Source: an uncultured Aequorivita sp.
Lineage (GTDB): Bacteria > Bacteroidota > Bacteroidia > Flavobacteriales > Flavobacteriaceae
Assembly: GCA_937125455.1 (NCBI GenBank)
Contig: CAKZLK010000059.1
Span: 1-64,000 of the forward strand
DNA length: 64,000 bases
Direction: 5' to 3'
In this document: piece after piece, positions 1 through 64,000 of the stretch
How positions within the stretch are numbered: position 1 is the stretch's first letter
Layout of the letters: every line of letters begins with the position of its first letter
Program-made: the position numbers and the translations under genes
The notes under the pieces: generated by a model
Database searches by the model: none
Seen by the model: the letters and a program-made list of their open reading frames with translations, nothing else
What the model was told of the DNA's origin: nothing

Positions 1-358
1 TCCTCACTGCTGCCTCCCGTAGGAGTCTGGTCCGTGTCTCAGTACCAGTGTGGGGGATCCCCCTCTCAGGGCCCCTAACCATCGTAGCCTTGGTGTGCCG
101 TTACCACACCAACTAGCTAATGGTACGCATGCTCATCTTGTACCGATAAATCTTTACTATAAATCAAATGCTATCATTATAGACTATGGGGCATTAATCC
201 AAGTTTCCCTGGGCTATTCCCCTGTACAAGGTAGATTGCATACGCGTTACGCACCCGTGCGCCGGTCTCAAGGGTGCAAGCACCCTCTACCCCTCGACTT
301 GCATGTGTTAGGCCTGCCGCTAGCGTTCATCCTGAGCCAGGATCAAACTCTTCATCGT
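1..358 (-). rRNA. 16S ribosomal RNA, 5' part (runs off left edge)
   Basis: This is the first ~358 nt of a small-subunit rRNA, read on the minus strand. The reverse complement contains the universal AGAGTTTGATCCTGGCTCAG at about 332-351. The first bases of the window carry the complement of the universal site near E. coli position 340-355 (CTGCTGCCTCCCGTAGGAG). The mature 5' end is placed by analogy with E. coli, seven bases before AGAGTTTG, and may be off by a few bases. The rest of the gene and any 23S/5S lie outside the window. Short open frames here are not genes. Confidence 0.97.
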
Positions 359-491
359 ATAATCTTCAATAATATTGCGACCATACTCCAGTAAGAGCTC
401 GACTCCCTCAAAAAAATCTCAGAAAATCTTACTTAGTTTAGTTTCTTTGTTGATAAACATCCTTTCGAATGATCATCTACGCTGTCAATTT

Positions 492-507
492 CAATATCTC
501 AATGAAC
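492..507 (-). promoter_or_regulatory. boxA-like antitermination motif in rRNA leader
   Basis: On the minus strand this reads GTTCATTGAGATATTG. It resembles the GTTC(T/A)TTGACATATTG block that, from memory, precedes rRNA genes in Bacteroidota and probably acts as the Nus-factor boxA site. It lies about 135 bases before the 16S 5' end. The assignment rests on resemblance only. Confidence 0.4.
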
Positions 508-618
508 TTTTTCTTTATCAAAAAATAAAGATTCAATTGTTGGCGGAACGGAGTTGAACCGTTGCTATTATTTCCCTTTCACCATTTTTAAGACCGTGCC
601 TATCTCTCTAAGCGGGTG

Positions 619-651
619 CAAATATACAACCCCTTTTTTTAAACTACCAAA
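619..651 (-). promoter_or_regulatory. predicted rRNA promoter
   Basis: On the minus strand a -33 TTTG (648-651) is followed after 21 bases by the -7 box TATATTTG (619-626). This matches the Bacteroidota consensus TTTG-N19..21-TAnnTTTG. The predicted start is near 612, giving a leader of about 250 nt, which is reasonable for a 16S operon. Confidence 0.6.
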
Positions 652-885
652 CTTAATTTGATTTATTTTAAATGTTTTTTTTAAACTACTTTCAAGCTAC
701 TGAAATTTAAATAATTATGTAGTAAAAATATTTTGACAAACTATTCAGCAAGCAAAAAATTCAAATACTATATTAAACAAACCTAAAAACTAAGTGTATT
801 CAGCAGATTGAAATTCATTCAAAAATTAAAAGAGCGAACTGCAAAAGTACTATCTTTAAAACTCTTGTGCAACCTGTGTCGTCGA

Positions 886-1584
886 TTAGTTATTAACAGG
901 TTTCTTTTTCCAGTGTGAGGTCAAATCCAAATAATCAATTGGAAATGCAGGAGCTTGACGTTCAAGTATATTGTCACGAAAGGATCTTTCTAGAATGTCT
1001 TCTATTAAATAGTCTTCTTTCACATCAAAAGGTCTATACTCTTCTTTTAGGGAAATTTCAAAAAGACTTGCAGTGGTATTATACCAAAAGGCGCGCCAAC
1101 CTGTTCGCAGTTCTTTAACGAGATCGAAAGCCGTTCGGCCTGTTTGCCTATGTATGAGCTTTACCAATATCTGACCCTCAGTATGTGTTAGCTTTTTCAA
1201 CTTTTCAGAAAACTCTCCTTCAATGTAGTTCTGAATACGTTTAGTATACCTTCTTCTATCACCTTTATTTTCTATGGTTTTTAATCTTTCTGTCATTGTA
1301 GACAATCTTTCGGCAGCAAGTTTGGCGTAGGGATAGACCTTTCTGGTTTTTCTTCTGAGTATTAAATAACGACGCCTATCCTCTTCCGAAGTAAACTTTA
1401 CCTTCTTCAAAAGATATACTTCATCCAAATTTATAATTTCCCGAGCTACAGTATCCCCTTTAATAATATAATACATAATCTCAGTGGAATCTTTTTGCTT
1501 TTCAAGAGATCCGTCAGTCTGTCCATAAGTAACTGTCATACTGAATATTATTAGACATATATATATAGGTACTCTGATTTTCAT
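886..1584 (-). CDS. DUF4294 domain-containing secreted protein
   Basis: A 232-residue protein of the DUF4294 family, common in Flavobacteriia and of unknown function. Residues 1-21 form a signal peptide ending in TYGQ, so the protein is probably periplasmic. The body is highly charged and rich in Arg/Lys (EEDRRRYLILRRKTRKVYPY at about 67-86), followed by predicted helices. A conserved-looking block (IHRQTGRTAFDLVKELR) lies near residue 145. It is divergent from the M42 peptidase gene, 128 bases away. A TATTTTTG -7-like box at 1630-1637 on the minus strand could drive it. Family assignment is from recognition of the sequence pattern. Confidence 0.8.
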   Translation of the reverse strand: MKIRVPIYICLIIFSMTVTYGQTDGSLEKQKDSTEIMYYIIKGDTVAREIINLDEVYLLKKVKFTSEEDRRRYLILRRKTRKVYPYAKLAAERLSTMTERLKTIENKGDRRRYTKRIQNYIEGEFSEKLKKLTHTEGQILVKLIHRQTGRTAFDLVKELRTGWRAFWYNTTASLFEISLKEEYRPFDVKEDYLIEDILERSFRDNILERQAPAFPIDYLDLTSHWKKKPVNN

Positions 1585-1712
1585 TTAAATAGTTTTTTAA
1601 CGAAAGCTATGTTTATCCAAAAACGTTCCAAAAATAAGCAAATTGCGTTGTGGGGCTTAATAAGAAATTGCTAATTTTACCAAACATATATCTTTTCAGA
1701 AAAATACAATTT

Positions 1713-2798
1713 ATGACCACTTCAATATTAACAGACAAATCATTAAAATTTTTAGAGGAATATTTAAACAATGCCGCACCCACAGGCTATGAATGGGACG
1801 GACAAAAATTGTGGATGAAATATCTGAAACCTTACGTTGATGATTTTTTTACGGATACCTATGGAACAGCAGTTGGCGTTATAAATCCCAAAGCTAAATT
1901 TAAAGTAGTTATTGAAGGGCACGCAGATGAAATTTCTTGGTATGTAAATTATATAAGTGACAACGGATTACTTTATGTAGTAAGAAACGGCGGAAGCGAT
2001 CACCAGATTGCTCCTTCAAAAATTGTAAATATTCATACGAAAAACGGTATTAAAAAAGGTGTTTTCGGATGGCCTGCAATCCACACACGTGATAAAGCAA
2101 AAGAAGAAACTCCAAAACCCGATAACATATTTATAGATGTTGGCGCAAAGGATAAAGAAGAAGTCGAGAAAATGGGGATCCATGTAGGTTGCGTAATTAC
2201 CTATCCCGATCAATTCCATATTTTAAATGGAGATAAGTTTGTGTGTCGTGCTCTAGATAACCGAATGGGTGGTTTTATGATAGCCGAAGTTGCTAGGTTG
2301 CTTCACGAAAACAAAAACAAACTTCCCTTTGGACTTTATATAACCAATTCTGTACAGGAAGAAATAGGCCTTAGAGGCGCTGAAATGATTGCGGATCGCA
2401 TTAAACCAAACATAGCCATTGTTACCGATGTTACCCATGACACCACTACCCCAATGATCGACAAAAAGGTACAAGGTCTTGCAGAAATTGGCTGTGGTCC
2501 CGTCATAGCTTACGCGCCAGCAGTACAGCAAAAACTTCGCGACTTAATAGTTGATACCGCAGAAAAGAAAATGATACCATTTCAACGTGCAGCTCTTTCC
2601 AGAGCTACAGGTACAGATACAGATGCCTTTGCGTATAGCAACGGAGGTGTAGCAAGTGCTTTAATTTCTCTTCCATTGCGCTATATGCATACTACCGTAG
2701 AGATGGTTCATCGTGACGATGTTGAAAATGTTATTAAGCTTATTTATGAAACCATTCTAAATATAAAAGATGGAGAAACCTTTAGTTATTTTGAATAA
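1713..2798 (+). CDS. M42 family metallopeptidase (glutamyl/deblocking aminopeptidase type)
   Basis: A 361-residue cytoplasmic di-metal aminopeptidase of the M42 family (TET, FrvX, PepA-like). Visible metal and catalytic residues are His70 (EGHADE), Asp182 (ALDNRMGG), Glu216/Glu217 (VQEEIGLRG), Asp239 (VTDVTHDT) and His326 (RYMHTTVEM). This is the full M42 set in the usual order and at the usual length. The frame stays open upstream to 1650, but those 21 residues are untypical, so I chose the ATG at 1713 that gives MTTSILTDKSLKF. Its likely role is removal of N-terminal residues from peptides. A strong terminator follows at 2847. Confidence 0.93.
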   Translation: MTTSILTDKSLKFLEEYLNNAAPTGYEWDGQKLWMKYLKPYVDDFFTDTYGTAVGVINPKAKFKVVIEGHADEISWYVNYISDNGLLYVVRNGGSDHQIAPSKIVNIHTKNGIKKGVFGWPAIHTRDKAKEETPKPDNIFIDVGAKDKEEVEKMGIHVGCVITYPDQFHILNGDKFVCRALDNRMGGFMIAEVARLLHENKNKLPFGLYITNSVQEEIGLRGAEMIADRIKPNIAIVTDVTHDTTTPMIDKKVQGLAEIGCGPVIAYAPAVQQKLRDLIVDTAEKKMIPFQRAALSRATGTDTDAFAYSNGGVASALISLPLRYMHTTVEMVHRDDVENVIKLIYETILNIKDGETFSYFE

Positions 2799-2846
2799 AT
2801 CCTTCCAAACAATTTCAGAGTTTTAAATACCTGAGCCATTAACAAG

Positions 2847-2888
2847 ACAGACCGCTTTAAATGAAAATTTGCAGCGGTCTGTTTTTTG
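2847..2888 (+). terminator. rho-independent terminator after the M42 gene
   Basis: ACAGACCGCT (2847-2856) pairs perfectly with AGCGGTCTGT (2873-2882). A T-tract (2882-2887) follows. The gene that follows in the same direction therefore needs its own promoter. Confidence 0.85.
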
Positions 2889-2897
2889 TTATATTTA
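2868..2897 (+). promoter_or_regulatory. candidate promoter of the MBOAT/SGNH pair
   Basis: TTTG at 2868-2871 and TATATTTA at 2890-2897 are 18 bases apart, a near match to TTTG-N-TAnnTTTG (last base A instead of G). It overlaps the terminator hairpin and would start transcription near 2904, about 12 bases before the start codon. Confidence 0.35.
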
Positions 2898-2915
2898 CCG
2901 CAAATTCCATAACTT

Positions 2916-4346
2916 TTGTTGTTCAACTCCTTTTCATTTGGATTATTTCTTCCTATTACTCTTCTGCTATATTGGGCAGTTGGTTTTAAAAGAATGAAAG
3001 CGCAAAATGCCATTTTGCTCGTTGCTAGTTATTTTTTTTATGGCCTTTGGGATTGGCGCTTTTTATTTCTTATTGTCGCAAGCTCCCTTGTCGATTATTT
3101 TGCCGCATTGGCAATAAAGGGAACTGAAAAAAATAACAAACAAAAAATTTATCTATACAGCAGCATTGCATGGAATTTAGGAGTGCTTTTTCTGTTTAAA
3201 TATTATAATTTTTTTATTGATGAATTTTCGCTTCTCTTCAATATGCAGCAAGGCGAATATGCCTTTAGTACACTAAACCTAATACTTCCGGTGGGACTTA
3301 GTTTTTATACCTTTCAAACAATGAGTTACACCATTGACGTATATAAAAAGCGTATTAAACCTACTAAAAACCTACTCAATTTCTTGTGTTTTGTAAGTTT
3401 TTTTCCGCAGCTTGTAGCTGGACCTATTGAAAAAGCTTCCAGTTTATTGCCACAATTCAATAAAAAAAGAGAATTTAATTCCGAAGAAGCAAAAGAGGGG
3501 CTACGGCAGATTTTGTGGGGGCTTTTCAAAAAAATGGTGATTGCAGACAATGCAGCTCATGTTGTAAATATGGTATATGCCTCACCAGAAGATTATGGAA
3601 GTCTTTCAATACTGTACGCCTCAATACTTTTCTTTTTTCAGATTTATGGTGATTTTTCGGGTTATTCCGATATTGCTATAGGGACTGCAAAAATCTTCGG
3701 TTTCAAACTCAGTAAAAACTTCAACATTCCCTATTTGGCAAAAAGTGTTACCGAGTTTTGGCAACGTTGGCATATTACCCTTACACGATGGTTTAACGAT
3801 TATGTTTACTTTCCAATAATTCAAAAAAATCTGCGCAGTACAATCCGTCGAAACTTCGCAATTTTTTTAACAATGGGATTGATAGGACTTTGGCATGGAG
3901 CAGATTGGACATTTATCATCTTTGGGGCTTTTCAAGGGCTATTGATAATTATTGAAAGAACGCCATTGACAAAAGACAGAAAATCAAGTATCTTTCATAA
4001 ATCGATAATTCCAAGATATTTAATACCTGTCTTTAGTTTTACTATTATTACGGCATCCAGTATACTTTTCAGAAGTAAGAATATTGAGGAAGTTGGAATT
4101 GTTTTAAAAAGAATTTTTTCATTTATTCCCAGTGAAAATGTCGAGCCACTTTTAAACAAAAGGTTTCTCTTTTTTCTATTTATTATGATAGCTTCCGAAA
4201 TAATGACACGCAGTAAAAATTTCCCGTTGACCCAAATCGACAAATACATCAATAAACCCACGCGCTGGATTATTTATTACATTTTCATTTTTTTAATTTT
4301 CCGATATGCCGGTCCCAAAGAGGATTTTATATATTTTCAGTTTTAG
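2916..4346 (+). CDS. MBOAT family O-acyltransferase (AlgI-like)
   Basis: A 476-residue polytopic inner-membrane acyltransferase of the MBOAT family. AlgI-type members move acyl groups, often acetyl, across the membrane onto exported polymers. The two family His residues are visible: His286 in FWQRWHITLTRWF and the catalytic-type His327 in GLWHGADWTF. Around ten membrane segments are apparent. I accept TTG at 2916 as start because it gives MLFNSFSFGLFLP, the usual N-terminus of the family, and there is no ATG at that place. It overlaps the downstream SGNH-like gene by 41 bases. The polymer acylated is unknown, and the main polysaccharide cluster is 24 kb away. Confidence 0.9.
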   Translation: MLFNSFSFGLFLPITLLLYWAVGFKRMKAQNAILLVASYFFYGLWDWRFLFLIVASSLVDYFAALAIKGTEKNNKQKIYLYSSIAWNLGVLFLFKYYNFFIDEFSLLFNMQQGEYAFSTLNLILPVGLSFYTFQTMSYTIDVYKKRIKPTKNLLNFLCFVSFFPQLVAGPIEKASSLLPQFNKKREFNSEEAKEGLRQILWGLFKKMVIADNAAHVVNMVYASPEDYGSLSILYASILFFFQIYGDFSGYSDIAIGTAKIFGFKLSKNFNIPYLAKSVTEFWQRWHITLTRWFNDYVYFPIIQKNLRSTIRRNFAIFLTMGLIGLWHGADWTFIIFGAFQGLLIIIERTPLTKDRKSSIFHKSIIPRYLIPVFSFTIITASSILFRSKNIEEVGIVLKRIFSFIPSENVEPLLNKRFLFFLFIMIASEIMTRSKNFPLTQIDKYINKPTRWIIYYIFIFLIFRYAGPKEDFIYFQF

Positions 4347-5286
4347 TAAAGCCCAGATTCGCTTTCTAAAATATTGTCTGGGATTTTTCATTCCAGTAGT
4401 TCTCGCATATTTGGCTTTGGAGCTACTGGTTTTGAATATTCCAATCAATTATAAACTATTTGGGAAATATTTAGAAACACATTCCCAAGAAATCGAGGTA
4501 ATGGGCTTGGGCTCATCGCAAGTAAAGTGTGGATTTAATCCAGAGTTTTGTGATAAAACAGCAATAAATCTCGCATCTACTTCACAGCATCACAACGAAG
4601 ATTTTAATATTTTGAAAGGAACCGTTTATAGGCTTCCAAAGTTAAAATATGTACTTCTGGAATTGTCCTATAATCACTTGGAACTACCACATCATCCTGA
4701 CGATTATTGGAAAAATACAATTTATTTGAAATATTATAATGTAAATGCTTTTGAAAGACCCACGTGGTTTAAGGATCGATTGGTCTATCTTTCAAACGCA
4801 CATTTTTATTCACATATTTTAATGGATTATTATTTCTATAAAACCAATAAAACCGAATTAAATGAGTACGGTTTCGACACCAATAATCATGAAGGAGCAT
4901 TCAAAAAATTAAATTATGACGAATCAAAAATAGCTACTCACAAGTTCAAGATTATTACTCGGGAAGATTTAGACATTTTTAAAAAAAATACAGCCTATTT
5001 TTTTAAAATGCTCGATTATGCAAAAACTGAAGATTTAAAGGTGATTGTATGCACCCTTCCACTTTACAAAACTTATTTAAAAGAAAGAAATCAAAATATT
5101 GTTCGCCGCCGTGACAGTGTGCTAAAAATAATTAAAAGCAAATACAAGAATGTGGTACTTTTAAACGAGGAAACCGATACCCTAAATTTTACAGCAAACG
5201 ACTTTTTAAATGAAAACCATTTAAATCCTGATGGCGCAAAAAAGTTTACTGATTTGATAAACCGCAAACTTGACAGTTTAAATTAG
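4306..5286 (+). CDS. SGNH-hydrolase-like membrane-anchored protein, partner of MBOAT
   Basis: A 326-residue protein with one N-terminal membrane segment (about residues 21-45) and a periplasmic domain. A GLGSSQ block (Ser70/Ser71) and a C-terminal DFLNENHLNPDG block (Asp299 to His305) resemble SGNH blocks I and V, as in AlgJ/AlgX/DUF1574-type partners of MBOAT proteins. Known pairs work with the MBOAT component supplying acyl groups and the SGNH component placing them on the polymer. The start overlaps the MBOAT gene by 41 bases, suggesting translational coupling. Sequence similarity to AlgX itself looks low, so the exact family is uncertain. Confidence 0.75.
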   Translation: MPVPKRILYIFSFSKAQIRFLKYCLGFFIPVVLAYLALELLVLNIPINYKLFGKYLETHSQEIEVMGLGSSQVKCGFNPEFCDKTAINLASTSQHHNEDFNILKGTVYRLPKLKYVLLELSYNHLELPHHPDDYWKNTIYLKYYNVNAFERPTWFKDRLVYLSNAHFYSHILMDYYFYKTNKTELNEYGFDTNNHEGAFKKLNYDESKIATHKFKIITREDLDIFKKNTAYFFKMLDYAKTEDLKVIVCTLPLYKTYLKERNQNIVRRRDSVLKIIKSKYKNVVLLNEETDTLNFTANDFLNENHLNPDGAKKFTDLINRKLDSLN

Positions 5287-6656
5287 TTCCTTTTTAATTT
5301 TTCAAAATAAATCTTAGCTTCTTTTATTACTCTCGGCGCAAGAATTATTGTTGCAGTCATCGTTGGAATGGCCATTAATGCAAAAAAAGTATCAATTAAA
5401 TTAATCATCATGCTAAGTGAAGTTGTGGCGCCAACTAAAATACTTATTATGTAAAAATAATTATAGATCCCCTTGTTTTTTGCTCCAAACAGAAAAGACA
5501 TACACTTACTGCCGTAATACGAATAAGAAAATAGTGAAGAAATACTGAAAATAACAATACACAACAATAAGCCATATTTTCCAAAGTAAGGGATACTTTC
5601 CTCAAAAGCTGAAGCTGTTAAACTTACACCATTAGCATCGCTGCTTTGCCAAACACCAGTTACCAATATAGCCAACGCGGTTAGCGTACAGATTATTAAA
5701 GTATCTATTGCTGGGCCCAACATCGCCACCAAACCTTCACGAATGGGTTCGTTGGTTTTTGCTGCTCCATGAGCCATTGGGGCCGTACCTATACCCGCTT
5801 CGTTCGAAAAAGCACCACGGCGAATTCCCAGAAGTATGATTCCACCAATAGCACCACCCAAAAAAGCATCTCCATTATAAAAATTTGCCGAAAAAGCATC
5901 TGCAAATATCAATCCCAGATATTCTGGTACGACATCAATATGAACCCCTAAAATGATTAATACCAAAACAAAGTAAAGAATAACCATTCCCGGAACCATT
6001 TTGGAAGCAGTTTTACTAATACGTGAAAGTCCTCCCAAAATAACAATCGAGGTAATCGTCGCCAAAACAAAACCGATTATCAAATCCGTTTTAAAGCCAT
6101 TATATATTCCGGCAGGTTTCAAAAGTATATCGTTTATTGCTTGTGTAAGTTGGTTTACGTTAAAAACTGGTAAAGCTCCCACCAAACCTGCAACACTAAA
6201 AAAAACAGCCATCGGCATCCATTTTTTTCCCAAACCCTCTGTAATAAAATACATTGGACCGCCCTGAGTTTTTCCTTCACTATCTTTTCCACGGTACAGA
6301 ATTGCCAATGTTGCCGTGAAAAATTTAGTGGACATCCCAATCACAGCGCTCACCCACATCCAAAAAACAGCCCCTGGTCCACCTATGGCAATAGCGACAG
6401 CAACTCCTGCTATATTTCCCATACCCACTGTAGCCGAAAGCGCAGTTGTTAATGCTTGAAAATGTGTTATTTCACCAGCATCACTTTCGTTGTCATATTT
6501 TCCGCGAAGCACGGCAATGGCATGACCCAAATAACGAAAAGGCAAAAATTTAATTCGGATTATAAGATACAACCCACCTCCAATCAAAATAATCAAAAGT
6601 GGTAAACCCCAGGCTGTAGAAGCCATTTCAGCGATAAAATCGTTTATTTTTTGCAA
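5283..6656 (-). CDS. AGCS family sodium:alanine/glycine symporter
   Basis: A 457-residue integral membrane protein of the alanine or glycine:cation symporter family (AgcS/AlsT). Family blocks are easy to see: TTALSATVGMGNIAGVAVAI (about 68-87), GPGAVFWMW, and GIRRGAFSNEAGIGTAPMAH (about 275-295), which includes the NEAG signature. About ten to eleven membrane helices are apparent. It imports small neutral amino acids with Na+. Its 3' end overlaps the convergent SGNH-like gene by 4 bases, with no terminator between. Confidence 0.95.
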   Translation of the reverse strand: MQKINDFIAEMASTAWGLPLLIILIGGGLYLIIRIKFLPFRYLGHAIAVLRGKYDNESDAGEITHFQALTTALSATVGMGNIAGVAVAIAIGGPGAVFWMWVSAVIGMSTKFFTATLAILYRGKDSEGKTQGGPMYFITEGLGKKWMPMAVFFSVAGLVGALPVFNVNQLTQAINDILLKPAGIYNGFKTDLIIGFVLATITSIVILGGLSRISKTASKMVPGMVILYFVLVLIILGVHIDVVPEYLGLIFADAFSANFYNGDAFLGGAIGGIILLGIRRGAFSNEAGIGTAPMAHGAAKTNEPIREGLVAMLGPAIDTLIICTLTALAILVTGVWQSSDANGVSLTASAFEESIPYFGKYGLLLCIVIFSISSLFSYSYYGSKCMSFLFGAKNKGIYNYFYIISILVGATTSLSMMINLIDTFFALMAIPTMTATIILAPRVIKEAKIYFEKLKRN

Positions 6657-6734
6657 GTAGTGTCTTTAAAATTTTATCTAATGTATGATTAAAATTTTTA
6701 AAATTAACGGGGAAATTGTTACTTGCAGCGCCAA

Positions 6735-8000
6735 ATGAAGAACCAACTAACAGTTTTATTACTTTTCATACCATATTTCATCTTCGCACAAACGGAGGGA
6801 GATTGGAAAAAAAGTGCACTCACCTTTACTCCCGAAGTTCTTTTTGGGAAAACTATGGAAGCCAACGGTGGTTTTCCTAAAACAAAATTACAGAAGCAGG
6901 CTGTTTTTAATATTGGTCGTTATCAGGCTAACAATCCACAGGAATGGGCTCAGCACTTAAAAAGACCAAAAACCGGTTTGTCTATTGGCATAACTGATTT
7001 TGGTAATTTGGATAGTTTAGGACTCGCAATTACAGCAATGCCTTTTATTGAGTTTAAAGCCTTTGGCAGCAATCGTTGGAAAATATTGACTGGCATGGGA
7101 GCCTCTTATTTCACAAAAAAATTCAATGAAGAAACAAATCCACAAAATCAAGCTGTAACAACAGATCTTACTTGGGCATTCCGACTTTATTTATACTATC
7201 AATTTCTTTCAACTAAAAACATAGATTGGCGAGCTGGCTTGGGCTATTCACACCATTCCAATGGCCATACGCGATTGCTTAACCAAGGATACAATTCCTT
7301 TTTGGTGAGTATTTCGGCTGATATAAAAAATCCATTGAATCATTTCGAAAATACTGTATCTGAAACTCCTCCAAATTATAAAAAAACAGCTTATGACTAT
7401 TATGCAATACGTGGTGGACTAGGTCAAAATGTTTTTGCATTAGCTTTTAACGATAAAAGAAATGTATATACAATCGCTGGAGAATACGGACGGGTTTATA
7501 ACAATACTTTTAAAATTGGAATTGGCTTTTATTATCGTTTTTATCAACATTATTACGATTATATTGAAGGAAACGAGTCTTTGGTGCAGGCAGGCAGGGA
7601 ATTTGATTATTTTAAAAGCGACCCTTGGTATTATTCCACCAATTTAGGTGTTACCCTCCACGGTGAAATATTTTTAAATCATGTGGGAATTGATCTTCAA
7701 TTGGGCTTCAATCTTCACAAACCAGCTTACAAAATGGAATGGCGAATCAATGAAGGTTGGGATAATACACCGCGAGAGATTCCGAGGAGTTGGATCTTGG
7801 GTGAGCTAGATGGAAGTTATAAGAAAAAGCACCGCATTTCCTCTAGATTGGGTCTTAAGTATTATTTAATTGGGATGGAGCAAGCTCCGAAAAATAATTT
7901 CTACATAGGTGCTCACCTAAATGCTAATCTGGGTCAAGCAGATTTTACAGAGTTGAGTTTTGGTTATGTTCACAGCTTTAATTTTCAGGAACGGAAATAA
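6735..8000 (+). CDS. acyloxyacyl hydrolase / PagL-like outer-membrane protein, extended
   Basis: A 421-residue outer-membrane protein with a signal peptide (MKNQLTVLLLFIPYFIFAQ). Alternating hydrophobic strands suggest a beta-barrel. HHSNG at residues 173-177 matches the catalytic His-x-Ser-Asn block of PagL lipid A 3-O-deacylases. Classical PagL is only about 150-190 residues, so more than half of this chain is extra. I use the ATG at 6735, because the frame upstream reaches only a TTG at 6723 and the ATG gives a standard signal peptide. Enzymatic activity is inferred from one motif plus the barrel pattern. Confidence 0.75.
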   Translation: MKNQLTVLLLFIPYFIFAQTEGDWKKSALTFTPEVLFGKTMEANGGFPKTKLQKQAVFNIGRYQANNPQEWAQHLKRPKTGLSIGITDFGNLDSLGLAITAMPFIEFKAFGSNRWKILTGMGASYFTKKFNEETNPQNQAVTTDLTWAFRLYLYYQFLSTKNIDWRAGLGYSHHSNGHTRLLNQGYNSFLVSISADIKNPLNHFENTVSETPPNYKKTAYDYYAIRGGLGQNVFALAFNDKRNVYTIAGEYGRVYNNTFKIGIGFYYRFYQHYYDYIEGNESLVQAGREFDYFKSDPWYYSTNLGVTLHGEIFLNHVGIDLQLGFNLHKPAYKMEWRINEGWDNTPREIPRSWILGELDGSYKKKHRISSRLGLKYYLIGMEQAPKNNFYIGAHLNANLGQADFTELSFGYVHSFNFQERK

Positions 8001-8032
8001 AAAAACCCTTTCCTGTTACAGAAAGGGTTTTT
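8001..8032. terminator. bidirectional terminator
   Basis: A perfect 12-base-pair stem (8001-8012 with 8021-8032) has an 8-base loop, with A-runs on one side and T-runs on the other. It directly follows the stop codon at 8000 and precedes the 3' end of the convergent giant gene, so it can serve both. Confidence 0.85.
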
Positions 8033-8056
8033 AGGTTTAACCTAATTCAAACAAAA

Positions 8057-11000
8057 TTATTTTGCCAAGATCAATCTGTGTGTTGAAGTTGAAGTTTCAG
8101 AAATAATTTTGATTACATAAACGCCATCAGAATAGCTGCTGAAATCTAAATCTCTTTCGCCATTTGAAGTTTTCAAATTGCTAACTATTTTTCCTGAGCC
8201 CAATTCAACAATAACAATTTGGATATCGTTTCCAAAAGTCGCAGGAATTTTTGCAGTCGCAAAACCTTTTGAGGGGTTTGGATAGATCACGATTCCACTT
8301 CCGCCTTCTGTAATATCTTCAATAGAAAGTAAAATGGTTTGTGCTTCAAAAGCTCCAATATCACGAATTCCTTCAAAAACTGTTTGATCAATTTGATCAT
8401 TAAATAAATCGGCTGGATCTCCGGCATTGTAAGCTACCGAACTTTCCAATAATTCGTGGGTTGAAGTAGCACCTCCGTTATTTTGAAGTGGACCGAGCAT
8501 TGGATCAACTTCTTCAATATCGTTGGCTTGCTCTGGGAAAGCATTTGCATCATCAGTTCCAATTAAATTGTAGTCATTTGATGCAAAATTTCCATTCACA
8601 TCAACTCCAGAAATTCCTGTATTGAGAGCAACCAAGGTGTTTTTTAAAGAAGTTGTAGTTTCGCTTTGAATACCACCTCCGTCGGAAAGGGCGTTGTTCA
8701 TTGCCACGGTTACCGCATTTAGATCAAAACTTGCGCCGTTGTTGTAAATTCCTGCTCCAGCTCCGTTGGCCGTATTGGTTGATATAGTACTCCGCATAAT
8801 CATTACATCTCCGCCAGAGGCATTGTGTATTCCGCCACCAGAGCTTGTTGCTCCGCTCGCCGAATTGTTCGAAATCGTAGAGGTAGTAACCTCTAATATT
8901 CCGCCATTGTTGAAAATTCCAGCACCACCATCATCTACGGCCGTTCCGAATGAACTGTTGCCGTCGATTGTTGTAGTGTCAATATTCATCATCGTTCCAC
9001 TTTGGTTCCAAAGTCCGCCACCTTCACGAGCAGCTTCATTTCCTGAAACTATACTACCTGAAATGATAATCAAACCACTATTTCCAGTTATGTGCAAACC
9101 ACCACCGTTTCCTGGAGCAGCCGTTCCTGCTGTTCCATTCACATCGTTATCGGTCATATCAGAATTTGTAAAAATTAACGTACCATCAATCAATTCAATA
9201 GCACCACCGGCTCTGTTTGCTGAATTTCCACTTAATGAAGAATCTGTAATCGTAACATCACCTGCAATACTCAACAATCCACCACCAGAACCTGAAGCCC
9301 CAGTTGAAAGATTGTTTGTGATTGAAGTTCCATTAACAATGTTCAGTGTTCCGCCATTGTTGAAAACTCCACCTCCACCGTTATCGGCGTCGGCTCCCTG
9401 AGCTATGTTGGCATCAATCATCATTCCGTCAACAGTCATAATTCCAGCACCGTTCCAAAGTGCACCACCTTCAGCAGCAGCAATATTTCCAGTTGCAGAA
9501 CCGCCTGTTATGTTTGAATCACCAGCGCCTGTAATGTGAAGTCCTCCTCCATTTCCTGGGGATGCGGAAGTTGTGTTTGAAGTGAAAATTACATTCGTAA
9601 GATTCAATTCACTTCCTGCAATCGAATTTTCTTCAATTGCACCACCAGCTCTCATTGAAGTGTTTCCAATCAATTCAGAATCAGAAACCGTCAAGATTCC
9701 AAGATTGTTCAAAATACCACCACCAGAACCAGCGGCTCCGTCTGCAATGTTATTTGAAATTATGGCATTCAAAACATTCAATGTTCCCATTTCGTTGAAA
9801 ATACCTCCACCTCCTTGATCGGCATCAGCTCCACTTGCAGTATTTCCATCAACAGTTGTTCCGTCAATAGTCATTGTCCCTGCGCCGTTCCAATATGCAC
9901 CACCTTCGGCTGAAGCGGTATTTCCGCTCGCAGTTCCGCCAGTAATGTTTGAGTCACCGGGACCAGTAATATGAACTCCACCTCCGTTTCCAGGCGCTGA
10001 AGCTGTACTGTTGTTCATTAAATTAGCATTTGTCAAGGTCAAAAGACTTCCTCCAACTGACTTTTCTTCAATTGCACCACCGGCACGCATTGAAGTATTT
10101 CCGGTTAAATCTGAATCTGTGACAGAAAGAGTTCCTTCATTATTTAAAATTCCTCCTCCAGAACCAGCGGCTCCATCAGCAATGTTATTTGAAATTGTAG
10201 CATTCAAAACATTTAAAGTACCGCCATTGTTGTAAATACCTGCTCCACCGTCATCGGCCATAGGACCGCTAGCGATGTTTGCATCTATTGTAGTTCCATC
10301 AACTGTCATAATTCCAGGACCGTTCCAAAGTCCACCACCTTCTCTTGATGCAGTGTTTCCACTTACGTTTCCGCCAATAATGTTTGAATCGCCAGCACCA
10401 GATATATGAACTCCACCCCCGTTACCTGGAGCGGAAGCTGTGCTGTTATTCATTAAATCAGTATTGCTTAAAGAAAGAAGACTTCCTGCAATTGAATTTT
10501 CCTCGATTGCACCTCCCGCTCTCATTGACGTATTTCCTGATAATTCAGAATCAGTAACTGTCAAAGTTCCAAGGTTATTCAAAATACCACCCCCAGAACC
10601 TGAAGTTCCGTTTGCTATATTATTGCTTACAACTGTTCCATTTTGAACAATTAAAGTACCTCCTTCATTGAAAATACCACCACCACCTTGGTCTGCGTCG
10701 TTTCCGCTTGCAGTGTTTCCATCTATTGTAACATTATCAACGGTCATTGTTCCGCTTCCATTCCACAAACCTCCACCTTCTGCTTTGGCTGTATTTCCGT
10801 TTACGGTACCGTTTGTTATGGTTGCAATTCCAGGACCTGTTATATGAAATCCACCACCGTTTCCAGGGGAATTTCCAACAGTATTATTGTTCAAGTTTGT
10901 ATTCAAAAGTGTAACAGTTCCGGGAGTTACCGAAGAATTGTCTTCAATACCACCACCTGCTCTTTTTGCTGAATTGTTTGAAATATTAGAGTCATTAACA

Positions 11001-14000
11001 GTTAAAGAACCTCCATCCACATTTTGGATTCCACCCCCAGAACCAGTGGTTCCAGTTGCAGCATTGTTAGATATAGTTGAAGAATTCTGAACGATTAAAG
11101 TACCTCCATTATTAAAGATACCTCCACCACCATTTGTTGCGTCATTACCACCTGCCTGATTGCTATCCAATAAAGTGCCATCAACGGTCATTGTACTTCC
11201 TACTTGGTTCCAAAGACCACCACCTTCGCTTGCTGCATCGTTATTGGTTAGGGTACTTCCTGTAATATTTATTGTTGCAACAGCTGTTACGTGCACTCCA
11301 CCACCATTTCCAGGATTTGGTGTACCTGCGGCAATATCTGCTTTGTTTCCAATTAAAGAAGCATTTGTAATATCTAATGTTCCAGCAACAATTTCAACAC
11401 CTCCGCCTGCGCGGTTTGCGGCATTTCCATCAATCATTGTACCTATAATAGTAACAGTGCCGTCAGTAGTTAAAATTCCACCACCTGAACCTGATACGCC
11501 GTTTGCAAGATTACTTTGAATAGTTCCATCGGTAACATTAAGATCACCTCCATTGTTATAAATTCCTCCACCACCGGCTCCGCTGATGGCTTTATTCAAA
11601 TCAATCATAGAATTTGTAACACTCATTGTGCTTCCAGCTTGGTTCCAAAGACCTCCACCTTGATTGAATGCCATGTTTGCAGAAACTGTAGCATCATTTA
11701 TAGTGGTTGTGGTAGCTCCTGAAATATGTATTCCGCCACCATTTCCTGGGTTTGGAATCCCAGCTGTTCCATTTACATCATTAAAAGCAATTGAAGTTCC
11801 ATTAAGATTTAAAGTGCCGTCAATTACTTCAATTCCACCTCCTGCGCGATTCGCATAATTTTGAAGGATTAAAATATTAGCAATCGTAACAGTTCCAGCA
11901 GTAGATAAAATTCCACCTCCAGAACCCGAGGCTCCATTGGCAATATTATTATTTATGGAAGTTCCCGCAAGAATGTCCAAGGTTCCTCCATCATTATAGA
12001 TTCCTCCACCACCATTGTCGGCATTTGCACCGCTGGCGATGTTATTTGTAACTGGCACCCCATCTACCGTCATAGTTCCACCACCATTCCATAAACCACC
12101 ACCTTCGGCAGCGGCTATGTTTGCGTCAACAGTTCCACCAGTAATTGTTGCATTTCCGGTTCCACCAACGTGAAGTCCACCACCATTTCCGGGGGCAGCA
12201 ACCGCTGGGGCAACACCTGCATTGTTAGTATCTAAAGTTGTACCCGACATTGTTAATGTTCCTGCAGCAATTTCAATTCCACCACCGGCACGGTTTGCTA
12301 CATTGCTTGTAATAATTGCATCGGTTACGGTTACATCGCCACCTGTACTGTGAATTCCACCACCAGAACCAGCAGTTCCGTCAGCTTTATTGTTTGTTAT
12401 TTCAGTTCCTGCAAGAACATTCAATGTTCCTCCGTTATTGAACAATGCGCCCCCACCATCATCGGCTAGAGCTCCACTCGCTGAATTTCCAGTCAAAACT
12501 GTTGCTTCAACCGTCATAATTCCAGCATTGTTCCACAATCCACCACCTTCTTGGGCAGCTTGGTTATTTTCAATTGTACTGTTTGAAATATCTGCATTTG
12601 TAGTTCCTGAAAGGTGAATAGCTCCTCCATTACCTGGGTTTGCCATAGTTCCTAAGCCAATATTTACTCCAGCTGAGTTTCCACTTAAAGTAACTCCATC
12701 TAAAGTTAAAGTATTACCTGAAGCATCTTCAATAGCACCACCGGCACGACTTGCGTAGTTTCCTGAGATTGTACTTCCGGTTACCACATTTAACGTGCCT
12801 CCAGTATTGTTGAACAAAGCACCACCACGTCCCCCGGGAGTAGCTCCCATTGCAACGTTAGCAGTTAAAGTTGTAGCAGCATCAACATTTAGAGTTCCTC
12901 CATTGTTAAAAATTCCACCACCGCCGGTTGCATCTCCAGTTGCTTTATTTCCTGTAATCGTAGTTCCAGAAACGGTCATTGTTCCTGTGCCGTTCCAAAG
13001 TCCACCACCTTCAAAGGCGATGTTATTTGTTATACTTCCACCATTATAATTTACATTTCCGGGACCGCTAATGTGAAGTCCTCCTCCATTACCTGGAGCT
13101 GGCGCATTGGCCGTATTTTGATTCATTACAACATCATTGAAAATATAGGTTTCACCTATAGCAGAATTTAGTTCAATAGCGCCACCAGCTCTGTTTGCTG
13201 TGTTGTCTTCAAAAGTAACACCATCAACAACTAAGGTTCCTGGGGTAAGATTAAAAATCCCACCACCAGAACCAGCTGTTCCGCTTGCTACATTTCGTAG
13301 TACTTGAGTTCCTGAAGCAAGAATAAGTGTTCCTCCGTTATTGAAGATTCCTCCACCACCATTATCAGAAGCATTTCCTGCGGCGGTATTTAAATCTATG
13401 AATGTATCTCCAAAAATTACATTTCCAGCTTGAACTGTCATTGTTCCGCCGTTATTCCATAAACCACCCCCTTCAGAAGCGGCTGCATTCAAAAACACAA
13501 TTCCACTTAGGGTTACGTTGGCCGAATTGCCCGTTACGTGCAGTCCTCCCCCATTCCCTGGGTTTGGAGTTCCGCCGGTGGCAGTTCCGTTTACGTCATT
13601 GAATATTAATTGTAAATCAACAAGATTTGCTATTCCATCAATAATTTCAATTCCTCCACCAGCGCGGTTTGCACCGTTTGAAGTAAGCGCAGCTGAATTG
13701 ATATTCAATGTTCCCGAAGTACTCAAAATAGCTCCTCCAGAACCAGAAGTTCCTGTTGCTATATTGCTAAAAATATCTGCGAACGAGTCAATATTCATGG
13801 TGCCGCCATCATTGTAAAGAGCCCCACCGCCTTGATCGGGATCGTTTCCTGTGGCTTCGTTTCCGCTCAATTCGGTATCGCTTCCGGTTATAGTCATTAT
13901 TCCGGTACCGTTCCAAAGTCCACCGCCTTCAACAGCTGTATTATTCTGTACAATACAATCTGTAAAGGTAGAATTTCCGGCCCCGCTTATATGGAAAGCA

Positions 14001-14725
14001 CCACCATTTCCGGGCGCCGTGCCGCCTATGGCGGTATTGTTTACAAAATTTGAATTGGTAAAGGAAATCATTCCTGCAGAATTGGTCTCTACAGCACCCC
14101 CCGCACGCACTGCGGAATTGCCAGTAAATGTACTATTGGAAACCACTAAAACCCCAGAGGAATTTACAAAAATCGCCCCTCCACTTCCAGCGGTTGCAGT
14201 TGCGTTATTTGAAGTGAATTCACTATCGGTTACCGTGGAATTTGCAACATTATTCAAATACAATGCTCCACCGCCATTGACGCCCTGCGCTTCATTGTTT
14301 GTGAATACACAATTGGAAACATCAAAAGTTCCCGTGTTTTGCGCAACCACACTTCCGCCATTCGCATTGCTCGTAAAATTCTGAAAAGTTATGTGGTTCA
14401 CACTTCCAGAAGCATTCACAAAACGTAATGCACGATTGTTTGCATTTGTTCCATCGATTATTGTACTGCCGTCGGCATTTCCTGTAATTACCAATTCATC
14501 GTTGACAACTATTTGTCCAGCAGTTAGTAGAACCGTTATGGTAGGGTCAAAAGTTATAAAAGAAGGTGTAAAGGCATCGGAATTGGCCTGATTGATTGCA
14601 TTCCGAAGAGTTCCTGGGCCATTATTGGCCCCGCTCGTGACATTATAGGTCTGCCCAATGGCGATTCCCGTAGTCATTAAAATTGAAACCAATACTAAAA
14701 GGTTTCGCGTAAAAGTGTTTCTCAT
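8057..14725 (-). CDS. giant T9SS-exported beta-helix repeat protein (choice-of-anchor Q type)
   Basis: A 2222-residue secreted surface protein. Residues 1-25 are a signal peptide. About 26-110 is the N-terminal segment typical of choice-of-anchor Q proteins (GPGTLRNAINQAN). About 110-2030 is a right-handed beta-helix-like array rich in Gly, Asn, Thr and Ser. About 2040-2140 is an anchor-Q-like block with NDYNLIG and LGPLQNNGG. The last ~75 residues are a type A T9SS sorting domain (IYPNPSKGFATAK to the end). The array is a 12-fold super-repeat of about 148 residues. Each unit has five rungs marked PGNGGG-hydrophobic-H, EGGGLWN, GGGGI(F/Y)N, GSGGGI and RAGG(A/G)IE. The probable role is cell-surface adhesion or a released matrix protein. 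No catalytic domain is visible. Codon 1 is ATG at 14725. Confidence 0.9.
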   Translation of the reverse strand: MRNTFTRNLLVLVSILMTTGIAIGQTYNVTSGANNGPGTLRNAINQANSDAFTPSFITFDPTITVLLTAGQIVVNDELVITGNADGSTIIDGTNANNRALRFVNASGSVNHITFQNFTSNANGGSVVAQNTGTFDVSNCVFTNNEAQGVNGGGALYLNNVANSTVTDSEFTSNNATATAGSGGAIFVNSSGVLVVSNSTFTGNSAVRAGGAVETNSAGMISFTNSNFVNNTAIGGTAPGNGGAFHISGAGNSTFTDCIVQNNTAVEGGGLWNGTGIMTITGSDTELSGNEATGNDPDQGGGALYNDGGTMNIDSFADIFSNIATGTSGSGGAILSTSGTLNINSAALTSNGANRAGGGIEIIDGIANLVDLQLIFNDVNGTATGGTPNPGNGGGLHVTGNSANVTLSGIVFLNAAASEGGGLWNNGGTMTVQAGNVIFGDTFIDLNTAAGNASDNGGGGIFNNGGTLILASGTQVLRNVASGTAGSGGGIFNLTPGTLVVDGVTFEDNTANRAGGAIELNSAIGETYIFNDVVMNQNTANAPAPGNGGGLHISGPGNVNYNGGSITNNIAFEGGGLWNGTGTMTVSGTTITGNKATGDATGGGGIFNNGGTLNVDAATTLTANVAMGATPGGRGGALFNNTGGTLNVVTGSTISGNYASRAGGAIEDASGNTLTLDGVTLSGNSAGVNIGLGTMANPGNGGAIHLSGTTNADISNSTIENNQAAQEGGGLWNNAGIMTVEATVLTGNSASGALADDGGGALFNNGGTLNVLAGTEITNNKADGTAGSGGGIHSTGGDVTVTDAIITSNVANRAGGGIEIAAGTLTMSGTTLDTNNAGVAPAVAAPGNGGGLHVGGTGNATITGGTVDANIAAAEGGGLWNGGGTMTVDGVPVTNNIASGANADNGGGGIYNDGGTLDILAGTSINNNIANGASGSGGGILSTAGTVTIANILILQNYANRAGGGIEVIDGTLNLNGTSIAFNDVNGTAGIPNPGNGGGIHISGATTTTINDATVSANMAFNQGGGLWNQAGSTMSVTNSMIDLNKAISGAGGGGIYNNGGDLNVTDGTIQSNLANGVSGSGGGILTTDGTVTIIGTMIDGNAANRAGGGVEIVAGTLDITNASLIGNKADIAAGTPNPGNGGGVHVTAVATINITGSTLTNNDAASEGGGLWNQVGSTMTVDGTLLDSNQAGGNDATNGGGGIFNNGGTLIVQNSSTISNNAATGTTGSGGGIQNVDGGSLTVNDSNISNNSAKRAGGGIEDNSSVTPGTVTLLNTNLNNNTVGNSPGNGGGFHITGPGIATITNGTVNGNTAKAEGGGLWNGSGTMTVDNVTIDGNTASGNDADQGGGGIFNEGGTLIVQNGTVVSNNIANGTSGSGGGILNNLGTLTVTDSELSGNTSMRAGGAIEENSIAGSLLSLSNTDLMNNSTASAPGNGGGVHISGAGDSNIIGGNVSGNTASREGGGLWNGPGIMTVDGTTIDANIASGPMADDGGAGIYNNGGTLNVLNATISNNIADGAAGSGGGILNNEGTLSVTDSDLTGNTSMRAGGAIEEKSVGGSLLTLTNANLMNNSTASAPGNGGGVHITGPGDSNITGGTASGNTASAEGGAYWNGAGTMTIDGTTVDGNTASGADADQGGGGIFNEMGTLNVLNAIISNNIADGAAGSGGGILNNLGILTVSDSELIGNTSMRAGGAIEENSIAGSELNLTNVIFTSNTTSASPGNGGGLHITGAGDSNITGGSATGNIAAAEGGALWNGAGIMTVDGMMIDANIAQGADADNGGGGVFNNGGTLNIVNGTSITNNLSTGASGSGGGLLSIAGDVTITDSSLSGNSANRAGGAIELIDGTLIFTNSDMTDNDVNGTAGTAAPGNGGGLHITGNSGLIIISGSIVSGNEAAREGGGLWNQSGTMMNIDTTTIDGNSSFGTAVDDGGAGIFNNGGILEVTTSTISNNSASGATSSGGGIHNASGGDVMIMRSTISTNTANGAGAGIYNNGASFDLNAVTVAMNNALSDGGGIQSETTTSLKNTLVALNTGISGVDVNGNFASNDYNLIGTDDANAFPEQANDIEEVDPMLGPLQNNGGATSTHELLESSVAYNAGDPADLFNDQIDQTVFEGIRDIGAFEAQTILLSIEDITEGGSGIVIYPNPSKGFATAKIPATFGNDIQIVIVELGSGKIVSNLKTSNGERDLDFSSYSDGVYVIKIISETSTSTHRLILAK
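8800..14012 (-). repeat. 12 tandem super-repeats of about 435-463 bp inside the giant gene
   Basis: The codons for PGNGGG-x-H recur near 9100, 9544, 9980, 10415, 10851, 11298, 11733, 12180, 12622, 13082, 13545 and 13997. Period lengths are 435-463 bp, always multiples of about three residues' resolution by eye. The units around 9530-10870 are the most alike, for example sharing GNTSMRAGGAIEE, suggesting the newest duplications. The repeats are protein-coding and in frame throughout. Confidence 0.85.
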
Positions 14726-14791
14726 AATTTTAAGATTTAAGTTAGCAGTCTTTTAAAAATTTTTTGAAAACCACTTTACGTCAAAAAACAA

Positions 14792-14823
14792 AACGTGCAA
14801 CAAACCGAGGCTTTGTGCACGTT
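14792..14823 (-). promoter_or_regulatory. hairpin plus T-tract upstream of the giant gene (attenuator- or terminator-like)
   Basis: AACGTGCA (14792-14799) and CAAA (14801-14804) pair with TTTG (14812-14815) and TGCACGTT (14816-14823). This gives a 12-bp stem with one bulged base. On the minus strand the stem is followed by TTTTGTTTTTTG, the layout of an intrinsic terminator. It lies 67-98 bases before the ATG of the giant gene. It may end readthrough from purC or attenuate the giant gene. Confidence 0.5.
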
Positions 14824-15082
14824 AATATTTTTCACTGAAATTTGTCCGTAAAGTTGCTTTCATTAAATTCGGGTTAATTAATAATAATCCCGAAGTGGTT
14901 TATTTCGGGATTTACAATTACTTACGAAGGAAAGCAGGTTTTGGTTTTTATTTTATTATCAATTAGACAATTAAATTGATTGATTTTAATAAGGGAAGTA
15001 AGTGCTTGTAAGGATTTAGTCGGCTGAATCAATTTTCAGAAACACCAAAATTTCAATAATTCTTTTATAAAGAAATACCAAT
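14824..15082. other. intergenic DNA between purC and the giant gene
   Basis: Together with the hairpin before and the terminator after it, this forms a 407-base gap without a gene. It contains a 9-bp perfect inverted repeat, AATCCCGAA (14886-14894) with TTCGGGATT (14904-14912), lacking a clear T-tract. I found no exact TAnnTTTG box for the giant gene on the minus strand. Confidence 0.5.
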
Positions 15083-15106
15083 AAAAAAGCCTCCAAAAGA
15101 AGAGGC
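15083..15106 (-). terminator. rho-independent terminator of purC
   Basis: On the minus strand GCCTC (15102-15106) pairs with GAGGC (15089-15093) around an 8-base loop and is followed by TTTTTT (15083-15088). It starts 27 bases after the purC stop codon. Confidence 0.75.
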
Positions 15107-15132
15107 CTAAGTTCAAATTGAAAATGAATTGT

Positions 15133-16080
15133 TTACTTTAAATATTCCAATACATTATTTTCGATACGTTCGTGAATATTGGAAACATCGGCTTTTACAA
15201 ATTTCTCACCAGTAATGTTTTCGTAAAGCTCAATATATCTTTCGGAAACAGTTTCAATATATTCATCACTCATAAATGGAACTTTTTGCCCCTCCAAGCC
15301 TTGAAAACCGTTTTGGATCAACCATTGACGCACAAACTCTTTTGAAAGCTGTTTCTGTGGCTCGTTGTTTTTTTGACGTTCTTCATAACCTTCGGCGTAG
15401 AAATAACGTGAGGAATCTGGCGTATGAATTTCATCTATGAGCACTATTTTTCCATCCTTCGTTTTTCCAAATTCATATTTCGTATCTACCAAAATCAAAC
15501 CTCGCTTTGCAGCAATCTCACTTCCTCGTTGAAAAAGTTTGCGCGTATAATCTTCCAACTGCAGGTAATCTGCTTCGGAAACGATTCCTCTTTTTAAAAT
15601 ATCCTCTCGGGAAATATCTTCATCGTGATCTCCCATTTCTGCTTTAGTTGCAGGTGTGATTATCGGTTGTGGAAATTTATCGTTTTCCTTCATTCCTTCA
15701 GGCATCACAATACCACAGAGTATTCGTTTCCCTGATTTATATTCTCGTGCAGCGTGACCACTCATATAACCGCGGATTACCATTTCAACCTTAAAAGGTT
15801 CACAGGCTTCACCTATAGCAACGTTGGGATCGGGTATAGCAATTAACCAATTGGGTACCAAATCTTCTGTATCGCGCATCATTTTGGTTGCTATTTGATT
15901 CAGAATTTGGCCTTTATATGGAATTCCCTTCGGCATTACCACATCAAAAGCGCTCAGCCTGTCCGTGGCTACCATTAAAAGTTTGTTATTTTCCAAAGTA
16001 TATACTTCACGGACTTTTCCGTGATACACACTTTTCTGTCCAGGGAAGTTGAAATCGGTTGAAATTATAGTATTACTCAT
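15133..16080 (-). CDS. purC: phosphoribosylaminoimidazole-succinocarboxamide synthase
   Basis: A 315-residue SAICAR synthetase, which joins CAIR and aspartate using ATP in purine biosynthesis. N-terminal blocks GKVREVYTL (21-29) and [13 protein letters not shown] (38-50) are diagnostic, as is VDTKYEFG (about 198-205). The length fits the longer PurC form seen in Bacteroidota. It starts 3 bases after the phoH stop on the same strand, so the two are probably cotranscribed. Confidence 0.97.
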
Positions 16081-16083
16081 TGT

Positions 16084-17070
16084 TTAATCTACGTTTTCAA
16101 TATTTTTATAGGCAGCAATCACTTCTTTTACCAAACGGTGGCGGATAACATCTTTGTCATCTAAATAAATCATTCCAACGCCTTTCACATCTTTTAAAAC
16201 TAGCAAGGCTTCCTTCAATCCTGAAATTACACGGCGCGGAAGGTCAATCTGTCCAGGATCGCCAGTAATCATAAATTTGGCATTTTTTCCCATACGTGTC
16301 AAAAACATTTTCATTTGCGCATGGGTTGTGTTTTGGGCTTCATCTAAAATTACAAAAGCATTGTCTAATGTTCGTCCCCGCATAAAAGCCAAAGGTGCAA
16401 TTTGAATCACTCCAGTTTCAATATGAGACGCCAATTTTTCAGCAGGAATCATATCCCGAAGTGCATCGTACAATGGCTGCATATAGGGGTCGAGCTTTTC
16501 TTTTAAATCGCCAGGGAGAAAACCTAAATTTTCGCCAGCCTCTACAGCAGGTCTTGTTAATATTATCCGCTTTACCTCTTTGTCTTTTAGCGCTTTAACC
16601 GCAAGTGCGACACCGGTATATGTTTTTCCAGTACCCGCTGGTCCTACAGCAAAAACCATATCGTTTTTACTCATTAACGCAACAAGTTTTCGCTGGTTTG
16701 CTGTTTGGGCTTTTATTGGCTTTCCGCTTAAACCGTGAACTATTACTTCTCCACTTCCTGCCGGACTCTCATATTCTTCTTTATTTCGGCTTAAAAGCAC
16801 ACGCTCAATTACATTTTCATCGAGTTTATTGTACTTGGCCACATGTTCCAGAAGCATTGTAATGCGCCTGTCGAATTCCTCCAAGACATCTTCATCGCCA
16901 TAGGCTTTAATTTTATTACCGCGTGCGACAATTTTCAATTTTGGAAAATATTTTTTAAGAAGGTCAATATTAGCGTTTTCAAGTCCGAAGAAATCCCTTG
17001 GGCTAATCTCTGTAAGTTCAATGATAAGTTCGTTCAAAAGGCGTGCTTTTTTATTATTTGGAATATGCAA
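16084..17070 (-). CDS. PhoH family ATPase/RNA-associated protein (YbeZ-like)
   Basis: A 328-residue cytoplasmic NTPase. Walker A is GPAGTGKTY (about 143-151). Walker B is in ILDEAQNTTHAQ (about 242-253), and sensor-like TGDPGQIDLP lies near 269-278. An N-terminal KH-like segment (residues 20-85) is typical of the YbeZ branch, linked in other bacteria to rRNA maturation. There is no ATG near the start. The frame opens at TTG 17070, but a second TTG at 17037 would give MNELIIELTEIS, which looks more like family N-termini and may be the true start. It is divergent from the SAM hydroxide adenosyltransferase gene. Confidence 0.92.
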   Translation of the reverse strand: MHIPNNKKARLLNELIIELTEISPRDFFGLENANIDLLKKYFPKLKIVARGNKIKAYGDEDVLEEFDRRITMLLEHVAKYNKLDENVIERVLLSRNKEEYESPAGSGEVIVHGLSGKPIKAQTANQRKLVALMSKNDMVFAVGPAGTGKTYTGVALAVKALKDKEVKRIILTRPAVEAGENLGFLPGDLKEKLDPYMQPLYDALRDMIPAEKLASHIETGVIQIAPLAFMRGRTLDNAFVILDEAQNTTHAQMKMFLTRMGKNAKFMITGDPGQIDLPRRVISGLKEALLVLKDVKGVGMIYLDDKDVIRHRLVKEVIAAYKNIENVD

Positions 17071-17078
17071 AAAATAGT

Positions 17079-17108
17079 TTTGCTACTAACAAAAGTAACC
17101 TATTTTTG
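17079..17108 (+). promoter_or_regulatory. promoter of the 17145-20695 operon
   Basis: TTTG (17079-17082), an 18-base spacer and TATTTTTG (17101-17108) match the Bacteroidota promoter consensus. The start is predicted near 17115, giving a leader of about 30 nt before the ATG at 17145. Confidence 0.55.
17090..17097 (-). promoter_or_regulatory. candidate -7 box of phoH-purC
   Basis: On the minus strand this reads TACTTTTG, a full TAnnTTTG match. Transcription would start near 17083. It lies inside the spacer of the divergent rightward promoter, so the two would compete for polymerase. No good -33 element is seen. Confidence 0.35.
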
Positions 17109-17144
17109 TGGTAAGTCTTTTAAGAAAATATCAACAATCCTTTT

Positions 17145-17978
17145 ATGCCTATAATAACACTTACTACTGACTTTGGAGAGAAAGATCACTTTGTTGGTGC
17201 TGTTAAAGGAGCTATTTACACTGAAATGGAAGATGCTAAAATTGTTGATATCTCACACTCTATTTCTCCATTCCACCTCCATGAAGCTGCTTACATTATT
17301 CAAAACGCATACAAGAGCTTTCCACAGGGAAGTATCCATATGATCGGTGTAGATTCTGAGTTAAATCCTGAAAATAAGCATATTGCCGTTTTTATGGATG
17401 GGCATTATTTTGTATGTGCAGACAACGGTATTATTTCAATGCTGACTTCTGAAATAAGACCTGAAAAAATTGTTGAAATAAACATTCACGACCGTGTAAT
17501 CAGTAATTTTCCAGTTTTGGATGTTTTCGTGAAAGTTGCTGGACACATTGCAAGAGGTGGAACACTGGAAGTAATTGGGAAGAGCATTAATGAAATTAAG
17601 GTATTGACAGGTATTCGTCCAGTAATAAGCAAACAGGAAAGTCAAATAACCGGTACCGTTGTTTACATTGATAATTATGGGAATGTTATAAGCAACATTA
17701 CCAAAAAAATGTTTGAGGAGATTGGCCGTGGCAGAGATTTCATAATTAATGCAAGAACTGCCAAGTTCACAAAAATTTACAACCATTATAGTGAGGCTAT
17801 CAATTTTGATCTTTTACCCAGTAAAAGAGAGGAAGATGGCAAAAAATTGGCACTTTGGAATTCCTCAAACTATTTGGAACTGGCAATTTACAAAAGTAGT
17901 TCCAAAACCGTAGGCAGTGCTTCTTCATTATTCGGTTTAGATTATCGCGATACAATAATGGTTAATTTTACTTTATAA
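17145..17978 (+). CDS. SAM hydroxide adenosyltransferase (DUF62 / chlorinase-fluorinase family)
   Basis: A 277-residue member of the family that hydrolyses S-adenosylmethionine to adenosine and methionine with water as nucleophile. It is related to fluorinase and chlorinase. The N-terminal TLTTDFGEKDHFVGAVKG (6-23) and the central CADNGIISML (about 91-100) are family blocks. The C-terminal domain holds YIDNYGNVISNI (about 172-183). It heads a probable four-gene operon with an ABM protein, gldF and gldG, with gaps of 9, 9 and -4 bases. Why a SAM-cleaving enzyme sits with gliding genes is not known to me. Confidence 0.9.
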   Translation: MPIITLTTDFGEKDHFVGAVKGAIYTEMEDAKIVDISHSISPFHLHEAAYIIQNAYKSFPQGSIHMIGVDSELNPENKHIAVFMDGHYFVCADNGIISMLTSEIRPEKIVEINIHDRVISNFPVLDVFVKVAGHIARGGTLEVIGKSINEIKVLTGIRPVISKQESQITGTVVYIDNYGNVISNITKKMFEEIGRGRDFIINARTAKFTKIYNHYSEAINFDLLPSKREEDGKKLALWNSSNYLELAIYKSSSKTVGSASSLFGLDYRDTIMVNFTL

Positions 17979-17987
17979 TTTAGAAAT

Positions 17988-18284
17988 ATGTTCACAAGAA
18001 TTGTAAAAATGAAATTTCAAAAGGAAAACATTCCTGCTTTTCTAGTTAATTTTGAAAAAGTAAAAGAAAAAATCCGCAATTTTCCAGGCTGTACATTTTT
18101 GGAACTTTATAATGATAAAAATGACGAAACAATCTTTTTCACTTACAGCCGTTGGAATGATGAAAGTGATTTAGAAAACTATAGAACCAGTGAACTCTTT
18201 AAAGAGGTTTGGAGCGAAACAAAACCAATGTTTAAGGAAAAAGCTGAGGCCTGGAGCGTTGATACACTTTATACATTAAAATAA
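17988..18284 (+). CDS. antibiotic biosynthesis monooxygenase (ABM) domain protein
   Basis: A 98-residue single-domain ABM/dimeric alpha-beta barrel protein. It shows the typical pattern FPGCTFLELYND, then FFTYSRWNDESDLENYRTSE near residues 34-70. Such proteins are small cytoplasmic dimers with poorly known, sometimes oxidative or heme-related roles. It lies 9 bases after the SAM hydroxide adenosyltransferase gene and 9 bases before gldF. Confidence 0.85.
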   Translation: MFTRIVKMKFQKENIPAFLVNFEKVKEKIRNFPGCTFLELYNDKNDETIFFTYSRWNDESDLENYRTSELFKEVWSETKPMFKEKAEAWSVDTLYTLK

Positions 18285-18293
18285 TCAATCGGA

Positions 18294-19004
18294 ATGCTCA
18301 CAATAATAAAAAGAGAAATAAATTCCTTCTTTTCCAGTACTATTGGTTATTTGGTGATTGCTGTTTTTTTAGTGATCAACGGTTTATTTCTATGGGTTTT
18401 CAGTGGAAATTATAATATACTCGATTCTGGATTTGCAGACCTCTCCCCCTATTTTGAACTTGCGCCATGGGTACTTCTTTTTTTAATTCCAGCAGTCTGT
18501 ATGCGCACCTTTAGCGACGAAATGAAAATGGGCACTTTGGAACTTTTGCTTACTAAACCCATTTCTCTTCAAAATATAGTTTTAGGGAAATATTTTGGTG
18601 CTGTAATTCTTATAATCATAGCGCTTATTCCAACAATCTTATACGTGTTAACCATTTCAGAATTGGGAAATCCACCTGGAAATCTAGATGTTGGCAGTAC
18701 ATTGGGCTCTTATATAGGTTTATTGTTTCTGGTTCTTGCTTACACTTCCATCGGTGTTTTTTCTTCTACCCTTTCGCAAAACCAAATCGTAGCTTTTATC
18801 ATTGCTGTATTTCTTTGTTTTGTGCTTTACTATGGTTTTGAAGGATTCACTACTTCAACCTTTAATATTTCACAATTGGGAATGAAAGCCCATTTTGACA
18901 GTGTAGCTCGTGGTGTTTTGGATACGCGCGATTTGATTTACTTTTTAAGTGTTACAGTATTTTTCATTGCGTTGACCATTTTTAAATTGAAGAAACAAGG
19001 ATGA
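18294..19004 (+). CDS. gldF: gliding motility ABC transporter permease GldF
   Basis: A 236-residue membrane protein with about six membrane helices. It starts MLTIIKREINSFFSSTIGYL and has PAVCMRTFSDEMKMGTLE at about 63-80, a block shared by ABC-2 type permeases. In Flavobacterium johnsoniae GldA, GldF and GldG form an ABC transporter needed for gliding in that strain. gldG follows with a 4-base overlap. gldA, the ATPase, is not in this window. Confidence 0.95.
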   Translation: MLTIIKREINSFFSSTIGYLVIAVFLVINGLFLWVFSGNYNILDSGFADLSPYFELAPWVLLFLIPAVCMRTFSDEMKMGTLELLLTKPISLQNIVLGKYFGAVILIIIALIPTILYVLTISELGNPPGNLDVGSTLGSYIGLLFLVLAYTSIGVFSSTLSQNQIVAFIIAVFLCFVLYYGFEGFTTSTFNISQLGMKAHFDSVARGVLDTRDLIYFLSVTVFFIALTIFKLKKQG

Positions 19005-20695
19005 AAACTTCAATTAAGAAAAATATTGTTTCATTAGCTATCCTCATAGTAGGCTTAATACTATTGAATCTCCTTGGAAATTATTTCTACAAACGCTTCG
19101 ACCTTACACAGGACAAACGTTTTACCCTTTCGGAAGAAGCAAAGCAAATTGTAGACCAAGTGAATTCGCCCCTGATTATCGATGTATTTCTAAAAGGCGA
19201 ATTTCCGCCAGAATTCCGGAGGCTTCAAAGCGAAACCGAACAGCTTTTGGATGAGTTTTCGGCCTACAATTCCAATATAAAGTTTGAATTTATAAATCCC
19301 ACCGAAAAGGGTAATGAAGCTTTTCAAAAACAATTTGAAAAATTTGGATTAACACCAGCACAAGTTTCGATTACTGAAAACGGCAAACAGAGCACTGAAC
19401 TCGTTTATCCTTGGGCTCTCGCACATCACGATGGCAAGTCGGTTAAAATTCCTTTATTGAAAAATCAATTGGGGGCTACTTCTGAAGAAAGGGTGAACAG
19501 TTCGCTGCAAAATCTGCAATATGCCTTTGCTGATGGTTTTAAAAAGCTAGTCTCCCAAAAATCTAAAAAAGTAGCGGTTTTAAAAGGCAATGGCGAATAT
19601 GACGACCGCTATATTGCTGATTTCTTTTCAACATTAAGGGATTATTATTTTATAGCACCTTTTACTTTAGATTCTGTCGCTTCAAATCCTGAAAAAACCT
19701 TGATTGCTTTAGAAGGTTTTGATATGATTGTAGTAGCACAGCCCACAGAAGCATTCAACGATAATGAAAAATATGTGCTGGATCAATACATAATGAATGG
19801 CGGAAAATCATTATGGCTTTTGGACGCCACACAAATGCAGACTGATACAGTTACCGGAAAAACCTTCGCCTTCGGGAAGGATTTAAACTTAAATGATTTC
19901 TTTTTTAAATACGGAATCCGCATTAACCCAAATTTGGTAAAGGATGTTTATTCTGCCCCCATTGTTTTAGCCAACGGTGATGAACGCGAGGCACAATACA
20001 ATCGATATCCTTGGTTTTTCAGTCCGTTGAGCAGCAGTGCAAACAATCATCCAATAGTTTCCAACATTGAAGCTGTAAAATTTGATTATGCAAGTGCAAT
20101 AGATACACTTCCGAATAACATCAAAAAGACTGTTCTGCTTTCCACTTCACCAATTTCAAAAATTGTGGGACTTCCCTTCCCTATTGATTTTGATGTGGAA
20201 ATTCCTAAGAATTTACAAGTAGTTAACGAAGGTCCAAATCCCAATGAATACAATGCTGGCGAGGTGCCACTTGCGGTTTTGTTAGAAGGAAATTTTACTT
20301 CAGCATATAAAAACCGTGTGAAGCCAGTTAAGTTAGAAGGCGCTTTAAAGAACATTGATGATGGAAAGCTTTCAAAGATGGTGGTTATAAGTGATGGCGA
20401 TGTTATCAAAAACCAAATGCAAGGTAACCGTCCGTTAGAACTTGGCTTCGATAAAATGACCAATTCTTTTTACGGAAATAAAGAATTTCTGCTGAATGCC
20501 GTTAATTACCTGCTAGATGATAGCGGACTTATAAACATTAGAACACGTCAAATAGCGGTACCATTTCTCGATCCGCAAAAAACTGTGGAACAACGGACCA
20601 AGTGGCAAATACTTAACCTATTGCTACCGTTGGGGTTACTTACACTTTTCGGAATTGCTTTTAACCGCTATCGCAAACACAAATACACCCGTTGA
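19001..20695 (+). CDS. gldG: gliding motility ABC transporter auxiliary component GldG
   Basis: A 564-residue protein with an N-terminal membrane helix (about 9-30), a large extracytoplasmic ABC-transporter-auxiliary domain (about 40-525), and a C-terminal helix (about 536-555) before a short basic tail. The segment YKRFDLTQDKRFTLSEEAKQ (about 30-49) is typical of the family. It is coupled to gldF by a 4-base overlap. No terminator is visible before dnaN. Confidence 0.95.
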   Translation: MKTSIKKNIVSLAILIVGLILLNLLGNYFYKRFDLTQDKRFTLSEEAKQIVDQVNSPLIIDVFLKGEFPPEFRRLQSETEQLLDEFSAYNSNIKFEFINPTEKGNEAFQKQFEKFGLTPAQVSITENGKQSTELVYPWALAHHDGKSVKIPLLKNQLGATSEERVNSSLQNLQYAFADGFKKLVSQKSKKVAVLKGNGEYDDRYIADFFSTLRDYYFIAPFTLDSVASNPEKTLIALEGFDMIVVAQPTEAFNDNEKYVLDQYIMNGGKSLWLLDATQMQTDTVTGKTFAFGKDLNLNDFFFKYGIRINPNLVKDVYSAPIVLANGDEREAQYNRYPWFFSPLSSSANNHPIVSNIEAVKFDYASAIDTLPNNIKKTVLLSTSPISKIVGLPFPIDFDVEIPKNLQVVNEGPNPNEYNAGEVPLAVLLEGNFTSAYKNRVKPVKLEGALKNIDDGKLSKMVVISDGDVIKNQMQGNRPLELGFDKMTNSFYGNKEFLLNAVNYLLDDSGLINIRTRQIAVPFLDPQKTVEQRTKWQILNLLLPLGLLTLFGIAFNRYRKHKYTR

Positions 20696-20706
20696 ATGTT
20701 GATAAG

Positions 20707-20742
20707 TTTGTTTTAACAAACACTTCATTTGAAATATATTTG
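20707..20742 (+). promoter_or_regulatory. candidate promoter of dnaN
   Basis: TATATTTG (20735-20742) matches the -7 consensus exactly. TTTG at 20707-20710 is 24 bases upstream, slightly long for the class. The predicted start near 20749 leaves about 50 nt of leader. Confidence 0.45.
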
Positions 20743-20799
20743 TAGGTATGCTAAAAACAAGGCATCTATCATTATTCTGATCAAAAAAATAAATATTCA

Positions 20800-21918
20800 A
20801 TGAAATTCATCGTATCGAGTTCGTATTTATTAAAACAACTGCAAGTTTTGGGCGGTATTATCAATAACAACAATACCTTGCCCATTTTAGATAATTTTCT
20901 TTTCAGCTTAGACAATAAATCGCTTACCGTTTCAGCTTCCGATTTGGAAACTACTATTTCTTCAAAACTGGAAGTGGAAAGTACCGAACAAGGAATGATT
21001 TGCGTTCCTGCTAGACTTTTGCTTGAAACTTTAAAAACCTTTCCAGAGCAGCCATTGACCTTTACTGTTGAAGAAAACAATACCATTGAAATAAGTAGTA
21101 ACCATGGTAAATATGCCTTGGCATATGCTAGTGGTGAAGAATTTCCGAATGCTGTTGAATTGAAGGAACCTTCTTCTACTGTAGTTCAAGGTGATATCCT
21201 TGCTACAGCAATCAGTAAAACAATTTTTGCTTCAGGAAACGATGATTTACGTCCCGTAATGAGTGGCGTGTTTTTTCAGTTTTCAACAGATAATTTAGTT
21301 TTCGTTGCTACGGATGCGCACAAACTGGTAAAATATACTCGTGATGATATCAGCGCCTCACAGACTGCTGAATTCATTATGCCGAAAAAACCGCTAAACC
21401 TACTAAAAAGTATTCTTGCCGGAAGTGAAGATGATGTGGTTATCGAGTACAACGATAGCAATGCCAAATTTATTTTTGAAAACACTGAAATGGTTTGCCG
21501 ATTAATTGACGGGAAATACCCAAACTACGAAGCCGTTATCCCGAAAGAGAACCCCAACAAATTGGTGATTGACAGAAATCAGTTTTTAAATTCAGTTCGT
21601 CGTGTTTCTATTTTCTCCAGTAAAACTACGCATCAAATCCGTTTAAAGATTGCTGGTGCCGAACTAAATATTTCCGCAGAAGATATCGACTATAGCAATA
21701 AAGCAGAAGAGCGTTTGACTTGTCATTACCAAGGTGATGATATGCAGATAGGTTTCAACAGCCGTTTCCTTACTGAAATGCTAAACAACCTTACCAGTGA
21801 TGAAGTCTCTTTGGAAATGAGCTTACCAAATCGTGCGGGAATTCTTACTCCAGTAGATGGATTAGATGAAGGCGAAACTGTTACGATGCTTGTAATGCCG
21901 GTGATGTTAAACAATTAA
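20800..21918 (+). CDS. dnaN: DNA polymerase III beta subunit (sliding clamp)
   Basis: A 372-residue clamp with three repeated domains, which forms a homodimeric ring on DNA. It begins MKFIVSSSYLLKQLQVLGG and ends in the family C-terminus, TMLVMPVMLNN. Internal family blocks include SASDLETTISSKL (about 45-57) and FVATDAHKLVKY (about 167-178). dnaA and recF are not adjacent, as is usual in Bacteroidota, so the gene is not evidence for a nearby origin. Confidence 0.98.
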   Translation: MKFIVSSSYLLKQLQVLGGIINNNNTLPILDNFLFSLDNKSLTVSASDLETTISSKLEVESTEQGMICVPARLLLETLKTFPEQPLTFTVEENNTIEISSNHGKYALAYASGEEFPNAVELKEPSSTVVQGDILATAISKTIFASGNDDLRPVMSGVFFQFSTDNLVFVATDAHKLVKYTRDDISASQTAEFIMPKKPLNLLKSILAGSEDDVVIEYNDSNAKFIFENTEMVCRLIDGKYPNYEAVIPKENPNKLVIDRNQFLNSVRRVSIFSSKTTHQIRLKIAGAELNISAEDIDYSNKAEERLTCHYQGDDMQIGFNSRFLTEMLNNLTSDEVSLEMSLPNRAGILTPVDGLDEGETVTMLVMPVMLNN

Positions 21919-21935
21919 AGCAAAAACACATATAA

Positions 21936-21971
21936 AAAAAACCCTCTTGCAAAATTGCAAGAGGGTTTTTT
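21936..21971. terminator. bidirectional terminator between dnaN and the DUF1573 gene
   Basis: A perfect 17-base inverted repeat (21936-21952 with 21955-21971) contains CCCTCTTGCAA and is bounded by A-runs and T-runs. It serves both convergent genes. Confidence 0.85.
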
Positions 21972-21989
21972 ATTTTTAAATGGTATGTA

Positions 21990-22433
21990 TTATTTACCGC
22001 TTGGTGAAGCTGACGCATCTGGTAAAACTTTGCCTTTAATTTTAAGAACAACAGTACCTTCACTTGCATTTGAAGTAACTGTTACCGTTTTTGAAAAAGC
22101 ACCAATTCTATCGGTAGCGTATTTAACACCTATCTCAGCGCTTTCGCCTGGCATAATAGCATGATCTGGTTTTGTTGGTACTGTACAACCACAACTTCCT
22201 TTTACATTTGAAATTACGATTGGTGCATTACCAACATTTTTAAATTTAAAAGCACGAACGCCATCTGCATTATGTGCTATGGTTCCATAATCAATTACTG
22301 AAGATTCAAATTTAAAAACACCTTTTTCTTCTTGTGTTGCATCTTGCGCAAATAAAGCAGTACAAAAAAGAAAACTTGCAATAAAAAATACGTTGCGGAA
22401 AAAATTACTTCCTTTTAATTTTGTTGTTACCAT
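21990..22433 (-). CDS. DUF1573 domain-containing secreted protein
   Basis: A 147-residue protein with a signal peptide (about 1-29, ending ALFAQ) and one DUF1573 domain, an immunoglobulin-like beta fold. The domain is recognised from FESSVIDYGTIAHNADG (about 43-59), NVKGSCGCTVPTKP with its paired Cys (about 78-91) and ATDRIGAFSKTVTVTSN. It is periplasmic or surface located, and its function is unknown. DUF1573 proteins are numerous in Bacteroidota. Confidence 0.9.
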   Translation of the reverse strand: MVTTKLKGSNFFRNVFFIASFLFCTALFAQDATQEEKGVFKFESSVIDYGTIAHNADGVRAFKFKNVGNAPIVISNVKGSCGCTVPTKPDHAIMPGESAEIGVKYATDRIGAFSKTVTVTSNASEGTVVLKIKGKVLPDASASPSGK

Positions 22434-22579
22434 GGTACTTAGAGTTTGATTTAGATTAACAAATTAGTTATACTACAAACTTCGAATAAAAATTAAGAAA
22501 ATCAATAAAACATAGGTATGAATGTGGTACTAGAACCCTCTTTTTATGATTAAATTATAATTTAAAAGACATCAAAACT

Positions 22580-22612
22580 AAAAAAAGGGCAGAATTTCTT
22601 CTACCCTTTTTT
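22580..22612 (-). terminator. terminator of the DUF4870 gene
   Basis: The stem AAAAAAAGGG-C-AGAA (22580-22594) pairs with TTCT-A-CCCTTTTTT (22599-22612), with one internal mismatch. It lies 20 bases beyond the stop codon of the leftward gene and is followed by T/A-rich sequence on that strand. Confidence 0.7.
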
Positions 22613-22632
22613 ACCTTAACTAAAACCAACTA

Positions 22633-22992
22633 TTAAATAAACTTGATCGTCATAAAATAACTAATAGGTTCACCTTTACTAGCCTTAATTCCATTAAGTA
22701 TTGGCATTATAAAACCTAAAAGTCCAACAGCTATAAGCATCAATATGCCTAAGCCCAATAAGAGAATCGCAGGAATACTTATAAAAGCATATAACAATAA
22801 GGATAATTGAAAATTCACAATTGCCTTTCCCTGCTCATCCATTCCCTCTACGCTATCCCTTTGTGTAAGCCAAAGTACCAAGGGCACTATTAAGCCTCCA
22901 AAACCGGTTATATAAGTTAATAGTTGTGAGAGATGCGTAATAACAAGTAAGTTATTATCGATTCGTTTTCCTGTTTGGCTGATTATTTCCAT
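22633..22992 (-). CDS. DUF4870 domain-containing membrane protein
   Basis: A 119-residue inner-membrane protein with about three hydrophobic segments (residues 16-45, 65-90, 90-105). The DUF4870 signature is LLTYITGFGGLIVPLVLWL followed by a charged turn and GKAIVNFQLS (about 24-42 and 56-65). Its function is unknown. It stands alone, with its own terminator. Confidence 0.88.
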   Translation of the reverse strand: MEIISQTGKRIDNNLLVITHLSQLLTYITGFGGLIVPLVLWLTQRDSVEGMDEQGKAIVNFQLSLLLYAFISIPAILLLGLGILMLIAVGLLGFIMPILNGIKASKGEPISYFMTIKFI

Positions 22993-23130
22993 AATGATAG
23001 TTTTTTGGTTGATGAATTCTTTCTATACTTAATTAGACTATTTTTTTAATGAATTGTTACAACCCTTTTCATTTCAAGTAGTATAAATCAACTATTGGGA
23101 TACTAAACTATTCCAAACAACAATAATTAG

Positions 23131-23138
23131 TACTTTTG
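23131..23138 (+). promoter_or_regulatory. -7 box directly before mnmE
   Basis: TACTTTTG is an exact TAnnTTTG match ending only 6 bases before the ATG at 23145. If it is used, transcription would start at or next to the start codon, giving a leaderless message. No clear -33 TTTG is found at the right distance. Confidence 0.35.
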
Positions 23139-23144
23139 CATCCA

Positions 23145-24545
23145 ATGACACACACAGATACCATATTGGCAATGGCAACTCCGGCAGGCGCTGGAGCAAT
23201 AGCTATTTTAAGGCTTTCAGGGCCAGAGGCTATAAACATTGCCTCCTCTATTTTTACTTCCGTTTCTGGAAAGGAACTCGCAAAGCAGAAAACACATACC
23301 GTGCATTTAGGAAATATAAAAGATGGTGAACGAGTAATAGATGAAGTTCTAACAACAATATTCAAAAATCCAAACAGTTACACAGGTGAAGATGTGGTTG
23401 AAATTTCTTGCCATGGTAGCAGCTATATCCAACAGGAAATTATTCAGTTATGCCTTCGGAAGGGATGTAGAATGGCACAGGCAGGAGAATTTACGTTACG
23501 CGCATTCCTAAATGGTAAGATGGATTTGAGCCAAGCTGAAGCGGTTGCTGACCTTATTGCTAGTGATAGTGCTGCGAGCCATCAATTGGCAATACAACAA
23601 ATGCGAGGCGGCTTCTCTTCAGAAATAAAAAAACTTCGCGAAGAGCTTTTAAATTTTGCTTCTTTAATTGAGTTGGAACTAGATTTCGCAGAAGAAGATG
23701 TTGAATTTGCCAATCGTGATGAATTTCAAAAACTCATTTCAAAAATCACACAGGTTTTAAAACGTTTAATAGATTCCTTCGCCACAGGAAATGTTTTGAA
23801 AAACGGTATCCCCGTCGCTATTGTAGGAGAACCCAACGTCGGGAAATCTACATTATTAAACGCTTTGTTGAACGAAGAGCGAGCTATTGTCAGCGAAATC
23901 GCGGGCACTACACGCGATACTATTGAAGATGAAATAACCATCGGTGGAATTGGTTTCCGTTTTATTGATACTGCAGGTATTCGTGAAACAGTTGATGTTA
24001 TTGAAGGATTGGGAATTAAAAAAACATTTCAAAAAATTGAACAGGCTCAAGTGGTAATTTATTTATTTGATGCGGAAAAGTTTCTTCCCGAAGTTTCGGG
24101 ACAGAGTTCCAAGTTTCAAGTTGAAATTGAAACCATCAAGAATAAATATCCATTAAAAAACCTTGTGATTGTTGCAAATAAAGTTGATAAACTCTCAAAA
24201 GAAGAAATTAAAAACTTGGAATCTGCAATTAACAATCTTCAATTTTTATCTGCCAAAACGGGAAAAGGTGTTGAAAAACTTCAAAATAAATTACTTGATT
24301 TTGTAAACACTGGCGCCCTTCGCAATAACGAAACTATCGTTACCAACAGCCGCCACTATGACGCTATGCTAAAAGCATTGGAGGAAATAATAAAAGTCCA
24401 AAACGGTATTGACAGTGGCTTGAGTGGTGATTTATTGGCGATAGATATTCGTCAAGCACTTTATTATTTTGGTGAAATCACGGGTGAAATCTCTAACGAT
24501 GAACTCTTGGGAAATATCTTTGCAAACTTCTGTATCGGAAAGTAA
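23145..24545 (+). CDS. mnmE: tRNA-modification GTPase MnmE (TrmE)
   Basis: A 466-residue GTPase that, with MnmG, makes the 5-carboxymethylaminomethyl modification of U34 in some tRNAs. The N-terminal tetrahydrofolate-binding domain starts DTILAMATPAGAGAIAILRL. The inserted G domain has VGEPNVGKSTLLNALLNE (G1), GTTRDT, DTAGIRET (G3) and NKVD (G4). The C-terminus is the catalytic FCIGK. The frame extends to a TTG at 23136, but the ATG at 23145 is the natural start. Confidence 0.98.
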   Translation: MTHTDTILAMATPAGAGAIAILRLSGPEAINIASSIFTSVSGKELAKQKTHTVHLGNIKDGERVIDEVLTTIFKNPNSYTGEDVVEISCHGSSYIQQEIIQLCLRKGCRMAQAGEFTLRAFLNGKMDLSQAEAVADLIASDSAASHQLAIQQMRGGFSSEIKKLREELLNFASLIELELDFAEEDVEFANRDEFQKLISKITQVLKRLIDSFATGNVLKNGIPVAIVGEPNVGKSTLLNALLNEERAIVSEIAGTTRDTIEDEITIGGIGFRFIDTAGIRETVDVIEGLGIKKTFQKIEQAQVVIYLFDAEKFLPEVSGQSSKFQVEIETIKNKYPLKNLVIVANKVDKLSKEEIKNLESAINNLQFLSAKTGKGVEKLQNKLLDFVNTGALRNNETIVTNSRHYDAMLKALEEIIKVQNGIDSGLSGDLLAIDIRQALYYFGEITGEISNDELLGNIFANFCIGK

Positions 24546-24586
24546 TCCGTTAATATTTCCATAAATCTCAGGATTAATGGCTCATT

Positions 24587-24620
24587 TTTGTGGAATTGGC
24601 AATTCAAACCCATAGTTTTG
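24587..24620 (+). promoter_or_regulatory. promoter of the FKBP gene
   Basis: TTTG (24587-24590), a 22-base spacer and TAGTTTTG (24613-24620) match the Bacteroidota consensus. The start is predicted near 24627, 30 nt before the ATG. Confidence 0.5.
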
Positions 24621-24656
24621 CCCACTTATTGATTAAATAATCGAAAAAACAAAATT

Positions 24657-25085
24657 ATGAGTCAAGTACAAGGAAATGAAACCGTAAAACTTCACTACAC
24701 TGGAAAATTGAACGACGGACAAGTGTTCGACAGTTCTATACAACGCGAGCCATTAGAGGTAAAACTTGGAGAAGGCCGTTTAATTCCTGGTTTTGAAAAG
24801 GGTTTGGTGGATATGAAGGTAAACGAAAAGAAAACAATCACCATCCCAAAAGAGGAAGCCTACGGTGACGTTCAAAAAGAGCTTTTCCAAAAAATACCCA
24901 ATGACAATCTTCCACAGGAAATAAAGCCTGAAGTAGGTATGGGACTTGTCTCAAAAAATCCTGACGGTAGTGAGCGTCAACTGCGCATCGCAGATGTAAA
25001 AGACGATTTTATCATCGTAGATGCCAACCATCCATTGGCCGGTCAAGACCTGACCTTTGAACTTGAATTACTAGAGATTAAGTAA
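24657..25085 (+). CDS. FKBP-type peptidyl-prolyl cis-trans isomerase (SlyD-like)
   Basis: A 142-residue prolyl isomerase. The FKBP core is seen in VKLHYTGKLNDGQVFDSS (about 10-27) and LGEGRLIPGFEKGLVDMKV (about 37-55), with the IF chaperone flap inserted after EAYGDV. Length and flap fit the SlyD subgroup. The His-rich metal-binding tail of E. coli SlyD is absent. It has no signal peptide and is therefore cytoplasmic. Confidence 0.93.
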   Translation: MSQVQGNETVKLHYTGKLNDGQVFDSSIQREPLEVKLGEGRLIPGFEKGLVDMKVNEKKTITIPKEEAYGDVQKELFQKIPNDNLPQEIKPEVGMGLVSKNPDGSERQLRIADVKDDFIIVDANHPLAGQDLTFELELLEIK

Positions 25086-25101
25086 TTCTAAAATATATTT
25101 T

Positions 25102-25138
25102 AAAAAAAAAAGACTGCCGAGAGGTGGTTTTTTTTTTG
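25102..25138 (+). terminator. terminator of the FKBP gene
   Basis: ACTGCC (25113-25118) pairs with GGTGGT (25123-25128), using two G-T wobbles, around a GAGA tetraloop. It is flanked by ten A and about ten T bases. Confidence 0.75.
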
Positions 25139-25144
25139 CTTTAC

Positions 25145-25193
25145 GCTGTAGACTGTAAGCTGTAGGTTGTAGGCTGTAGGCTGTAGGCTGTAG
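25145..25193. repeat. seven tandem copies of a 7-bp unit (GCTGTAG)
   Basis: Copies read GCTGTAG, ACTGTAA, GCTGTAG, GTTGTAG, then GCTGTAG three times. The array lies between the FKBP terminator and the 3' end of the COG2509 gene. Related words occur beside the S23 gene near 48.6-49.2 kb. Confidence 0.9.
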
Positions 25194-25210
25194 GCAAATA
25201 AAATGTAGAA

Positions 25211-25240
25211 GCTTATTGCTTAAAGCTTATAGCCTAAAGC
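25211..25240. repeat. dispersed GCTTA/AGCCTA repeat overlapping a gene end
   Basis: This contains AGCTTATAGCCTA (25224-25236), which is identical to 49168-49180. It supplies the last codons (ALGYKL, stop) of the leftward COG2509 gene, so the repeat has become part of that coding sequence. Confidence 0.7.
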
Positions 25241-26794
25241 ATTTTTCAAAACAATCGCATCCACACAATTAATTCCATCAATAGCAGCGGAAATAATCCC
25301 GCCGGCATAGCCAGCACCTTCGCCACATGGATACAGACCTTTTACATCTATGTGTTCCAAAGTATCTGGATTTCGTGGAATACTAATTGGCGAGGAAGTT
25401 CTGCTTTCGGGAGCGTGTAGAACCGCTTCGTTTGTATAATAGCCTTTCATTTTTTTGCCAAAAGCTACAAAGGCTTTCTTCAAACGTTTTGATAGTAAAG
25501 GCGGAAGCACTTCATTTAAATCTGCGGAAACTATTCCAGGTTGATATGAAGTCTTCGGAAAATCTTCTGAAACCTTTCCTTCCACAAAATCAATCATCCG
25601 CTGGGCAGGCACTTTTTGCGTCTTCCCTCCTGCTTCCCAGCAACGCTTTTCCACAAACTTTTGAAAGTCGAGACAGACAAATGGATCACCTTCTTTATAA
25701 TTTGGTAAATCTTTTGGCTCCACGCTCACAACGATTCCGGAATTTGCATATGGATTGTTCCGTTTACTAGGGCTCCAACCGTTAGTAACCACTTCCTCCT
25801 GCTCCGTAGCGCATGGAGCAATAATCCCCCCCGGACACATACAGAACGAATATACACCAAGCCCATCCACCTGTTCTACAAGTGAATAACTTGCTGGTGG
25901 AAGAAATGGATTGTCATCTTCTCCGTGATATTGAATGTAATCGATAAGCTCTTGTTGGTGTTCTACACGAACACCAATTGCAAAAGCTTTGGCTTCAATC
26001 TTTATATTTTTATCGTGAAGCAAATAAAAAATATCCCTAGCGGAATGTCCCGTTGCGAGAATCACATTATCAAACTCCAACCAATTTTCATTATTGATTT
26101 GAATAGCTTCTATAGCATTATCCTTTAATCTTAGATCCGTTAATTTTGAATTGAAGTGTACTTCCCCACCATTTTCAAGAATCGCCTCTCGCATGGATGT
26201 TATGATCTTTGGGAGTTTATTGGTTCCAATATGCGGATGTGCATCTACCAAAATATCTTCATCTGCTCCAAAATGAACAAACCACTCCAAAGCTTTCAGT
26301 ACATTTCCTCGCTTTTTTGAACGCGTGTATAGTTTTCCGTCTGAATAGGTTCCCGCGCCACCTTCCCCAAAGCAATAGTTACTTTCTGGGTTTACAATTT
26401 GGTCTTTATTGATTGCAGCTAAATCACGACGGCGTTCACGCACGTCTTTTCCACGTTCAAAAACGATTGGTTTCAAGCCAGCTTCAATTGCTCGTAGTGC
26501 AGCGTAAAGTCCCGCGGGTCCAGAGCCTATAATTGCTATTTGTTTTGCTTTGGAAACATTTTGTGGTAGAAACGGAGGAATTCTTTCTCGCTTTTCGCCC
26601 TTCAGCCATAATTCAACCTGCAGATTTATTTTTATTGGTTTCCGGCGCGCATCTATGGAGCGTTTTCGTATCCGCCAATCGTTTATTGCATCTCTTCGAA
26701 GCTTTTCCTTTTCCAAAGCAAGCTCCAAAATATAATCTAAATCTTCCTGTTGACGAGGTAATACAGCTATTTGAACCAGTCTACTCATAGACAT
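25220..26794 (-). CDS. COG2509-type FAD-dependent oxidoreductase
   Basis: A 524-residue predicted flavoprotein dehydrogenase of unknown substrate. The dinucleotide-binding site is IAIIGSGPAGLYAALRAIEAG (about 87-107; GxGxxG). Later blocks are YCFGEGGAGTYSDGKLYTR (about 160-178) and a C-terminal YPCGEGAGYAGGI (about 487-499), which is diagnostic of this uncharacterised family. The start is either ATG 26794 or ATG 26788, and a -7-like box overlaps it. The last six codons are made of a dispersed repeat. Confidence 0.9.
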   Translation of the reverse strand: MSMSRLVQIAVLPRQQEDLDYILELALEKEKLRRDAINDWRIRKRSIDARRKPIKINLQVELWLKGEKRERIPPFLPQNVSKAKQIAIIGSGPAGLYAALRAIEAGLKPIVFERGKDVRERRRDLAAINKDQIVNPESNYCFGEGGAGTYSDGKLYTRSKKRGNVLKALEWFVHFGADEDILVDAHPHIGTNKLPKIITSMREAILENGGEVHFNSKLTDLRLKDNAIEAIQINNENWLEFDNVILATGHSARDIFYLLHDKNIKIEAKAFAIGVRVEHQQELIDYIQYHGEDDNPFLPPASYSLVEQVDGLGVYSFCMCPGGIIAPCATEQEEVVTNGWSPSKRNNPYANSGIVVSVEPKDLPNYKEGDPFVCLDFQKFVEKRCWEAGGKTQKVPAQRMIDFVEGKVSEDFPKTSYQPGIVSADLNEVLPPLLSKRLKKAFVAFGKKMKGYYTNEAVLHAPESRTSSPISIPRNPDTLEHIDVKGLYPCGEGAGYAGGIISAAIDGINCVDAIVLKNALGYKL

Positions 26795-26845
26795 CAAAGA
26801 TAGTTGTTAATTCCTTAATTAAGAATTCGGGATTCGAATTAACGA

Positions 26846-26880
26846 ATTGACAAATCCCGAAAAACAATTATTTATCTTTG
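26846..26880 (+). promoter_or_regulatory. promoter of lplA
   Basis: ATTG (26846-26849), a 23-base spacer and TATCTTTG (26873-26880) match the consensus. The start is near 26887, about 13 nt before the ATG. Confidence 0.5.
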
Positions 26881-26899
26881 AAAAAAATATACTACAAAA

Positions 26900-27904
26900 A
26901 TGATTTTTTTAGAAAACGAAGGCAATACCAATCCACAACTAAACCTGGCTTTAGAGGAATATGCACTGCGAAATTTCAGTGCTGAAAATGATTATTTATT
27001 GTTCTATATAAATGAACCATCCATCATTATTGGTCGTAACCAAAACACCTTGGAAGAAATAAACCACGAATATGTGAAAGAAAACAACATTCAAGTTGTA
27101 CGAAGAGTTTCAGGTGGTGGAGCAGTATATCACGATTATGGTAACCTAAATTTTAGTTTCATCACCAATCATGACGGGAAGAGCTTAAACAATTTCAAAA
27201 AATTTACAGCTCCCGTTATTAAAGTTTTAAAAAAATTAGGATTAGATGCAGAACTGAAAGGTCGCAACGACATACAAGTTGAAGAAAAGAAAATATCTGG
27301 CACTGCACAATTTTCCACAGGAAAAAGGATGGTGAGCCACGGCACGCTTTTGTTAAATACCGATTTGGGTGAAGTTGTTAATGCACTAAACGTTAAGATG
27401 AGCAAGATTGAGTCCAAAGGCCATAAATCAGTGCGTAGTCGTGTAGCTAATATTTCTGAATTTTTAAAAGAACCTCTAAAGATTGAAGCATTCCGGCAGC
27501 TTTTACTGGAAGGTCTTTACGAGGAAAGCGAACCCTTTGAAAGCTATTATTTAACGCCAGAAGAGTGGAAAGCTGTTCATCAGCTAAAAGAAGAAAAATA
27601 TGATACTTGGGACTGGAATTACGGCCGCTCTCCAAAATTCAATATTCAGCGTAGTAAGCGTTTTTCTGTTGGCGAAATAGACCTTCGCATATTTGTTGAA
27701 AAAGGACACATCAAAGATTTTAAGGTTTTTGGCGATTTCTTTGGAAAGGAACCTATAGAAAAACTTGAAAGATTACTACAAGGAGCTCGTTATGAAAAGG
27801 AAGATGTTTCAGAACTCTTGAAAGATATTGAGATACAGGAATATTTTGGAGATATTCCAAAAATGGATTTTATTGAATTGATTTATGGTGCTGATGAAGC
27901 ATAA
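26900..27904 (+). CDS. lplA: lipoate-protein ligase
   Basis: A 334-residue ligase that activates free lipoate with ATP and attaches it to lipoyl domains of 2-oxoacid dehydrogenases and GcvH. The N-terminal catalytic domain has EPSIIIGRNQNTLEEIN (about 36-52), RRVSGGGAVYHDYGNLNFSF (about 73-92) and the lysine block KKISGTAQF (about 130-138). The C-terminal accessory domain (about 250-334) is present, as in LplA from Firmicutes. Confidence 0.95.
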   Translation: MIFLENEGNTNPQLNLALEEYALRNFSAENDYLLFYINEPSIIIGRNQNTLEEINHEYVKENNIQVVRRVSGGGAVYHDYGNLNFSFITNHDGKSLNNFKKFTAPVIKVLKKLGLDAELKGRNDIQVEEKKISGTAQFSTGKRMVSHGTLLLNTDLGEVVNALNVKMSKIESKGHKSVRSRVANISEFLKEPLKIEAFRQLLLEGLYEESEPFESYYLTPEEWKAVHQLKEEKYDTWDWNYGRSPKFNIQRSKRFSVGEIDLRIFVEKGHIKDFKVFGDFFGKEPIEKLERLLQGARYEKEDVSELLKDIEIQEYFGDIPKMDFIELIYGADEA

Positions 27905-27944
27905 TAGTGAAAGAGTTTATTTGTTGAATTTCATAGTTCTTTAG

Positions 27945-28085
27945 ATGAATAAAAAATTGAAGATACTCTTAATGGTGGCAGCTGCGTTTATTACTATAAT
28001 AGGAGTTGTTACGGGAAAGTTCTTGTTTCTATTTATTTGGCTTCCGTTGGGCTTTCTTTTTGGGAAGAAAAGTAAAGAGCAATAA
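27945..28085 (+). CDS. small membrane protein, 46 residues, unknown function
   Basis: The frame starts at ATG 27945, 40 bases after lplA, and ends in TAA at 28083-28085. The product begins MNKKLKILLMVAAAFITIIG and has two hydrophobic stretches (about 6-21 and 26-40) and a basic tail GKKSKEQ. It has the composition of a small two-helix inner-membrane protein. It is probably cotranscribed with lplA. I do not recognise a family. The call rests on start, hydrophobic pattern, position and lack of any competing gene. Confidence 0.55.
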   Translation: MNKKLKILLMVAAAFITIIGVVTGKFLFLFIWLPLGFLFGKKSKEQ

Positions 28086-28086
28086 C

Positions 28087-29424
28087 CTAAAAAGTATAAG
28101 AATATTCAATTCCACCACCAACCAATGTATTTGAAACATTAGAAAAATCCACGCCTCCCATTAACTTAAATGTTCCCATCTTATCGCTTTTATAGGCAAG
28201 TGAACCATAGTTGTAAAAATATTTCCACGCTGGATTAAAAGGTTTTCGATACGTTCCCAAATATTTTGTATAGGTAGTTTTAACTTTCCATTCAAATTTC
28301 GAAAAGTTTCCTGAAATCCCTAAATGATGAATCTTTGTCCGATTACTAATATACGGGCTGCTTATTTCTGTTATTTCAATGTTTTTATCAAAAAGAATAA
28401 AAGGCAATCCTATAATATTTTGTTCATAGGACCAGCCACTTCTGTAAATATTATTACCAAAATATCCATCAAACCCGCTACCCACAGATATTCCGCTTTG
28501 ATCGGAAGTATCTATATATTCATAAAGAATAGAGGAAATTATTTTTTGGGTTTTTGGCTTGAAGTAAAGCCCCCAAACTCCATCTGGAAAATTTGCCAGA
28601 CGAGTTCCAGAACCATCTTCAAAAGGATGTTCGTGGTAAAATGAGAAATCGCCCCAGCTATTTTTAAATTCATAATTTAAAAAATAAGAGCCCAAATGGT
28701 TTCCTACTTTATTTATAGTTTCGCCTTCAATACCGAGCTCCTCTGAATTATGCGCAAAAAAAACATTGATAAAATCTTTAAAACCATCTTTTAAATCACC
28801 ATAAACAGGAGATGTTCCGCCCCATTGGACATAATGCTGAAGCTGCGCAGTAAGTTTATGATTTTCGTTGAAATTTGTTATTAAGGCCAGTCTTTTGTAA
28901 TGAACATGCACCCCATCAACAAATCTGTCATCGTTTAATTCGTAATGCGCGATGCCCCAATCTATTCCGAAAGTGTTGGATATTTTAATTGGATTATTGG
29001 CTTCCAAAAGAATTCCGGATAAAGGCCTTGCATTTTCAGACCATAAAAAATTTTGATTTGTTGCAGAAAGACCATCAAGCACTTCTTTTTGCTTTTTAGC
29101 GCCCACGGTAGCAAACAGCCAAGAATTTTCAAACTGTAAATATAAATCTTTTCGCTGAACGGCATCTTCCACTCCATCCCTACCATATATTGCTGCGCCT
29201 CCATTAATTTTAAAGGAAGAATATATTAAACTTGCTTTTAACTCCCCTGTCGCGGAAACATTGGTTAGTGCTCCAACCCCATAGTTAGTATTTGTATGAA
29301 ACCAAAAAGGATTTTCATCTTCATTAGAAAGTATTGCTTTTGTTTCGATGCTTCCCTTAATATCAAATTCCTGGGAAAAGATTATCATTGGAAAGAGAAA
29401 GACAAAAACTTTTATCAATTTCAT
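28087..29424 (-). CDS. Wzi-family capsule assembly outer-membrane protein
   Basis: A 445-residue beta-barrel protein with a signal peptide (about 1-17, ending IFSQ) and many amphipathic strands, ending in an aromatic residue (YSYTF). Blocks such as FWFHTNTNYG, QRKDLYLQFENSWLFATVG and QHYVQWGGTSP agree with the capsule assembly Wzi family, which helps hold capsular polymer at the cell surface. It is the last gene of the polysaccharide run, 15 bases after the Wzc-like gene. Confidence 0.82.
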   Translation of the reverse strand: MKLIKVFVFLFPMIIFSQEFDIKGSIETKAILSNEDENPFWFHTNTNYGVGALTNVSATGELKASLIYSSFKINGGAAIYGRDGVEDAVQRKDLYLQFENSWLFATVGAKKQKEVLDGLSATNQNFLWSENARPLSGILLEANNPIKISNTFGIDWGIAHYELNDDRFVDGVHVHYKRLALITNFNENHKLTAQLQHYVQWGGTSPVYGDLKDGFKDFINVFFAHNSEELGIEGETINKVGNHLGSYFLNYEFKNSWGDFSFYHEHPFEDGSGTRLANFPDGVWGLYFKPKTQKIISSILYEYIDTSDQSGISVGSGFDGYFGNNIYRSGWSYEQNIIGLPFILFDKNIEITEISSPYISNRTKIHHLGISGNFSKFEWKVKTTYTKYLGTYRKPFNPAWKYFYNYGSLAYKSDKMGTFKLMGGVDFSNVSNTLVGGGIEYSYTF

Positions 29425-29439
29425 AAACCGTATTTTCTT

Positions 29440-31824
29440 TTATTTATTTAAAAGTCTTTTCAGTAGAGAACGCTCTTCACGGGCATAGGCATACCCATAT
29501 TTATTACCGTAACCAAAATTATTAAGGTTTACATTATTCAAAACAATAGCCACATTTGCCAAACGTCCATCATCTATGGCGTCCTGTGGGAAATCTAGCA
29601 AACGTTTGTCGGTATATCCCGCGCGAACTACATAAAGGGTAATGTCTGCCAGTTTGTTTATCAAAATAGTATCTGTAACAAGCATAGATGGAGCAGTATC
29701 CATAATGATATAGTCAAAATCTTTTTTAAGTTCATCCACAAAGCTGGTTGTTCGTTTTTGCATTAACAATTCCGCAGGGTTTGGCGGGATGGCACCCGAA
29801 AGAACGATACTCAGGTTTTTGTTGTATTCACTCTGTGAAACAACATCATTAACCTCCATATCTTCATATACAATGTATTCTGTAAGTCCTTTTTTGGATT
29901 TTAAATGTTCCGGCAAATAACGTTGTAACTGTGGGTTACGAATGTCAGCTCCCACTAAAACTACTTTTTTACCTGTAAGGGCTAAAGTCAATGCGAGATT
30001 AAAGGCCACAAAAGTTTTCCCCTCGCCTTTGATAGTAGATGTGACTATCATCGTCTTTCCTCTCTCATTTTCCTCAAGCTTATTGATAAACAAATACTGA
30101 AGATTAGTGCGTAATATTCTATAAGCTTCAGCCATAATACTGCGGTCATTATGCTGAATTAAATCTGCTTCATTACGCTTAATTTTCGGAATTTCACCAA
30201 TAATAGGTGTAGATGGAAGATGGCGTTCTACATCTCTACGTGAAGTTACTTTTGTATTCAAAAGGTTAGCGCCGTATACTCCAATAAAAGGAATTAAAAG
30301 TCCAGCCAATAACGATCCTAAATAGATAAGTGGTTTTTTAGGGGAAACGGGTTTTTTAGTGCTATAGGCACTGTCAACTACTTTTGCTTTTGGAGAAGTT
30401 GCTGCCAACGTTATTGAAGCCTCTTCACGTTGCTGCAAAAGGAACAAATAAAGTTGTTCTTTTATGGTTTGCTGTCTCTCTATTCCTCTAAAAATCTTTT
30501 CTTTAGCAGGAACTTGCGATATTTTTGAATTAATTGTTGATTCCTCAATATTAAGATCTTTCATTGCTATCTTTAAAGCATTACTCGAATTTTGTAAACT
30601 TCCTAGAATGCTTGCGCGCATTTGCTCTATTTGGTTATTGACATTTTTCACCACTGGGTTTTTTGCTGTGGAGCTCTGCATCAATTTATTTCTGTAAAGA
30701 ATTAACTGGTTATAGTTATTTACAGCAGTAGCCACTTCTTCACTCTGAATTCCGATGTTAGAAGGTAAAAGCTCAGCATTTGAACTTTTTTCCATATAAT
30801 CTATCATCGTTTTAGAAAGTTCCAACTGAGTGCCGATATCCATCTGTTTTTTATTGAATTCGCTAGCATTTTCAAGTATTATCTGAGCTTCAGCTTGAAT
30901 ATCAGTTAAACGGTTGTTCGTTTTGAAAATTTCCTTATTACTTTCTACTGAATCGAGTTCTCTGGTAATTATCTGTAATCGAGAATCTATAAATTTTGAA
31001 GTGTTCTTTGCAATTTCGTTCCTGTCCGCAATTGCATCTTGATTGTATTGGGAAACAAGCTCGTCAAGAAAATCCTCAGCTTTTTCGGTTACAGGCGTGA
31101 GCATGCTTAATTCTAAAACATTACTGGATTTTATTTCGTTTTCTATTACTACCTTTTGTTGATAGTCAAGTGCTACATTTTCAACGGGGAGGTATGTTAC
31201 AACAACTGTTCTGTCCAAAAATGATTCAAAGTTTTCAATATTTTCCAAATTTGGAAGAATAGTTATTTCTCCAAAAGGAAGGGATACTTGTTCACCAAAT
31301 TTATAGGTTCCCTCTACAGAATTGGCTTCATCCTCAAGTTTGTATTCAGATTTGGAAAGTACTTCAACATATAGCTTTGGAACACTAATTCTATTCCCTA
31401 CTTTATTAAAATTCTGATATTGAACTGTAAAAGGGAGGTATGCATAAATTTCTGAGGTTTTAATGGCCCCAACAGATTCATATTTGATGTTCAACCCGAG
31501 CTCCCTTACGGTTTTTGATATAATTCTTTTTGAATTAAATATAGCTAGTTCATTATCAATCTTACTGGTATTAAATCTAGAAAGAAAACTTCCAAATTGT
31601 GAAAAAGCAGCCATTTCCATTGGACTACTTGCGCTTTTTTCATCTTTTATAATTATTGTCGCTCGCGTTTGATAGAGCGTGGTTGTATAGCGCAAGTATA
31701 TAAATGCAAGCAAAATTGCAACGACAACCCCCAAAACGAATAGATACCAATACCGTGTGTATTGTTCAACAATTTCGCGCAATGGCAATTCTTTTGTATC
31801 CTGTTTGTATCGGTTTTCCTCCAT
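29440..31824 (-). CDS. Wzc-like polysaccharide co-polymerase / tyrosine autokinase
   Basis: A 794-residue inner-membrane protein. Order: cytoplasmic start, TM1 (about 30-50), large periplasmic Wzz-type domain with coiled coils (about 60-500), TM2 (about 510-532), then a BY-kinase domain with Walker A TSTIKGEGKTF (about 598-608) and Walker A' VGADIRNP. The tail is Tyr-rich (NNFGYGNKYGYAYAREE), the usual autophosphorylation site. It controls polymer length and export together with the Wza-like protein, whose gene is 16 bases upstream. Confidence 0.95.
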   Translation of the reverse strand: MEENRYKQDTKELPLREIVEQYTRYWYLFVLGVVVAILLAFIYLRYTTTLYQTRATIIIKDEKSASSPMEMAAFSQFGSFLSRFNTSKIDNELAIFNSKRIISKTVRELGLNIKYESVGAIKTSEIYAYLPFTVQYQNFNKVGNRISVPKLYVEVLSKSEYKLEDEANSVEGTYKFGEQVSLPFGEITILPNLENIENFESFLDRTVVVTYLPVENVALDYQQKVVIENEIKSSNVLELSMLTPVTEKAEDFLDELVSQYNQDAIADRNEIAKNTSKFIDSRLQIITRELDSVESNKEIFKTNNRLTDIQAEAQIILENASEFNKKQMDIGTQLELSKTMIDYMEKSSNAELLPSNIGIQSEEVATAVNNYNQLILYRNKLMQSSTAKNPVVKNVNNQIEQMRASILGSLQNSSNALKIAMKDLNIEESTINSKISQVPAKEKIFRGIERQQTIKEQLYLFLLQQREEASITLAATSPKAKVVDSAYSTKKPVSPKKPLIYLGSLLAGLLIPFIGVYGANLLNTKVTSRRDVERHLPSTPIIGEIPKIKRNEADLIQHNDRSIMAEAYRILRTNLQYLFINKLEENERGKTMIVTSTIKGEGKTFVAFNLALTLALTGKKVVLVGADIRNPQLQRYLPEHLKSKKGLTEYIVYEDMEVNDVVSQSEYNKNLSIVLSGAIPPNPAELLMQKRTTSFVDELKKDFDYIIMDTAPSMLVTDTILINKLADITLYVVRAGYTDKRLLDFPQDAIDDGRLANVAIVLNNVNLNNFGYGNKYGYAYAREERSLLKRLLNK

Positions 31825-31840
31825 AATTTAAGGCGGCAAT

Positions 31841-32596
31841 TTATCGGGTTAAAAGAATAACGGTGCTCAATACAACCGTAACTAGTGATAGTAATGCAGG
31901 TACATCCGGAATAAAACCAGATTTACGAACGCCTTTAAGCGAAGGCTCTACGTAAACTATATCATTTTGTTTTAAAAAATAATAGGGTGTGGTAAAAAGG
32001 TCGGCACTGGTGTAATCAATTCTGGCAACCTTACGAACACCATTCTCTTCGCGAATTACAGTAACTGCATTTCTTTTTCCATCCAATGTGAAGTCACCTG
32101 CAAGGGCAATTGCTTCGGGCAAAGTAACGCGCTCATCCTGAATTCTGAAAACACCTGGTGCTTTTACTTCTCCAATAACTGTTACTTTAAAATTGATGAT
32201 GCGTACATCCACCACTACATCTGTTATATATTCTGAAAGTTTAGTTTTTAACTCCTGCTCTACCGTGCCACGTGTTTTGCCCATAACAGATAATGTACCC
32301 AACACTGGAAAGCGGATATTTCCTTCAGAATCTACAAGATACCCTTGTAATTGAATATTATTTGTAACTGGAGCTCCTTCAGAGCCAATAGAGCGCTTGA
32401 AAGGTTTTACAACTTCTTCATCTATGGAGGAAACAGTGATATATAGTATATCGTTGGGCTCAATGATTGGTTCAAAAGAGCTATTTATTTCTTTTAAATT
32501 TAGACTTTCAGCATCCTGAAAATATACTATCTCCTTTTTGGTCGCACAGGAATAGAGGCATACAGTTAGCAAAAACAAAATTGCAATTTTATTCAT
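31841..32596 (-). CDS. Wza-like polysaccharide export lipoprotein
   Basis: A 251-residue outer-membrane export protein. Residues 1-17 are a lipoprotein signal ending LYSC (Cys17). A poly-export domain (about 40-130: EPNDILYITVSS) is followed by an SLBB domain (about 135-215: VTVIGEVKAPGVFRI). A C-terminal hydrophobic helix (about 228-249) is the kind that can cross the outer membrane as in Wza. The neighbours are Wzc-like and dehydratase genes. Confidence 0.93.
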   Translation of the reverse strand: MNKIAILFLLTVCLYSCATKKEIVYFQDAESLNLKEINSSFEPIIEPNDILYITVSSIDEEVVKPFKRSIGSEGAPVTNNIQLQGYLVDSEGNIRFPVLGTLSVMGKTRGTVEQELKTKLSEYITDVVVDVRIINFKVTVIGEVKAPGVFRIQDERVTLPEAIALAGDFTLDGKRNAVTVIREENGVRKVARIDYTSADLFTTPYYFLKQNDIVYVEPSLKGVRKSGFIPDVPALLSLVTVVLSTVILLTR

Positions 32597-32614
32597 TACG
32601 TTTTTTTAAAGGTA

Positions 32615-32622
32615 CAAATATA
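32615..32622 (-). promoter_or_regulatory. candidate internal -7 box before the Wza/Wzc/Wzi genes
   Basis: On the minus strand this reads TATATTTG, an exact -7 consensus, and would start transcription about 12 nt before the ATG at 32596. No convincing -33 box is found. Confidence 0.35.
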
Positions 32623-32684
32623 AGGTCTTCGTAAAATATAGCAGGTGTTTTTTAAGAGTATCTCTGGGGAGTGAAATACTGAGT

Positions 32685-34613
32685 TTAGACGTGCTTTTGC
32701 GCTACGTCCAAAATTTCATATTCTGAATTATTACTCAAAAATTCGGGGATAAGTTCTTTTAGCTTCTTCACAATTTCTTTTCTTTTTCCGTATTCTGATA
32801 AAGCAACTATTTCCTTTATTTTGATAGTTATTTCAACATAATCCAGTGTCGGTACTTTTGATACCATAATTTTTGGATGATATGTAGGCAAAGAGGTTGA
32901 AGTATCGTTCAACAATTCTTCATAAAGTTTTTCACCAGGCCTAAGCCCTGTAATTTCAATATCTATATCTTCATATGGTTTTAGACCCGAAAGACGGATC
33001 ATTCGTTCAGCCATATCAAGAATTTTTATGGGTTTACCCATATCAAAAACATATATTTCCCCGCCATTGCCCATTGTTCCAGCTTGAAGCACCAATTGGC
33101 AAGCTTCGCTAATGGTCATAAAATATCTGATAATATCTTTGTGTGTAACAGTTACCGGCCCTCCTTCTGCAATTTGTTTTCTGAAATGAGGAATTACGGA
33201 ACCGTTGGAACCCAATACATTTCCGAAGCGAGTGGTTATGAAACGAGTATTTGTATTTATATGATCTTGCAAAGATTGAACATACATTTCGGCAGCCCGT
33301 TTTGAGGCGCCCATAACATTGGTTGGGTTTACTGCCTTATCGGTAGAAACCATTACAAATTTATCAATTCTGTATTTTACGGATAAATCTGCTAAAATAA
33401 TAGTCCCTCTGATATTAACGTATACAGCCTCGTGGGGATTTTTTTCAATTAAAGGGACGTGTTTATAAGCTGCGGCATGATATACTATGTCGAATTCATA
33501 CTTTGCAAAAAGCATTTCCATTCGTTCTTTGTTTCTGATGTCCGCAAGCATCACCGTGAAATTAAGACCGCTATGATTTCGGTTCATATAAAGCTCCATC
33601 TCGTGAAGTGCAGATTCGGCATTGTCCAGAATTACTATCTTCTTTGGGCAGAAGGATGTTAACTGTCTTACAATTTCACTACCAATAGAGCCGGCACCAC
33701 CAGTAACCAATATTGTTTTATTACAGAGATCGTTCTTAATTAGCTCAGAATCCATCGCAATTGGGCTACGCTCCAACAAGTCTTCAATCTGTATCGGTTT
33801 TATCTGCGTTTGAATATCCTCTTTTCTATTCCAATGCTCCACAAGGGGTACGTTGAAGATTTCAACCTTATTTGCCAAACAAGCTTCAACAATTTGGTTC
33901 TTTTCCTTAATGGTAAGTGATTCACTCACGATTAATACCCCATCCAAATTGTACTGAGCCAAAAGTTCAGTAAATTCATTAGATGTCGTTGTGATTGGAA
34001 CTGAAAAAACAGGCTTGTTTAGAATTTTTAAATTATTACTTATTTGGTTTTCAGTGATAAAACCAACAAGTTTATATGGAAGGTTAGATTCTGTGGTAAG
34101 TGCCTTTCCCAAAGAAATGGTTTGATCGTCCATTCCGAGAATCAAAACTCTTTTCTTTAGTTTTCCATCATTAAAAGCCTTTAAATATTGATAGGCTTCT
34201 TTCACTGCTATTCTGAAAAACAGCATAAATGTGAACGAAAAAAACATATAAAGCAAGATACCCGTGGTCAAAAATATTTTTTGGCCCGTGAAAACAAAGA
34301 AAATATAGTTAAATAATATTGCGGTAATCGCTGTTAAAAATGAAGAAGAAGCAACTTTAAATACATCTGTAAATGTTGAATGGCGTACTATTCCTGCATA
34401 CGTTCTAAGTGCATAGAAAAAGAAAACGTTTATGGATATTAAAAATAAAGCCCTCAAAGGAGTAGGCCATGCTTTATGAAATTTTAAGGGTGTGCCGTCT
34501 AATATCAAGAACATTAATACAAACGAAACAATACAGATAAAAATATCCAATAAAAAAACAGCCCAACGAGGCAGATACCTCTGATCTAAAAATTTCAGTT
34601 TGCTTGTTTGCAT
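32685..34613 (-). CDS. membrane-bound UDP-sugar 4,6-dehydratase (PglF/WbpM/FlaA1 large type)
   Basis: A 642-residue inner-membrane enzyme with four N-terminal membrane helices (about 12-125), a first nucleotide-binding region (about 135-260) and a C-terminal dehydratase domain with GGAGSIGSEIVRQL (about 282-295). The catalytic region has VSTDKAVNPTNVMGASKRAAEM, where Met replaces the usual Tyr, as in this family. It makes UDP-4-keto-6-deoxy-GlcNAc, the substrate of the aminotransferase encoded next door. I use the ATG at 34613, since the longer frame begins with TTG at 34649. Confidence 0.93.
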   Translation of the reverse strand: MQTSKLKFLDQRYLPRWAVFLLDIFICIVSFVLMFLILDGTPLKFHKAWPTPLRALFLISINVFFFYALRTYAGIVRHSTFTDVFKVASSSFLTAITAILFNYIFFVFTGQKIFLTTGILLYMFFSFTFMLFFRIAVKEAYQYLKAFNDGKLKKRVLILGMDDQTISLGKALTTESNLPYKLVGFITENQISNNLKILNKPVFSVPITTTSNEFTELLAQYNLDGVLIVSESLTIKEKNQIVEACLANKVEIFNVPLVEHWNRKEDIQTQIKPIQIEDLLERSPIAMDSELIKNDLCNKTILVTGGAGSIGSEIVRQLTSFCPKKIVILDNAESALHEMELYMNRNHSGLNFTVMLADIRNKERMEMLFAKYEFDIVYHAAAYKHVPLIEKNPHEAVYVNIRGTIILADLSVKYRIDKFVMVSTDKAVNPTNVMGASKRAAEMYVQSLQDHINTNTRFITTRFGNVLGSNGSVIPHFRKQIAEGGPVTVTHKDIIRYFMTISEACQLVLQAGTMGNGGEIYVFDMGKPIKILDMAERMIRLSGLKPYEDIDIEITGLRPGEKLYEELLNDTSTSLPTYHPKIMVSKVPTLDYVEITIKIKEIVALSEYGKRKEIVKKLKELIPEFLSNNSEYEILDVAQKHV

Positions 34614-34670
34614 TTTTATTCTACTAAATAGAGGATTATTCTTAAACAATTTTCATTCGATTTGGGGCTA

Positions 34671-34678
34671 CAAATATA
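34671..34678 (-). promoter_or_regulatory. candidate internal -7 box before the dehydratase gene
   Basis: TATATTTG on the minus strand lies between the aminotransferase stop codon and the dehydratase start. Transcription would begin near 34664, about 50 nt before ATG 34613. A good -33 element is not visible. Confidence 0.3.
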
Positions 34679-34680
34679 CC

Positions 34681-35820
34681 TCAATTATCGATAAAACGTA
34701 TTAAAACATCGTTAATCTTAACTTTTTCTTCATTTTTTAAGTTTGAACCTGAAGGCAAACAAAGGCCTATTTTAAAAAGATTTTCAGAAACTTTTTCGCC
34801 ATAATAAGGAGTATTTTTAAAAATTGGCTGTAAGTGCATCGGTTTCCATAACGGTCTACATTCAATATTATTTTCATTCATAGCCAGTCTTATCTCTTCA
34901 CTTGAAAAGCCACAAATTCTTTTATCAATAAGAATGCAGGAAAGCCAATGATTTGAAAAATATTCGGCAGTAGGTTCGGTAAATAGCTCAACGCCAATTG
35001 TTTTCTGAAATATATTACGATAAAAGTCATTCATTTTTCTTCGTAAAACAACGTGATCGTCAATAACCTCCATTTGTCCGCGGCCAATTCCTGCAGAAAT
35101 ATTACTCAGTCTGTAGTTATACCCTATTTCAGAATGTTGGTAATGTGGAGCCGCATCACGCGCCTGTGTTGCCAAGAAAATAGCCTTTTCCTTGTGCTTT
35201 AAATTTCGGGAAACCAAAGCTCCACCCCCCGAGGTCGTTATGATTTTGTTCCCATTAAAGGAAAGAATGGATATATCGCCAAAAGTTCCACATTTTTGCC
35301 CTTTGAAACTGCTCCCCAAAGCTTCGGCACTATCCTCCACAATTGGAATTTCATACTTTTCTGAAATATTTTTTATTTCTTCAACTTTGTAGGGCATTCC
35401 GTATAAATGGACAGCAATAATCGCTTTTGGTTTTTTCCCTTTGGCAATTCGATCTTTAATGGCTTCCTCCAAATGATTCGGACAAATGTTCCAAGTTTCA
35501 GGCTCGCTATCAACAAATATTGGGGTTGCCCCTTGATAGACAATCGGATTTGCAGATGCTGAAAAAGTCATACTTTGGCAGATAACCTCATCACCTCTTT
35601 CAACCCCCAATAATATAAGAGCCAAATGTATTGCTGCTGTACCCGAGCTTAATGCTGCAACGTGGGTTTCGGCACCGAGATAGTTTTCTAAGTCTTTTTC
35701 AAAGCCTTCCACGTTGGGCCCCAATGGCGCAATCCAATTGGTTTCAAACGCTTCATTTACATAGTTTTGTTCTGTACCGCCCATGTGGGGAGAGGATAGG
35801 TATATTTTTGAATGGCTCAT
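34681..35820 (-). CDS. DegT/DnrJ/EryC1 (PglE-type) sugar aminotransferase
   Basis: A 379-residue PLP-dependent aminotransferase acting on nucleotide 4-keto sugars. Key blocks: ALSSGTAAIHLAL (about 55-67), VEDSAEALGSSFKGQKCGTFG (about 156-176) and the PLP-binding lysine in SFNGNKIITTSGGGAL (about 184-199). With the neighbouring dehydratase it should give a UDP-4-amino-4,6-dideoxy-GlcNAc-type sugar. Gene gaps of 12 and about 67 bases place it in the cluster. Confidence 0.93.
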   Translation of the reverse strand: MSHSKIYLSSPHMGGTEQNYVNEAFETNWIAPLGPNVEGFEKDLENYLGAETHVAALSSGTAAIHLALILLGVERGDEVICQSMTFSASANPIVYQGATPIFVDSEPETWNICPNHLEEAIKDRIAKGKKPKAIIAVHLYGMPYKVEEIKNISEKYEIPIVEDSAEALGSSFKGQKCGTFGDISILSFNGNKIITTSGGGALVSRNLKHKEKAIFLATQARDAAPHYQHSEIGYNYRLSNISAGIGRGQMEVIDDHVVLRRKMNDFYRNIFQKTIGVELFTEPTAEYFSNHWLSCILIDKRICGFSSEEIRLAMNENNIECRPLWKPMHLQPIFKNTPYYGEKVSENLFKIGLCLPSGSNLKNEEKVKINDVLIRFIDN

Positions 35821-35832
35821 TTTTGTAAAAAT

Positions 35833-36393
35833 CTATTTTCTAAAGAATATTGATATTGTTTTAAATATTATCCTTAAATCTTCGTTGAATGATTGCTTAT
35901 AATAGTATTCCAAATTCATTTTTACTTTATCGGGAAAAATAACAGTATCGTTATAATGCAACGGCTCATCTTTATTTTTCAAAATCGATTCTTCATTGTA
36001 ATATTTTAAGGAAGCTTCACTGGTTAGGCCTGGCTTCAATTCTAATATTTTTTTTTCTTCCCCCTCCAATTTATCGTAATATCCTGGAATATCGGGACGT
36101 GGACCCACAAAACTCATTTGCCCAAAAAGTATATTTACCAATTGTGGCAGTTCGTCAATTTTAGATTTTCTTAAAAACATTCCAAATTTTGAAATACGGC
36201 CTGTTTTATCGTTTATCGTTCTGATTTTAAATATGTTAAAAGGTTTTCCGTATTGGCCTATTCTTTTTTGAGGAAATAATCCGAATGATAAAGTATCTAC
36301 GCTTGCTAAAATGAGGCATAGCAGTATGAGCCAACCAAGGAAGGCCAAAAGGAATAGCGCTAAAAAGGTGTCAAAAAGATATTTTATGGACAA
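35833..36393 (-). CDS. phosphoglycosyl transferase (bacterial sugar transferase, PglC-like), second copy
   Basis: A 186-residue monotopic enzyme of the bacterial sugar transferase family, which moves a sugar-1-phosphate to undecaprenyl phosphate. One N-terminal hydrophobic segment (about 7-30) is followed by FPQKRIGQYGKPFNIFKIRT, the Asp-Glu pair in SKIDELPQL (about 115-123) and SFVGPRPDIPGY. It is more divergent than the copy at 37464 and lacks the usual GWAQV C-terminal block, ending instead with LRIIFKTISIFF. It may use a different sugar. Confidence 0.88.
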   Translation of the reverse strand: MSIKYLFDTFLALFLLAFLGWLILLCLILASVDTLSFGLFPQKRIGQYGKPFNIFKIRTINDKTGRISKFGMFLRKSKIDELPQLVNILFGQMSFVGPRPDIPGYYDKLEGEEKKILELKPGLTSEASLKYYNEESILKNKDEPLHYNDTVIFPDKVKMNLEYYYKQSFNEDLRIIFKTISIFFRK

Positions 36394-36395
36394 AG

Positions 36396-37148
36396 TCAGT
36401 TTATTTGTTTAGAAATATTTACTTGAATATAATAGGTGTCATCACCTTTTTTAAAATAAGCGGCTTCTTCAATTTTATTTGTGGTTAACCCTCTCAATAA
36501 ATCAATCAATTCCCTTCCCGAATAGGTTTTATTCAGATCAATTTCCTGCACGCTTTTTAAATCCTTTTTTGAGTGATTCGTACCAACATGCGTTTGCGGT
36601 GTCGATTTTGGCTTCAAATTTTTTATACTTTCAAAAGCCTTAGTAAAAACTTCTTCTTCTACCGTCATCACTCGATTGTATAATGTGTGTGCCGTGTCAG
36701 AAGGTTTAACCTCAATTTTTTTCTGATGGATAATATTTCCCTCGTCCAGTTTTTCGGTCATAAAATGCAGGGTAGCGCCATAAGGTGTTCCATCAATTAT
36801 TGCCCAGCTTGGCGTATGCCATCCCTTGTTATAGGGCAAATATGCCGGATGAAGATTTAAAAACCCTATTTTGGGAAGTTCCAAAAATTCAGTTGGAATT
36901 ATATACGGAAAATGAATTCCGAAGATATAATCCAAATTTAACGTTTGAAGTTTTTCAAAGTTATTTTTAAAGGAATTTCCTCGGAAAATAAAATCATCGG
37001 TTAAACCCGATAAATCGATTAGTTCTTTGCAATGTGAACTTTTGGTGCTGTCTGAAATAAATAGAGCCGAAGGTTTATAGCCTTTTGAAATTATAAATTT
37101 TAAAATGGTAACACTTATTTTTCTATCGCCGGCAAATGCATATCTCAT
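36396..37148 (-). CDS. formyltransferase family protein (probable sugar N-formyltransferase)
   Basis: A 250-residue member of the methionyl-tRNA-formyltransferase superfamily. The N10-formyl-tetrahydrofolate site and catalytic residues are seen in GFLNLHPAYLPYNKG (Asn/His pair, about 93-107) and the Asp in TEKLDEGNII (about 131-140). It is shorter than Fmt and lies between dehydratase/aminotransferase and transferase genes, so I infer N-formylation of a 4-amino sugar, as known for VioF- or WbtJ-type enzymes. It overlaps the next upstream gene by 4 bases. Confidence 0.85.
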   Translation of the reverse strand: MRYAFAGDRKISVTILKFIISKGYKPSALFISDSTKSSHCKELIDLSGLTDDFIFRGNSFKNNFEKLQTLNLDYIFGIHFPYIIPTEFLELPKIGFLNLHPAYLPYNKGWHTPSWAIIDGTPYGATLHFMTEKLDEGNIIHQKKIEVKPSDTAHTLYNRVMTVEEEVFTKAFESIKNLKPKSTPQTHVGTNHSKKDLKSVQEIDLNKTYSGRELIDLLRGLTTNKIEEAAYFKKGDDTYYIQVNISKQIN

Positions 37149-37483
37149 AGTTTTTTCAATAAAATTTTATTCACAAATGTTTTTGGGAATTCGGGGGAAT
37201 TTTGCAATCGCTCAAAAACGAATTTTGATTCCAAATCCGGTGCTGTTTTTTCCAACTCCCTAAATTGATTGAACCAATCTTCCAAATGAAATATATACTG
37301 CTGAACGGCCTCTTTTTCCTCCTCATTGCATTCGTATAAATAAATCTCTAAAATTTCACAAACATTCAAGTTTGCAGACTTAATGCGAAGTGCCTGAAAA
37401 TATTTTTTTTCTGGAAGATATAAATTATAGGCAGCTTGGGAGCGACCAATGGCAGTTTGAAGTTTATGTATTGTCGAAATCAT
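37145..37483 (-). CDS. unrecognised 112-residue protein inside the polysaccharide cluster
   Basis: I do not recognise a family. The chain is predicted mostly helical, without signal peptide or membrane helix. It contains an acidic central stretch ([18 protein letters not shown], about 49-66) and a basic C-terminus (VNKILLKKL). Its start overlaps the upstream phosphoglycosyl transferase by 20 bases and its stop overlaps the formyltransferase start by 4 bases, so it is translationally coupled on both sides. This supports a real gene with a job tied to its neighbours. It does not match the S23 four-helix-bundle pattern. Confidence 0.7.
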
Positions 37484-38081
37484 TTCCTTTAAAATATAGT
37501 GTGGTTGCTTGGCCTTCCTGCGAAATACCTTCTTTTGCGAATACTTTTTTTACCGTCAAAAACAATATTTTTAAGTCCAGAACCAAGCCAATATGGTTAA
37601 CATACCAAACGTCATATTCAAATTTCTGTTGCCAACTAATTGCGTTGCGTCCATTTACTTGTGCCCATCCGGTAATTCCGGGCTTCACTTTATGCCTTTG
37701 TTTTTGAAAATCATTGTACAGCGGCAAATATTGTGGCAATAATGGTCTTGGCCCCACAAAGCTCATATCGGCTTTTAAAACGTTTAGCAATTGTGGCAAT
37801 TCATCAAGGGAAGTGGAACGCACAAAACGGCCGACAGCAGTAATTCTTTCGGCATCGGTCAATAGGTTTCCGCAAGTGTCCTTCTTGTCCGTCATTGTTT
37901 TGAACTTAATAATTGTAAATATTTTACCATTTTTACCGGGTCTTTTCTGCAAAAAAAAAGGGGAGCCTCCGTTTGCTAATGCAAGCACTATCGCTACCAA
38001 AATGATAATCGAGCTGGCTATCAAAAGCAATACCAATGCGAAAAGACTATCAAAAAAAGGCTTTACTATTTTTACGTACAT
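37464..38081 (-). CDS. phosphoglycosyl transferase (PglC-like sugar transferase)
   Basis: A 205-residue classical monotopic phosphoglycosyl transferase. It has an N-terminal membrane re-entrant segment (about 9-32), [20 protein letters not shown], the catalytic Asp-Glu in [13 protein letters not shown] (about 94-106), [16 protein letters not shown] and the C-terminal [16 protein letters not shown]. It is the probable initiator of repeat-unit synthesis on undecaprenyl phosphate, by analogy with PglC. Confidence 0.95.
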
Positions 38082-38103
38082 TTTGGGGATAGGCTTGAGC
38101 GTG

Positions 38104-38111
38104 CAAAGTTA
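38104..38111 (-). promoter_or_regulatory. candidate internal -7 box before the PglC-like gene
   Basis: TAACTTTG on the minus strand matches TAnnTTTG. Its predicted start is about 16 nt before the ATG at 38081. It lies in the 56-base gap after the glycosyltransferase gene. Confidence 0.3.
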
Positions 38112-38137
38112 AGCAAAAGGATAGAGATGAAGTTAGG

Positions 38138-39280
38138 TTAAAGCGATTGATATTCTTTCAAAAGCGCTTGCCAAATTTCTGTTCTACTAAAACGTGAAAC
38201 TATTTTTTGACGCGCTATCGTTTTCAAATTGGTGTATAAAAGGGTATCTGTTGCAAGCAATTTCATTGCAGTTTCCAATTCTTCCACACTTTTAGGAGAA
38301 ACAATCAGCCCATTGGCTCCATTATCAATAATTTCGTTACAGCCGTTAATATCGGTAACAATGGAGGGTAAGCCCATGGCGCCCGCTTGCATCACCACAT
38401 TTGGAAATCCTTCGCGGTAACTAGGAAATACTAAGGCCTCGGAAATAGAAAAATAGGCACGCACATCATTTTGATACCCTACGGAATGGATTCTTTGATG
38501 GTGCTCAATCTGTGAAAGGGTTTCGGGCAAAAGTGGATCAAGCGTGCTTTCAAAAGGTCCAACCAGTAACAAAGAAATATTTGAATTGGAATTGGCAAAA
38601 TTCAAAAATGCGGCAACCAGTTCATTTATCCCTTTGTCTTTCACTAATCGACCAACAAAGATAAATACGAAGTGATTTTGGGGAATCCCTAGCTCTTTTC
38701 TTAAAAAAGTTTTGCTGTCTTCCGTGAAAAGTGTTGGGTCAAAATCTGAGGTGTCGATACCATTACTACTTCCCTGCCCTATTATGGATAGTTTTTCTGG
38801 AACGGTAAATTTTTCTGAAATAATGAACTCATATAACCCCCTTGAATTTGGATAGACCTTCGTGGCAAAACGGTACGTGAGTTTTTCCACAAAATTGAGA
38901 ATCTTTCTTTTTAAACCTTGAGCCTCCATGAGTGGAAGGCCCGCAACGGTATGTAATCTATTGGGCACATTAGCCAGCCAAGCTGCCATCATCCCAACAA
39001 TTCCAGCTTTTGGTGTATGTGTATGCACAATGGAAGGTTTTTCCTTCTTAAGAAATTGGTATAATTTAAAAACGGCAGCAAAGTCTTTTAAAGGTGTGAT
39101 TTTTCGAGTAAGTTCTAAATGAAAAATACGCACTCCTTCACTGTTTCCATATGTTCCCAAACGTTCCTTGTCTGCAGAAATCGCAACAACTTCAAAATGG
39201 TCTTTCATAAAAGCCAATTGCCCTTCTAGAAGTTTTTCAAGGGACATGGGAACAGTTGTTATGCGAATGAGTTTTTTCAA
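38138..39280 (-). CDS. family 4 glycosyltransferase (PglA/WbpX-like)
   Basis: A 380-residue GT-B fold glycosyltransferase. The N-terminal acceptor half has IVHTHTPKAGIVGMMAAWLA (about 80-99). The donor half has FIFVGRLVKDKGINEL (about 207-222) and the GT4 block with SYREGFPNVVMQAGAMGLP (about 289-307; EGFPNV...A). It is typical of transferases that extend N-acetylated dideoxy sugars. It starts 3 bases after the CapK-like gene. Confidence 0.93.
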   Translation of the reverse strand: MKKLIRITTVPMSLEKLLEGQLAFMKDHFEVVAISADKERLGTYGNSEGVRIFHLELTRKITPLKDFAAVFKLYQFLKKEKPSIVHTHTPKAGIVGMMAAWLANVPNRLHTVAGLPLMEAQGLKRKILNFVEKLTYRFATKVYPNSRGLYEFIISEKFTVPEKLSIIGQGSSNGIDTSDFDPTLFTEDSKTFLRKELGIPQNHFVFIFVGRLVKDKGINELVAAFLNFANSNSNISLLLVGPFESTLDPLLPETLSQIEHHQRIHSVGYQNDVRAYFSISEALVFPSYREGFPNVVMQAGAMGLPSIVTDINGCNEIIDNGANGLIVSPKSVEELETAMKLLATDTLLYTNLKTIARQKIVSRFSRTEIWQALLKEYQSL

Positions 39281-39282
39281 TA

Positions 39283-40656
39283 TTATGTAATTAAATGCTT
39301 AATGTTATTCTTTACCATTCTAAATTTTCCGCTTTTTTCAACGGGAATATCATCAACAAATTCTAAATCGAGCTTCATTGAATGTCCGATACGATCTCTC
39401 CAATTCGATAAGAATTGTTTTTCATCCTTTTGGGAAAATACTTCGTTATCAATTACAATTTTTATGAGAATGCTTTCCAAACTTTCCTGAATTGCCTGAA
39501 ATTTAACAATCCCCTTTACATCCTTTAGAGTGTTCGAAATGTTACCAAGGTTTATTTTGCCAGTTTCCTTGGAATATATGTAGTCATCGATTCTTCCCAA
39601 TATTTGCTTAATTAAGGGGTTGTTATTGCCACAGGTGCAGCGCTCATCGCTTAATTCAACCCTGTCTTGAATGTCATAGCGAATCAAAGGAGTGCCATAA
39701 GTAGTGAATGAAGTCACTACTAACCGACCTTGCTGAGCCGGTAAGTCATTATCATCTAAAACTTCAAAAACACCACTTTGCATTTCAAGATGCAAGTTTT
39801 TGTTTTTACATTCAAAAATAAAAGGAGCTCCTTCTGAAGAGGCGTATTGGTCATATAAGTTTGTTTTGAAGTATGATTCGATTAAGTTACGGGTTGAGTG
39901 GTTCACGGTTTCTGCGGTAGGAAAAATTGCTTTGACGATGCCTTTGGGAAAATCTATTTTATTATCAATACCGTATTTGGCGATTTCATAAATAGTTGAA
40001 GAAAATCCTACAAAATATTGTGGTTTGAATTTTATTAAATCTTCTATATAGTATTTTAAATAATCTCCTTTAATATGAAAAGTTGAGTAATATCTTACCT
40101 TATACCAATAATCTGTTTTCCAGTATCGATTTCTTTTTAAATCTTTTGGGGTCAGTAGGTTTTTTCCAGAGAACCAAGCGGTCTTTTTCCCCAGTTTATA
40201 TTCAAATTGATTCCTGAAATTATCCAACATTGCAAATCGTTCCTGCATATTTTGAGGCGTAAAAATAACTTCTAAAGATTTACCTGTAGTACCTCCCGTT
40301 TTTGAAACAATACCTTTCGATTTTTTAATTGTATATACTTTGTCAATATTCCTTCTAAGTTCCTCCTTGGTAATGATGGGCAGTTTTGCAATATCTTTTA
40401 CCTTGGAAATATCCGGAATATCTGAATATTTTTCATTGTAAAAGGGAGATTTATTTTTTACATAATCAATCAATGAAACAAACCTATTGTCCTGTATTTT
40501 AATTAGTTCATCTAATGTGAGGTTCTTGTTTTTATTAAAATGTTTGAGGAAATAGGCATATTTTCCACCATACCTTTTTTTATAGGCCAAAATATTGAAA
40601 ATACTTATCAATGCGTTCTGGACAAAAGCCGGAGATTTTTGATAGAGTTTATTCAT
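39283..40656 (-). CDS. CapK / phenylacetate-CoA ligase-like adenylate-forming protein
   Basis: A 457-residue member of the adenylate-forming superfamily. The phosphate-binding loop SKTGGTTGKSLEV is at about 116-128, YDQYASSEGAPFIFEC is at about 276-291, and LIRYDIQDRVEL follows. Four Cys-rich positions (CTCGNNN) lie near residue 335. Homologues named CapK occur in capsule loci, but their substrates are not established. It overlaps the deacetylase gene by 4 bases. Confidence 0.85.
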   Translation of the reverse strand: MNKLYQKSPAFVQNALISIFNILAYKKRYGGKYAYFLKHFNKNKNLTLDELIKIQDNRFVSLIDYVKNKSPFYNEKYSDIPDISKVKDIAKLPIITKEELRRNIDKVYTIKKSKGIVSKTGGTTGKSLEVIFTPQNMQERFAMLDNFRNQFEYKLGKKTAWFSGKNLLTPKDLKRNRYWKTDYWYKVRYYSTFHIKGDYLKYYIEDLIKFKPQYFVGFSSTIYEIAKYGIDNKIDFPKGIVKAIFPTAETVNHSTRNLIESYFKTNLYDQYASSEGAPFIFECKNKNLHLEMQSGVFEVLDDNDLPAQQGRLVVTSFTTYGTPLIRYDIQDRVELSDERCTCGNNNPLIKQILGRIDDYIYSKETGKINLGNISNTLKDVKGIVKFQAIQESLESILIKIVIDNEVFSQKDEKQFLSNWRDRIGHSMKLDLEFVDDIPVEKSGKFRMVKNNIKHLIT

Positions 40657-41633
40657 TCTGTACTATCTTTATACATCTTGAAAATTTCCTTCATATTGTA
40701 TGATGTGAAATTAAAATCTTTTTTAAGTTTTTGAAAATGCATAATTATATCTAATAATTCTTTAATAGCATTTTCCTTATCTATGGCAAAATTGTGCGGA
40801 TGCCACCATAAATGATAAACTTCATTGTTTTTGGCCGCATATGTCATTTCCTTTTTTATACGATTAATACGGAGCTTATTTAGAAATGGGATATTTTTAT
40901 GTATAGGTCTTAAAAATCTGCTTGCAGGTTGAAGTAAAACCTCACGCCTCAATTCTATATGATGCCAAGGATAACTTTTAACCATAAAAAGTGAGGAATA
41001 AGAATCCACTAATCTTGCAATTCTACTGGTTTTTTTATTTTGATTTACTAAATGCCAATACCATATATCCGGATTAGTACGGACCGATTTTATATTGTTG
41101 GCTTTTATAGTATCCAAAATTTCCTCAATAAATTGATTTCTAGGCAGGACTAAAGATTCGAGTTCAGTCATTGTTTTTAAGGCTATTTGGGAAGCTCTTT
41201 TCAGATCTTTATTAAAAGCTTCAAGATTTCTGGACTCTTCATTACAATAATAATGGCTATAAGTATGCGTGCCTATTTCCTGACCTTGTGTTGCCTTAAT
41301 ACTTTTAATAAGATCAAGTGCGAAAAAATGTTTAGTATATACATTATCAAACGTAATTTTTTCTTTTAATAGATAATTGCTAAGCTTTTGATTTACATAT
41401 TCGGGACATTTTTTTGGTATATTTTTTAACCATTCTTCCCAGCTTTCATTCCATAACATTCCTACTGTGGCCCAAGTACAATGAATTTTGTGTTTTGAAA
41501 ATAAACTAAGTATTGCTGGAATTGCTTCAAGTGTATTGTCAAAATAGGTGCCATAGTTATCGTAATTAATATGATCTCCAATGCCCCAATACAGCTCAAA
41601 ATCCAACGATATTACCAATGCCCCTGTTTTCAT
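40653..41633 (-). CDS. polysaccharide deacetylase family protein (NodB homology)
   Basis: A 326-residue protein without signal peptide. NodB-type motifs: ISLDFELYWG (Asp10 region), HCTWATVGML (about 50-59) and the metal-binding HTYSHYY (about 121-127; H-x-x-x-H). A further His-rich stretch, YHLWWHPHNF, lies at about 272-281. In polysaccharide loci such proteins de-N- or de-O-acetylate intermediates. The variant first motif (DFE instead of DDG) is the CE4 subgroup seen in Bacteroidota glycan clusters. It overlaps both neighbours by 4 bases. Confidence 0.88.
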   Translation of the reverse strand: MKTGALVISLDFELYWGIGDHINYDNYGTYFDNTLEAIPAILSLFSKHKIHCTWATVGMLWNESWEEWLKNIPKKCPEYVNQKLSNYLLKEKITFDNVYTKHFFALDLIKSIKATQGQEIGTHTYSHYYCNEESRNLEAFNKDLKRASQIALKTMTELESLVLPRNQFIEEILDTIKANNIKSVRTNPDIWYWHLVNQNKKTSRIARLVDSYSSLFMVKSYPWHHIELRREVLLQPASRFLRPIHKNIPFLNKLRINRIKKEMTYAAKNNEVYHLWWHPHNFAIDKENAIKELLDIIMHFQKLKKDFNFTSYNMKEIFKMYKDSTE

Positions 41634-42688
41634 ACTGTGTCAGAATCTGCATAACTTAAATACCAGTTCTCTCTTTTACCTATTACTGCTTCATCAGAGT
41701 TAAAATTAGCATAACCAAAATGCAATTCAATTGGTTTCAACTTTTCGGGCAAATCATAAAATCCTTTAGATTTATATAACTTGAAATTGGGGGAAAAATG
41801 AAAACACCAAGAAAGTATAACATCCACCTTGTTTTTTATGAAATCATTTAGGGCCAATTGAAGCAATTTTTTTCCGGCTTCAGTTTCGTTGGGTAAAACA
41901 ATCAATTCCATTACATAACCAATATTACCGGAATGTTTTGCCTTATTTATGAAGACTATGAAACCAAGCAAATTACCATCTCTATAAAATCCATATCGCT
42001 TGTAATTTTCGTATGGTTTTTCAACAAAACGCCAATTGAGATAATTGGCATTTCGCTGAATACTTATTTGGAAATTGGACGAAAATTTTTCCCACAAAAC
42101 ATCTGATTCCTTCGAGAATTTTTCTATTTCCATAAGCTGTTCGTTTTCAGCTAGGTGTATTTTTTTTGAAGAGACAATATTAAAGTTTAACAGATCGCCT
42201 ATTTTCTTTCCCATTATCTTTTTTAAAAAATAACCTGTTTTAAGAGGTTTAAAAAGAAATGGTACAGGGTCTAAAAGTTTCCAATTTAACTTTTTTGTGA
42301 ATCCATGCACAGAATTTCCGTTTGGAAAACCATATACCAGGGAAAAACCTTCATCTATGGAGCGTTTATATATGCGATCCGCACTTTTTACAAACAAACC
42401 TTTGCCCCTATGATTTACATCTGTAAGGGTATCTAAAGATTGACATGCCTTTGTGATAGAATTTCCTATTTTAAAATAAATAGGCATCGCAGCATATATG
42501 GATGCTACTTCATCCTTCTCAGTGTAGGTTAAGGATACTAATGAAGTTTTCAAAGGATTTTGAAAATGGGTCCATTGCAATTTTTCAATCTGCTTTGGAG
42601 AACCATTTTTTTCAAACGCATCTATATAATCTTGCAGCTGTTCCTTTTGTGTTACCATCTTTAATGAATAGTTTTCCTCTTGTTTCAT
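41630..42688 (-). CDS. GNAT family N-acetyltransferase (large)
   Basis: A 352-residue protein with an N-terminal GNAT-like acetyl-CoA site (LTDVNHRGKGLFVKSADRIY, about 87-106, containing the R/Q-x-x-G-x-G/A pattern) and a second GNAT-like half (about 200-330, IGYVMELIVLPNE). It could acylate an amino sugar or act like FemAB-type transferases. Overlaps of 4 bases on both sides show operon membership. The substrate is unknown. Confidence 0.78.
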   Translation of the reverse strand: MKQEENYSLKMVTQKEQLQDYIDAFEKNGSPKQIEKLQWTHFQNPLKTSLVSLTYTEKDEVASIYAAMPIYFKIGNSITKACQSLDTLTDVNHRGKGLFVKSADRIYKRSIDEGFSLVYGFPNGNSVHGFTKKLNWKLLDPVPFLFKPLKTGYFLKKIMGKKIGDLLNFNIVSSKKIHLAENEQLMEIEKFSKESDVLWEKFSSNFQISIQRNANYLNWRFVEKPYENYKRYGFYRDGNLLGFIVFINKAKHSGNIGYVMELIVLPNETEAGKKLLQLALNDFIKNKVDVILSWCFHFSPNFKLYKSKGFYDLPEKLKPIELHFGYANFNSDEAVIGKRENWYLSYADSDTV

Positions 42689-43803
42689 GCTTTTCTTTTT
42701 TCGTTTAGAAGTTTTTCATATAATTGTAAATGCGCTTGTACCATTTTTTCAATATCATATTGTTGAACAAATGTGCGCCCCTCCATTTGCATTTCCTTTT
42801 TCAGTAAAGGATTATTTAAAACTCCATCTATTTTTTGTGCCAAATCCACTGGGTTCTGACTCTCAAAAAGACATTTTGAATTTGCCACAAATTCCTTAAT
42901 CCCAACAACATTTGAACCTAAAAAGGGAGTGCCAGATGCAAGAGCTTCCAAAGTAACCCCAGACATTCCTTCATGAAGTGATGATAATACAATAAGGTCG
43001 GCCGATTTCATTAATTGAGGAATATCCATTCGAAATCCCATAAAATGTACCTTATTTTGTATTTTAATATCTCGGGCGATTAATTTAGCATTTGCTATTT
43101 GATCCCCATCTCCCACAAAAAATAAATGCGATTTAGAAGTTAGTTTTTCCATAGCCAGCAAAAGTGTTTTAGGATCCTTTGGATAACTAAACCTGGAAAC
43201 CATTATTATTTTATTGGCATCACGGGGAAAATCATATTCATTGGTCCAAAAATCTTGTGAATATCCTTCTGCCTTATCAAACCGATTAATATCAATTCCA
43301 TTATATATTAGGTAAGTCTTGTTTTTATAATTGAGCCAAGAAAGTAGTTTTTCCCGCACTCTTTCAGAAATAGCAATTATGCCATCGTACCTACAATAGA
43401 TCAATTTTTCAATAGGTTGAAAGTAAAATTTTGTATTTCTTTCGTTTGATGTAGAATGCTCGGTAAAAACCAAGACAGGTCTTTTTTTATAAAATAAAGT
43501 AGCCAAAGAGACCCAATAAAGGCAGGGGAATAAATGAACATGGACTACATCAAAAGAATGCTTTTTTAAAAATTTTCGTAATTTATAAATTAACCTGATG
43601 TCTCGAAAACCACTATCACTTAAAGAATAAAATCCAATGCCAGAGTTTTTTACACTTTCAATATATTCGGAAGCTTCCAAAATAGATGAAAGCTGCAAAA
43701 TTGAAACCTCATGCCCCTTTTCAATATAACGAGGTAAATTATCAACCAAGAGTTTTTCCGCACCCCCTTTTCCTAAACTCAATACAATGTGAAGTATTTT
43801 CAT
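42685..43803 (-). CDS. family 4 glycosyltransferase
   Basis: A 372-residue GT-B glycosyltransferase. The start MKILHIVLSLGKGGAEKLLV is typical of GT4 enzymes. Later, VSRFSYPKDPKTLLLAMEKL (about 200-219) and LSSLHEGMSGVTLEALASG (about 274-292) form the donor site. It is cytoplasmic or membrane-associated, and the linkage is unknown. It is 16 bases from the Wzy-like gene. Confidence 0.92.
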   Translation of the reverse strand: MKILHIVLSLGKGGAEKLLVDNLPRYIEKGHEVSILQLSSILEASEYIESVKNSGIGFYSLSDSGFRDIRLIYKLRKFLKKHSFDVVHVHLFPCLYWVSLATLFYKKRPVLVFTEHSTSNERNTKFYFQPIEKLIYCRYDGIIAISERVREKLLSWLNYKNKTYLIYNGIDINRFDKAEGYSQDFWTNEYDFPRDANKIIMVSRFSYPKDPKTLLLAMEKLTSKSHLFFVGDGDQIANAKLIARDIKIQNKVHFMGFRMDIPQLMKSADLIVLSSLHEGMSGVTLEALASGTPFLGSNVVGIKEFVANSKCLFESQNPVDLAQKIDGVLNNPLLKKEMQMEGRTFVQQYDIEKMVQAHLQLYEKLLNEKRKA

Positions 43804-43819
43804 AGTATCATCAAAAGAT

Positions 43820-44989
43820 TTATGCCCATATTCTTTTATTATTTATCAAAATTTGAAATCCTACAATTAGAAATAAAGGAATCAACATATTCTTTTGCCG
43901 AAGCATTATACCTAAGTTTCCAAGAATCAAGGAAAATGCCAGGGTACCAATAAAAAAGTAGATAAACATTGCCTTAATGTGATAACTGGTCTTAAGTAAT
44001 CCTTTTATAGGTTTATTAATAAATAAAACCGAGGTGAATATTATAAGTATGAGATTTTCAATAGATGCCAGAATACCTAAAACACCTTGGGCATCAAAAA
44101 AAAATGGACGATATAAAAAAGTAAAGATTTTTAAAGGCAATGGATAGTTTGATGTATCAACAGCAGAATCAACATCGCCCCTCGCCAATAAACTAGATTT
44201 TCTGCTTGTGTATTGCTCAATTGAGCTAAATTCTAAATTCTCAAGTTTTATAAATTGCAGAACATAGCTAAAAATAGAAATGAAACCAATTATAAAAACC
44301 GAAGCTATCAATAGCTTTTGGTACATTTTAAGTTTTCCATCTATCAAAGAAGCGAGGCCGTAAGCAACAAGAAGAAATAAAAGAATGTGTGGCCTAATAG
44401 CTAAAGATATACAAATACTTATAAGAAAAAGAACAAAACGTTTTTTAGGTTTTCTTATTGAGTAAAAAAACATCATAATACCTAAGAACAACAAAGCATC
44501 CTTTGAAATTCCAGCCGACCAAAAATGAAAATTTGATAAAAAAAGAATTAATGGGAAAACTTTAAAACGCAGAATTTTAATTGTCATTAGTTTTTCAGTC
44601 CCCTGAAATACTTCTACGAAAATTTTGTATAAAAAAACAAAACCTGCATATCCCAAAAAACCATAAATAAAATTTCCTGTAAAAAAAGATAATTTTAATA
44701 TGTTTGAGGGAAAATAGTTTATAAGATACATAACTCCCGTCGCAGACCCCTCGGTAACTCTGGCAAAAACATCTTTAAATTGCATTTTTTTTGGGTCAAA
44801 CCAATACATAATACCATCTGTACCGTACTGCGTTGCGTATATGTGAAAGGCAATAGTTATTGCAAGGTGCCAAAAAAATAATTGGGTCAATATTTTTTTA
44901 TCCCTTTTTGTAAAACCATCAAAAAGATATTTTAGGTTAAACCCAAGAAAGAAAACAAGAAAACAAACCGAAATATCTAATATTAACAT
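43820..44989 (-). CDS. Wzy/EpsG-like polytopic membrane protein (probable polymerase)
   Basis: A 389-residue protein with about ten hydrophobic segments and little else. FHFWSAGISKDALLFLGI (about 154-171) resembles the conserved SGI(R/S)-like helix of EpsG-type polymerases, and Arg/Lys-rich loops separate the helices. Together with the flippase two genes upstream, it would complete a Wzx/Wzy pathway. Polymerases are poorly conserved, so the assignment is by topology and position. Confidence 0.7.
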   Translation of the reverse strand: MLILDISVCFLVFFLGFNLKYLFDGFTKRDKKILTQLFFWHLAITIAFHIYATQYGTDGIMYWFDPKKMQFKDVFARVTEGSATGVMYLINYFPSNILKLSFFTGNFIYGFLGYAGFVFLYKIFVEVFQGTEKLMTIKILRFKVFPLILFLSNFHFWSAGISKDALLFLGIMMFFYSIRKPKKRFVLFLISICISLAIRPHILLFLLVAYGLASLIDGKLKMYQKLLIASVFIIGFISIFSYVLQFIKLENLEFSSIEQYTSRKSSLLARGDVDSAVDTSNYPLPLKIFTFLYRPFFFDAQGVLGILASIENLILIIFTSVLFINKPIKGLLKTSYHIKAMFIYFFIGTLAFSLILGNLGIMLRQKNMLIPLFLIVGFQILINNKRIWA

Positions 44990-45865
44990 CTAGTTATTTT
45001 CTTTAATAATTCCATTTAACTTTTTGAGCGTATTATCTGATAATATTAGTTTTCCTTTTTTGGACGTACTCATAAACTTAAATACTTTATGTTTAATATC
45101 AGTACCGAAAAAGCTTGAAAAATAATCCTTTAATCCCAGTTTCTTTAAAACAAAAAATAGCTTTTGCGCTTTCAGCCTTCGTCCCTGATTTTTGATAGGC
45201 ATTGAAATATTTTGGGGTTGTATTTCCAAAAAATGGAAAACGTCAGCTAAAAGTAATTCTATATTTTTAAATGACTCAAAATCAATTATCAGAACATTAT
45301 TTTTGAAAAGCGCTTTGTATTTAACAATTGGATTTTTATAAAATCCCATTCCTAAATAACTGTTCCATTGAAGTGAGCCTTTTTCGTATTCCTCTATTTC
45401 ATCATTTATAATTTTTTCAAAGGAATTTATTGTTCTTCCCAATGCCAAGTCCATGTTATAATGTGAATATGCCCTATCAATTGTGTTTCGTCTAATGATA
45501 ATTATTTTTGCATCAGGGTTGTAATTATATATCATTTGTGAGCTTTCGGGTGCGGTAAGGTAACACGTGCTGGAATCTAAAAGATATTTTTGCCCATTTT
45601 TTAAAGAAAATAATTTTTCATAATGAGCATCTTTATCGATTTTAGCAATGTGATGTGGTTTTGGAAAATCATTTTTAAAATAATGGTTCAGATTAAAAAA
45701 CCGAGAGGGCTCATAAAGATTTTTAGGTAGGCTGTCTATAAAATAATGTGGTTCCTTTATGGGAGACATATATATATCTGGATGTTGGGCCAGCATATCA
45801 GAGAAAGATGTAGTACCTGCCTTCATAGCACCAACAATAAAAAGGTTAACCTTACTATTTTCCAT
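44990..45865 (-). CDS. PAPS-dependent sulfotransferase
   Basis: A 291-residue cytoplasmic sulfotransferase. The 5'-phosphosulfate loop is VGAMKAGTTSFSDML (about 11-25). The 3'-phosphate site is in IIIIRRNTIDRAYSHYNMDL (about 121-140: Arg and Ser). These are the two hallmark PAPS contacts. It should move sulfate from PAPS to a sugar of the polysaccharide or a lipid-linked intermediate. PAPS-making genes lie 1.5 kb upstream on the same strand. It is one base away from the Wzy-like gene. Confidence 0.93.
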   Translation of the reverse strand: MENSKVNLFIVGAMKAGTTSFSDMLAQHPDIYMSPIKEPHYFIDSLPKNLYEPSRFFNLNHYFKNDFPKPHHIAKIDKDAHYEKLFSLKNGQKYLLDSSTCYLTAPESSQMIYNYNPDAKIIIIRRNTIDRAYSHYNMDLALGRTINSFEKIINDEIEEYEKGSLQWNSYLGMGFYKNPIVKYKALFKNNVLIIDFESFKNIELLLADVFHFLEIQPQNISMPIKNQGRRLKAQKLFFVLKKLGLKDYFSSFFGTDIKHKVFKFMSTSKKGKLILSDNTLKKLNGIIKENN

Positions 45866-45871
45866 TGTTAT

Positions 45872-47170
45872 TTATATAATCGTCGTGTTTATTTTTAAAT
45901 TCCTCTTAATATAAAATACCCAAAGTAGGTTCTGAATTATAATAACAAAACTAAAAATGAATGCCGCGCCTATTACGTCAAATTGAATAATCAAAGGGAT
46001 ACCGAAAATAATCATCAGCACCATCATTACAGCAAGACTCTTCGAAAGATACCCTTGATGCCCGGTCATATTCAAAACAATTCCCGCAGAACCCGTAAAC
46101 GCATTTACCAAATGGCCGAGACACAGTATTACTAAGGGCCAATAGGCAATGCTATATTCCTTTCCATATAAAAAGTCGAGTAAGGGTCTTCCGCCAATCA
46201 TAAAAACCAACGCCACAGGAAGTGCAAAAACAAACACGATTCGGGTGGTTTTGGTAACGATGCGCTGTAGGTTTTCCATGTTTTTTTTCTCAAAGGCCGA
46301 AGAGATATATGGCGCAATGGCACTGTTCAAACCATCAAGAGTAAACGAAATCAAGGCACTGCTCCGCGTAGCAATTTCAAAAATGGCCACTGCCTCTACA
46401 CTGCCAAAAATAGCGAGAATATAGGTAAGCGATTTTGATTTGATGACCTCAATACCACTGGTGAGCGTAAACGGGATGGATTCCTTTAACCACTCCCTGC
46501 TTTTAAAAACGGGCTGTATGTGCCTTAGGCCGTTCAATAGTTTAATCTTCAGAAAATAATACCCTACAAAAAAGCTGATGACCGTGGCAATCGTTAACAA
46601 CACCATTGCAGATTGCGGGGAAAGTTTATATCCCAAGAGCGCAAAAAGAACAATGCCCAAAAAGAAGAGAAAATTACGCAGGAACGTATCTGGCAATTGT
46701 CCCAAAACCACATATTTTAAACCTCGCAGCGCAGCGGAACGCAATGATCCCAAGGCTATAAAAGGCAATCCGATTAAAGCATAAATAAAAGTTTCTGTAA
46801 AAGCAGCATCATATTTTTTCCACCAAACAAAATAGCTTGCAAAGGCAATTACATACACCAGCAAACAACTGATTGCCACAAAAATATTTGTTTTAATGAG
46901 CAATCCTTTTATTGCAGCCTTATCTTCATAAACTTCATATTTGGAAATATAGCGTGTTATAAGATTAGGCAGCCCCAAAGAAACAGGTACGGTTAAAACT
47001 GTGAGCGTAGTAAATGCCAAAACGTAAATACCAAAGTCTTTCACAGATAACATTCGTGCCAATAAAATTCCATTGAGAAACGCGAATAAAGCAGAAAAAA
47101 ACTTGATTCCCAAACTGCCAATAGCGGAAACCCTGATGTGGGTACTATTTAATATTTTGCTGATTTTCAA
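45872..47170 (-). CDS. oligosaccharide flippase (Wzx, MATE/MVF superfamily)
   Basis: A 432-residue protein with about twelve membrane helices. The N-terminal pattern LGIKFFSALFAFLNGILLARMLSVKDFGIYVLAF (within about 19-53) is the typical Wzx start. It flips undecaprenyl-linked repeat units to the periplasmic side. It is the first gene after a 153-base gap following cysN, and the gap holds a -7 box. Confidence 0.92.
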   Translation of the reverse strand: MKISKILNSTHIRVSAIGSLGIKFFSALFAFLNGILLARMLSVKDFGIYVLAFTTLTVLTVPVSLGLPNLITRYISKYEVYEDKAAIKGLLIKTNIFVAISCLLVYVIAFASYFVWWKKYDAAFTETFIYALIGLPFIALGSLRSAALRGLKYVVLGQLPDTFLRNFLFFLGIVLFALLGYKLSPQSAMVLLTIATVISFFVGYYFLKIKLLNGLRHIQPVFKSREWLKESIPFTLTSGIEVIKSKSLTYILAIFGSVEAVAIFEIATRSSALISFTLDGLNSAIAPYISSAFEKKNMENLQRIVTKTTRIVFVFALPVALVFMIGGRPLLDFLYGKEYSIAYWPLVILCLGHLVNAFTGSAGIVLNMTGHQGYLSKSLAVMMVLMIIFGIPLIIQFDVIGAAFIFSFVIIIQNLLWVFYIKRNLKINTTII

Positions 47171-47214
47171 GGCCTAAATTATTTCTCTCGTAAACGTTTT
47201 CTTTTTCAAGCTTG

Positions 47215-47222
47215 CAAAGATA
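47215..47222 (-). promoter_or_regulatory. candidate promoter -7 box for the glycan genes
   Basis: TATCTTTG on the minus strand is an exact consensus, with a predicted start near 47208, about 38 nt before the flippase ATG. The -33 region is poor. It suggests the glycan part can be transcribed apart from the cys genes. Confidence 0.4.
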
Positions 47223-47323
47223 CCACGCTCGTTTTGGTATTCCGTCATCAATTCCTACAAAAATTCCCCAAAAAGGTATTTTATGGAGAATTCTTGATAG
47301 TTTATCGAATATTTACTTTGAAT

Positions 47324-48580
47324 TTAGACTATCATACCAGCCGCAACAGTTTCGTGAGTAGCGTCATCAATCAATACAAAACTTCCAGTAATACGGTTGT
47401 CGCGATATTCATCAACCATTAATGGGCGTGTTGTGCGAATAGTGATTCTGGCAATATCATTCATCTTTAAATCTTTATTCTCTTCCTCCCGTGCATAGGT
47501 GTTTATATCAATTTTATAAACCACCTCCTTTATCATGGCCTTTTGCTCGTTGGAATTATGCATAATAGTATATTTTGCACGCTCACGGGCAGGACTATTA
47601 TTAAACCAGCAAAGCATAGCATCAAATTCCTGAACCGCTTTGGGTTGGTTGTTTTCCTTTACAATCATATCGCCACGGCTAATATCTATATCATCTTCCA
47701 AAGTAATAGCAACAGACATTGGTGCAAAAACTTCTTCTAGAGAACCATCCATGGTGTCTATACTTTTTATTTTTGAAGTAAAGCCTGAGGGCATTACAAC
47801 CACATCATCTCCCGGTCTAAAAATACCACTTGCCACACGTCCAGCATAACCTCTATAATCAATAAATCCTTCACTTTGCGGACGTAAAACAGTTTGCACA
47901 GGAAAACGAGCGTCTATTTTATTGATATCGCTACTAATGTGCATGGTTTCCAAAGTATGCAACAGTGGTGCTCCTTGGTACCAATCCATATTAGTGGAAC
48001 GATTTACTACATTGTCTCCATCTAAAGCACTTATTGGAAGAAACTGAATATCTTTTACATACAATTTCGAAGAAAATTCTTCAAATTGATTAATGATATT
48101 TTCATAGATTTTTTCCGAATAATCCACTAAATCCATCTTGTTAATACAAACAATAATATGTGGAATCTGTAAAAGTGAAGCAATAAAAGCATGACGCTTT
48201 GTCTGTTCAATAACACCATGACGGGCATCAATCAAAATTAAGGCTGCGTTTGCAGTTGAAGCGCCCGTAACCATATTTCGAGTGTACTGGATATGGCCTG
48301 GAGTATCGGCTATAATAAATTTCCGTTTTGGGGTTGTAAAGTATCTATAAGCCACATCAATGGTTATCCCCTGCTCTCGCTCATCACGAAGTCCGTCAGT
48401 AAATAAAGCAAGATCAACACCTTCGTGACCTTTTTTACGGCTTGTATTTTCTACTGCTTCAAGTTGGTCTTCAAAAATGGATTTGCTATCGTAAAGAAGT
48501 CTTCCTATTAAAGTACTTTTGCCATCGTCCACGCTTCCGGCAGTTGTGAATCTTAATAGTTGGTTTTTATTTATTTCCAT
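47324..48580 (-). CDS. cysN: sulfate adenylyltransferase subunit 1 (GTPase)
   Basis: A 418-residue EF-Tu-like GTPase that drives ATP sulfurylase (CysDN) to make APS. G1 is GSVDDGKSTLIGRLLYDSK (about 15-33). DTPGHIQYTRNM (about 93-104) and NKMDLVDYS (about 147-155) are the G3 and G4 regions. Beta-barrel domains follow. There is no fused APS kinase; CysC is encoded separately. It is separated from cysD by 610 bases that hold an S23 gene and short repeats. Confidence 0.96.
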   Translation of the reverse strand: MEINKNQLLRFTTAGSVDDGKSTLIGRLLYDSKSIFEDQLEAVENTSRKKGHEGVDLALFTDGLRDEREQGITIDVAYRYFTTPKRKFIIADTPGHIQYTRNMVTGASTANAALILIDARHGVIEQTKRHAFIASLLQIPHIIVCINKMDLVDYSEKIYENIINQFEEFSSKLYVKDIQFLPISALDGDNVVNRSTNMDWYQGAPLLHTLETMHISSDINKIDARFPVQTVLRPQSEGFIDYRGYAGRVASGIFRPGDDVVVMPSGFTSKIKSIDTMDGSLEEVFAPMSVAITLEDDIDISRGDMIVKENNQPKAVQEFDAMLCWFNNSPARERAKYTIMHNSNEQKAMIKEVVYKIDINTYAREEENKDLKMNDIARITIRTTRPLMVDEYRDNRITGSFVLIDDATHETVAAGMIV

Positions 48581-48587
48581 CCTTTTT

Positions 48588-48620
48588 GCTTTAGGCCTTA
48601 GGCATTAAGCCTTAGGCTAT
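48588..48620. repeat. GCTTTAGGCCTTAGGC-type repeat on one side of the S23 gene
   Basis: This short block contains GCCTTAGGC twice, at 48595-48603 and 48609-48617. It lies between cysN and the 3' end of the S23 gene and shares words with 49027-49053 and 49162-49186. Confidence 0.6.
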
Positions 48621-48664
48621 CATTTAAATGTTATTTATATACAGAATATTAAATTTATTAAAGC

Positions 48665-49018
48665 CTATTCTTTCAGTTTCTTACTTAAATTATATAATTT
48701 CTTTTTAATTTCATTAACCATATCTGAAAGCTTTTCTTGATTTTGATCTGAAATAAAGGACAAGTCTTTCGCTAATATGAAAAAATATTCCAATTCATGA
48801 GCGGAGCCTAATGCAATTTGAACAAATCTATTGAAATCCTTATCCGAATCTCTTCCACAACCTTCACAAAAATTAGAAGGAATAGAATATGCAGCCCTTT
48901 GCATTTGACTTGTTAATCGAAACTTCTCTGAATTAGGAAATTGAGAAGTAATTTTATAAACTCCCAATACAAGTTTGTGACTTAATGCCCAAACATCATA
49001 TTTCCTAAAATCTCTCAT
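48665..49018 (-). CDS. four-helix-bundle protein (S23 / 23S rRNA-IVP family)
   Basis: A 117-residue helical protein. Family blocks: VWALSHKLVLGVYKITSQFP (about 9-28), LTSQMQRAAYSIPSNFCEG (about 35-53) and FVQIALGSAHELEYFFILA (about 65-83). The family is named after proteins encoded in intervening sequences of 23S rRNA and is related to Avd of diversity-generating retroelements. The biochemical role is unknown. Here it splits cysD from cysN and is bounded on both sides by GCTTTA/AGCC-type repeats, which suggests insertion into a pre-existing cysDN operon. Confidence 0.92.
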   Translation of the reverse strand: MRDFRKYDVWALSHKLVLGVYKITSQFPNSEKFRLTSQMQRAAYSIPSNFCEGCGRDSDKDFNRFVQIALGSAHELEYFFILAKDLSFISDQNQEKLSDMVNEIKKKLYNLSKKLKE

Positions 49019-49026
49019 AATTTAAT

Positions 49027-49053
49027 GCTGTAAGCTTTTTGCTTTAAGCCCTG
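49027..49053. repeat. GCTGTAAGC...GCTTTAAGCC repeat upstream of the S23 gene
   Basis: This block lies 9 bases before the S23 start codon on its 5' side. It shares GCTTTA(A/G)GCC with 48588-48597 and GCTGTA with the heptamer array at 25145. Confidence 0.6.
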
Positions 49054-49161
49054 TGTTTTTGTTATCTTTTGTATCTTAAGATTACCTCTTTGCATCCTAC
49101 CTTTACAATGATTGCTCCTTTTAAACAGTATTCATTTTTTACTTTATCACTTTATTAAATC

Positions 49162-49186
49162 GCTTAGAGCTTATAGCCTACAGCTT
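49162..49186. repeat. GCTTAGAGCTTATAGCCTACAGC repeat after cysD
   Basis: AGCTTATAGCCTA (49168-49180) is identical to 25224-25236. It ends 5 bases before the cysD stop codon complement at 49191. The rest of the 49054-49161 gap is AT-rich and shows no gene. Confidence 0.7.
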
Positions 49187-49190
49187 AAAA

Positions 49191-50096
49191 TTAAAAATAC
49201 CCCTGCCGCTTCCTATCCTCCATTGCCGTTTCACTACGCTTATCATCACTTCTATTTCCGCGCTCAGTCTGCTTCATTGCTGCAACTTCAGTCACAATTT
49301 TCTCCAAAGTATCGGCTTCAGATTCTATTCCACCAGTAATAGTAATATCTCCCAAAGTTCTGAAACGGATTTTCTTTGTTTCAATTTTTTCGTTTTCGTC
49401 CAATTTTAAATGTTCAGAAACCGGAATCCAAGAATTGCCTCGCCAAACCACTTCGCGTTGGTGTGCTAAATAAAGTGATGGTATTTTAATATCTTCTCGT
49501 TTAATATAGTTCCATACGTCCATTTCTGTCCAATTACTTATGGGAAAAGCTCGGAAATGCTCGCCTTCAAAGTGTTTTCCGTTCAGTAAATTCCACAATT
49601 CAGGACGCTGATTTTTTGGATCCCATTGTCCAAAGTCGTCTCTATGTGAAAAGAAGCGTTCCTTGGCACGCGCTTTTTCTTCATCGCGACGTCCGCCACC
49701 AATAGCACAATCTACCTTGTTAGTTTCTATAGCGTCTAATAAAGTTGTAATTTGAAGTGCATTTCTGGTAGCATTCTTCCCTTTTTCCTCAGCAACTCTT
49801 CCCGTATCAATAGATTCCTGAACAGAACCCACTATTAATTGCACACCCAATTCTTTTATTAAATCGTCACGAAACTGAATGGTCTCTGGGAAGTTGTGTC
49901 CAGTATCAACATGCATTAACGGAAAAGGAATTTTAGAAGGATAAAATGCCTTTTTCGCCAAGTGCGTCACAAGAATGGAGTCTTTTCCTCCTGAAAATAA
50001 AATCACAGGATTTTGGAACTGCGCCCATACTTCCCGAAGAATGTAAATGGCTTCCGATTCCAATTCGTCCAAATAGTTTAAATAATACTTACTCAT
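49191..50096 (-). CDS. cysD: sulfate adenylyltransferase subunit 2
   Basis: A 301-residue PP-loop ATPase that adenylylates sulfate. The PP-loop is ILFSGGKDSILVTHLAKKAF (about 32-51). LMHVDTGHNFPETI (about 60-73), GGGRRDEEKARAKER (about 133-147) and the family C-terminus MEDRKRQGYF are all present. It overlaps cysC by 8 bases. Confidence 0.97.
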   Translation of the reverse strand: MSKYYLNYLDELESEAIYILREVWAQFQNPVILFSGGKDSILVTHLAKKAFYPSKIPFPLMHVDTGHNFPETIQFRDDLIKELGVQLIVGSVQESIDTGRVAEEKGKNATRNALQITTLLDAIETNKVDCAIGGGRRDEEKARAKERFFSHRDDFGQWDPKNQRPELWNLLNGKHFEGEHFRAFPISNWTEMDVWNYIKREDIKIPSLYLAHQREVVWRGNSWIPVSEHLKLDENEKIETKKIRFRTLGDITITGGIESEADTLEKIVTEVAAMKQTERGNRSDDKRSETAMEDRKRQGYF

Positions 50097-50688
50097 TTCC
50101 TTTCAATTTTTTCTTTATTATTTTTAAAATAATTGCGATTGATTCTTCCACAGAAACCATTGTCGTATCAATTTCCACATCCGGGGCCATAGGAGCTTCA
50201 TAAGGTGCATTAACACCTGTAAAATTTTCTATTTCTCCAGCTCGGGCTTTGGCATAAAGTCCTTTTACATCTCGTCGCTCACATTCTGCAATGGGTGTGT
50301 TTACAAAGATCTCTACAAAATTATCATAACCAACAATACGCTTCACATTTTCGCGATCCTCTCTGTAAGGCGAAACGAAAGAAGCGAGTACCACCAAGCC
50401 AGCATCGATCATTAAATTCGATACTTCAGCAATTCTTCTAATGTTTTCAGATCTATCTTCAGGAGAAAAGGAGAGGTTATTGTTTAACCCTTTACGAACA
50501 TTGTCCCCATCCAAAAGATAGGTATGGATATTTTCCGAAACAAGTTTCTTTTCCAAGGCATTGGCGATGGTAGATTTTCCAGAACCCGAAAGTCCTGTAA
50601 ACCAAATAAGAAAAGACCTATGATTTTTTAAGGCACTTCTTTCTTTTTGTGTGATACTGAAGTTATGTGGAATTATATTTTCTTCCAT
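50089..50688 (-). CDS. cysC: adenylyl-sulfate (APS) kinase
   Basis: A 199-residue kinase that phosphorylates APS to PAPS. Walker A is WFTGLSGSGKSTIANALEKK (about 29-48). LDGDNVRKGLNNNLSFSPEDR (about 59-79) is the APS-binding region, and FVNTPIAECERRDVKGLYAKAR follows. PAPS is the donor for sulfotransferases. No PAPS reductase or sulfite reductase gene lies nearby, in keeping with use for sulfation. Confidence 0.97.
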   Translation of the reverse strand: MEENIIPHNFSITQKERSALKNHRSFLIWFTGLSGSGKSTIANALEKKLVSENIHTYLLDGDNVRKGLNNNLSFSPEDRSENIRRIAEVSNLMIDAGLVVLASFVSPYREDRENVKRIVGYDNFVEIFVNTPIAECERRDVKGLYAKARAGEIENFTGVNAPYEAPMAPDVEIDTTMVSVEESIAIILKIIKKKLKGNE

Positions 50689-50689
50689 A

Positions 50690-51115
50690 TTACATTTCTC
50701 TATTTTTTAATCCGTAATCCATTCTATACCAAACTCTTTCGTGAAGGTAATATAAAATCATTTTTGTTAAAAGTTCTGACATTCCAATTTTAAGTCCTGT
50801 TAATGGATTTCCTGTAACCAACCAAGAAAGCAACATTGTATCTAATGTGCCGACGCCACGCCAGGTAAAGCTTTTGGCTATGTGGCGCATTCGGCTTTCT
50901 CGAACAATCCCTTTTTTTGAAAGATTAATCTTAAACCACACCCTTTCATGAAAATAGTATAAAACCATTTTGGTAACTACTTCAGCCAAACCAATCTTTA
51001 AACCAGTGATTGGACTGCCTGTAATAAGCCAGGATAGCAAAATGGTATCTATAGTGCCAACAATACGCCAAGTAATGGTTTTGGCTAAATGTCGTTTTCG
51101 GGATTGGTCTTTCAT
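50690..51115 (-). CDS. tandem DUF2061 membrane protein
   Basis: A 141-residue protein made of two DUF2061 units (about 6-62 and 76-134), both of the form AK(T/S)xTWRxVGTxDTxLLSWLxTG. Each unit has one or two hydrophobic stretches and ends with YYxHERVWxxxx. It is a predicted inner-membrane protein of unknown function. Most family members that I recall carry one unit. It sits between cysC (1 base) and cysQ (1-base overlap), linking it to PAPS metabolism. Confidence 0.9.
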   Translation of the reverse strand: MKDQSRKRHLAKTITWRIVGTIDTILLSWLITGSPITGLKIGLAEVVTKMVLYYFHERVWFKINLSKKGIVRESRMRHIAKSFTWRGVGTLDTMLLSWLVTGNPLTGLKIGMSELLTKMILYYLHERVWYRMDYGLKNREM

Positions 51116-51903
51116 TAGGCCTTTACCACAAAATAATTATTTAACAAATTCGGTTTGTTGTATCGCATTGGTTTTCCAGTAGTTTGGTCAATTACATGAA
51201 TGCCAACTGCGTTACAGATTGCATGACCAGCAGCAGTATCCCACTCCATTGTAGGGGCAAATCTTGGATAAATATGAGCCAATCCTTCAGCCATCAAACA
51301 GAACTTTAAAGAACTCCCTTTGGAAACAATTTCAACATTCTTTTCTTTTTCTATTTCTGAGATAAAATTTTTAGTTTCATCATTTAAATGGGAACGACTT
51401 CCAACTATTTTTATAATTTTCCTGGGGCTACTTGGCTTAATATTCTTAGCTTTTTCAAAAACTTCTTCAACTGAAATTTTTTCTGAAGAAACTATTATTT
51501 TTTTTGAAGTTTTTCCGTCCTCTGAAGTAAAATAGAGCTCTTTTGAAACAGGAACGTAAATAACGCCAAGAACGGGATTGCCATTATCTATAAGTGCTAT
51601 ATTAACGGTAAATTCGCCATTTCTTTTTATAAATTCTTTTGTGCCATCTAGTGGGTCTACAATCCAACAAAGTTTCCAATCTTTTCTTTCCGAAAAATCA
51701 AGCTGACGATTTTCTTCACTTATAATAGGAATTTCGGTTGGTTTTAAATAACTATTAATAACATCATTCGCGTTTTTATCAGCAAGGGTTAATGGAGAAT
51801 TGTCATCCTTGGTCTCCACATTGAAATTGGTTTCGTAAACTTTTAAAATTGCTTCTCCAGCTTCCAAAGCAGCCTGGATGGCGACGGATAGATTAGTTTT
51901 CAT
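51115..51903 (-). CDS. cysQ: 3'(2'),5'-bisphosphate nucleotidase
   Basis: A 262-residue inositol-monophosphatase-fold enzyme that hydrolyses PAP, the by-product of sulfotransfer, to AMP. Metal-binding blocks are IISEENRQ (about 60-67), WIVDPLDGTKEFIKRNGEF (about 79-97; DPLDGT) and EWDTAAGHAICNAVG (about 213-227). I chose ATG 51903, since the frame upstream begins only with TTG at 51951 and the added residues look untranslated. It is the first gene of the leftward cys block. Confidence 0.95.
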   Translation of the reverse strand: MKTNLSVAIQAALEAGEAILKVYETNFNVETKDDNSPLTLADKNANDVINSYLKPTEIPIISEENRQLDFSERKDWKLCWIVDPLDGTKEFIKRNGEFTVNIALIDNGNPVLGVIYVPVSKELYFTSEDGKTSKKIIVSSEKISVEEVFEKAKNIKPSSPRKIIKIVGSRSHLNDETKNFISEIEKEKNVEIVSKGSSLKFCLMAEGLAHIYPRFAPTMEWDTAAGHAICNAVGIHVIDQTTGKPMRYNKPNLLNNYFVVKA

Positions 51904-51924
51904 AAGTAGGACTTGTTTCGCTTG

Positions 51925-51951
51925 CAAAGCTACAACTTTTGAATAAAGCAA
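51925..51951 (-). promoter_or_regulatory. candidate promoter of the cys block
   Basis: On the minus strand TTG (51949-51951) is followed after 16 bases by TAGCTTTG (51925-51932), an exact -7 box. The spacer is a little short. The predicted start near 51918 leaves about 15 nt before ATG 51903. Confidence 0.4.
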
Positions 51952-52170
51952 TTATATTGAAAAACAATTTATATAAATTTTAGTTTCCGGATGTCAATTG
52001 TCTATTTGATATTGATTAATTAGGAACAATTATGCTTTCATCGATACTTATTCACAAACTCACCCTTAGTCTTCCAGAACTTCACCGGAGTAGGAACAAA
52101 CTTTTTTCTAAATAACAATGACTAATACTCATTACAAATTACTCATTAAAAACAAAAGCCACGGATAAGT

Positions 52171-52192
52171 CATAGCAAAGCCATAGCAAAGC
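52171..52192. repeat. two tandem copies of CATAGCAAAGC
   Basis: Exact 11-base duplication at 52171-52181 and 52182-52192, followed by a partial third copy (CATT). It lies between the divergent cysQ and dps promoters. It could be slippage or an operator. Confidence 0.75.
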
Positions 52193-52314
52193 CATTAAAA
52201 TGTAAGAAAACACTCGTTTTTTCCTACAAAAAATAATAAGCTTAAATATTACTAATTTATAAGCAAATAAAAGCGTCTATTTCTAGTTAAAAAAAGACTA
52301 AACCCTCTGTAAAA

Positions 52315-52346
52315 ATTGATTGCTCCAAAGTTGTTGATTATCTTTG
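52315..52346 (+). promoter_or_regulatory. promoter of dps
   Basis: ATTG (52315-52318), a 20-base spacer and TATCTTTG (52339-52346) match the consensus. The start is near 52353, about 19 nt before the ATG. Confidence 0.55.
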
Positions 52347-52371
52347 AGAAAACCTTTTAAAAACACAGAAC

Positions 52372-52863
52372 ATGAGCTATTTAAACCTTGATAAAAAGAA
52401 AAACACAGCCACTGCAAAAGAACTTAATATGCTCTTAGCTGATTACCATTTATACTACCAAAAACTTCGTAATTTCCACTGGAATGTTGTGGGTAATAAC
52501 TTTTTTGATCTCCATATAAAATTTGAGGAAATGTATGAGGATGCAAAACTGAAAGTAGATGAAATTGCAGAGCGTATTTTAACCCTTCGATTTCAACCCA
52601 CAAGTAATTTTACGGATTATATAAAAATGAGTAGTATCAAGGAATCTTCCGAAGATACCAAAGACCTGGAAATGGTGAAAATATTGTTAGACGATCACGG
52701 AAAACTTTTGAAACAAATGCGCAATGTTATCGAAAAAGCAGATGCCGCAGGTGATGAAGGTACCATAGATATGATTGGTGGTTTTATCGGTCATATTGAA
52801 AAAATAAGTTGGATGCTAGATGCTTGGATGATGAAATCTAGCGATAAGCACCCTGAAGCATAA
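52372..52863 (+). CDS. dps: Dps-family DNA-binding/ferritin-like protein
   Basis: A 163-residue mini-ferritin. Its dodecamer oxidises and stores iron and protects DNA. The inter-subunit ferroxidase site is visible: FHWNVVGNNFFDLHIKFEEMYEDA (within about 38-61), supplying His, Asp and Glu ligands. LLADYHLYYQKLRN precedes it. The N-terminal Lys-rich stretch (NLDKKKNTATAKE) may bind DNA. It is a single-gene unit with its own promoter and terminator. Confidence 0.93.
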   Translation: MSYLNLDKKKNTATAKELNMLLADYHLYYQKLRNFHWNVVGNNFFDLHIKFEEMYEDAKLKVDEIAERILTLRFQPTSNFTDYIKMSSIKESSEDTKDLEMVKILLDDHGKLLKQMRNVIEKADAAGDEGTIDMIGGFIGHIEKISWMLDAWMMKSSDKHPEA

Positions 52864-52884
52864 TCACAATTTCATATATAAATT

Positions 52885-52911
52885 AATAAGCCTGCATTTA
52901 GCAGGCTTATT
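52885..52911 (+). terminator. terminator of dps
   Basis: An 11-bp perfect stem (AATAAGCCTGC, 52885-52895, with 52901-52911) has a 5-base loop. It is followed by only a weak T-run, so termination may be partial. Confidence 0.7.
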
Positions 52912-52999
52912 TGTGAAAAAACTTAAAGTATTATTAAAGGAGATTTAAATATTAAGCCCCTTCTTTATTTTTAACAAACTAAATAACCATCATACAAAT

Positions 53000-55900
53000 A
53001 TGAGTTCCTATAGAATATTTTTATCTCCATTAAAAAAAGTTATTTCCTTACTCATCGTTATATTTTTCTCAGCCTGTGCCACCTATAAACCACAGAGCAA
53101 TATTTCAGAATCACCAGAACAAGATGATGCCATTTACACTTTTTATATTGCCGGTGGAATTGGAAATACTGATGATGAAACAGATCCTAATATAAAAAAA
53201 ATACTAAAATCATATTTAGAAAAAGCAACTGATGAGAGTACTCTTTTATTTACCGGTAATTACACGAAGCCAGATGGATCTGAAAAAGAAAATAAAGAAA
53301 TAATAAACAAGGAACTTGAACTTACAAAAAAATTTAAGGGAAAGACCGTTTTTGTTCCCGGGCATTATGAGTGGAAAAGTAAAAACACAAAAGACATTGA
53401 ATGGGTTGAAAACTATATAAAAGATAGCGATATCAAGGATGTAAAGGTAGAACCAAACAATGTTTGTCCATTAGAGTTTAAGCAAATAAATGCTGATTTG
53501 GATATTATTTATGTTGATAGTAATTGGTTTGATACCAATTGGGATCATGTAGATGGAATTAATAAAAAATGTACCGATATAAATACCAAAAGAAGGTTTG
53601 TTGAAGAATTGGAAGGAATGATTAAAGATTCCCGTGGAAAAAACTTGGTTATTGTAATGCATCATCCTATTTATAGCAATGGACGTTTTGCCGGTAAGGA
53701 AACATTTTTACAAACCATTACACCACTTCCAATAGTTGGAACGCTTTTAAATGAAGCGGATTATCTTGCAAGTTTCAACAAACAACAATTATACTCGTAC
53801 AGATATAATTATTTACGCACTACGGTTAGTGCTTTGGTACAGGAAAATCATAGGGTAACTATTGTTTCTGGACACGAAAAAAGTCTGCAATATCTAAGTG
53901 GAGGAAACATAAACCAAATAATAAGCGGTTCTATGGGTAGTGCAGATGGAACAAAATTATCAAAAGGTACTATTACCAATATTGGTGGAAGCTTAAAATA
54001 TGAAGGAAAGTTTACGTATGGAAAAGAGGGTTTCGCTATTTTAAAATATTATAAGGACGGTTCTTCCAAAGTTACTTTTGTAACCGCTGATGACACTAAC
54101 ACTTTTGACGTTCAGGAAAAATTTCCCCAGGAAAAGAAACCCTTCTCCACTCCCACTTTTAATGAAAAAACCAAAACCCTACCCATAACCACTGATGAAG
54201 ATAAACTTAATAAATCTGGTTTCTATCAATTTATTTGGGGGAAAAGGTACCGTTCCTACTTCGGAAAACCAGTTACCGCAAACATAGCCATTTTAGATAC
54301 TCTCTATGAAGGACTAAAAGTAACCCAGCAAGGCGGTGGCCATCAATCCTTCTCTGCAAGGTTGGAAGACACTGATGGAAGAGAATATGCGATGCGTGGC
54401 CTTGAAAAAGATCCCCTTAAGTTTTTGCGATATAAAATAAAAGGTATTTCCTATTCTGAAGATAAATATGAAGGGACTTTTGCCGAAAATGTAATCTATG
54501 ATTTTTTTACAACCACACATCCATATATGCAATTGGTAATAAATCCCTTGGCAAAATCTGTTGGTATTAATCATGCAAACACAAAATTATACTACGTGCC
54601 CAAACAAACTGGCTTTAGGCTTTTAGGAGAAAATTACGGCGATCAATTGTATTTTATTGAAGAACGCCCAAATGACGAACAGAAAGATTATGAAGGATAC
54701 AATAGAGCAAACCCTAATGAAGAAGGGAAAATTGTAAACTTTGAAAGCACTACGGACGTTCTTGAAAAACTAAATAGAGACGAGAAATATTCCATCGACC
54801 AGAAGGCATACATGCGCGCACGAATTTTTGACATGCTCATAGGCGATTGGGATAGGCATCAAGACCAATGGCGCTGGGTTGAATATGAAATAAACGATGA
54901 TGACATTCGCTTTATTCCGATACCTAGGGATAGAGATGCAGCATTTTCAAAATTTGATGGAATTGCAATTCCACTTATAAAATTAGTATTGCCAGATGTT
55001 CGTTTTTGGCAAAGTTATGGCCCTAAAATTAATAATGTAAAATGGTTTAACGGAGAAGGCAATAATCTGGACAGAGCCTTTTTAAATAAATACGGTGTTT
55101 CAGTATGGGTTGAAGAAGCTAAATATATTCAGGATAATTTGACAGATGATGTTATTGAGCAAGCTTTTAAGAGACTTCCAAAAGAAGTTCAGGACGAAAA
55201 TTCAGAAGAAGTAAAAAATAATTTAAAAGGACGTCTGCAAAACCTAGATAAAATAGCTAAACGCTACGGTGAGTTAATGAATAAGACGGTTGTAATTCAT
55301 GGTACCCATAAAGATGATAAGGTAGAAATAACAAGGCTTCCAGAAGGTAAAACGCGAGTAGTTCTTAAAAGATTATTGACTGATGCTAAAAACAAAGTAT
55401 TTTTTGATAGAATTTTTGACCACAATGAAACCAATGAAATATGGATTTACGGCTTAAACGATGATGATATATTTGAAGTTTCAGGTGACGGAGATCATGA
55501 AATAATGATTCGTTTGGTAGGTGGCTTTGGAAAAGATGAGTTTAAAGTTACAAATCGCAAAAAATTGAAAGTGTACGATTGGCCTTATGAAAAGACCGAA
55601 TTCGAAGAAAAGACACCAGCACACCAATTTACGCGCTTGTATGAAACAAATACATTTTTTTGGAGAAATTTTAATGAAAACAACAACGTTCTACTGCCAA
55701 ATGTTGGCTTTAGAACAGATGACGGTTTGTATTTAGGTGCAAAGGATACATACACAAATAAAGGGTTCAATGGTGAGGATTTTAGATATAAACATTATCT
55801 ATCCGCAAACTATTATTTTGATTTTAGAGCCATTGAAGCTGAATACCAAGGAACTTTTAGCAATATAATACCCAATTGGAATCTAGAAGCTGGGGCTTAT

Positions 55901-56707
55901 TTCACAAGTGATCTTTTCACCAAAAACTTTTTTGGATATGGAAATGATACAACCTATGATGAGGATTTAATAGGTAAAGAATACAACCGAGCCAGAACAC
56001 AACAAATTAAAGCGAATTTTGGTATTGCTTACAGAACCATTAGAATCAAAGGGCTTTTTGAAAGCTATGAAGTAGCAAATACCCCGGACAGATTTTTCAA
56101 TACTTCCAATTTTACACCAGAAATATTTGATACTCAAAATTATGTAGGCGCTGAAGCCTCATTAAGTTATGCAAATGAAGATGCCGCGGATTTTCCTACG
56201 CGTGGTTTTTATTTAGATGCCGCTATTGGCTATAAAACCAATGTTAAATTGGATAATGTGAATTTTGGTTATGCTAATTTAGCATTAGGATTTAACAGAA
56301 AACTGATTCCCTCAGGAAATTTGGTGCTCGGTTCAAAGGCTGAAGTGAATACCAATTTCGGAAATGATTTTTTCTTTTATCACGCACCATCCATCGGTGG
56401 GAGTAACGGACTTCGTGGATATAGGGACGAACGGTTTACTGGAAAAACTTCGTTCTACCAAAGCTCAGATTTAAAACTTCGTCTTGGAAGAATTGTTACT
56501 GCAGTTGTGCCCATATCCTTAGGAGTTTACGGTGGGTTTGACTACGGTCGTATTTGGGTAAATAACGATACTTCAAATACTTGGCATACCTCTTACGGTG
56601 GTGGTGTTTGGTTTGGTACGCTCAACGCACTTGGATTTAATGTAGGTTATTTTTTATCTGAAGAAGATGCCATCGTACAGGTTGGTTTTAAAACAATCAT
56701 TCGTTAG
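53000..56707 (+). CDS. phosphoesterase-like / CotH-kinase-like / BamA-type barrel protein, copy 1 (degenerate phosphoesterase)
   Basis: A 1235-residue envelope protein. Residues 1-26 are a lipoprotein signal (FFSAC, Cys26). About 45-370 is a calcineurin-like phosphoesterase region whose metal motifs are broken compared with the paralogue at 56823: GDAG is AGGIG, GDN is GNY (86-88), GNHE is GHYE (121-124), GHEH is GHEK (291-294). MHHP (220-223) is kept. About 430-700 has a Gly-rich loop QGGGHQS (near 445), then IGDWDRHQDQWRW (614-626) and PIPRDRDAAF, which resemble the CotH/FAM20-type kinase catalytic and metal loops. About 900-1235 is an outer-membrane barrel of BamA/D15 type with LRGYRDERFTG. 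The kinase relation is my inference. Confidence 0.85.
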   Translation: MSSYRIFLSPLKKVISLLIVIFFSACATYKPQSNISESPEQDDAIYTFYIAGGIGNTDDETDPNIKKILKSYLEKATDESTLLFTGNYTKPDGSEKENKEIINKELELTKKFKGKTVFVPGHYEWKSKNTKDIEWVENYIKDSDIKDVKVEPNNVCPLEFKQINADLDIIYVDSNWFDTNWDHVDGINKKCTDINTKRRFVEELEGMIKDSRGKNLVIVMHHPIYSNGRFAGKETFLQTITPLPIVGTLLNEADYLASFNKQQLYSYRYNYLRTTVSALVQENHRVTIVSGHEKSLQYLSGGNINQIISGSMGSADGTKLSKGTITNIGGSLKYEGKFTYGKEGFAILKYYKDGSSKVTFVTADDTNTFDVQEKFPQEKKPFSTPTFNEKTKTLPITTDEDKLNKSGFYQFIWGKRYRSYFGKPVTANIAILDTLYEGLKVTQQGGGHQSFSARLEDTDGREYAMRGLEKDPLKFLRYKIKGISYSEDKYEGTFAENVIYDFFTTTHPYMQLVINPLAKSVGINHANTKLYYVPKQTGFRLLGENYGDQLYFIEERPNDEQKDYEGYNRANPNEEGKIVNFESTTDVLEKLNRDEKYSIDQKAYMRARIFDMLIGDWDRHQDQWRWVEYEINDDDIRFIPIPRDRDAAFSKFDGIAIPLIKLVLPDVRFWQSYGPKINNVKWFNGEGNNLDRAFLNKYGVSVWVEEAKYIQDNLTDDVIEQAFKRLPKEVQDENSEEVKNNLKGRLQNLDKIAKRYGELMNKTVVIHGTHKDDKVEITRLPEGKTRVVLKRLLTDAKNKVFFDRIFDHNETNEIWIYGLNDDDIFEVSGDGDHEIMIRLVGGFGKDEFKVTNRKKLKVYDWPYEKTEFEEKTPAHQFTRLYETNTFFWRNFNENNNVLLPNVGFRTDDGLYLGAKDTYTNKGFNGEDFRYKHYLSANYYFDFRAIEAEYQGTFSNIIPNWNLEAGAYFTSDLFTKNFFGYGNDTTYDEDLIGKEYNRARTQQIKANFGIAYRTIRIKGLFESYEVANTPDRFFNTSNFTPEIFDTQNYVGAEASLSYANEDAADFPTRGFYLDAAIGYKTNVKLDNVNFGYANLALGFNRKLIPSGNLVLGSKAEVNTNFGNDFFFYHAPSIGGSNGLRGYRDERFTGKTSFYQSSDLKLRLGRIVTAVVPISLGVYGGFDYGRIWVNNDTSNTWHTSYGGGVWFGTLNALGFNVGYFLSEEDAIVQVGFKTIIR

Positions 56708-56724
56708 GAATCACTTGTTGAAGA

Positions 56725-56762
56725 TTAATAAAGGGGATTTATCTTATTAAATTCCCTTTATT
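56725..56762. terminator. shared terminator-like hairpin between the two paralogues
   Basis: TAATAAAGGG (56725-56734) pairs with CCCTTTATTA (56753-56762) around an 18-base loop that can extend the stem. It lies in the 115-base gap between convergent genes. Confidence 0.5.
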
Positions 56763-56822
56763 AATATGAAAATTCAAATACAAAACGAATCCAGCTACGT
56801 TATTTGAAAAAGATAGAAACAG

Positions 56823-59800
56823 TTAGAATGAGAATCCTATCCCAAAACTATAACGTGATCCTTCCTTTGAATTGAATGCACTAAAATTTGCCCCCAGTCC
56901 GCCTTGTCCATTTATCCATAAACCTCCACCAAAAGAGGTATGCCATATTTTCGAATCTTCATTTGGCACCCATACCCTTCCAAGGTCTGCTCCCCCATAA
57001 ACACCTATTTGCACCGGAAACAAGCCGATGAGGAATTGGTCAAAACTGTAGCGTAAATCCGCATTACCGACCAAAAAGGATTTTCCCGTGAACCGTTCTT
57101 CCCTATAACCTCTCAATCCATTTTTTGCACCCAATTGGGCTCCTTGATAAAACTGAAAATTATTTCCCAAGTTAATTTGGGTCTGGAGATTTGTTTTCAA
57201 AACCAATTTTTCATTTTTAATCAAGGCGTTATAAAACACAATCCTTGATGCAAGAACACCGAATACATTATCCACATCTTCAAGGTCATCCGTCACGCCC
57301 AGCGAAAGGTCAAATAGCATACCTCGAGCAGGGTTTAAAGGATTATCATAACTCCGGTAATTATAAATACCTTCTACAGTTCCATAATAATTGCTATTAT
57401 CCAGAGTCACTGTACCTTTATCTTGATACAAATTACTTATGCTTTTATTTAATGTTATAGCTTCAAATTTGGTCTGAAACGTGAACACACTACCAAAACT
57501 GGAGTTGCGGACCAATGCAGCTTTTGCAGAAATAGACTGCAGTTCTATTCTATTAAAATCATAACCACTTTCTGATTGTCCATTTTCAGATTGATTCCCA
57601 TAACCAAAATAATTGACCGTGTAATTTGGGCTTTCAATATGGGCTCCAATTTTCAAATTTAAATCTCCGATTGAATTGGCAAACTCCCCTTCATAATTTA
57701 GATCGAAACTTGAAGTATCAAAATAATATCCAGCAGTTAAATTATGGCGTTTGGCGAATGGATTTCTTTTAAAGCTATTTACTGTATAGATAAACTGCAT
57801 CCCCAACCTGAAGCCATCATCTGGGTTATATCCTAATGCTGGTGCGATTCTTTTTGTGTCACTTATCTGCTTTCGGTAATCATAGGTATTTAAATCATAT
57901 ATATCAGTAAAAATGGGAATACCTTTTTCATTTTCTTCAATGGTAGATGGATTGGTGTCAGAATCATAAAACTTAACCCTTCTTCCTTCATTAATTCTGT
58001 AAACATCCGTTCCGTTCCCTCCAATTACGCGAACGTAAATAAGATCTGAATCCTTTCCATTTACTTCGAAAACATCATTGCCGTCCAAACCATAAATCCA
58101 TAGCTCTCGGGTATCTTTATGAAAATAGTCATGTTCAATCATTAAATCTTCTTTTTTACCATCAGTATATCGATACGTTTTCACATTTGTTTTTCCGCCG
58201 GCTTCACGGGTTATTTCAAAATAATCAGCTTCATCAGTTCCTGTTATAGTCTGTAAATTCGAAAGATAATCGTAATAACGGTTGGCTATAGCTACAAGAT
58301 TTTTTTTTCGAGCTAGGAGTGTTTCTTTAATTTTCTGAAGTTCCGCGTCTTGTACTTCGGGAGGAATTTCATTAAAAGCTTCTTCAATAATACCATTTGT
58401 AAGGGTATCCTGAATTTGCTTGGCTACGTATTCCCATTGCTGTCTACCCGAACGCTCCAATAACGCACGATCCAGAATAATTCCTTCTTCATTAAACCAT
58501 TTCAAGTCTGTTAGATTATCATCATAAACATGTGTTTGTCTAGAGCCACTGAAAATAGAGCGGGCTACGTTAAGAATATTCCCGTCAAAGCTGGAAAAAG
58601 CATCATCTCTGTTCCTTGGGATGGGAACATATACATTTTTGCCGTAACGATTGTAATATTCTGCCCATCGCCAATGGTCACTTTCACGATCCCAGTCCCC
58701 TATCAACATATCAAAAAGGCGGGAGCGAATGTAATTTTCCTCATCTACCTGTATATCTCCACCACGACGAATTTTTGCTAAAATGTCGTCTGTTGTCTGA
58801 ATATCATCAGGATACTTAAAAGTTTTTTCACCTTCACTGCTTTCTGTAGGTTCCAAAGAAATAAAGTAAAGTTCATCTCCAAACTTATCATTATAGTCTC
58901 CCAGCGCACTTTGTTTGGGAACATAATAAAGTTTTGAATCTGTATAAAATACATTAACAGCTTTAGCCATTTTAGGAATGGATAAAGCGGCATATGGATG
59001 TGAGGAAGTATAAAAATCGGCATTGAGGGTTTCTTCCTTTGGCAATTTTTTTTCTTCATCAGGTCCAGCAGATACCTCACTCTCTTTTCCAGGAATGGTT
59101 TTTTCTAAAAAATCCAAAGAGTTTTTACCCAGCGCCCGCATTCTATATTCATTACCCTTTTTATCCTTTAATCTAAGGGAACGATATTCTTTTTGAACTC
59201 CTTCCCTTACGACTGTAACTCCTCCAAAAAGTGAATCTAATTGTGCCACTTTTGCTTTTACTGGAGTTGTATATGCATCTTGGTATCGGCTACCCCAAAT
59301 AGTCTTAAAAAAAAGGGATTCGTTAATACTATCTTTTTTGTAGATAGGCACTACTTTTTCCGAAGCAAAAGACTGTGACAGTGAAGAGGTATCATAATTT
59401 TTAATTGGTGCAAAAACCTCTTTCTCAAAAACCAATTTTGGATCTAAAGTTTCATTGGCAATATAATATTGAACCCAAGAAGAGCCATCTGTAAAAACAG
59501 TTAAAACAGCAAATCCTTGTGCGCCACTTGAAAACAACCCATTTTTACCTAATGAAGCATATGAATTTTTAGAACCAGAGCCAGAAACTATTTGTTTTAC
59601 ACCGTCCTCTTCAAGATATTGCAGTGTATGCTCATGCCCAGAAACGAATACTAACCGATCGCTATTTAGGGTCGTGTTTTTAAGGCGAATCATTAAATTA
59701 TTATACAACTCATTATACCTATCCTGAATTGAAACGCCTCCTTGTGAACGAATTTGAATAACAAGTGATGTTAAAAATGGCAAGGGCCAATTTTGCTGAG

Positions 59801-60590
59801 TGGGATACAAATGTCTGCTTGCTCCAAAATAACCTCCATGGCTACCATTGGTAAGCATAGGATGGTGCATTGCAAAAACTATTGTTTTATTTTGATGATT
59901 TTCCAGTTCTTGTTGGATATCAATAAAAAGCTTGTCTCTGGATTTTATTTCACAGTTTTCATTAATGCTTGGGTGAGAATTCCAATCTTCAAGATACCAT
60001 TGGGTATCTATCATTATTAATTGAATATTATCCGTAATCGGAATACTTTCTAAGGGGCATCCATTACTAGGCTTAAAGGCATCAATACCACCAAAAATTT
60101 TTTCAATATAGTTTTCCTCTCTTTTAACTCCAGGAACTCCCCCGTTATACCATTCGTGATTACCTGGAATAAAATATACAGTACCATTAAAATCTTTTAC
60201 AGATTCATATTGTGCATTAATCATATTTTCAGAAAAAGCACGGTTTGAGTCTTCTTCAGGGTCCATTCCCCCAGGGTAGATATTATCGCCTAAAAAAAGT
60301 GTATAATCGTCTTTAGATGGATGTTTTTGCAGATATTTATTAAAAGCCGTCAAAGCATCGCTCTTTCCTCCCATAGGCGACAATCCAGCATCACCAACCA
60401 AATAAAAGGTTTTTTCGACTTCCTTTTGGGATGGAAAAACTGGCTTAAAATCGTTCTCTTTAAATTGGGGAGCATAAGTTGCACAGGAGGAAACTAAAAT
60501 AATGAAAAGTATTAGAAGGCAACCTCTTTTTAAGTAGCGTGAACTAGTAAAAAAAAAATTATTTATTAAAGAATTTAATTTTGAAAACAT
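56823..60590 (-). CDS. metallophosphoesterase / CotH-kinase-like / BamA-type barrel protein, copy 2 (intact phosphoesterase)
   Basis: A 1255-residue paralogue of the 53000 gene in convergent orientation. A lipoprotein signal ends LVSSC (Cys36). The calcineurin-like phosphoesterase is complete: VGDAG (Asp67), LGDNIYPGG (Asp102, Asn103), GNHEW (Asn144, His145), MHHPMLTNGSHGG (His242/243) and SGHEH (His319, His321). The middle region has EYRSLRLKDKKGNEYRMRAL (468-487), LIGDWDRESDHWRW (629-642) and PIPRNRDDAF (656-665), resembling CotH/FAM20-type kinase loops. About 920-1255 is a beta-barrel with LRGYREERFTG and a C-terminal Phe. A lipid anchor plus a barrel in one chain is unusual. Phosphatase activity is likely; the substrate is unknown. 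Confidence 0.88.
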   Translation of the reverse strand: MFSKLNSLINNFFFTSSRYLKRGCLLILFIILVSSCATYAPQFKENDFKPVFPSQKEVEKTFYLVGDAGLSPMGGKSDALTAFNKYLQKHPSKDDYTLFLGDNIYPGGMDPEEDSNRAFSENMINAQYESVKDFNGTVYFIPGNHEWYNGGVPGVKREENYIEKIFGGIDAFKPSNGCPLESIPITDNIQLIMIDTQWYLEDWNSHPSINENCEIKSRDKLFIDIQQELENHQNKTIVFAMHHPMLTNGSHGGYFGASRHLYPTQQNWPLPFLTSLVIQIRSQGGVSIQDRYNELYNNLMIRLKNTTLNSDRLVFVSGHEHTLQYLEEDGVKQIVSGSGSKNSYASLGKNGLFSSGAQGFAVLTVFTDGSSWVQYYIANETLDPKLVFEKEVFAPIKNYDTSSLSQSFASEKVVPIYKKDSINESLFFKTIWGSRYQDAYTTPVKAKVAQLDSLFGGVTVVREGVQKEYRSLRLKDKKGNEYRMRALGKNSLDFLEKTIPGKESEVSAGPDEEKKLPKEETLNADFYTSSHPYAALSIPKMAKAVNVFYTDSKLYYVPKQSALGDYNDKFGDELYFISLEPTESSEGEKTFKYPDDIQTTDDILAKIRRGGDIQVDEENYIRSRLFDMLIGDWDRESDHWRWAEYYNRYGKNVYVPIPRNRDDAFSSFDGNILNVARSIFSGSRQTHVYDDNLTDLKWFNEEGIILDRALLERSGRQQWEYVAKQIQDTLTNGIIEEAFNEIPPEVQDAELQKIKETLLARKKNLVAIANRYYDYLSNLQTITGTDEADYFEITREAGGKTNVKTYRYTDGKKEDLMIEHDYFHKDTRELWIYGLDGNDVFEVNGKDSDLIYVRVIGGNGTDVYRINEGRRVKFYDSDTNPSTIEENEKGIPIFTDIYDLNTYDYRKQISDTKRIAPALGYNPDDGFRLGMQFIYTVNSFKRNPFAKRHNLTAGYYFDTSSFDLNYEGEFANSIGDLNLKIGAHIESPNYTVNYFGYGNQSENGQSESGYDFNRIELQSISAKAALVRNSSFGSVFTFQTKFEAITLNKSISNLYQDKGTVTLDNSNYYGTVEGIYNYRSYDNPLNPARGMLFDLSLGVTDDLEDVDNVFGVLASRIVFYNALIKNEKLVLKTNLQTQINLGNNFQFYQGAQLGAKNGLRGYREERFTGKSFLVGNADLRYSFDQFLIGLFPVQIGVYGGADLGRVWVPNEDSKIWHTSFGGGLWINGQGGLGANFSAFNSKEGSRYSFGIGFSF

Positions 60591-60694
60591 ATTGAAAAAA
60601 TGGGAATCACTAAAAGTTATAATGATGTTAATTTAAAAGATATGCGCAACTGAATTTTAATTTTTTAGTACTTTGGATTCTTAAAAAACAACGC

Positions 60695-61879
60695 ATGGTT
60701 GATATAGTTGAAACTACTGATAAATTTGTACTAAATCTTTTCAAAGAAAAATTATCCAGTACATACATATACCATAATTATACACATACAAGGCGTGTTT
60801 ATAAAAGTATAAATGAAATTATTGAAGATTCACAAATTAATGTTAAAGATGCAACTATATTGCGACTTTCGGCACTTTTACACGATACTGGCTACACTGT
60901 AAAACGTGATGGCCACGAAGAAGAAAGTGTTAAGATTGCAAGAGAATTTCTTCAATCTGAAAATGTTGATCCTGATATAATTAACGGTGTTGAAAGATGT
61001 ATTGCAGCAACCAAATTTAAAAACACTATACCTAAAGATGATCTTGAAAAGATAATTCGCGATGCGGACTCATCACACTTTGGAAAAAAATATTTTGAAG
61101 AAATCAGCAATTTATTAAGACAGGAATACCTGGAACAGAACATACATAATTTTACCCCACAAGAATGGCTGAATGAAAATATTAAAGTGCTTATTGAAAC
61201 CCATCAATTTTATACCGATTATGCACTTAAAAATTGGCAACCAATAAAAGATATGAATCTTGCCAAATTGATAAATAAACGGAAAAAAAATGAGGTTAAA
61301 CTAAACAAGGAAAAGAAAAAAGCAAAGCTTAAGGCAAAATACAAAAACGATAGTCCGGAAAGAGGAATACAGACTTTTTATAGGACTGCATTGAGAAACC
61401 ATATGAAGCTTAGCGACATCGCAGATACCAAAGCAAACATAATGCTTTCTGTGAACGCTATTATAATCTCTTTGGTAATTTCAAATCTTGTTTCAAAGCT
61501 TGACGTGAATAATTTTTTAATAGTCCCAACAGCTATATTTATATTCTTTAGTGCTATTAGTATGATTTTAGCCGTTATAGCCACCCGTCCAAATGTTACC
61601 AGGGGTGAATTCACCAAAGAAGACGTAGCCAATAAAAGCGTAAACCTAACTTTTTTTGGTAATTTTCATAAAATGGAACTTGAACAATATGAATGGGCCA
61701 TAGAGGAGCTTTTGAAAGACAGGGATTACGTTTACAAATCGCTTACCAAAGATCTTTATTTCTTAGGAAAGGTACTTGACAGAAAATATAGAATATTGCG
61801 ACTTACTTACACGATGTTTGTTGTGGGTACTATAATATCATTGCTCTGTTTTGCTATATTCTTCTATTTCAAATCATAA
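60695..61879 (+). CDS. HD-domain / PycTM (DUF5706) fusion protein
   Basis: A 394-residue inner-membrane protein. Residues about 15-180 are an HD phosphohydrolase domain with His27/His31 (YHNYTHT), His63-Asp64 (LLHDTG), His74 (GHEEES) and Asp123/125 (RDADSSH). A Lys-rich linker spans about 190-222. About 225-394 is the PycTM/DUF5706 region (NHMKLSDIADTKANIMLSVN) with membrane helices at about 249-267, 274-297 and 371-391. PycTM is the membrane effector domain of Pycsar anti-phage systems, but no uridylate/cytidylate cyclase gene is adjacent. The HD part might cleave a nucleotide signal, so this may be a housekeeping relative. Confidence 0.88.
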   Translation: MVDIVETTDKFVLNLFKEKLSSTYIYHNYTHTRRVYKSINEIIEDSQINVKDATILRLSALLHDTGYTVKRDGHEEESVKIAREFLQSENVDPDIINGVERCIAATKFKNTIPKDDLEKIIRDADSSHFGKKYFEEISNLLRQEYLEQNIHNFTPQEWLNENIKVLIETHQFYTDYALKNWQPIKDMNLAKLINKRKKNEVKLNKEKKKAKLKAKYKNDSPERGIQTFYRTALRNHMKLSDIADTKANIMLSVNAIIISLVISNLVSKLDVNNFLIVPTAIFIFFSAISMILAVIATRPNVTRGEFTKEDVANKSVNLTFFGNFHKMELEQYEWAIEELLKDRDYVYKSLTKDLYFLGKVLDRKYRILRLTYTMFVVGTIISLLCFAIFFYFKS

Positions 61880-61882
61880 AGG

Positions 61883-64000
61883 TTAATTCTGTATTTCTGA
61901 AATAAGATCATCATAGGTATAATATTCCTTTGCTTTATCATTATTCAACGAATACAGAATATTTACTCGCAACGCTTTTAGACCGGTAACACCTTGAAGA
62001 TCTTCTAATTCCAAAAGCTCAATTTCTTCGCCCAATAATTTCTGATGCTGAAGGAACTTTATGTATTTCAAATATTCTTCTTCGTCTTCTTTTTGAGAAT
62101 AAATTATTGCAATTTTCCCTGGCTGGGTTACTCGTTCTTCAGTATGTTTTATATTGGCTTTATCAACCCTTTTCTTTACAACTTCATAGCGTGCATTATA
62201 TGTTCCATCTACATCAAATCGTTTTTCATCCATTCGGAAACGTAGTGATAGAGAACCATTGAAAGCTAAGATCATTGAAGCAACATCCAAAACAATTGGC
62301 AACTTATCCTTAAAACGGTAATAGTTGTTTTCCATTTCACAAACTACCTGCAATTGCCACAATCTTAAGTTTTTAAGGTATACTATATTGAAAGACTTTT
62401 CTTTTGTAATGGATTCTCCAATGTAAAGATTGTGCTCTACACCATCCGTTTTAAAACGCTCAAAATAATGTGGATACATTTTCTGTGCTTCTTGTTGCTT
62501 TTTATCCAATAAAGACGCAAGCCTTTTATTAATAAGCATTACCGATTCGTCATAATCTTTTCTGTATTTATAGACAAAACCAGTGCTCGAGTCAATCAAT
62601 TCGTAATATTCATCCACAAATCCTTTATACAGTTCGTTTTTCTCTCGAATATATTTGAAAAAAGGAATTATTTCCGAAACCAAAAAATTCATTATTTTCT
62701 TCTCGGTATCTACTTGGAGGTTTTCTTCAATTTCATTTAAAAATCCAATTGTATTAAAAATCATTTGATCAATAATAGGCATTGGGTATTGGTTATTCAA
62801 TTTTTTCAAAACCTTTTCAATATAGCCCAATTGAATTAAAAGATCTTGTTTAGTTGCTTCATTTCTTGCCTCAGAGGATCCTTTTATATCAGTTTGTCCA
62901 TAGAGTGGAAAAACATCTTCAAAAACAACCTCACGGAAAAAAGTAGGGTTTCCATCTGCGATTGTGTTTAAGTAGCGTTTTGCTTCTTTTCTAAATTTCC
63001 AATGCACGCTGCTATGGATTGAAGTACATTCTTCCTGAATTACAAGCTCTACTTCGTTTTCAAGATTACTTTTTGAGCGTACAACAGAATCAATAAGAAA
63101 GGGCATAATATCCCTAAGTTTATTGGCGTTTATGGTGTTAAGATCATGGGCATTAGGAGATACAAGTTCCAACACTCCCAGAATTTTTTCTTCTGAAACG
63201 ATAGAGGCAAAAATGGCGCTTTTCATTCCTTGTTCCAACATTTTTTTGTAAAGCAAATTCTCTGGATACAGTTTATGATATCGCTCAGCGTCCGTTACAC
63301 AATAAAATTCCTTTTGTTTGAAAAGTGTATAATAAGAAGCACTACAAAGCGCGTCTTTGCTGATTTGTGATTTTTTCCCTTGAAGAATAAAACTTGGTAT
63401 TTCCTTAAATAATGTTTGCTCAAAAGTTTCATTTTCTTCGTTATAGTCCGTAAAACCTATCATAAGGTCTTTCAGATTGAAAATGGCGCGAAAAATCCGA
63501 CTGAACTCTGTATTGTGAAATCCTGCATTTTTTTCTAAACGCAGTAAGTTGGTTTTGAATTCAGAAATGGAAACATCCATTGTAACGTCCGTTAGCGTTG
63601 CAATTACAAAGCCATTAAAAACCCAACTTCCCGGAGGAAACTTTTCTTTCCAAACCGAAATGTCCTCAAAACTTTCCAACAATTCATTAATATCGTCCTG
63701 GGAAATTTCTTTTGACTTAGGTGTCTTTTGAATATCAACAAAATCCGTGTTGTAGAATAATCTATAGTTTTTAACGATGCCATTCCCGTCGGGAATATTG
63801 TAATAAAAAGAACGTTTAAAATCTACTATTTCACCGTAATAATGATTTAGTATTAAACTACAGCCCATTATATAGAATTGATCTTCATCAAAATTTATAA
63901 TGTCCATTGAAAAATCATCTCCGGCATTTTGTAAAATATCTTTATAGCGCTGGGTACTTTTAAAAGCTACCTCTTGAAATGGAATAGTCGCAAATTTAAT
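61883..64000 (-). CDS. GAF domain-containing protein, 5' end outside window
   Basis: Leftward gene with 705 residues in the window. The frame stays open without stop to base 64000. The residues upstream of the first internal ATG (63907) read like normal protein (VAFKSTQRYKDILQNAG), so the gene is cut by the window edge. A GAF-like sensor region lies at about 160-310 counting from the visible start (FYCVTDAERY, GVLELVSPNAHDLNTINA). Long helical parts follow. The C-terminal part (QPGKIAIIYSQKEDEEEYLKYI) looks Rossmann-like. It is cytoplasmic with no membrane helix. It is convergent with the HD-PycTM gene, with a 3-base gap and no terminator. Confidence 0.8.
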   Translation of the reverse strand: MKFATIPFQEVAFKSTQRYKDILQNAGDDFSMDIINFDEDQFYIMGCSLILNHYYGEIVDFKRSFYYNIPDGNGIVKNYRLFYNTDFVDIQKTPKSKEISQDDINELLESFEDISVWKEKFPPGSWVFNGFVIATLTDVTMDVSISEFKTNLLRLEKNAGFHNTEFSRIFRAIFNLKDLMIGFTDYNEENETFEQTLFKEIPSFILQGKKSQISKDALCSASYYTLFKQKEFYCVTDAERYHKLYPENLLYKKMLEQGMKSAIFASIVSEEKILGVLELVSPNAHDLNTINANKLRDIMPFLIDSVVRSKSNLENEVELVIQEECTSIHSSVHWKFRKEAKRYLNTIADGNPTFFREVVFEDVFPLYGQTDIKGSSEARNEATKQDLLIQLGYIEKVLKKLNNQYPMPIIDQMIFNTIGFLNEIEENLQVDTEKKIMNFLVSEIIPFFKYIREKNELYKGFVDEYYELIDSSTGFVYKYRKDYDESVMLINKRLASLLDKKQQEAQKMYPHYFERFKTDGVEHNLYIGESITKEKSFNIVYLKNLRLWQLQVVCEMENNYYRFKDKLPIVLDVASMILAFNGSLSLRFRMDEKRFDVDGTYNARYEVVKKRVDKANIKHTEERVTQPGKIAIIYSQKEDEEEYLKYIKFLQHQKLLGEEIELLELEDLQGVTGLKALRVNILYSLNNDKAKEYYTYDDLISEIQN

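Follow-up and report, generated by a model that had tools for sequence, protein, structure and literature searches.

Phosphorylation outside the cytoplasm is little known in bacteria, and the locus described here raises the question of what two related chains, each joining a phosphoesterase, a kinase-like region and an outer-membrane barrel, might do in the cell envelope. Both genes lie in the window, the whole 64,000-nucleotide stretch of DNA from an uncultured Aequorivita sp. that was analysed, and we read them as a putative extracytoplasmic kinase/phosphatase unit that is split here between two chains.

Layout of the two convergent chains

The window holds convergent open reading frames at positions 53000-56707 (plus strand, 1235 aa; copy 1) and 56823-60590 (minus strand, 1255 aa; copy 2), whose products share 33% identity from end to end. 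In both chains the domain order, by sequence, is phosphoesterase, middle region, linker and Omp85-type barrel. This bears out the arrangement proposed in the first-pass annotation, which described two convergent chains of ~1240 residues built as phosphoesterase-middle-barrel; the motifs that it assigned to both chains (a lipobox, IGDWDR...W, PIPR(D/N)RDxAF and LRGYR(D/E)ERFTG) were likewise all present. Copy 1 opens with a predicted signal peptide ending at lipobox Cys26 (FFSAC; 53000..53077, plus strand), and copy 2, also a lipoprotein-type chain, has the lipobox-like N-terminus LVSSC. No acidic run follows the Cys in copy 1, and two or more acidic residues at positions +2 to +6 were found in 0 of 77 lipobox-matching chains.

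The linker (copy 1, residues 764-901, 55289..55702, plus strand; copy 2, residues 780-918, 57837..58253, minus strand) gave no family match over cut-off in copy 1. The barrel (copy 1, residues 903-1234, 55706..56701, plus strand; copy 2, residues 920-1255, 56826..57833, minus strand, with a C-terminal Phe) matched the NCBIfam Omp85 barrel model NF047779 at 1.5e-15 and 1.4e-16 in the two chains, both under the model cut-off, and the LRGYR(D/E)ERFTG motif of both barrels (LRGYRDERFTG at 56411-56443 in copy 1) fits the Omp85-type (V/I/L)RG(Y/F) loop. A barrel profile search returned no match at E 1, and no POTRA family lay between passenger and barrel among Pfam matches at E 1. Relatives without a barrel occur as membrane-anchored and lipoprotein forms, and an orthologue is encoded by Flavobacterium johnsoniae (relative in locus L079). 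One distant genus encodes the three modules in neighbouring genes: at loci L255 and L256, which carry this split set, the Pfam matches to Metallophos and Omp85 exceed cut-off (Omp85 at 2e-11 in a split form), and the kinase-like protein and the phosphatase are each made separately from the adjoining barrel. The divergent neighbour of the pair (60695..61879, plus strand) encodes a membrane protein with PycTM and HD domains (Pfam 3.2e-37 and 5.2e-10), a relative of which is present at 65 of 80 loci; this gene often adjoins the phosphatase-intact chain.

Kinase-like homology of the middle domain

The middle domain (copy 1, residues 404-762, 54209..55285, plus strand; copy 2, residues 423-778, 58257..59324, minus strand) most probably belongs, from profile comparisons, among the kinase-like domains of the HipA/CotH superfamily, and its nearest relative by sequence is HipA_2 (PF20613), followed by CotH (PF08757). 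Profile-profile comparison scored it at 43.4 against HipA_2 over 228 columns (49.3 with HipA_2 as the query) and at 30.3 against CotH over 139 columns (40.5 over 153 columns with CotH as the query). The controls were 120 unrelated families from flanking ORFs of the relatives' loci, 40 with at least 5 members and 80 with 2-4 members; their best scores were 27.5 over 21 columns for the middle-domain query, 29.1 over 66 columns for the HipA_2 query and 31.4 over 22 columns for the CotH query, and reversed-profile controls (n=12) scored 21.5 or less. HipA_2 and CotH both stood above these nulls, with a small margin for CotH when the middle domain was the query (30.3 versus 27.5). HipA_C (PF07804), considered as the closest relative, was rejected as direct kin because its scores (19.1 and 20.7) were no better than the nulls. 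PADLOC model PDC-M03A provided a bridge, matching copy 1 at 1.2e-5 and 13 of the 31 A1 members (best model 4.4e-7), together with two of two HipA_C proteins (2.4e-9 and 1.4e-7) and one of three HipA_2 proteins (0.0015); at E 0.01, the best model matched neither copy 2 nor 18 of the 31 A1 members.

No kinase match over cut-off was obtained in Pfam or NCBIfam. The curated Pfam cut-off of HipA_2 gave no match, and the domain is therefore related to HipA_2 rather than a member of it; that of CotH gave none either, its profile-profile score still exceeding the nulls. For FAM20, to which the first-pass annotation also likened the region, no FAM20C match exceeded cut-off: the family profile (PF06702) reached a best E of 0.14, in 1 of 31 members, and membership was rejected on weak matches at E 0.1 in 11 of 198 genomes, none of them over cut-off and none in the genome of the window. 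Direct PDB sequence searches returned no significant kinase, the sole kinase in a PDB profile search was CtkA at E 0.2, behind a chance EF-hand match at 0.11, and the family-only profile A2 (79 rows, covering copy 1 residues 388-905) found no kinase.

Copy 1 keeps 12 of 12 scored motif residues. Its Gly-rich loop is GGGHQS (residues 445-450, 54332..54349, plus strand); the predicted catalytic-loop motif GDWDRHQDQW (residues 615-624, 54842..54871, plus strand) contains D618, the aligned counterpart of the catalytic Asp in HipA_2 and CotH, and the predicted metal-Asp motif PIPRDRDAAF (residues 640-649, 54917..54946, plus strand) contains D644, which aligns with the DFG-type Asp of both. The catalytic-loop Asp and the metal-binding Asp expected of the HipA/PI4K-type atypical kinase superfamily are thereby both present. 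These motifs go beyond chance because their residues are conserved among 204 related proteins (near-copies counted), with D616 in 196, D618 in 190, D644 in 186, D646 in 190 and R466 in 190. R466 occupies the usual ATP-binding Lys position, where Lys is found in 2 of the 204; nearby K470 is present in 193, and the Asn position of standard kinases holds Gln. The kinase-like motifs are also present in each of the 24 single-domain relatives that were examined; in one of them, Tyr replaces W624. The proposal that the middle region is an atypical kinase gains support from the controlled scores, the PDC-M03A bridge and the conserved Asp residues; loss of these residues across homologues, named beforehand as evidence against it, did not emerge except in distant barrel-only lineages (L267-L277), which have lost motifs. 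L026 and L028, both phosphatase-dead, have D618 and R619 changed.

Reciprocal decay of the two sites

The phosphoesterase domain of copy 1 (residues 42-378, 53123..54133, plus strand, delimited by a family HMM) has lost most of its phosphatase ligands, whereas the TRAP-like phosphatase domain of copy 2 (residues 56-395, 59406..60425, minus strand) retains GDAG, GDNIY, GNHEW, MHHP and GHEHT. When the purple-acid-phosphatase residue set (D, DxxY, NH, H, HxH) was scored, with the first His of HHP taken as the ligand because of the comparison with TRAP, copy 2 had 8/8 residues and copy 1 2/8, so the TRAP-type set is complete in copy 2 only. Pfam Metallophos matched copy 2 at 2.4e-10 and gave no match in copy 1, and the phosphatase profile matched human TRAP (2bq8) at 1.9e-9. 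Because a review names the metallophosphoesterase of R. anatipestifer (Niu 2021) as a T9SS effector, that protein was set aside.

The kinase-like domain of copy 2, in turn, is degenerate (GVQ, DRESDHW, RNRD; 8 of 12 scored residues): the stretch aligned to GGGHQSF reads GVQK, with two of three glycines gone, and the metal Asp is lost. The calcineurin-like motifs that the first-pass annotation ascribed to both chains were borne out in copy 2 only, and the Gly-rich loop that it placed in copy 1 is present in that copy only. Judged by these residues, the copies are reciprocal: a different one of the two active sites has decayed in each protein, and the pair has the look of a write-and-erase enzyme shared out between two chains and working outside the cytoplasm. 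The suggestion that a single chain holds both activities fails for the window, since each chain there keeps only one intact site, but holds for the sampled single-copy relatives.

Across genomes, chains were scored as P+ or P- (phosphatase site intact or dead) and as K+ or K- (kinase-like motifs intact or degenerate). Exactly one P+ chain was found in 48 of 48 multi-match Flavobacteriaceae genomes, and a P-K+ chain was also present in all 11 genomes with a P+K- chain. Both sites were kept in 61 of 63 single-match genomes sampled, the chains in the other two being incomplete. The kinase-like set persists in 46 of 47 phosphatase-dead chains. Among the K- chains (n=11), none has the full three glycines, H620 is changed in all and D644 in 10 (to Asn in 8), and R466, R619 and W624 are unchanged in 11/11; on a separate branch, G277 has lost the predicted catalytic Asp. 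The tree requires a minimum of five phosphatase-state and two kinase-state changes.

A putative divided enzyme and its counterparts

We consider it probable, at roughly 0.6, that the window encodes two paralogues of a bifunctional enzyme tethered to the outer membrane and composed of a TRAP-like phosphatase, a HipA/CotH-superfamily kinase-like domain and an Omp85-type barrel, whose labour was divided after duplication. The ancestor would have carried these modules and the linker in one chain; after duplication, copy 1 would have retained the kinase-like site with a decayed phosphatase domain, and copy 2 the phosphatase with a degenerate kinase-like domain. The N-terminal lipid and C-terminal barrel would anchor the enzymatic part at the periplasmic face of the outer membrane. 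There, the kinase-like site may place phosphate or nucleotide on a protein, glycan or lipid of the envelope. The phosphatase may take this group off again, possibly opposing the kinase on one substrate, or may process either the donor or the product. The scarcity of ATP in the periplasm counts against a kinase reading, and the family raises the question of the source of the phosphate donor. A broader and more tentative proposal, to which we give somewhat less than even odds, is that Bacteroidota practise reversible phosphorylation at this membrane face through a HipA/CotH-type writer and a TRAP-type eraser on Omp85 barrels, once one bifunctional chain and repeatedly divided under a one-phosphatase-per-genome rule.

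Other explanations share parts of this evidence. In the FAM20B-like mode, a kinase fold acts on a glycan or lipid, and a substrate such as LPS, lipid A or an O-glycan, or another transfer such as AMPylation, is conceivable here though unlikely; the phosphatase would then trim the same molecule, which the barrel would receive or export. The Arg and Gln at the Lys and Asn positions, unlike standard protein kinases, and an Omp85 barrel suggestive of envelope biogenesis agree with such a substrate, but no sequence evidence bears on substrate choice, and barrel-less relatives, membrane-anchored or lipoprotein, exist. We regard as improbable a middle region that merely binds substrate or plugs the barrel, leaving the phosphatase as the only enzyme: the lack of significant matches among curated families and PDB chains agrees with it, but the 11 K- chains have lost those residues that align with nucleotide- and metal-binding positions, G277 lost its predicted catalytic Asp on a separate branch, and phosphatase-dead chains nearly always keep the kinase-like set. 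Comparably doubtful is a type Vd-like secretor, in which the barrel would bring a phosphatase-kinase passenger to the cell surface. PlpD has an enzyme domain ahead of an Omp85 barrel, as do these chains, but the N-terminal lipobox, the missing POTRA match and the separately encoded enzymes of L255 and L256 argue against secretion of this kind.

A widespread family that unites an exported kinase-like domain with a phosphatase on an outer-membrane barrel supplies specific genes and residues, along with naturally single-function variants, for tests of extracytoplasmic phosphorylation, and reciprocal decay opens either activity to study without engineering. Among known systems, the domain resembles HipA_2/HipA-type kinases: an alignment of 227-228 columns that takes in the C-terminal part pairs the Gly-rich loop, the catalytic-loop Asp and the metal Asp. 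HipA-type proteins consist of a single domain and reside in the cytoplasm, whereas the domain described here has Arg for Lys, is predicted to be exported and shares its chain with a phosphatase and a barrel. CotH spore-coat and secreted kinases are exported, with a catalytic loop (NLD) that pairs with GDWD and a WD motif that pairs with PRD, but the N-lobe does not align; to our knowledge, CotH proteins have no phosphatase or barrel. The Omp85 superfamily, including lipoprotein Omp85 and PlpD, shares the barrel with its LRGY motif, but the window chains have no POTRA match (E 1) and carry an enzymatic N-terminus; the words phosphatase, phosphoesterase and kinase are all absent from the main text of PMC4104836.

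Mammalian TRAP/ACP5 is matched by the complete site of copy 2 and by the phosphatase profile, but the window phosphatase sits within an outer-membrane chain and has decayed in copy 1. FAM20C and TRAP are two separate eukaryotic proteins that act on secreted phosphoproteins, and homology to FAM20C is not significant here, so the comparison concerns only how the systems may work, an exported kinase being opposed by a purple acid phosphatase. On that level, a writer and eraser at the Bacteroidota outer membrane would, if real, be a bacterial counterpart of the cycle in which FAM20C and TRAP act on secreted phosphoproteins.

Architecture and genomic setting of the gene pair

The convergent genes copy 1 (53000-56707, plus strand; 1235 aa) and copy 2 (56823-60590, minus strand; 1255 aa) encode chains with 33% identity over their full length, and the family HMMs built here divided each chain into a phosphoesterase domain, a middle domain of approximately 355 residues, a linker of approximately 140 residues, and a barrel. 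A search of the window's genome at E 1 returned no middle-domain match beyond these two. Elsewhere in the window, a 2222-aa ORF occupies 8057-14725 on the minus strand. The NCBIfam model Omp85_fam matched the two barrels at 1.5e-15 and 1.4e-16, under the model's own cut-off, and Pfam Metallophos matched copy 2 only. With a profile of 22 phosphatase domains, selected because their GNH(D/E) and GH(D/E)H motifs were undamaged, a PDB search retrieved human TRAP (2bq8) at 1.9e-9, and purple acid phosphatases accounted for six of the seven PDB sequences matched at E 0.001; on the basis of these matches, the phosphoesterase domain is a predicted TRAP-like purple acid phosphatase. A lipobox pattern was present in 77 of 162 phosphatase-barrel chains. 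Bacteroidota lipoproteins are marked for surface export by an acidic signal. Two or more acidic residues at positions +2 to +6 occurred in none of these 77 lipobox-matching chains. The absence of an acidic signal after the lipobox, combined with the C-terminal Omp85 barrel, favours location of the enzymatic domains on the periplasmic face.

Matches at E 1e-5 or better were detected in 141 of 199 Flavobacteriaceae genomes, 18 of 198 class genomes (single-sequence query), and 114 of 296 phylum genomes (profile query). Our census, which counted copies and cut ORFs among its 227 protein records, revealed 174 four-domain proteins, along with 24 kinase-like-linker-barrel, 15 kinase-like-linker, and 11 kinase-like-only proteins and three others. 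In two genomes of one genus, three same-strand neighbours (L255, 2841-6793; L256, 5629-9594) encode a kinase-like-linker lipoprotein, a phosphatase, and a barrel as separate products, with Metallophos and Omp85 over the Pfam cut-offs. Because the modules are fused in one lineage and encoded by adjacent genes in another, the kinase-like, phosphatase, and barrel modules look like one functional unit. A literature search, with subscription papers and preprints mostly outside its reach, found no paper describing the phosphatase-middle-linker-barrel layout. Kinase-like-only proteins of approximately 420 aa, mostly with one N-terminal membrane helix, occur at loci L281-L285 and L393-L411.

Divergent from copy 2 lies a gene (60695-61879) whose product combines an HD domain with a Pycsar-type PycTM membrane module; relatives of this protein were present in 65 of 80 named loci. 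In Flavobacteriaceae loci, the HD-PycTM gene often sits next to, and divergent from, the gene for the phosphatase-intact chain: among the 64 loci with both genes placeable, it was divergent and within 400 bp of the chain gene in 45, the chain being phosphatase-intact in 40 of these, and in five loci it lay downstream of, and in the same orientation as, a phosphatase-dead chain (phosphatase states by an earlier residue set). The 674-aa protein encoded at 61883-63907, which had no Pfam match at E 0.01, is 48% identical to a 790-aa protein adjoining HD-PycTM in relatives, and its own relatives were found in 47 of the 80 loci.

Reciprocal decay of phosphatase and kinase-like sites

Chains were scored as phosphatase-intact (P+) when all eight phosphatase residues were present and as kinase-like-intact (K+) when at least 11 of 12 kinase-like residues were present. 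In the 48 family genomes with at least two matches, which yielded 121 matches, all 95 chains longer than 700 aa were scored, giving 37 P+K+, 46 P-K+, 11 P+K-, and a single P-K- chain (L349), which was without a phosphatase domain. Each of the 48 genomes, 36 of which had more than one chain over 700 aa, contained a single P+ chain and one or more K+ chains, and a P-K+ chain accompanied the P+K- chain in 11 of 11 cases; these counts represent genomes, not independent events. Loci were also fetched from 64 further genomes of the family, and 61 of these showed one P+K+ chain. The other three comprised a chain cut by a contig end (G303), a chain split between frames (G384), and a multi-chain genome (G595) in which a P- chain was sampled first and the second chain was P+K+; no K- chain was found among the 64. 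In the 11 K- chains, the full set of three glycines was never kept, H620 was changed in all and D644 in ten (copy 1 numbering); R466, R619, and W624 were retained in all, and D618 in ten.

In a 110-chain tree, built by a quick method with the scored columns left in and every fourth of the further genomes included, the phosphatase state changed at least five times and the kinase state at least twice, the direction of these changes being one that we infer. Ten K- chains, copy 2 among them, formed a clade with support of 100, and copy 1 belonged to a separate P- clade; the K- chain of G277 branched separately and had a substitution at the predicted catalytic Asp. A broader 111-chain tree again grouped copy 2 and the K- chains like it in one clade, and two P- chains from another family (L026 and L028) had D618 and R619 changed. 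Of the 26 single-domain relatives in the 48 multi-match genomes, 23 were examined, together with one from G595; all 24 kept the kinase-like motifs, one of them with Tyr in place of W624, and most of these proteins start with a membrane helix. Motifs were lost in distant barrel-only proteins (L267-L277), which counts against the kinase reading. At L278 (7129-12148), three stand-alone kinase-like genes lie in a row, one with an altered catalytic loop in which D618 is replaced by S and H620 by R. The new point is this reciprocal decay, which, judged from conserved residues, would make the window a natural kinase/phosphatase division, and the two enzymes may form a cycle acting on one substrate.

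Probable kinase relationship of the middle domain

The middle domain did not reach the cut-off of any Pfam or NCBIfam family. A profile of 31 diverse members retrieved CtkA from the PDB through a catalytic-loop alignment at E 0.2, behind an EF-hand protein at 0.11, and the CtkA match alone proves nothing; a family-only profile found no kinase in the PDB. Since these searches were not enough, a middle-domain profile of 84 sequences was compared with profiles of HipA_2 (28 sequences), CotH (20), and HipA_C (20), with 120 unrelated families serving as nulls. As query, the middle domain scored 43.4 over 228 columns with HipA_2 and 30.3 over 139 columns with CotH, against a best null of 27.5 over 21 columns. 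In the opposite direction, it scored 49.3 with HipA_2 as query (best null 29.1 over 66 columns) and 40.5 with CotH (best null 31.4 over 22 columns). Among the four families, none of the 12 controls with reversed profiles scored above 21.5, a value reached over 131 columns, and the known families themselves scored 32-33 (HipA_2 versus HipA_C) or 16-24 (CotH versus either). HipA_C scored 19.1 and 20.7 with the middle domain, no higher than the nulls, and an initial comparison using the 31-member profile and 40 null families likewise had its best null exceeded by HipA_2 and CotH, not by HipA_C. These scores over the nulls indicate that the proposal of the first-pass annotation, namely that the middle region is an atypical kinase, holds at the sequence level.

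The PADLOC model PDC-M03A matched copy 1 at 1.2e-5 and gave no match to copy 2; it also matched 13 of the 31 diverse members, both HipA_C proteins tested (2.4e-9 and 1.4e-7), and one of three HipA_2 proteins tested (0.0015), thus bridging these groups, and provides evidence independent of the profile-profile comparison. In the alignments, D618 corresponds to the catalytic Asp and D644 to the metal Asp of both HipA_2 and CotH, the GGG motif aligns with the HipA_2 Gly loop, and Q623 aligns with the HipA_2 Asn. R466 falls near the HipA_2 Lys, and this Arg at a position where kinases carry Lys counts against the kinase reading.
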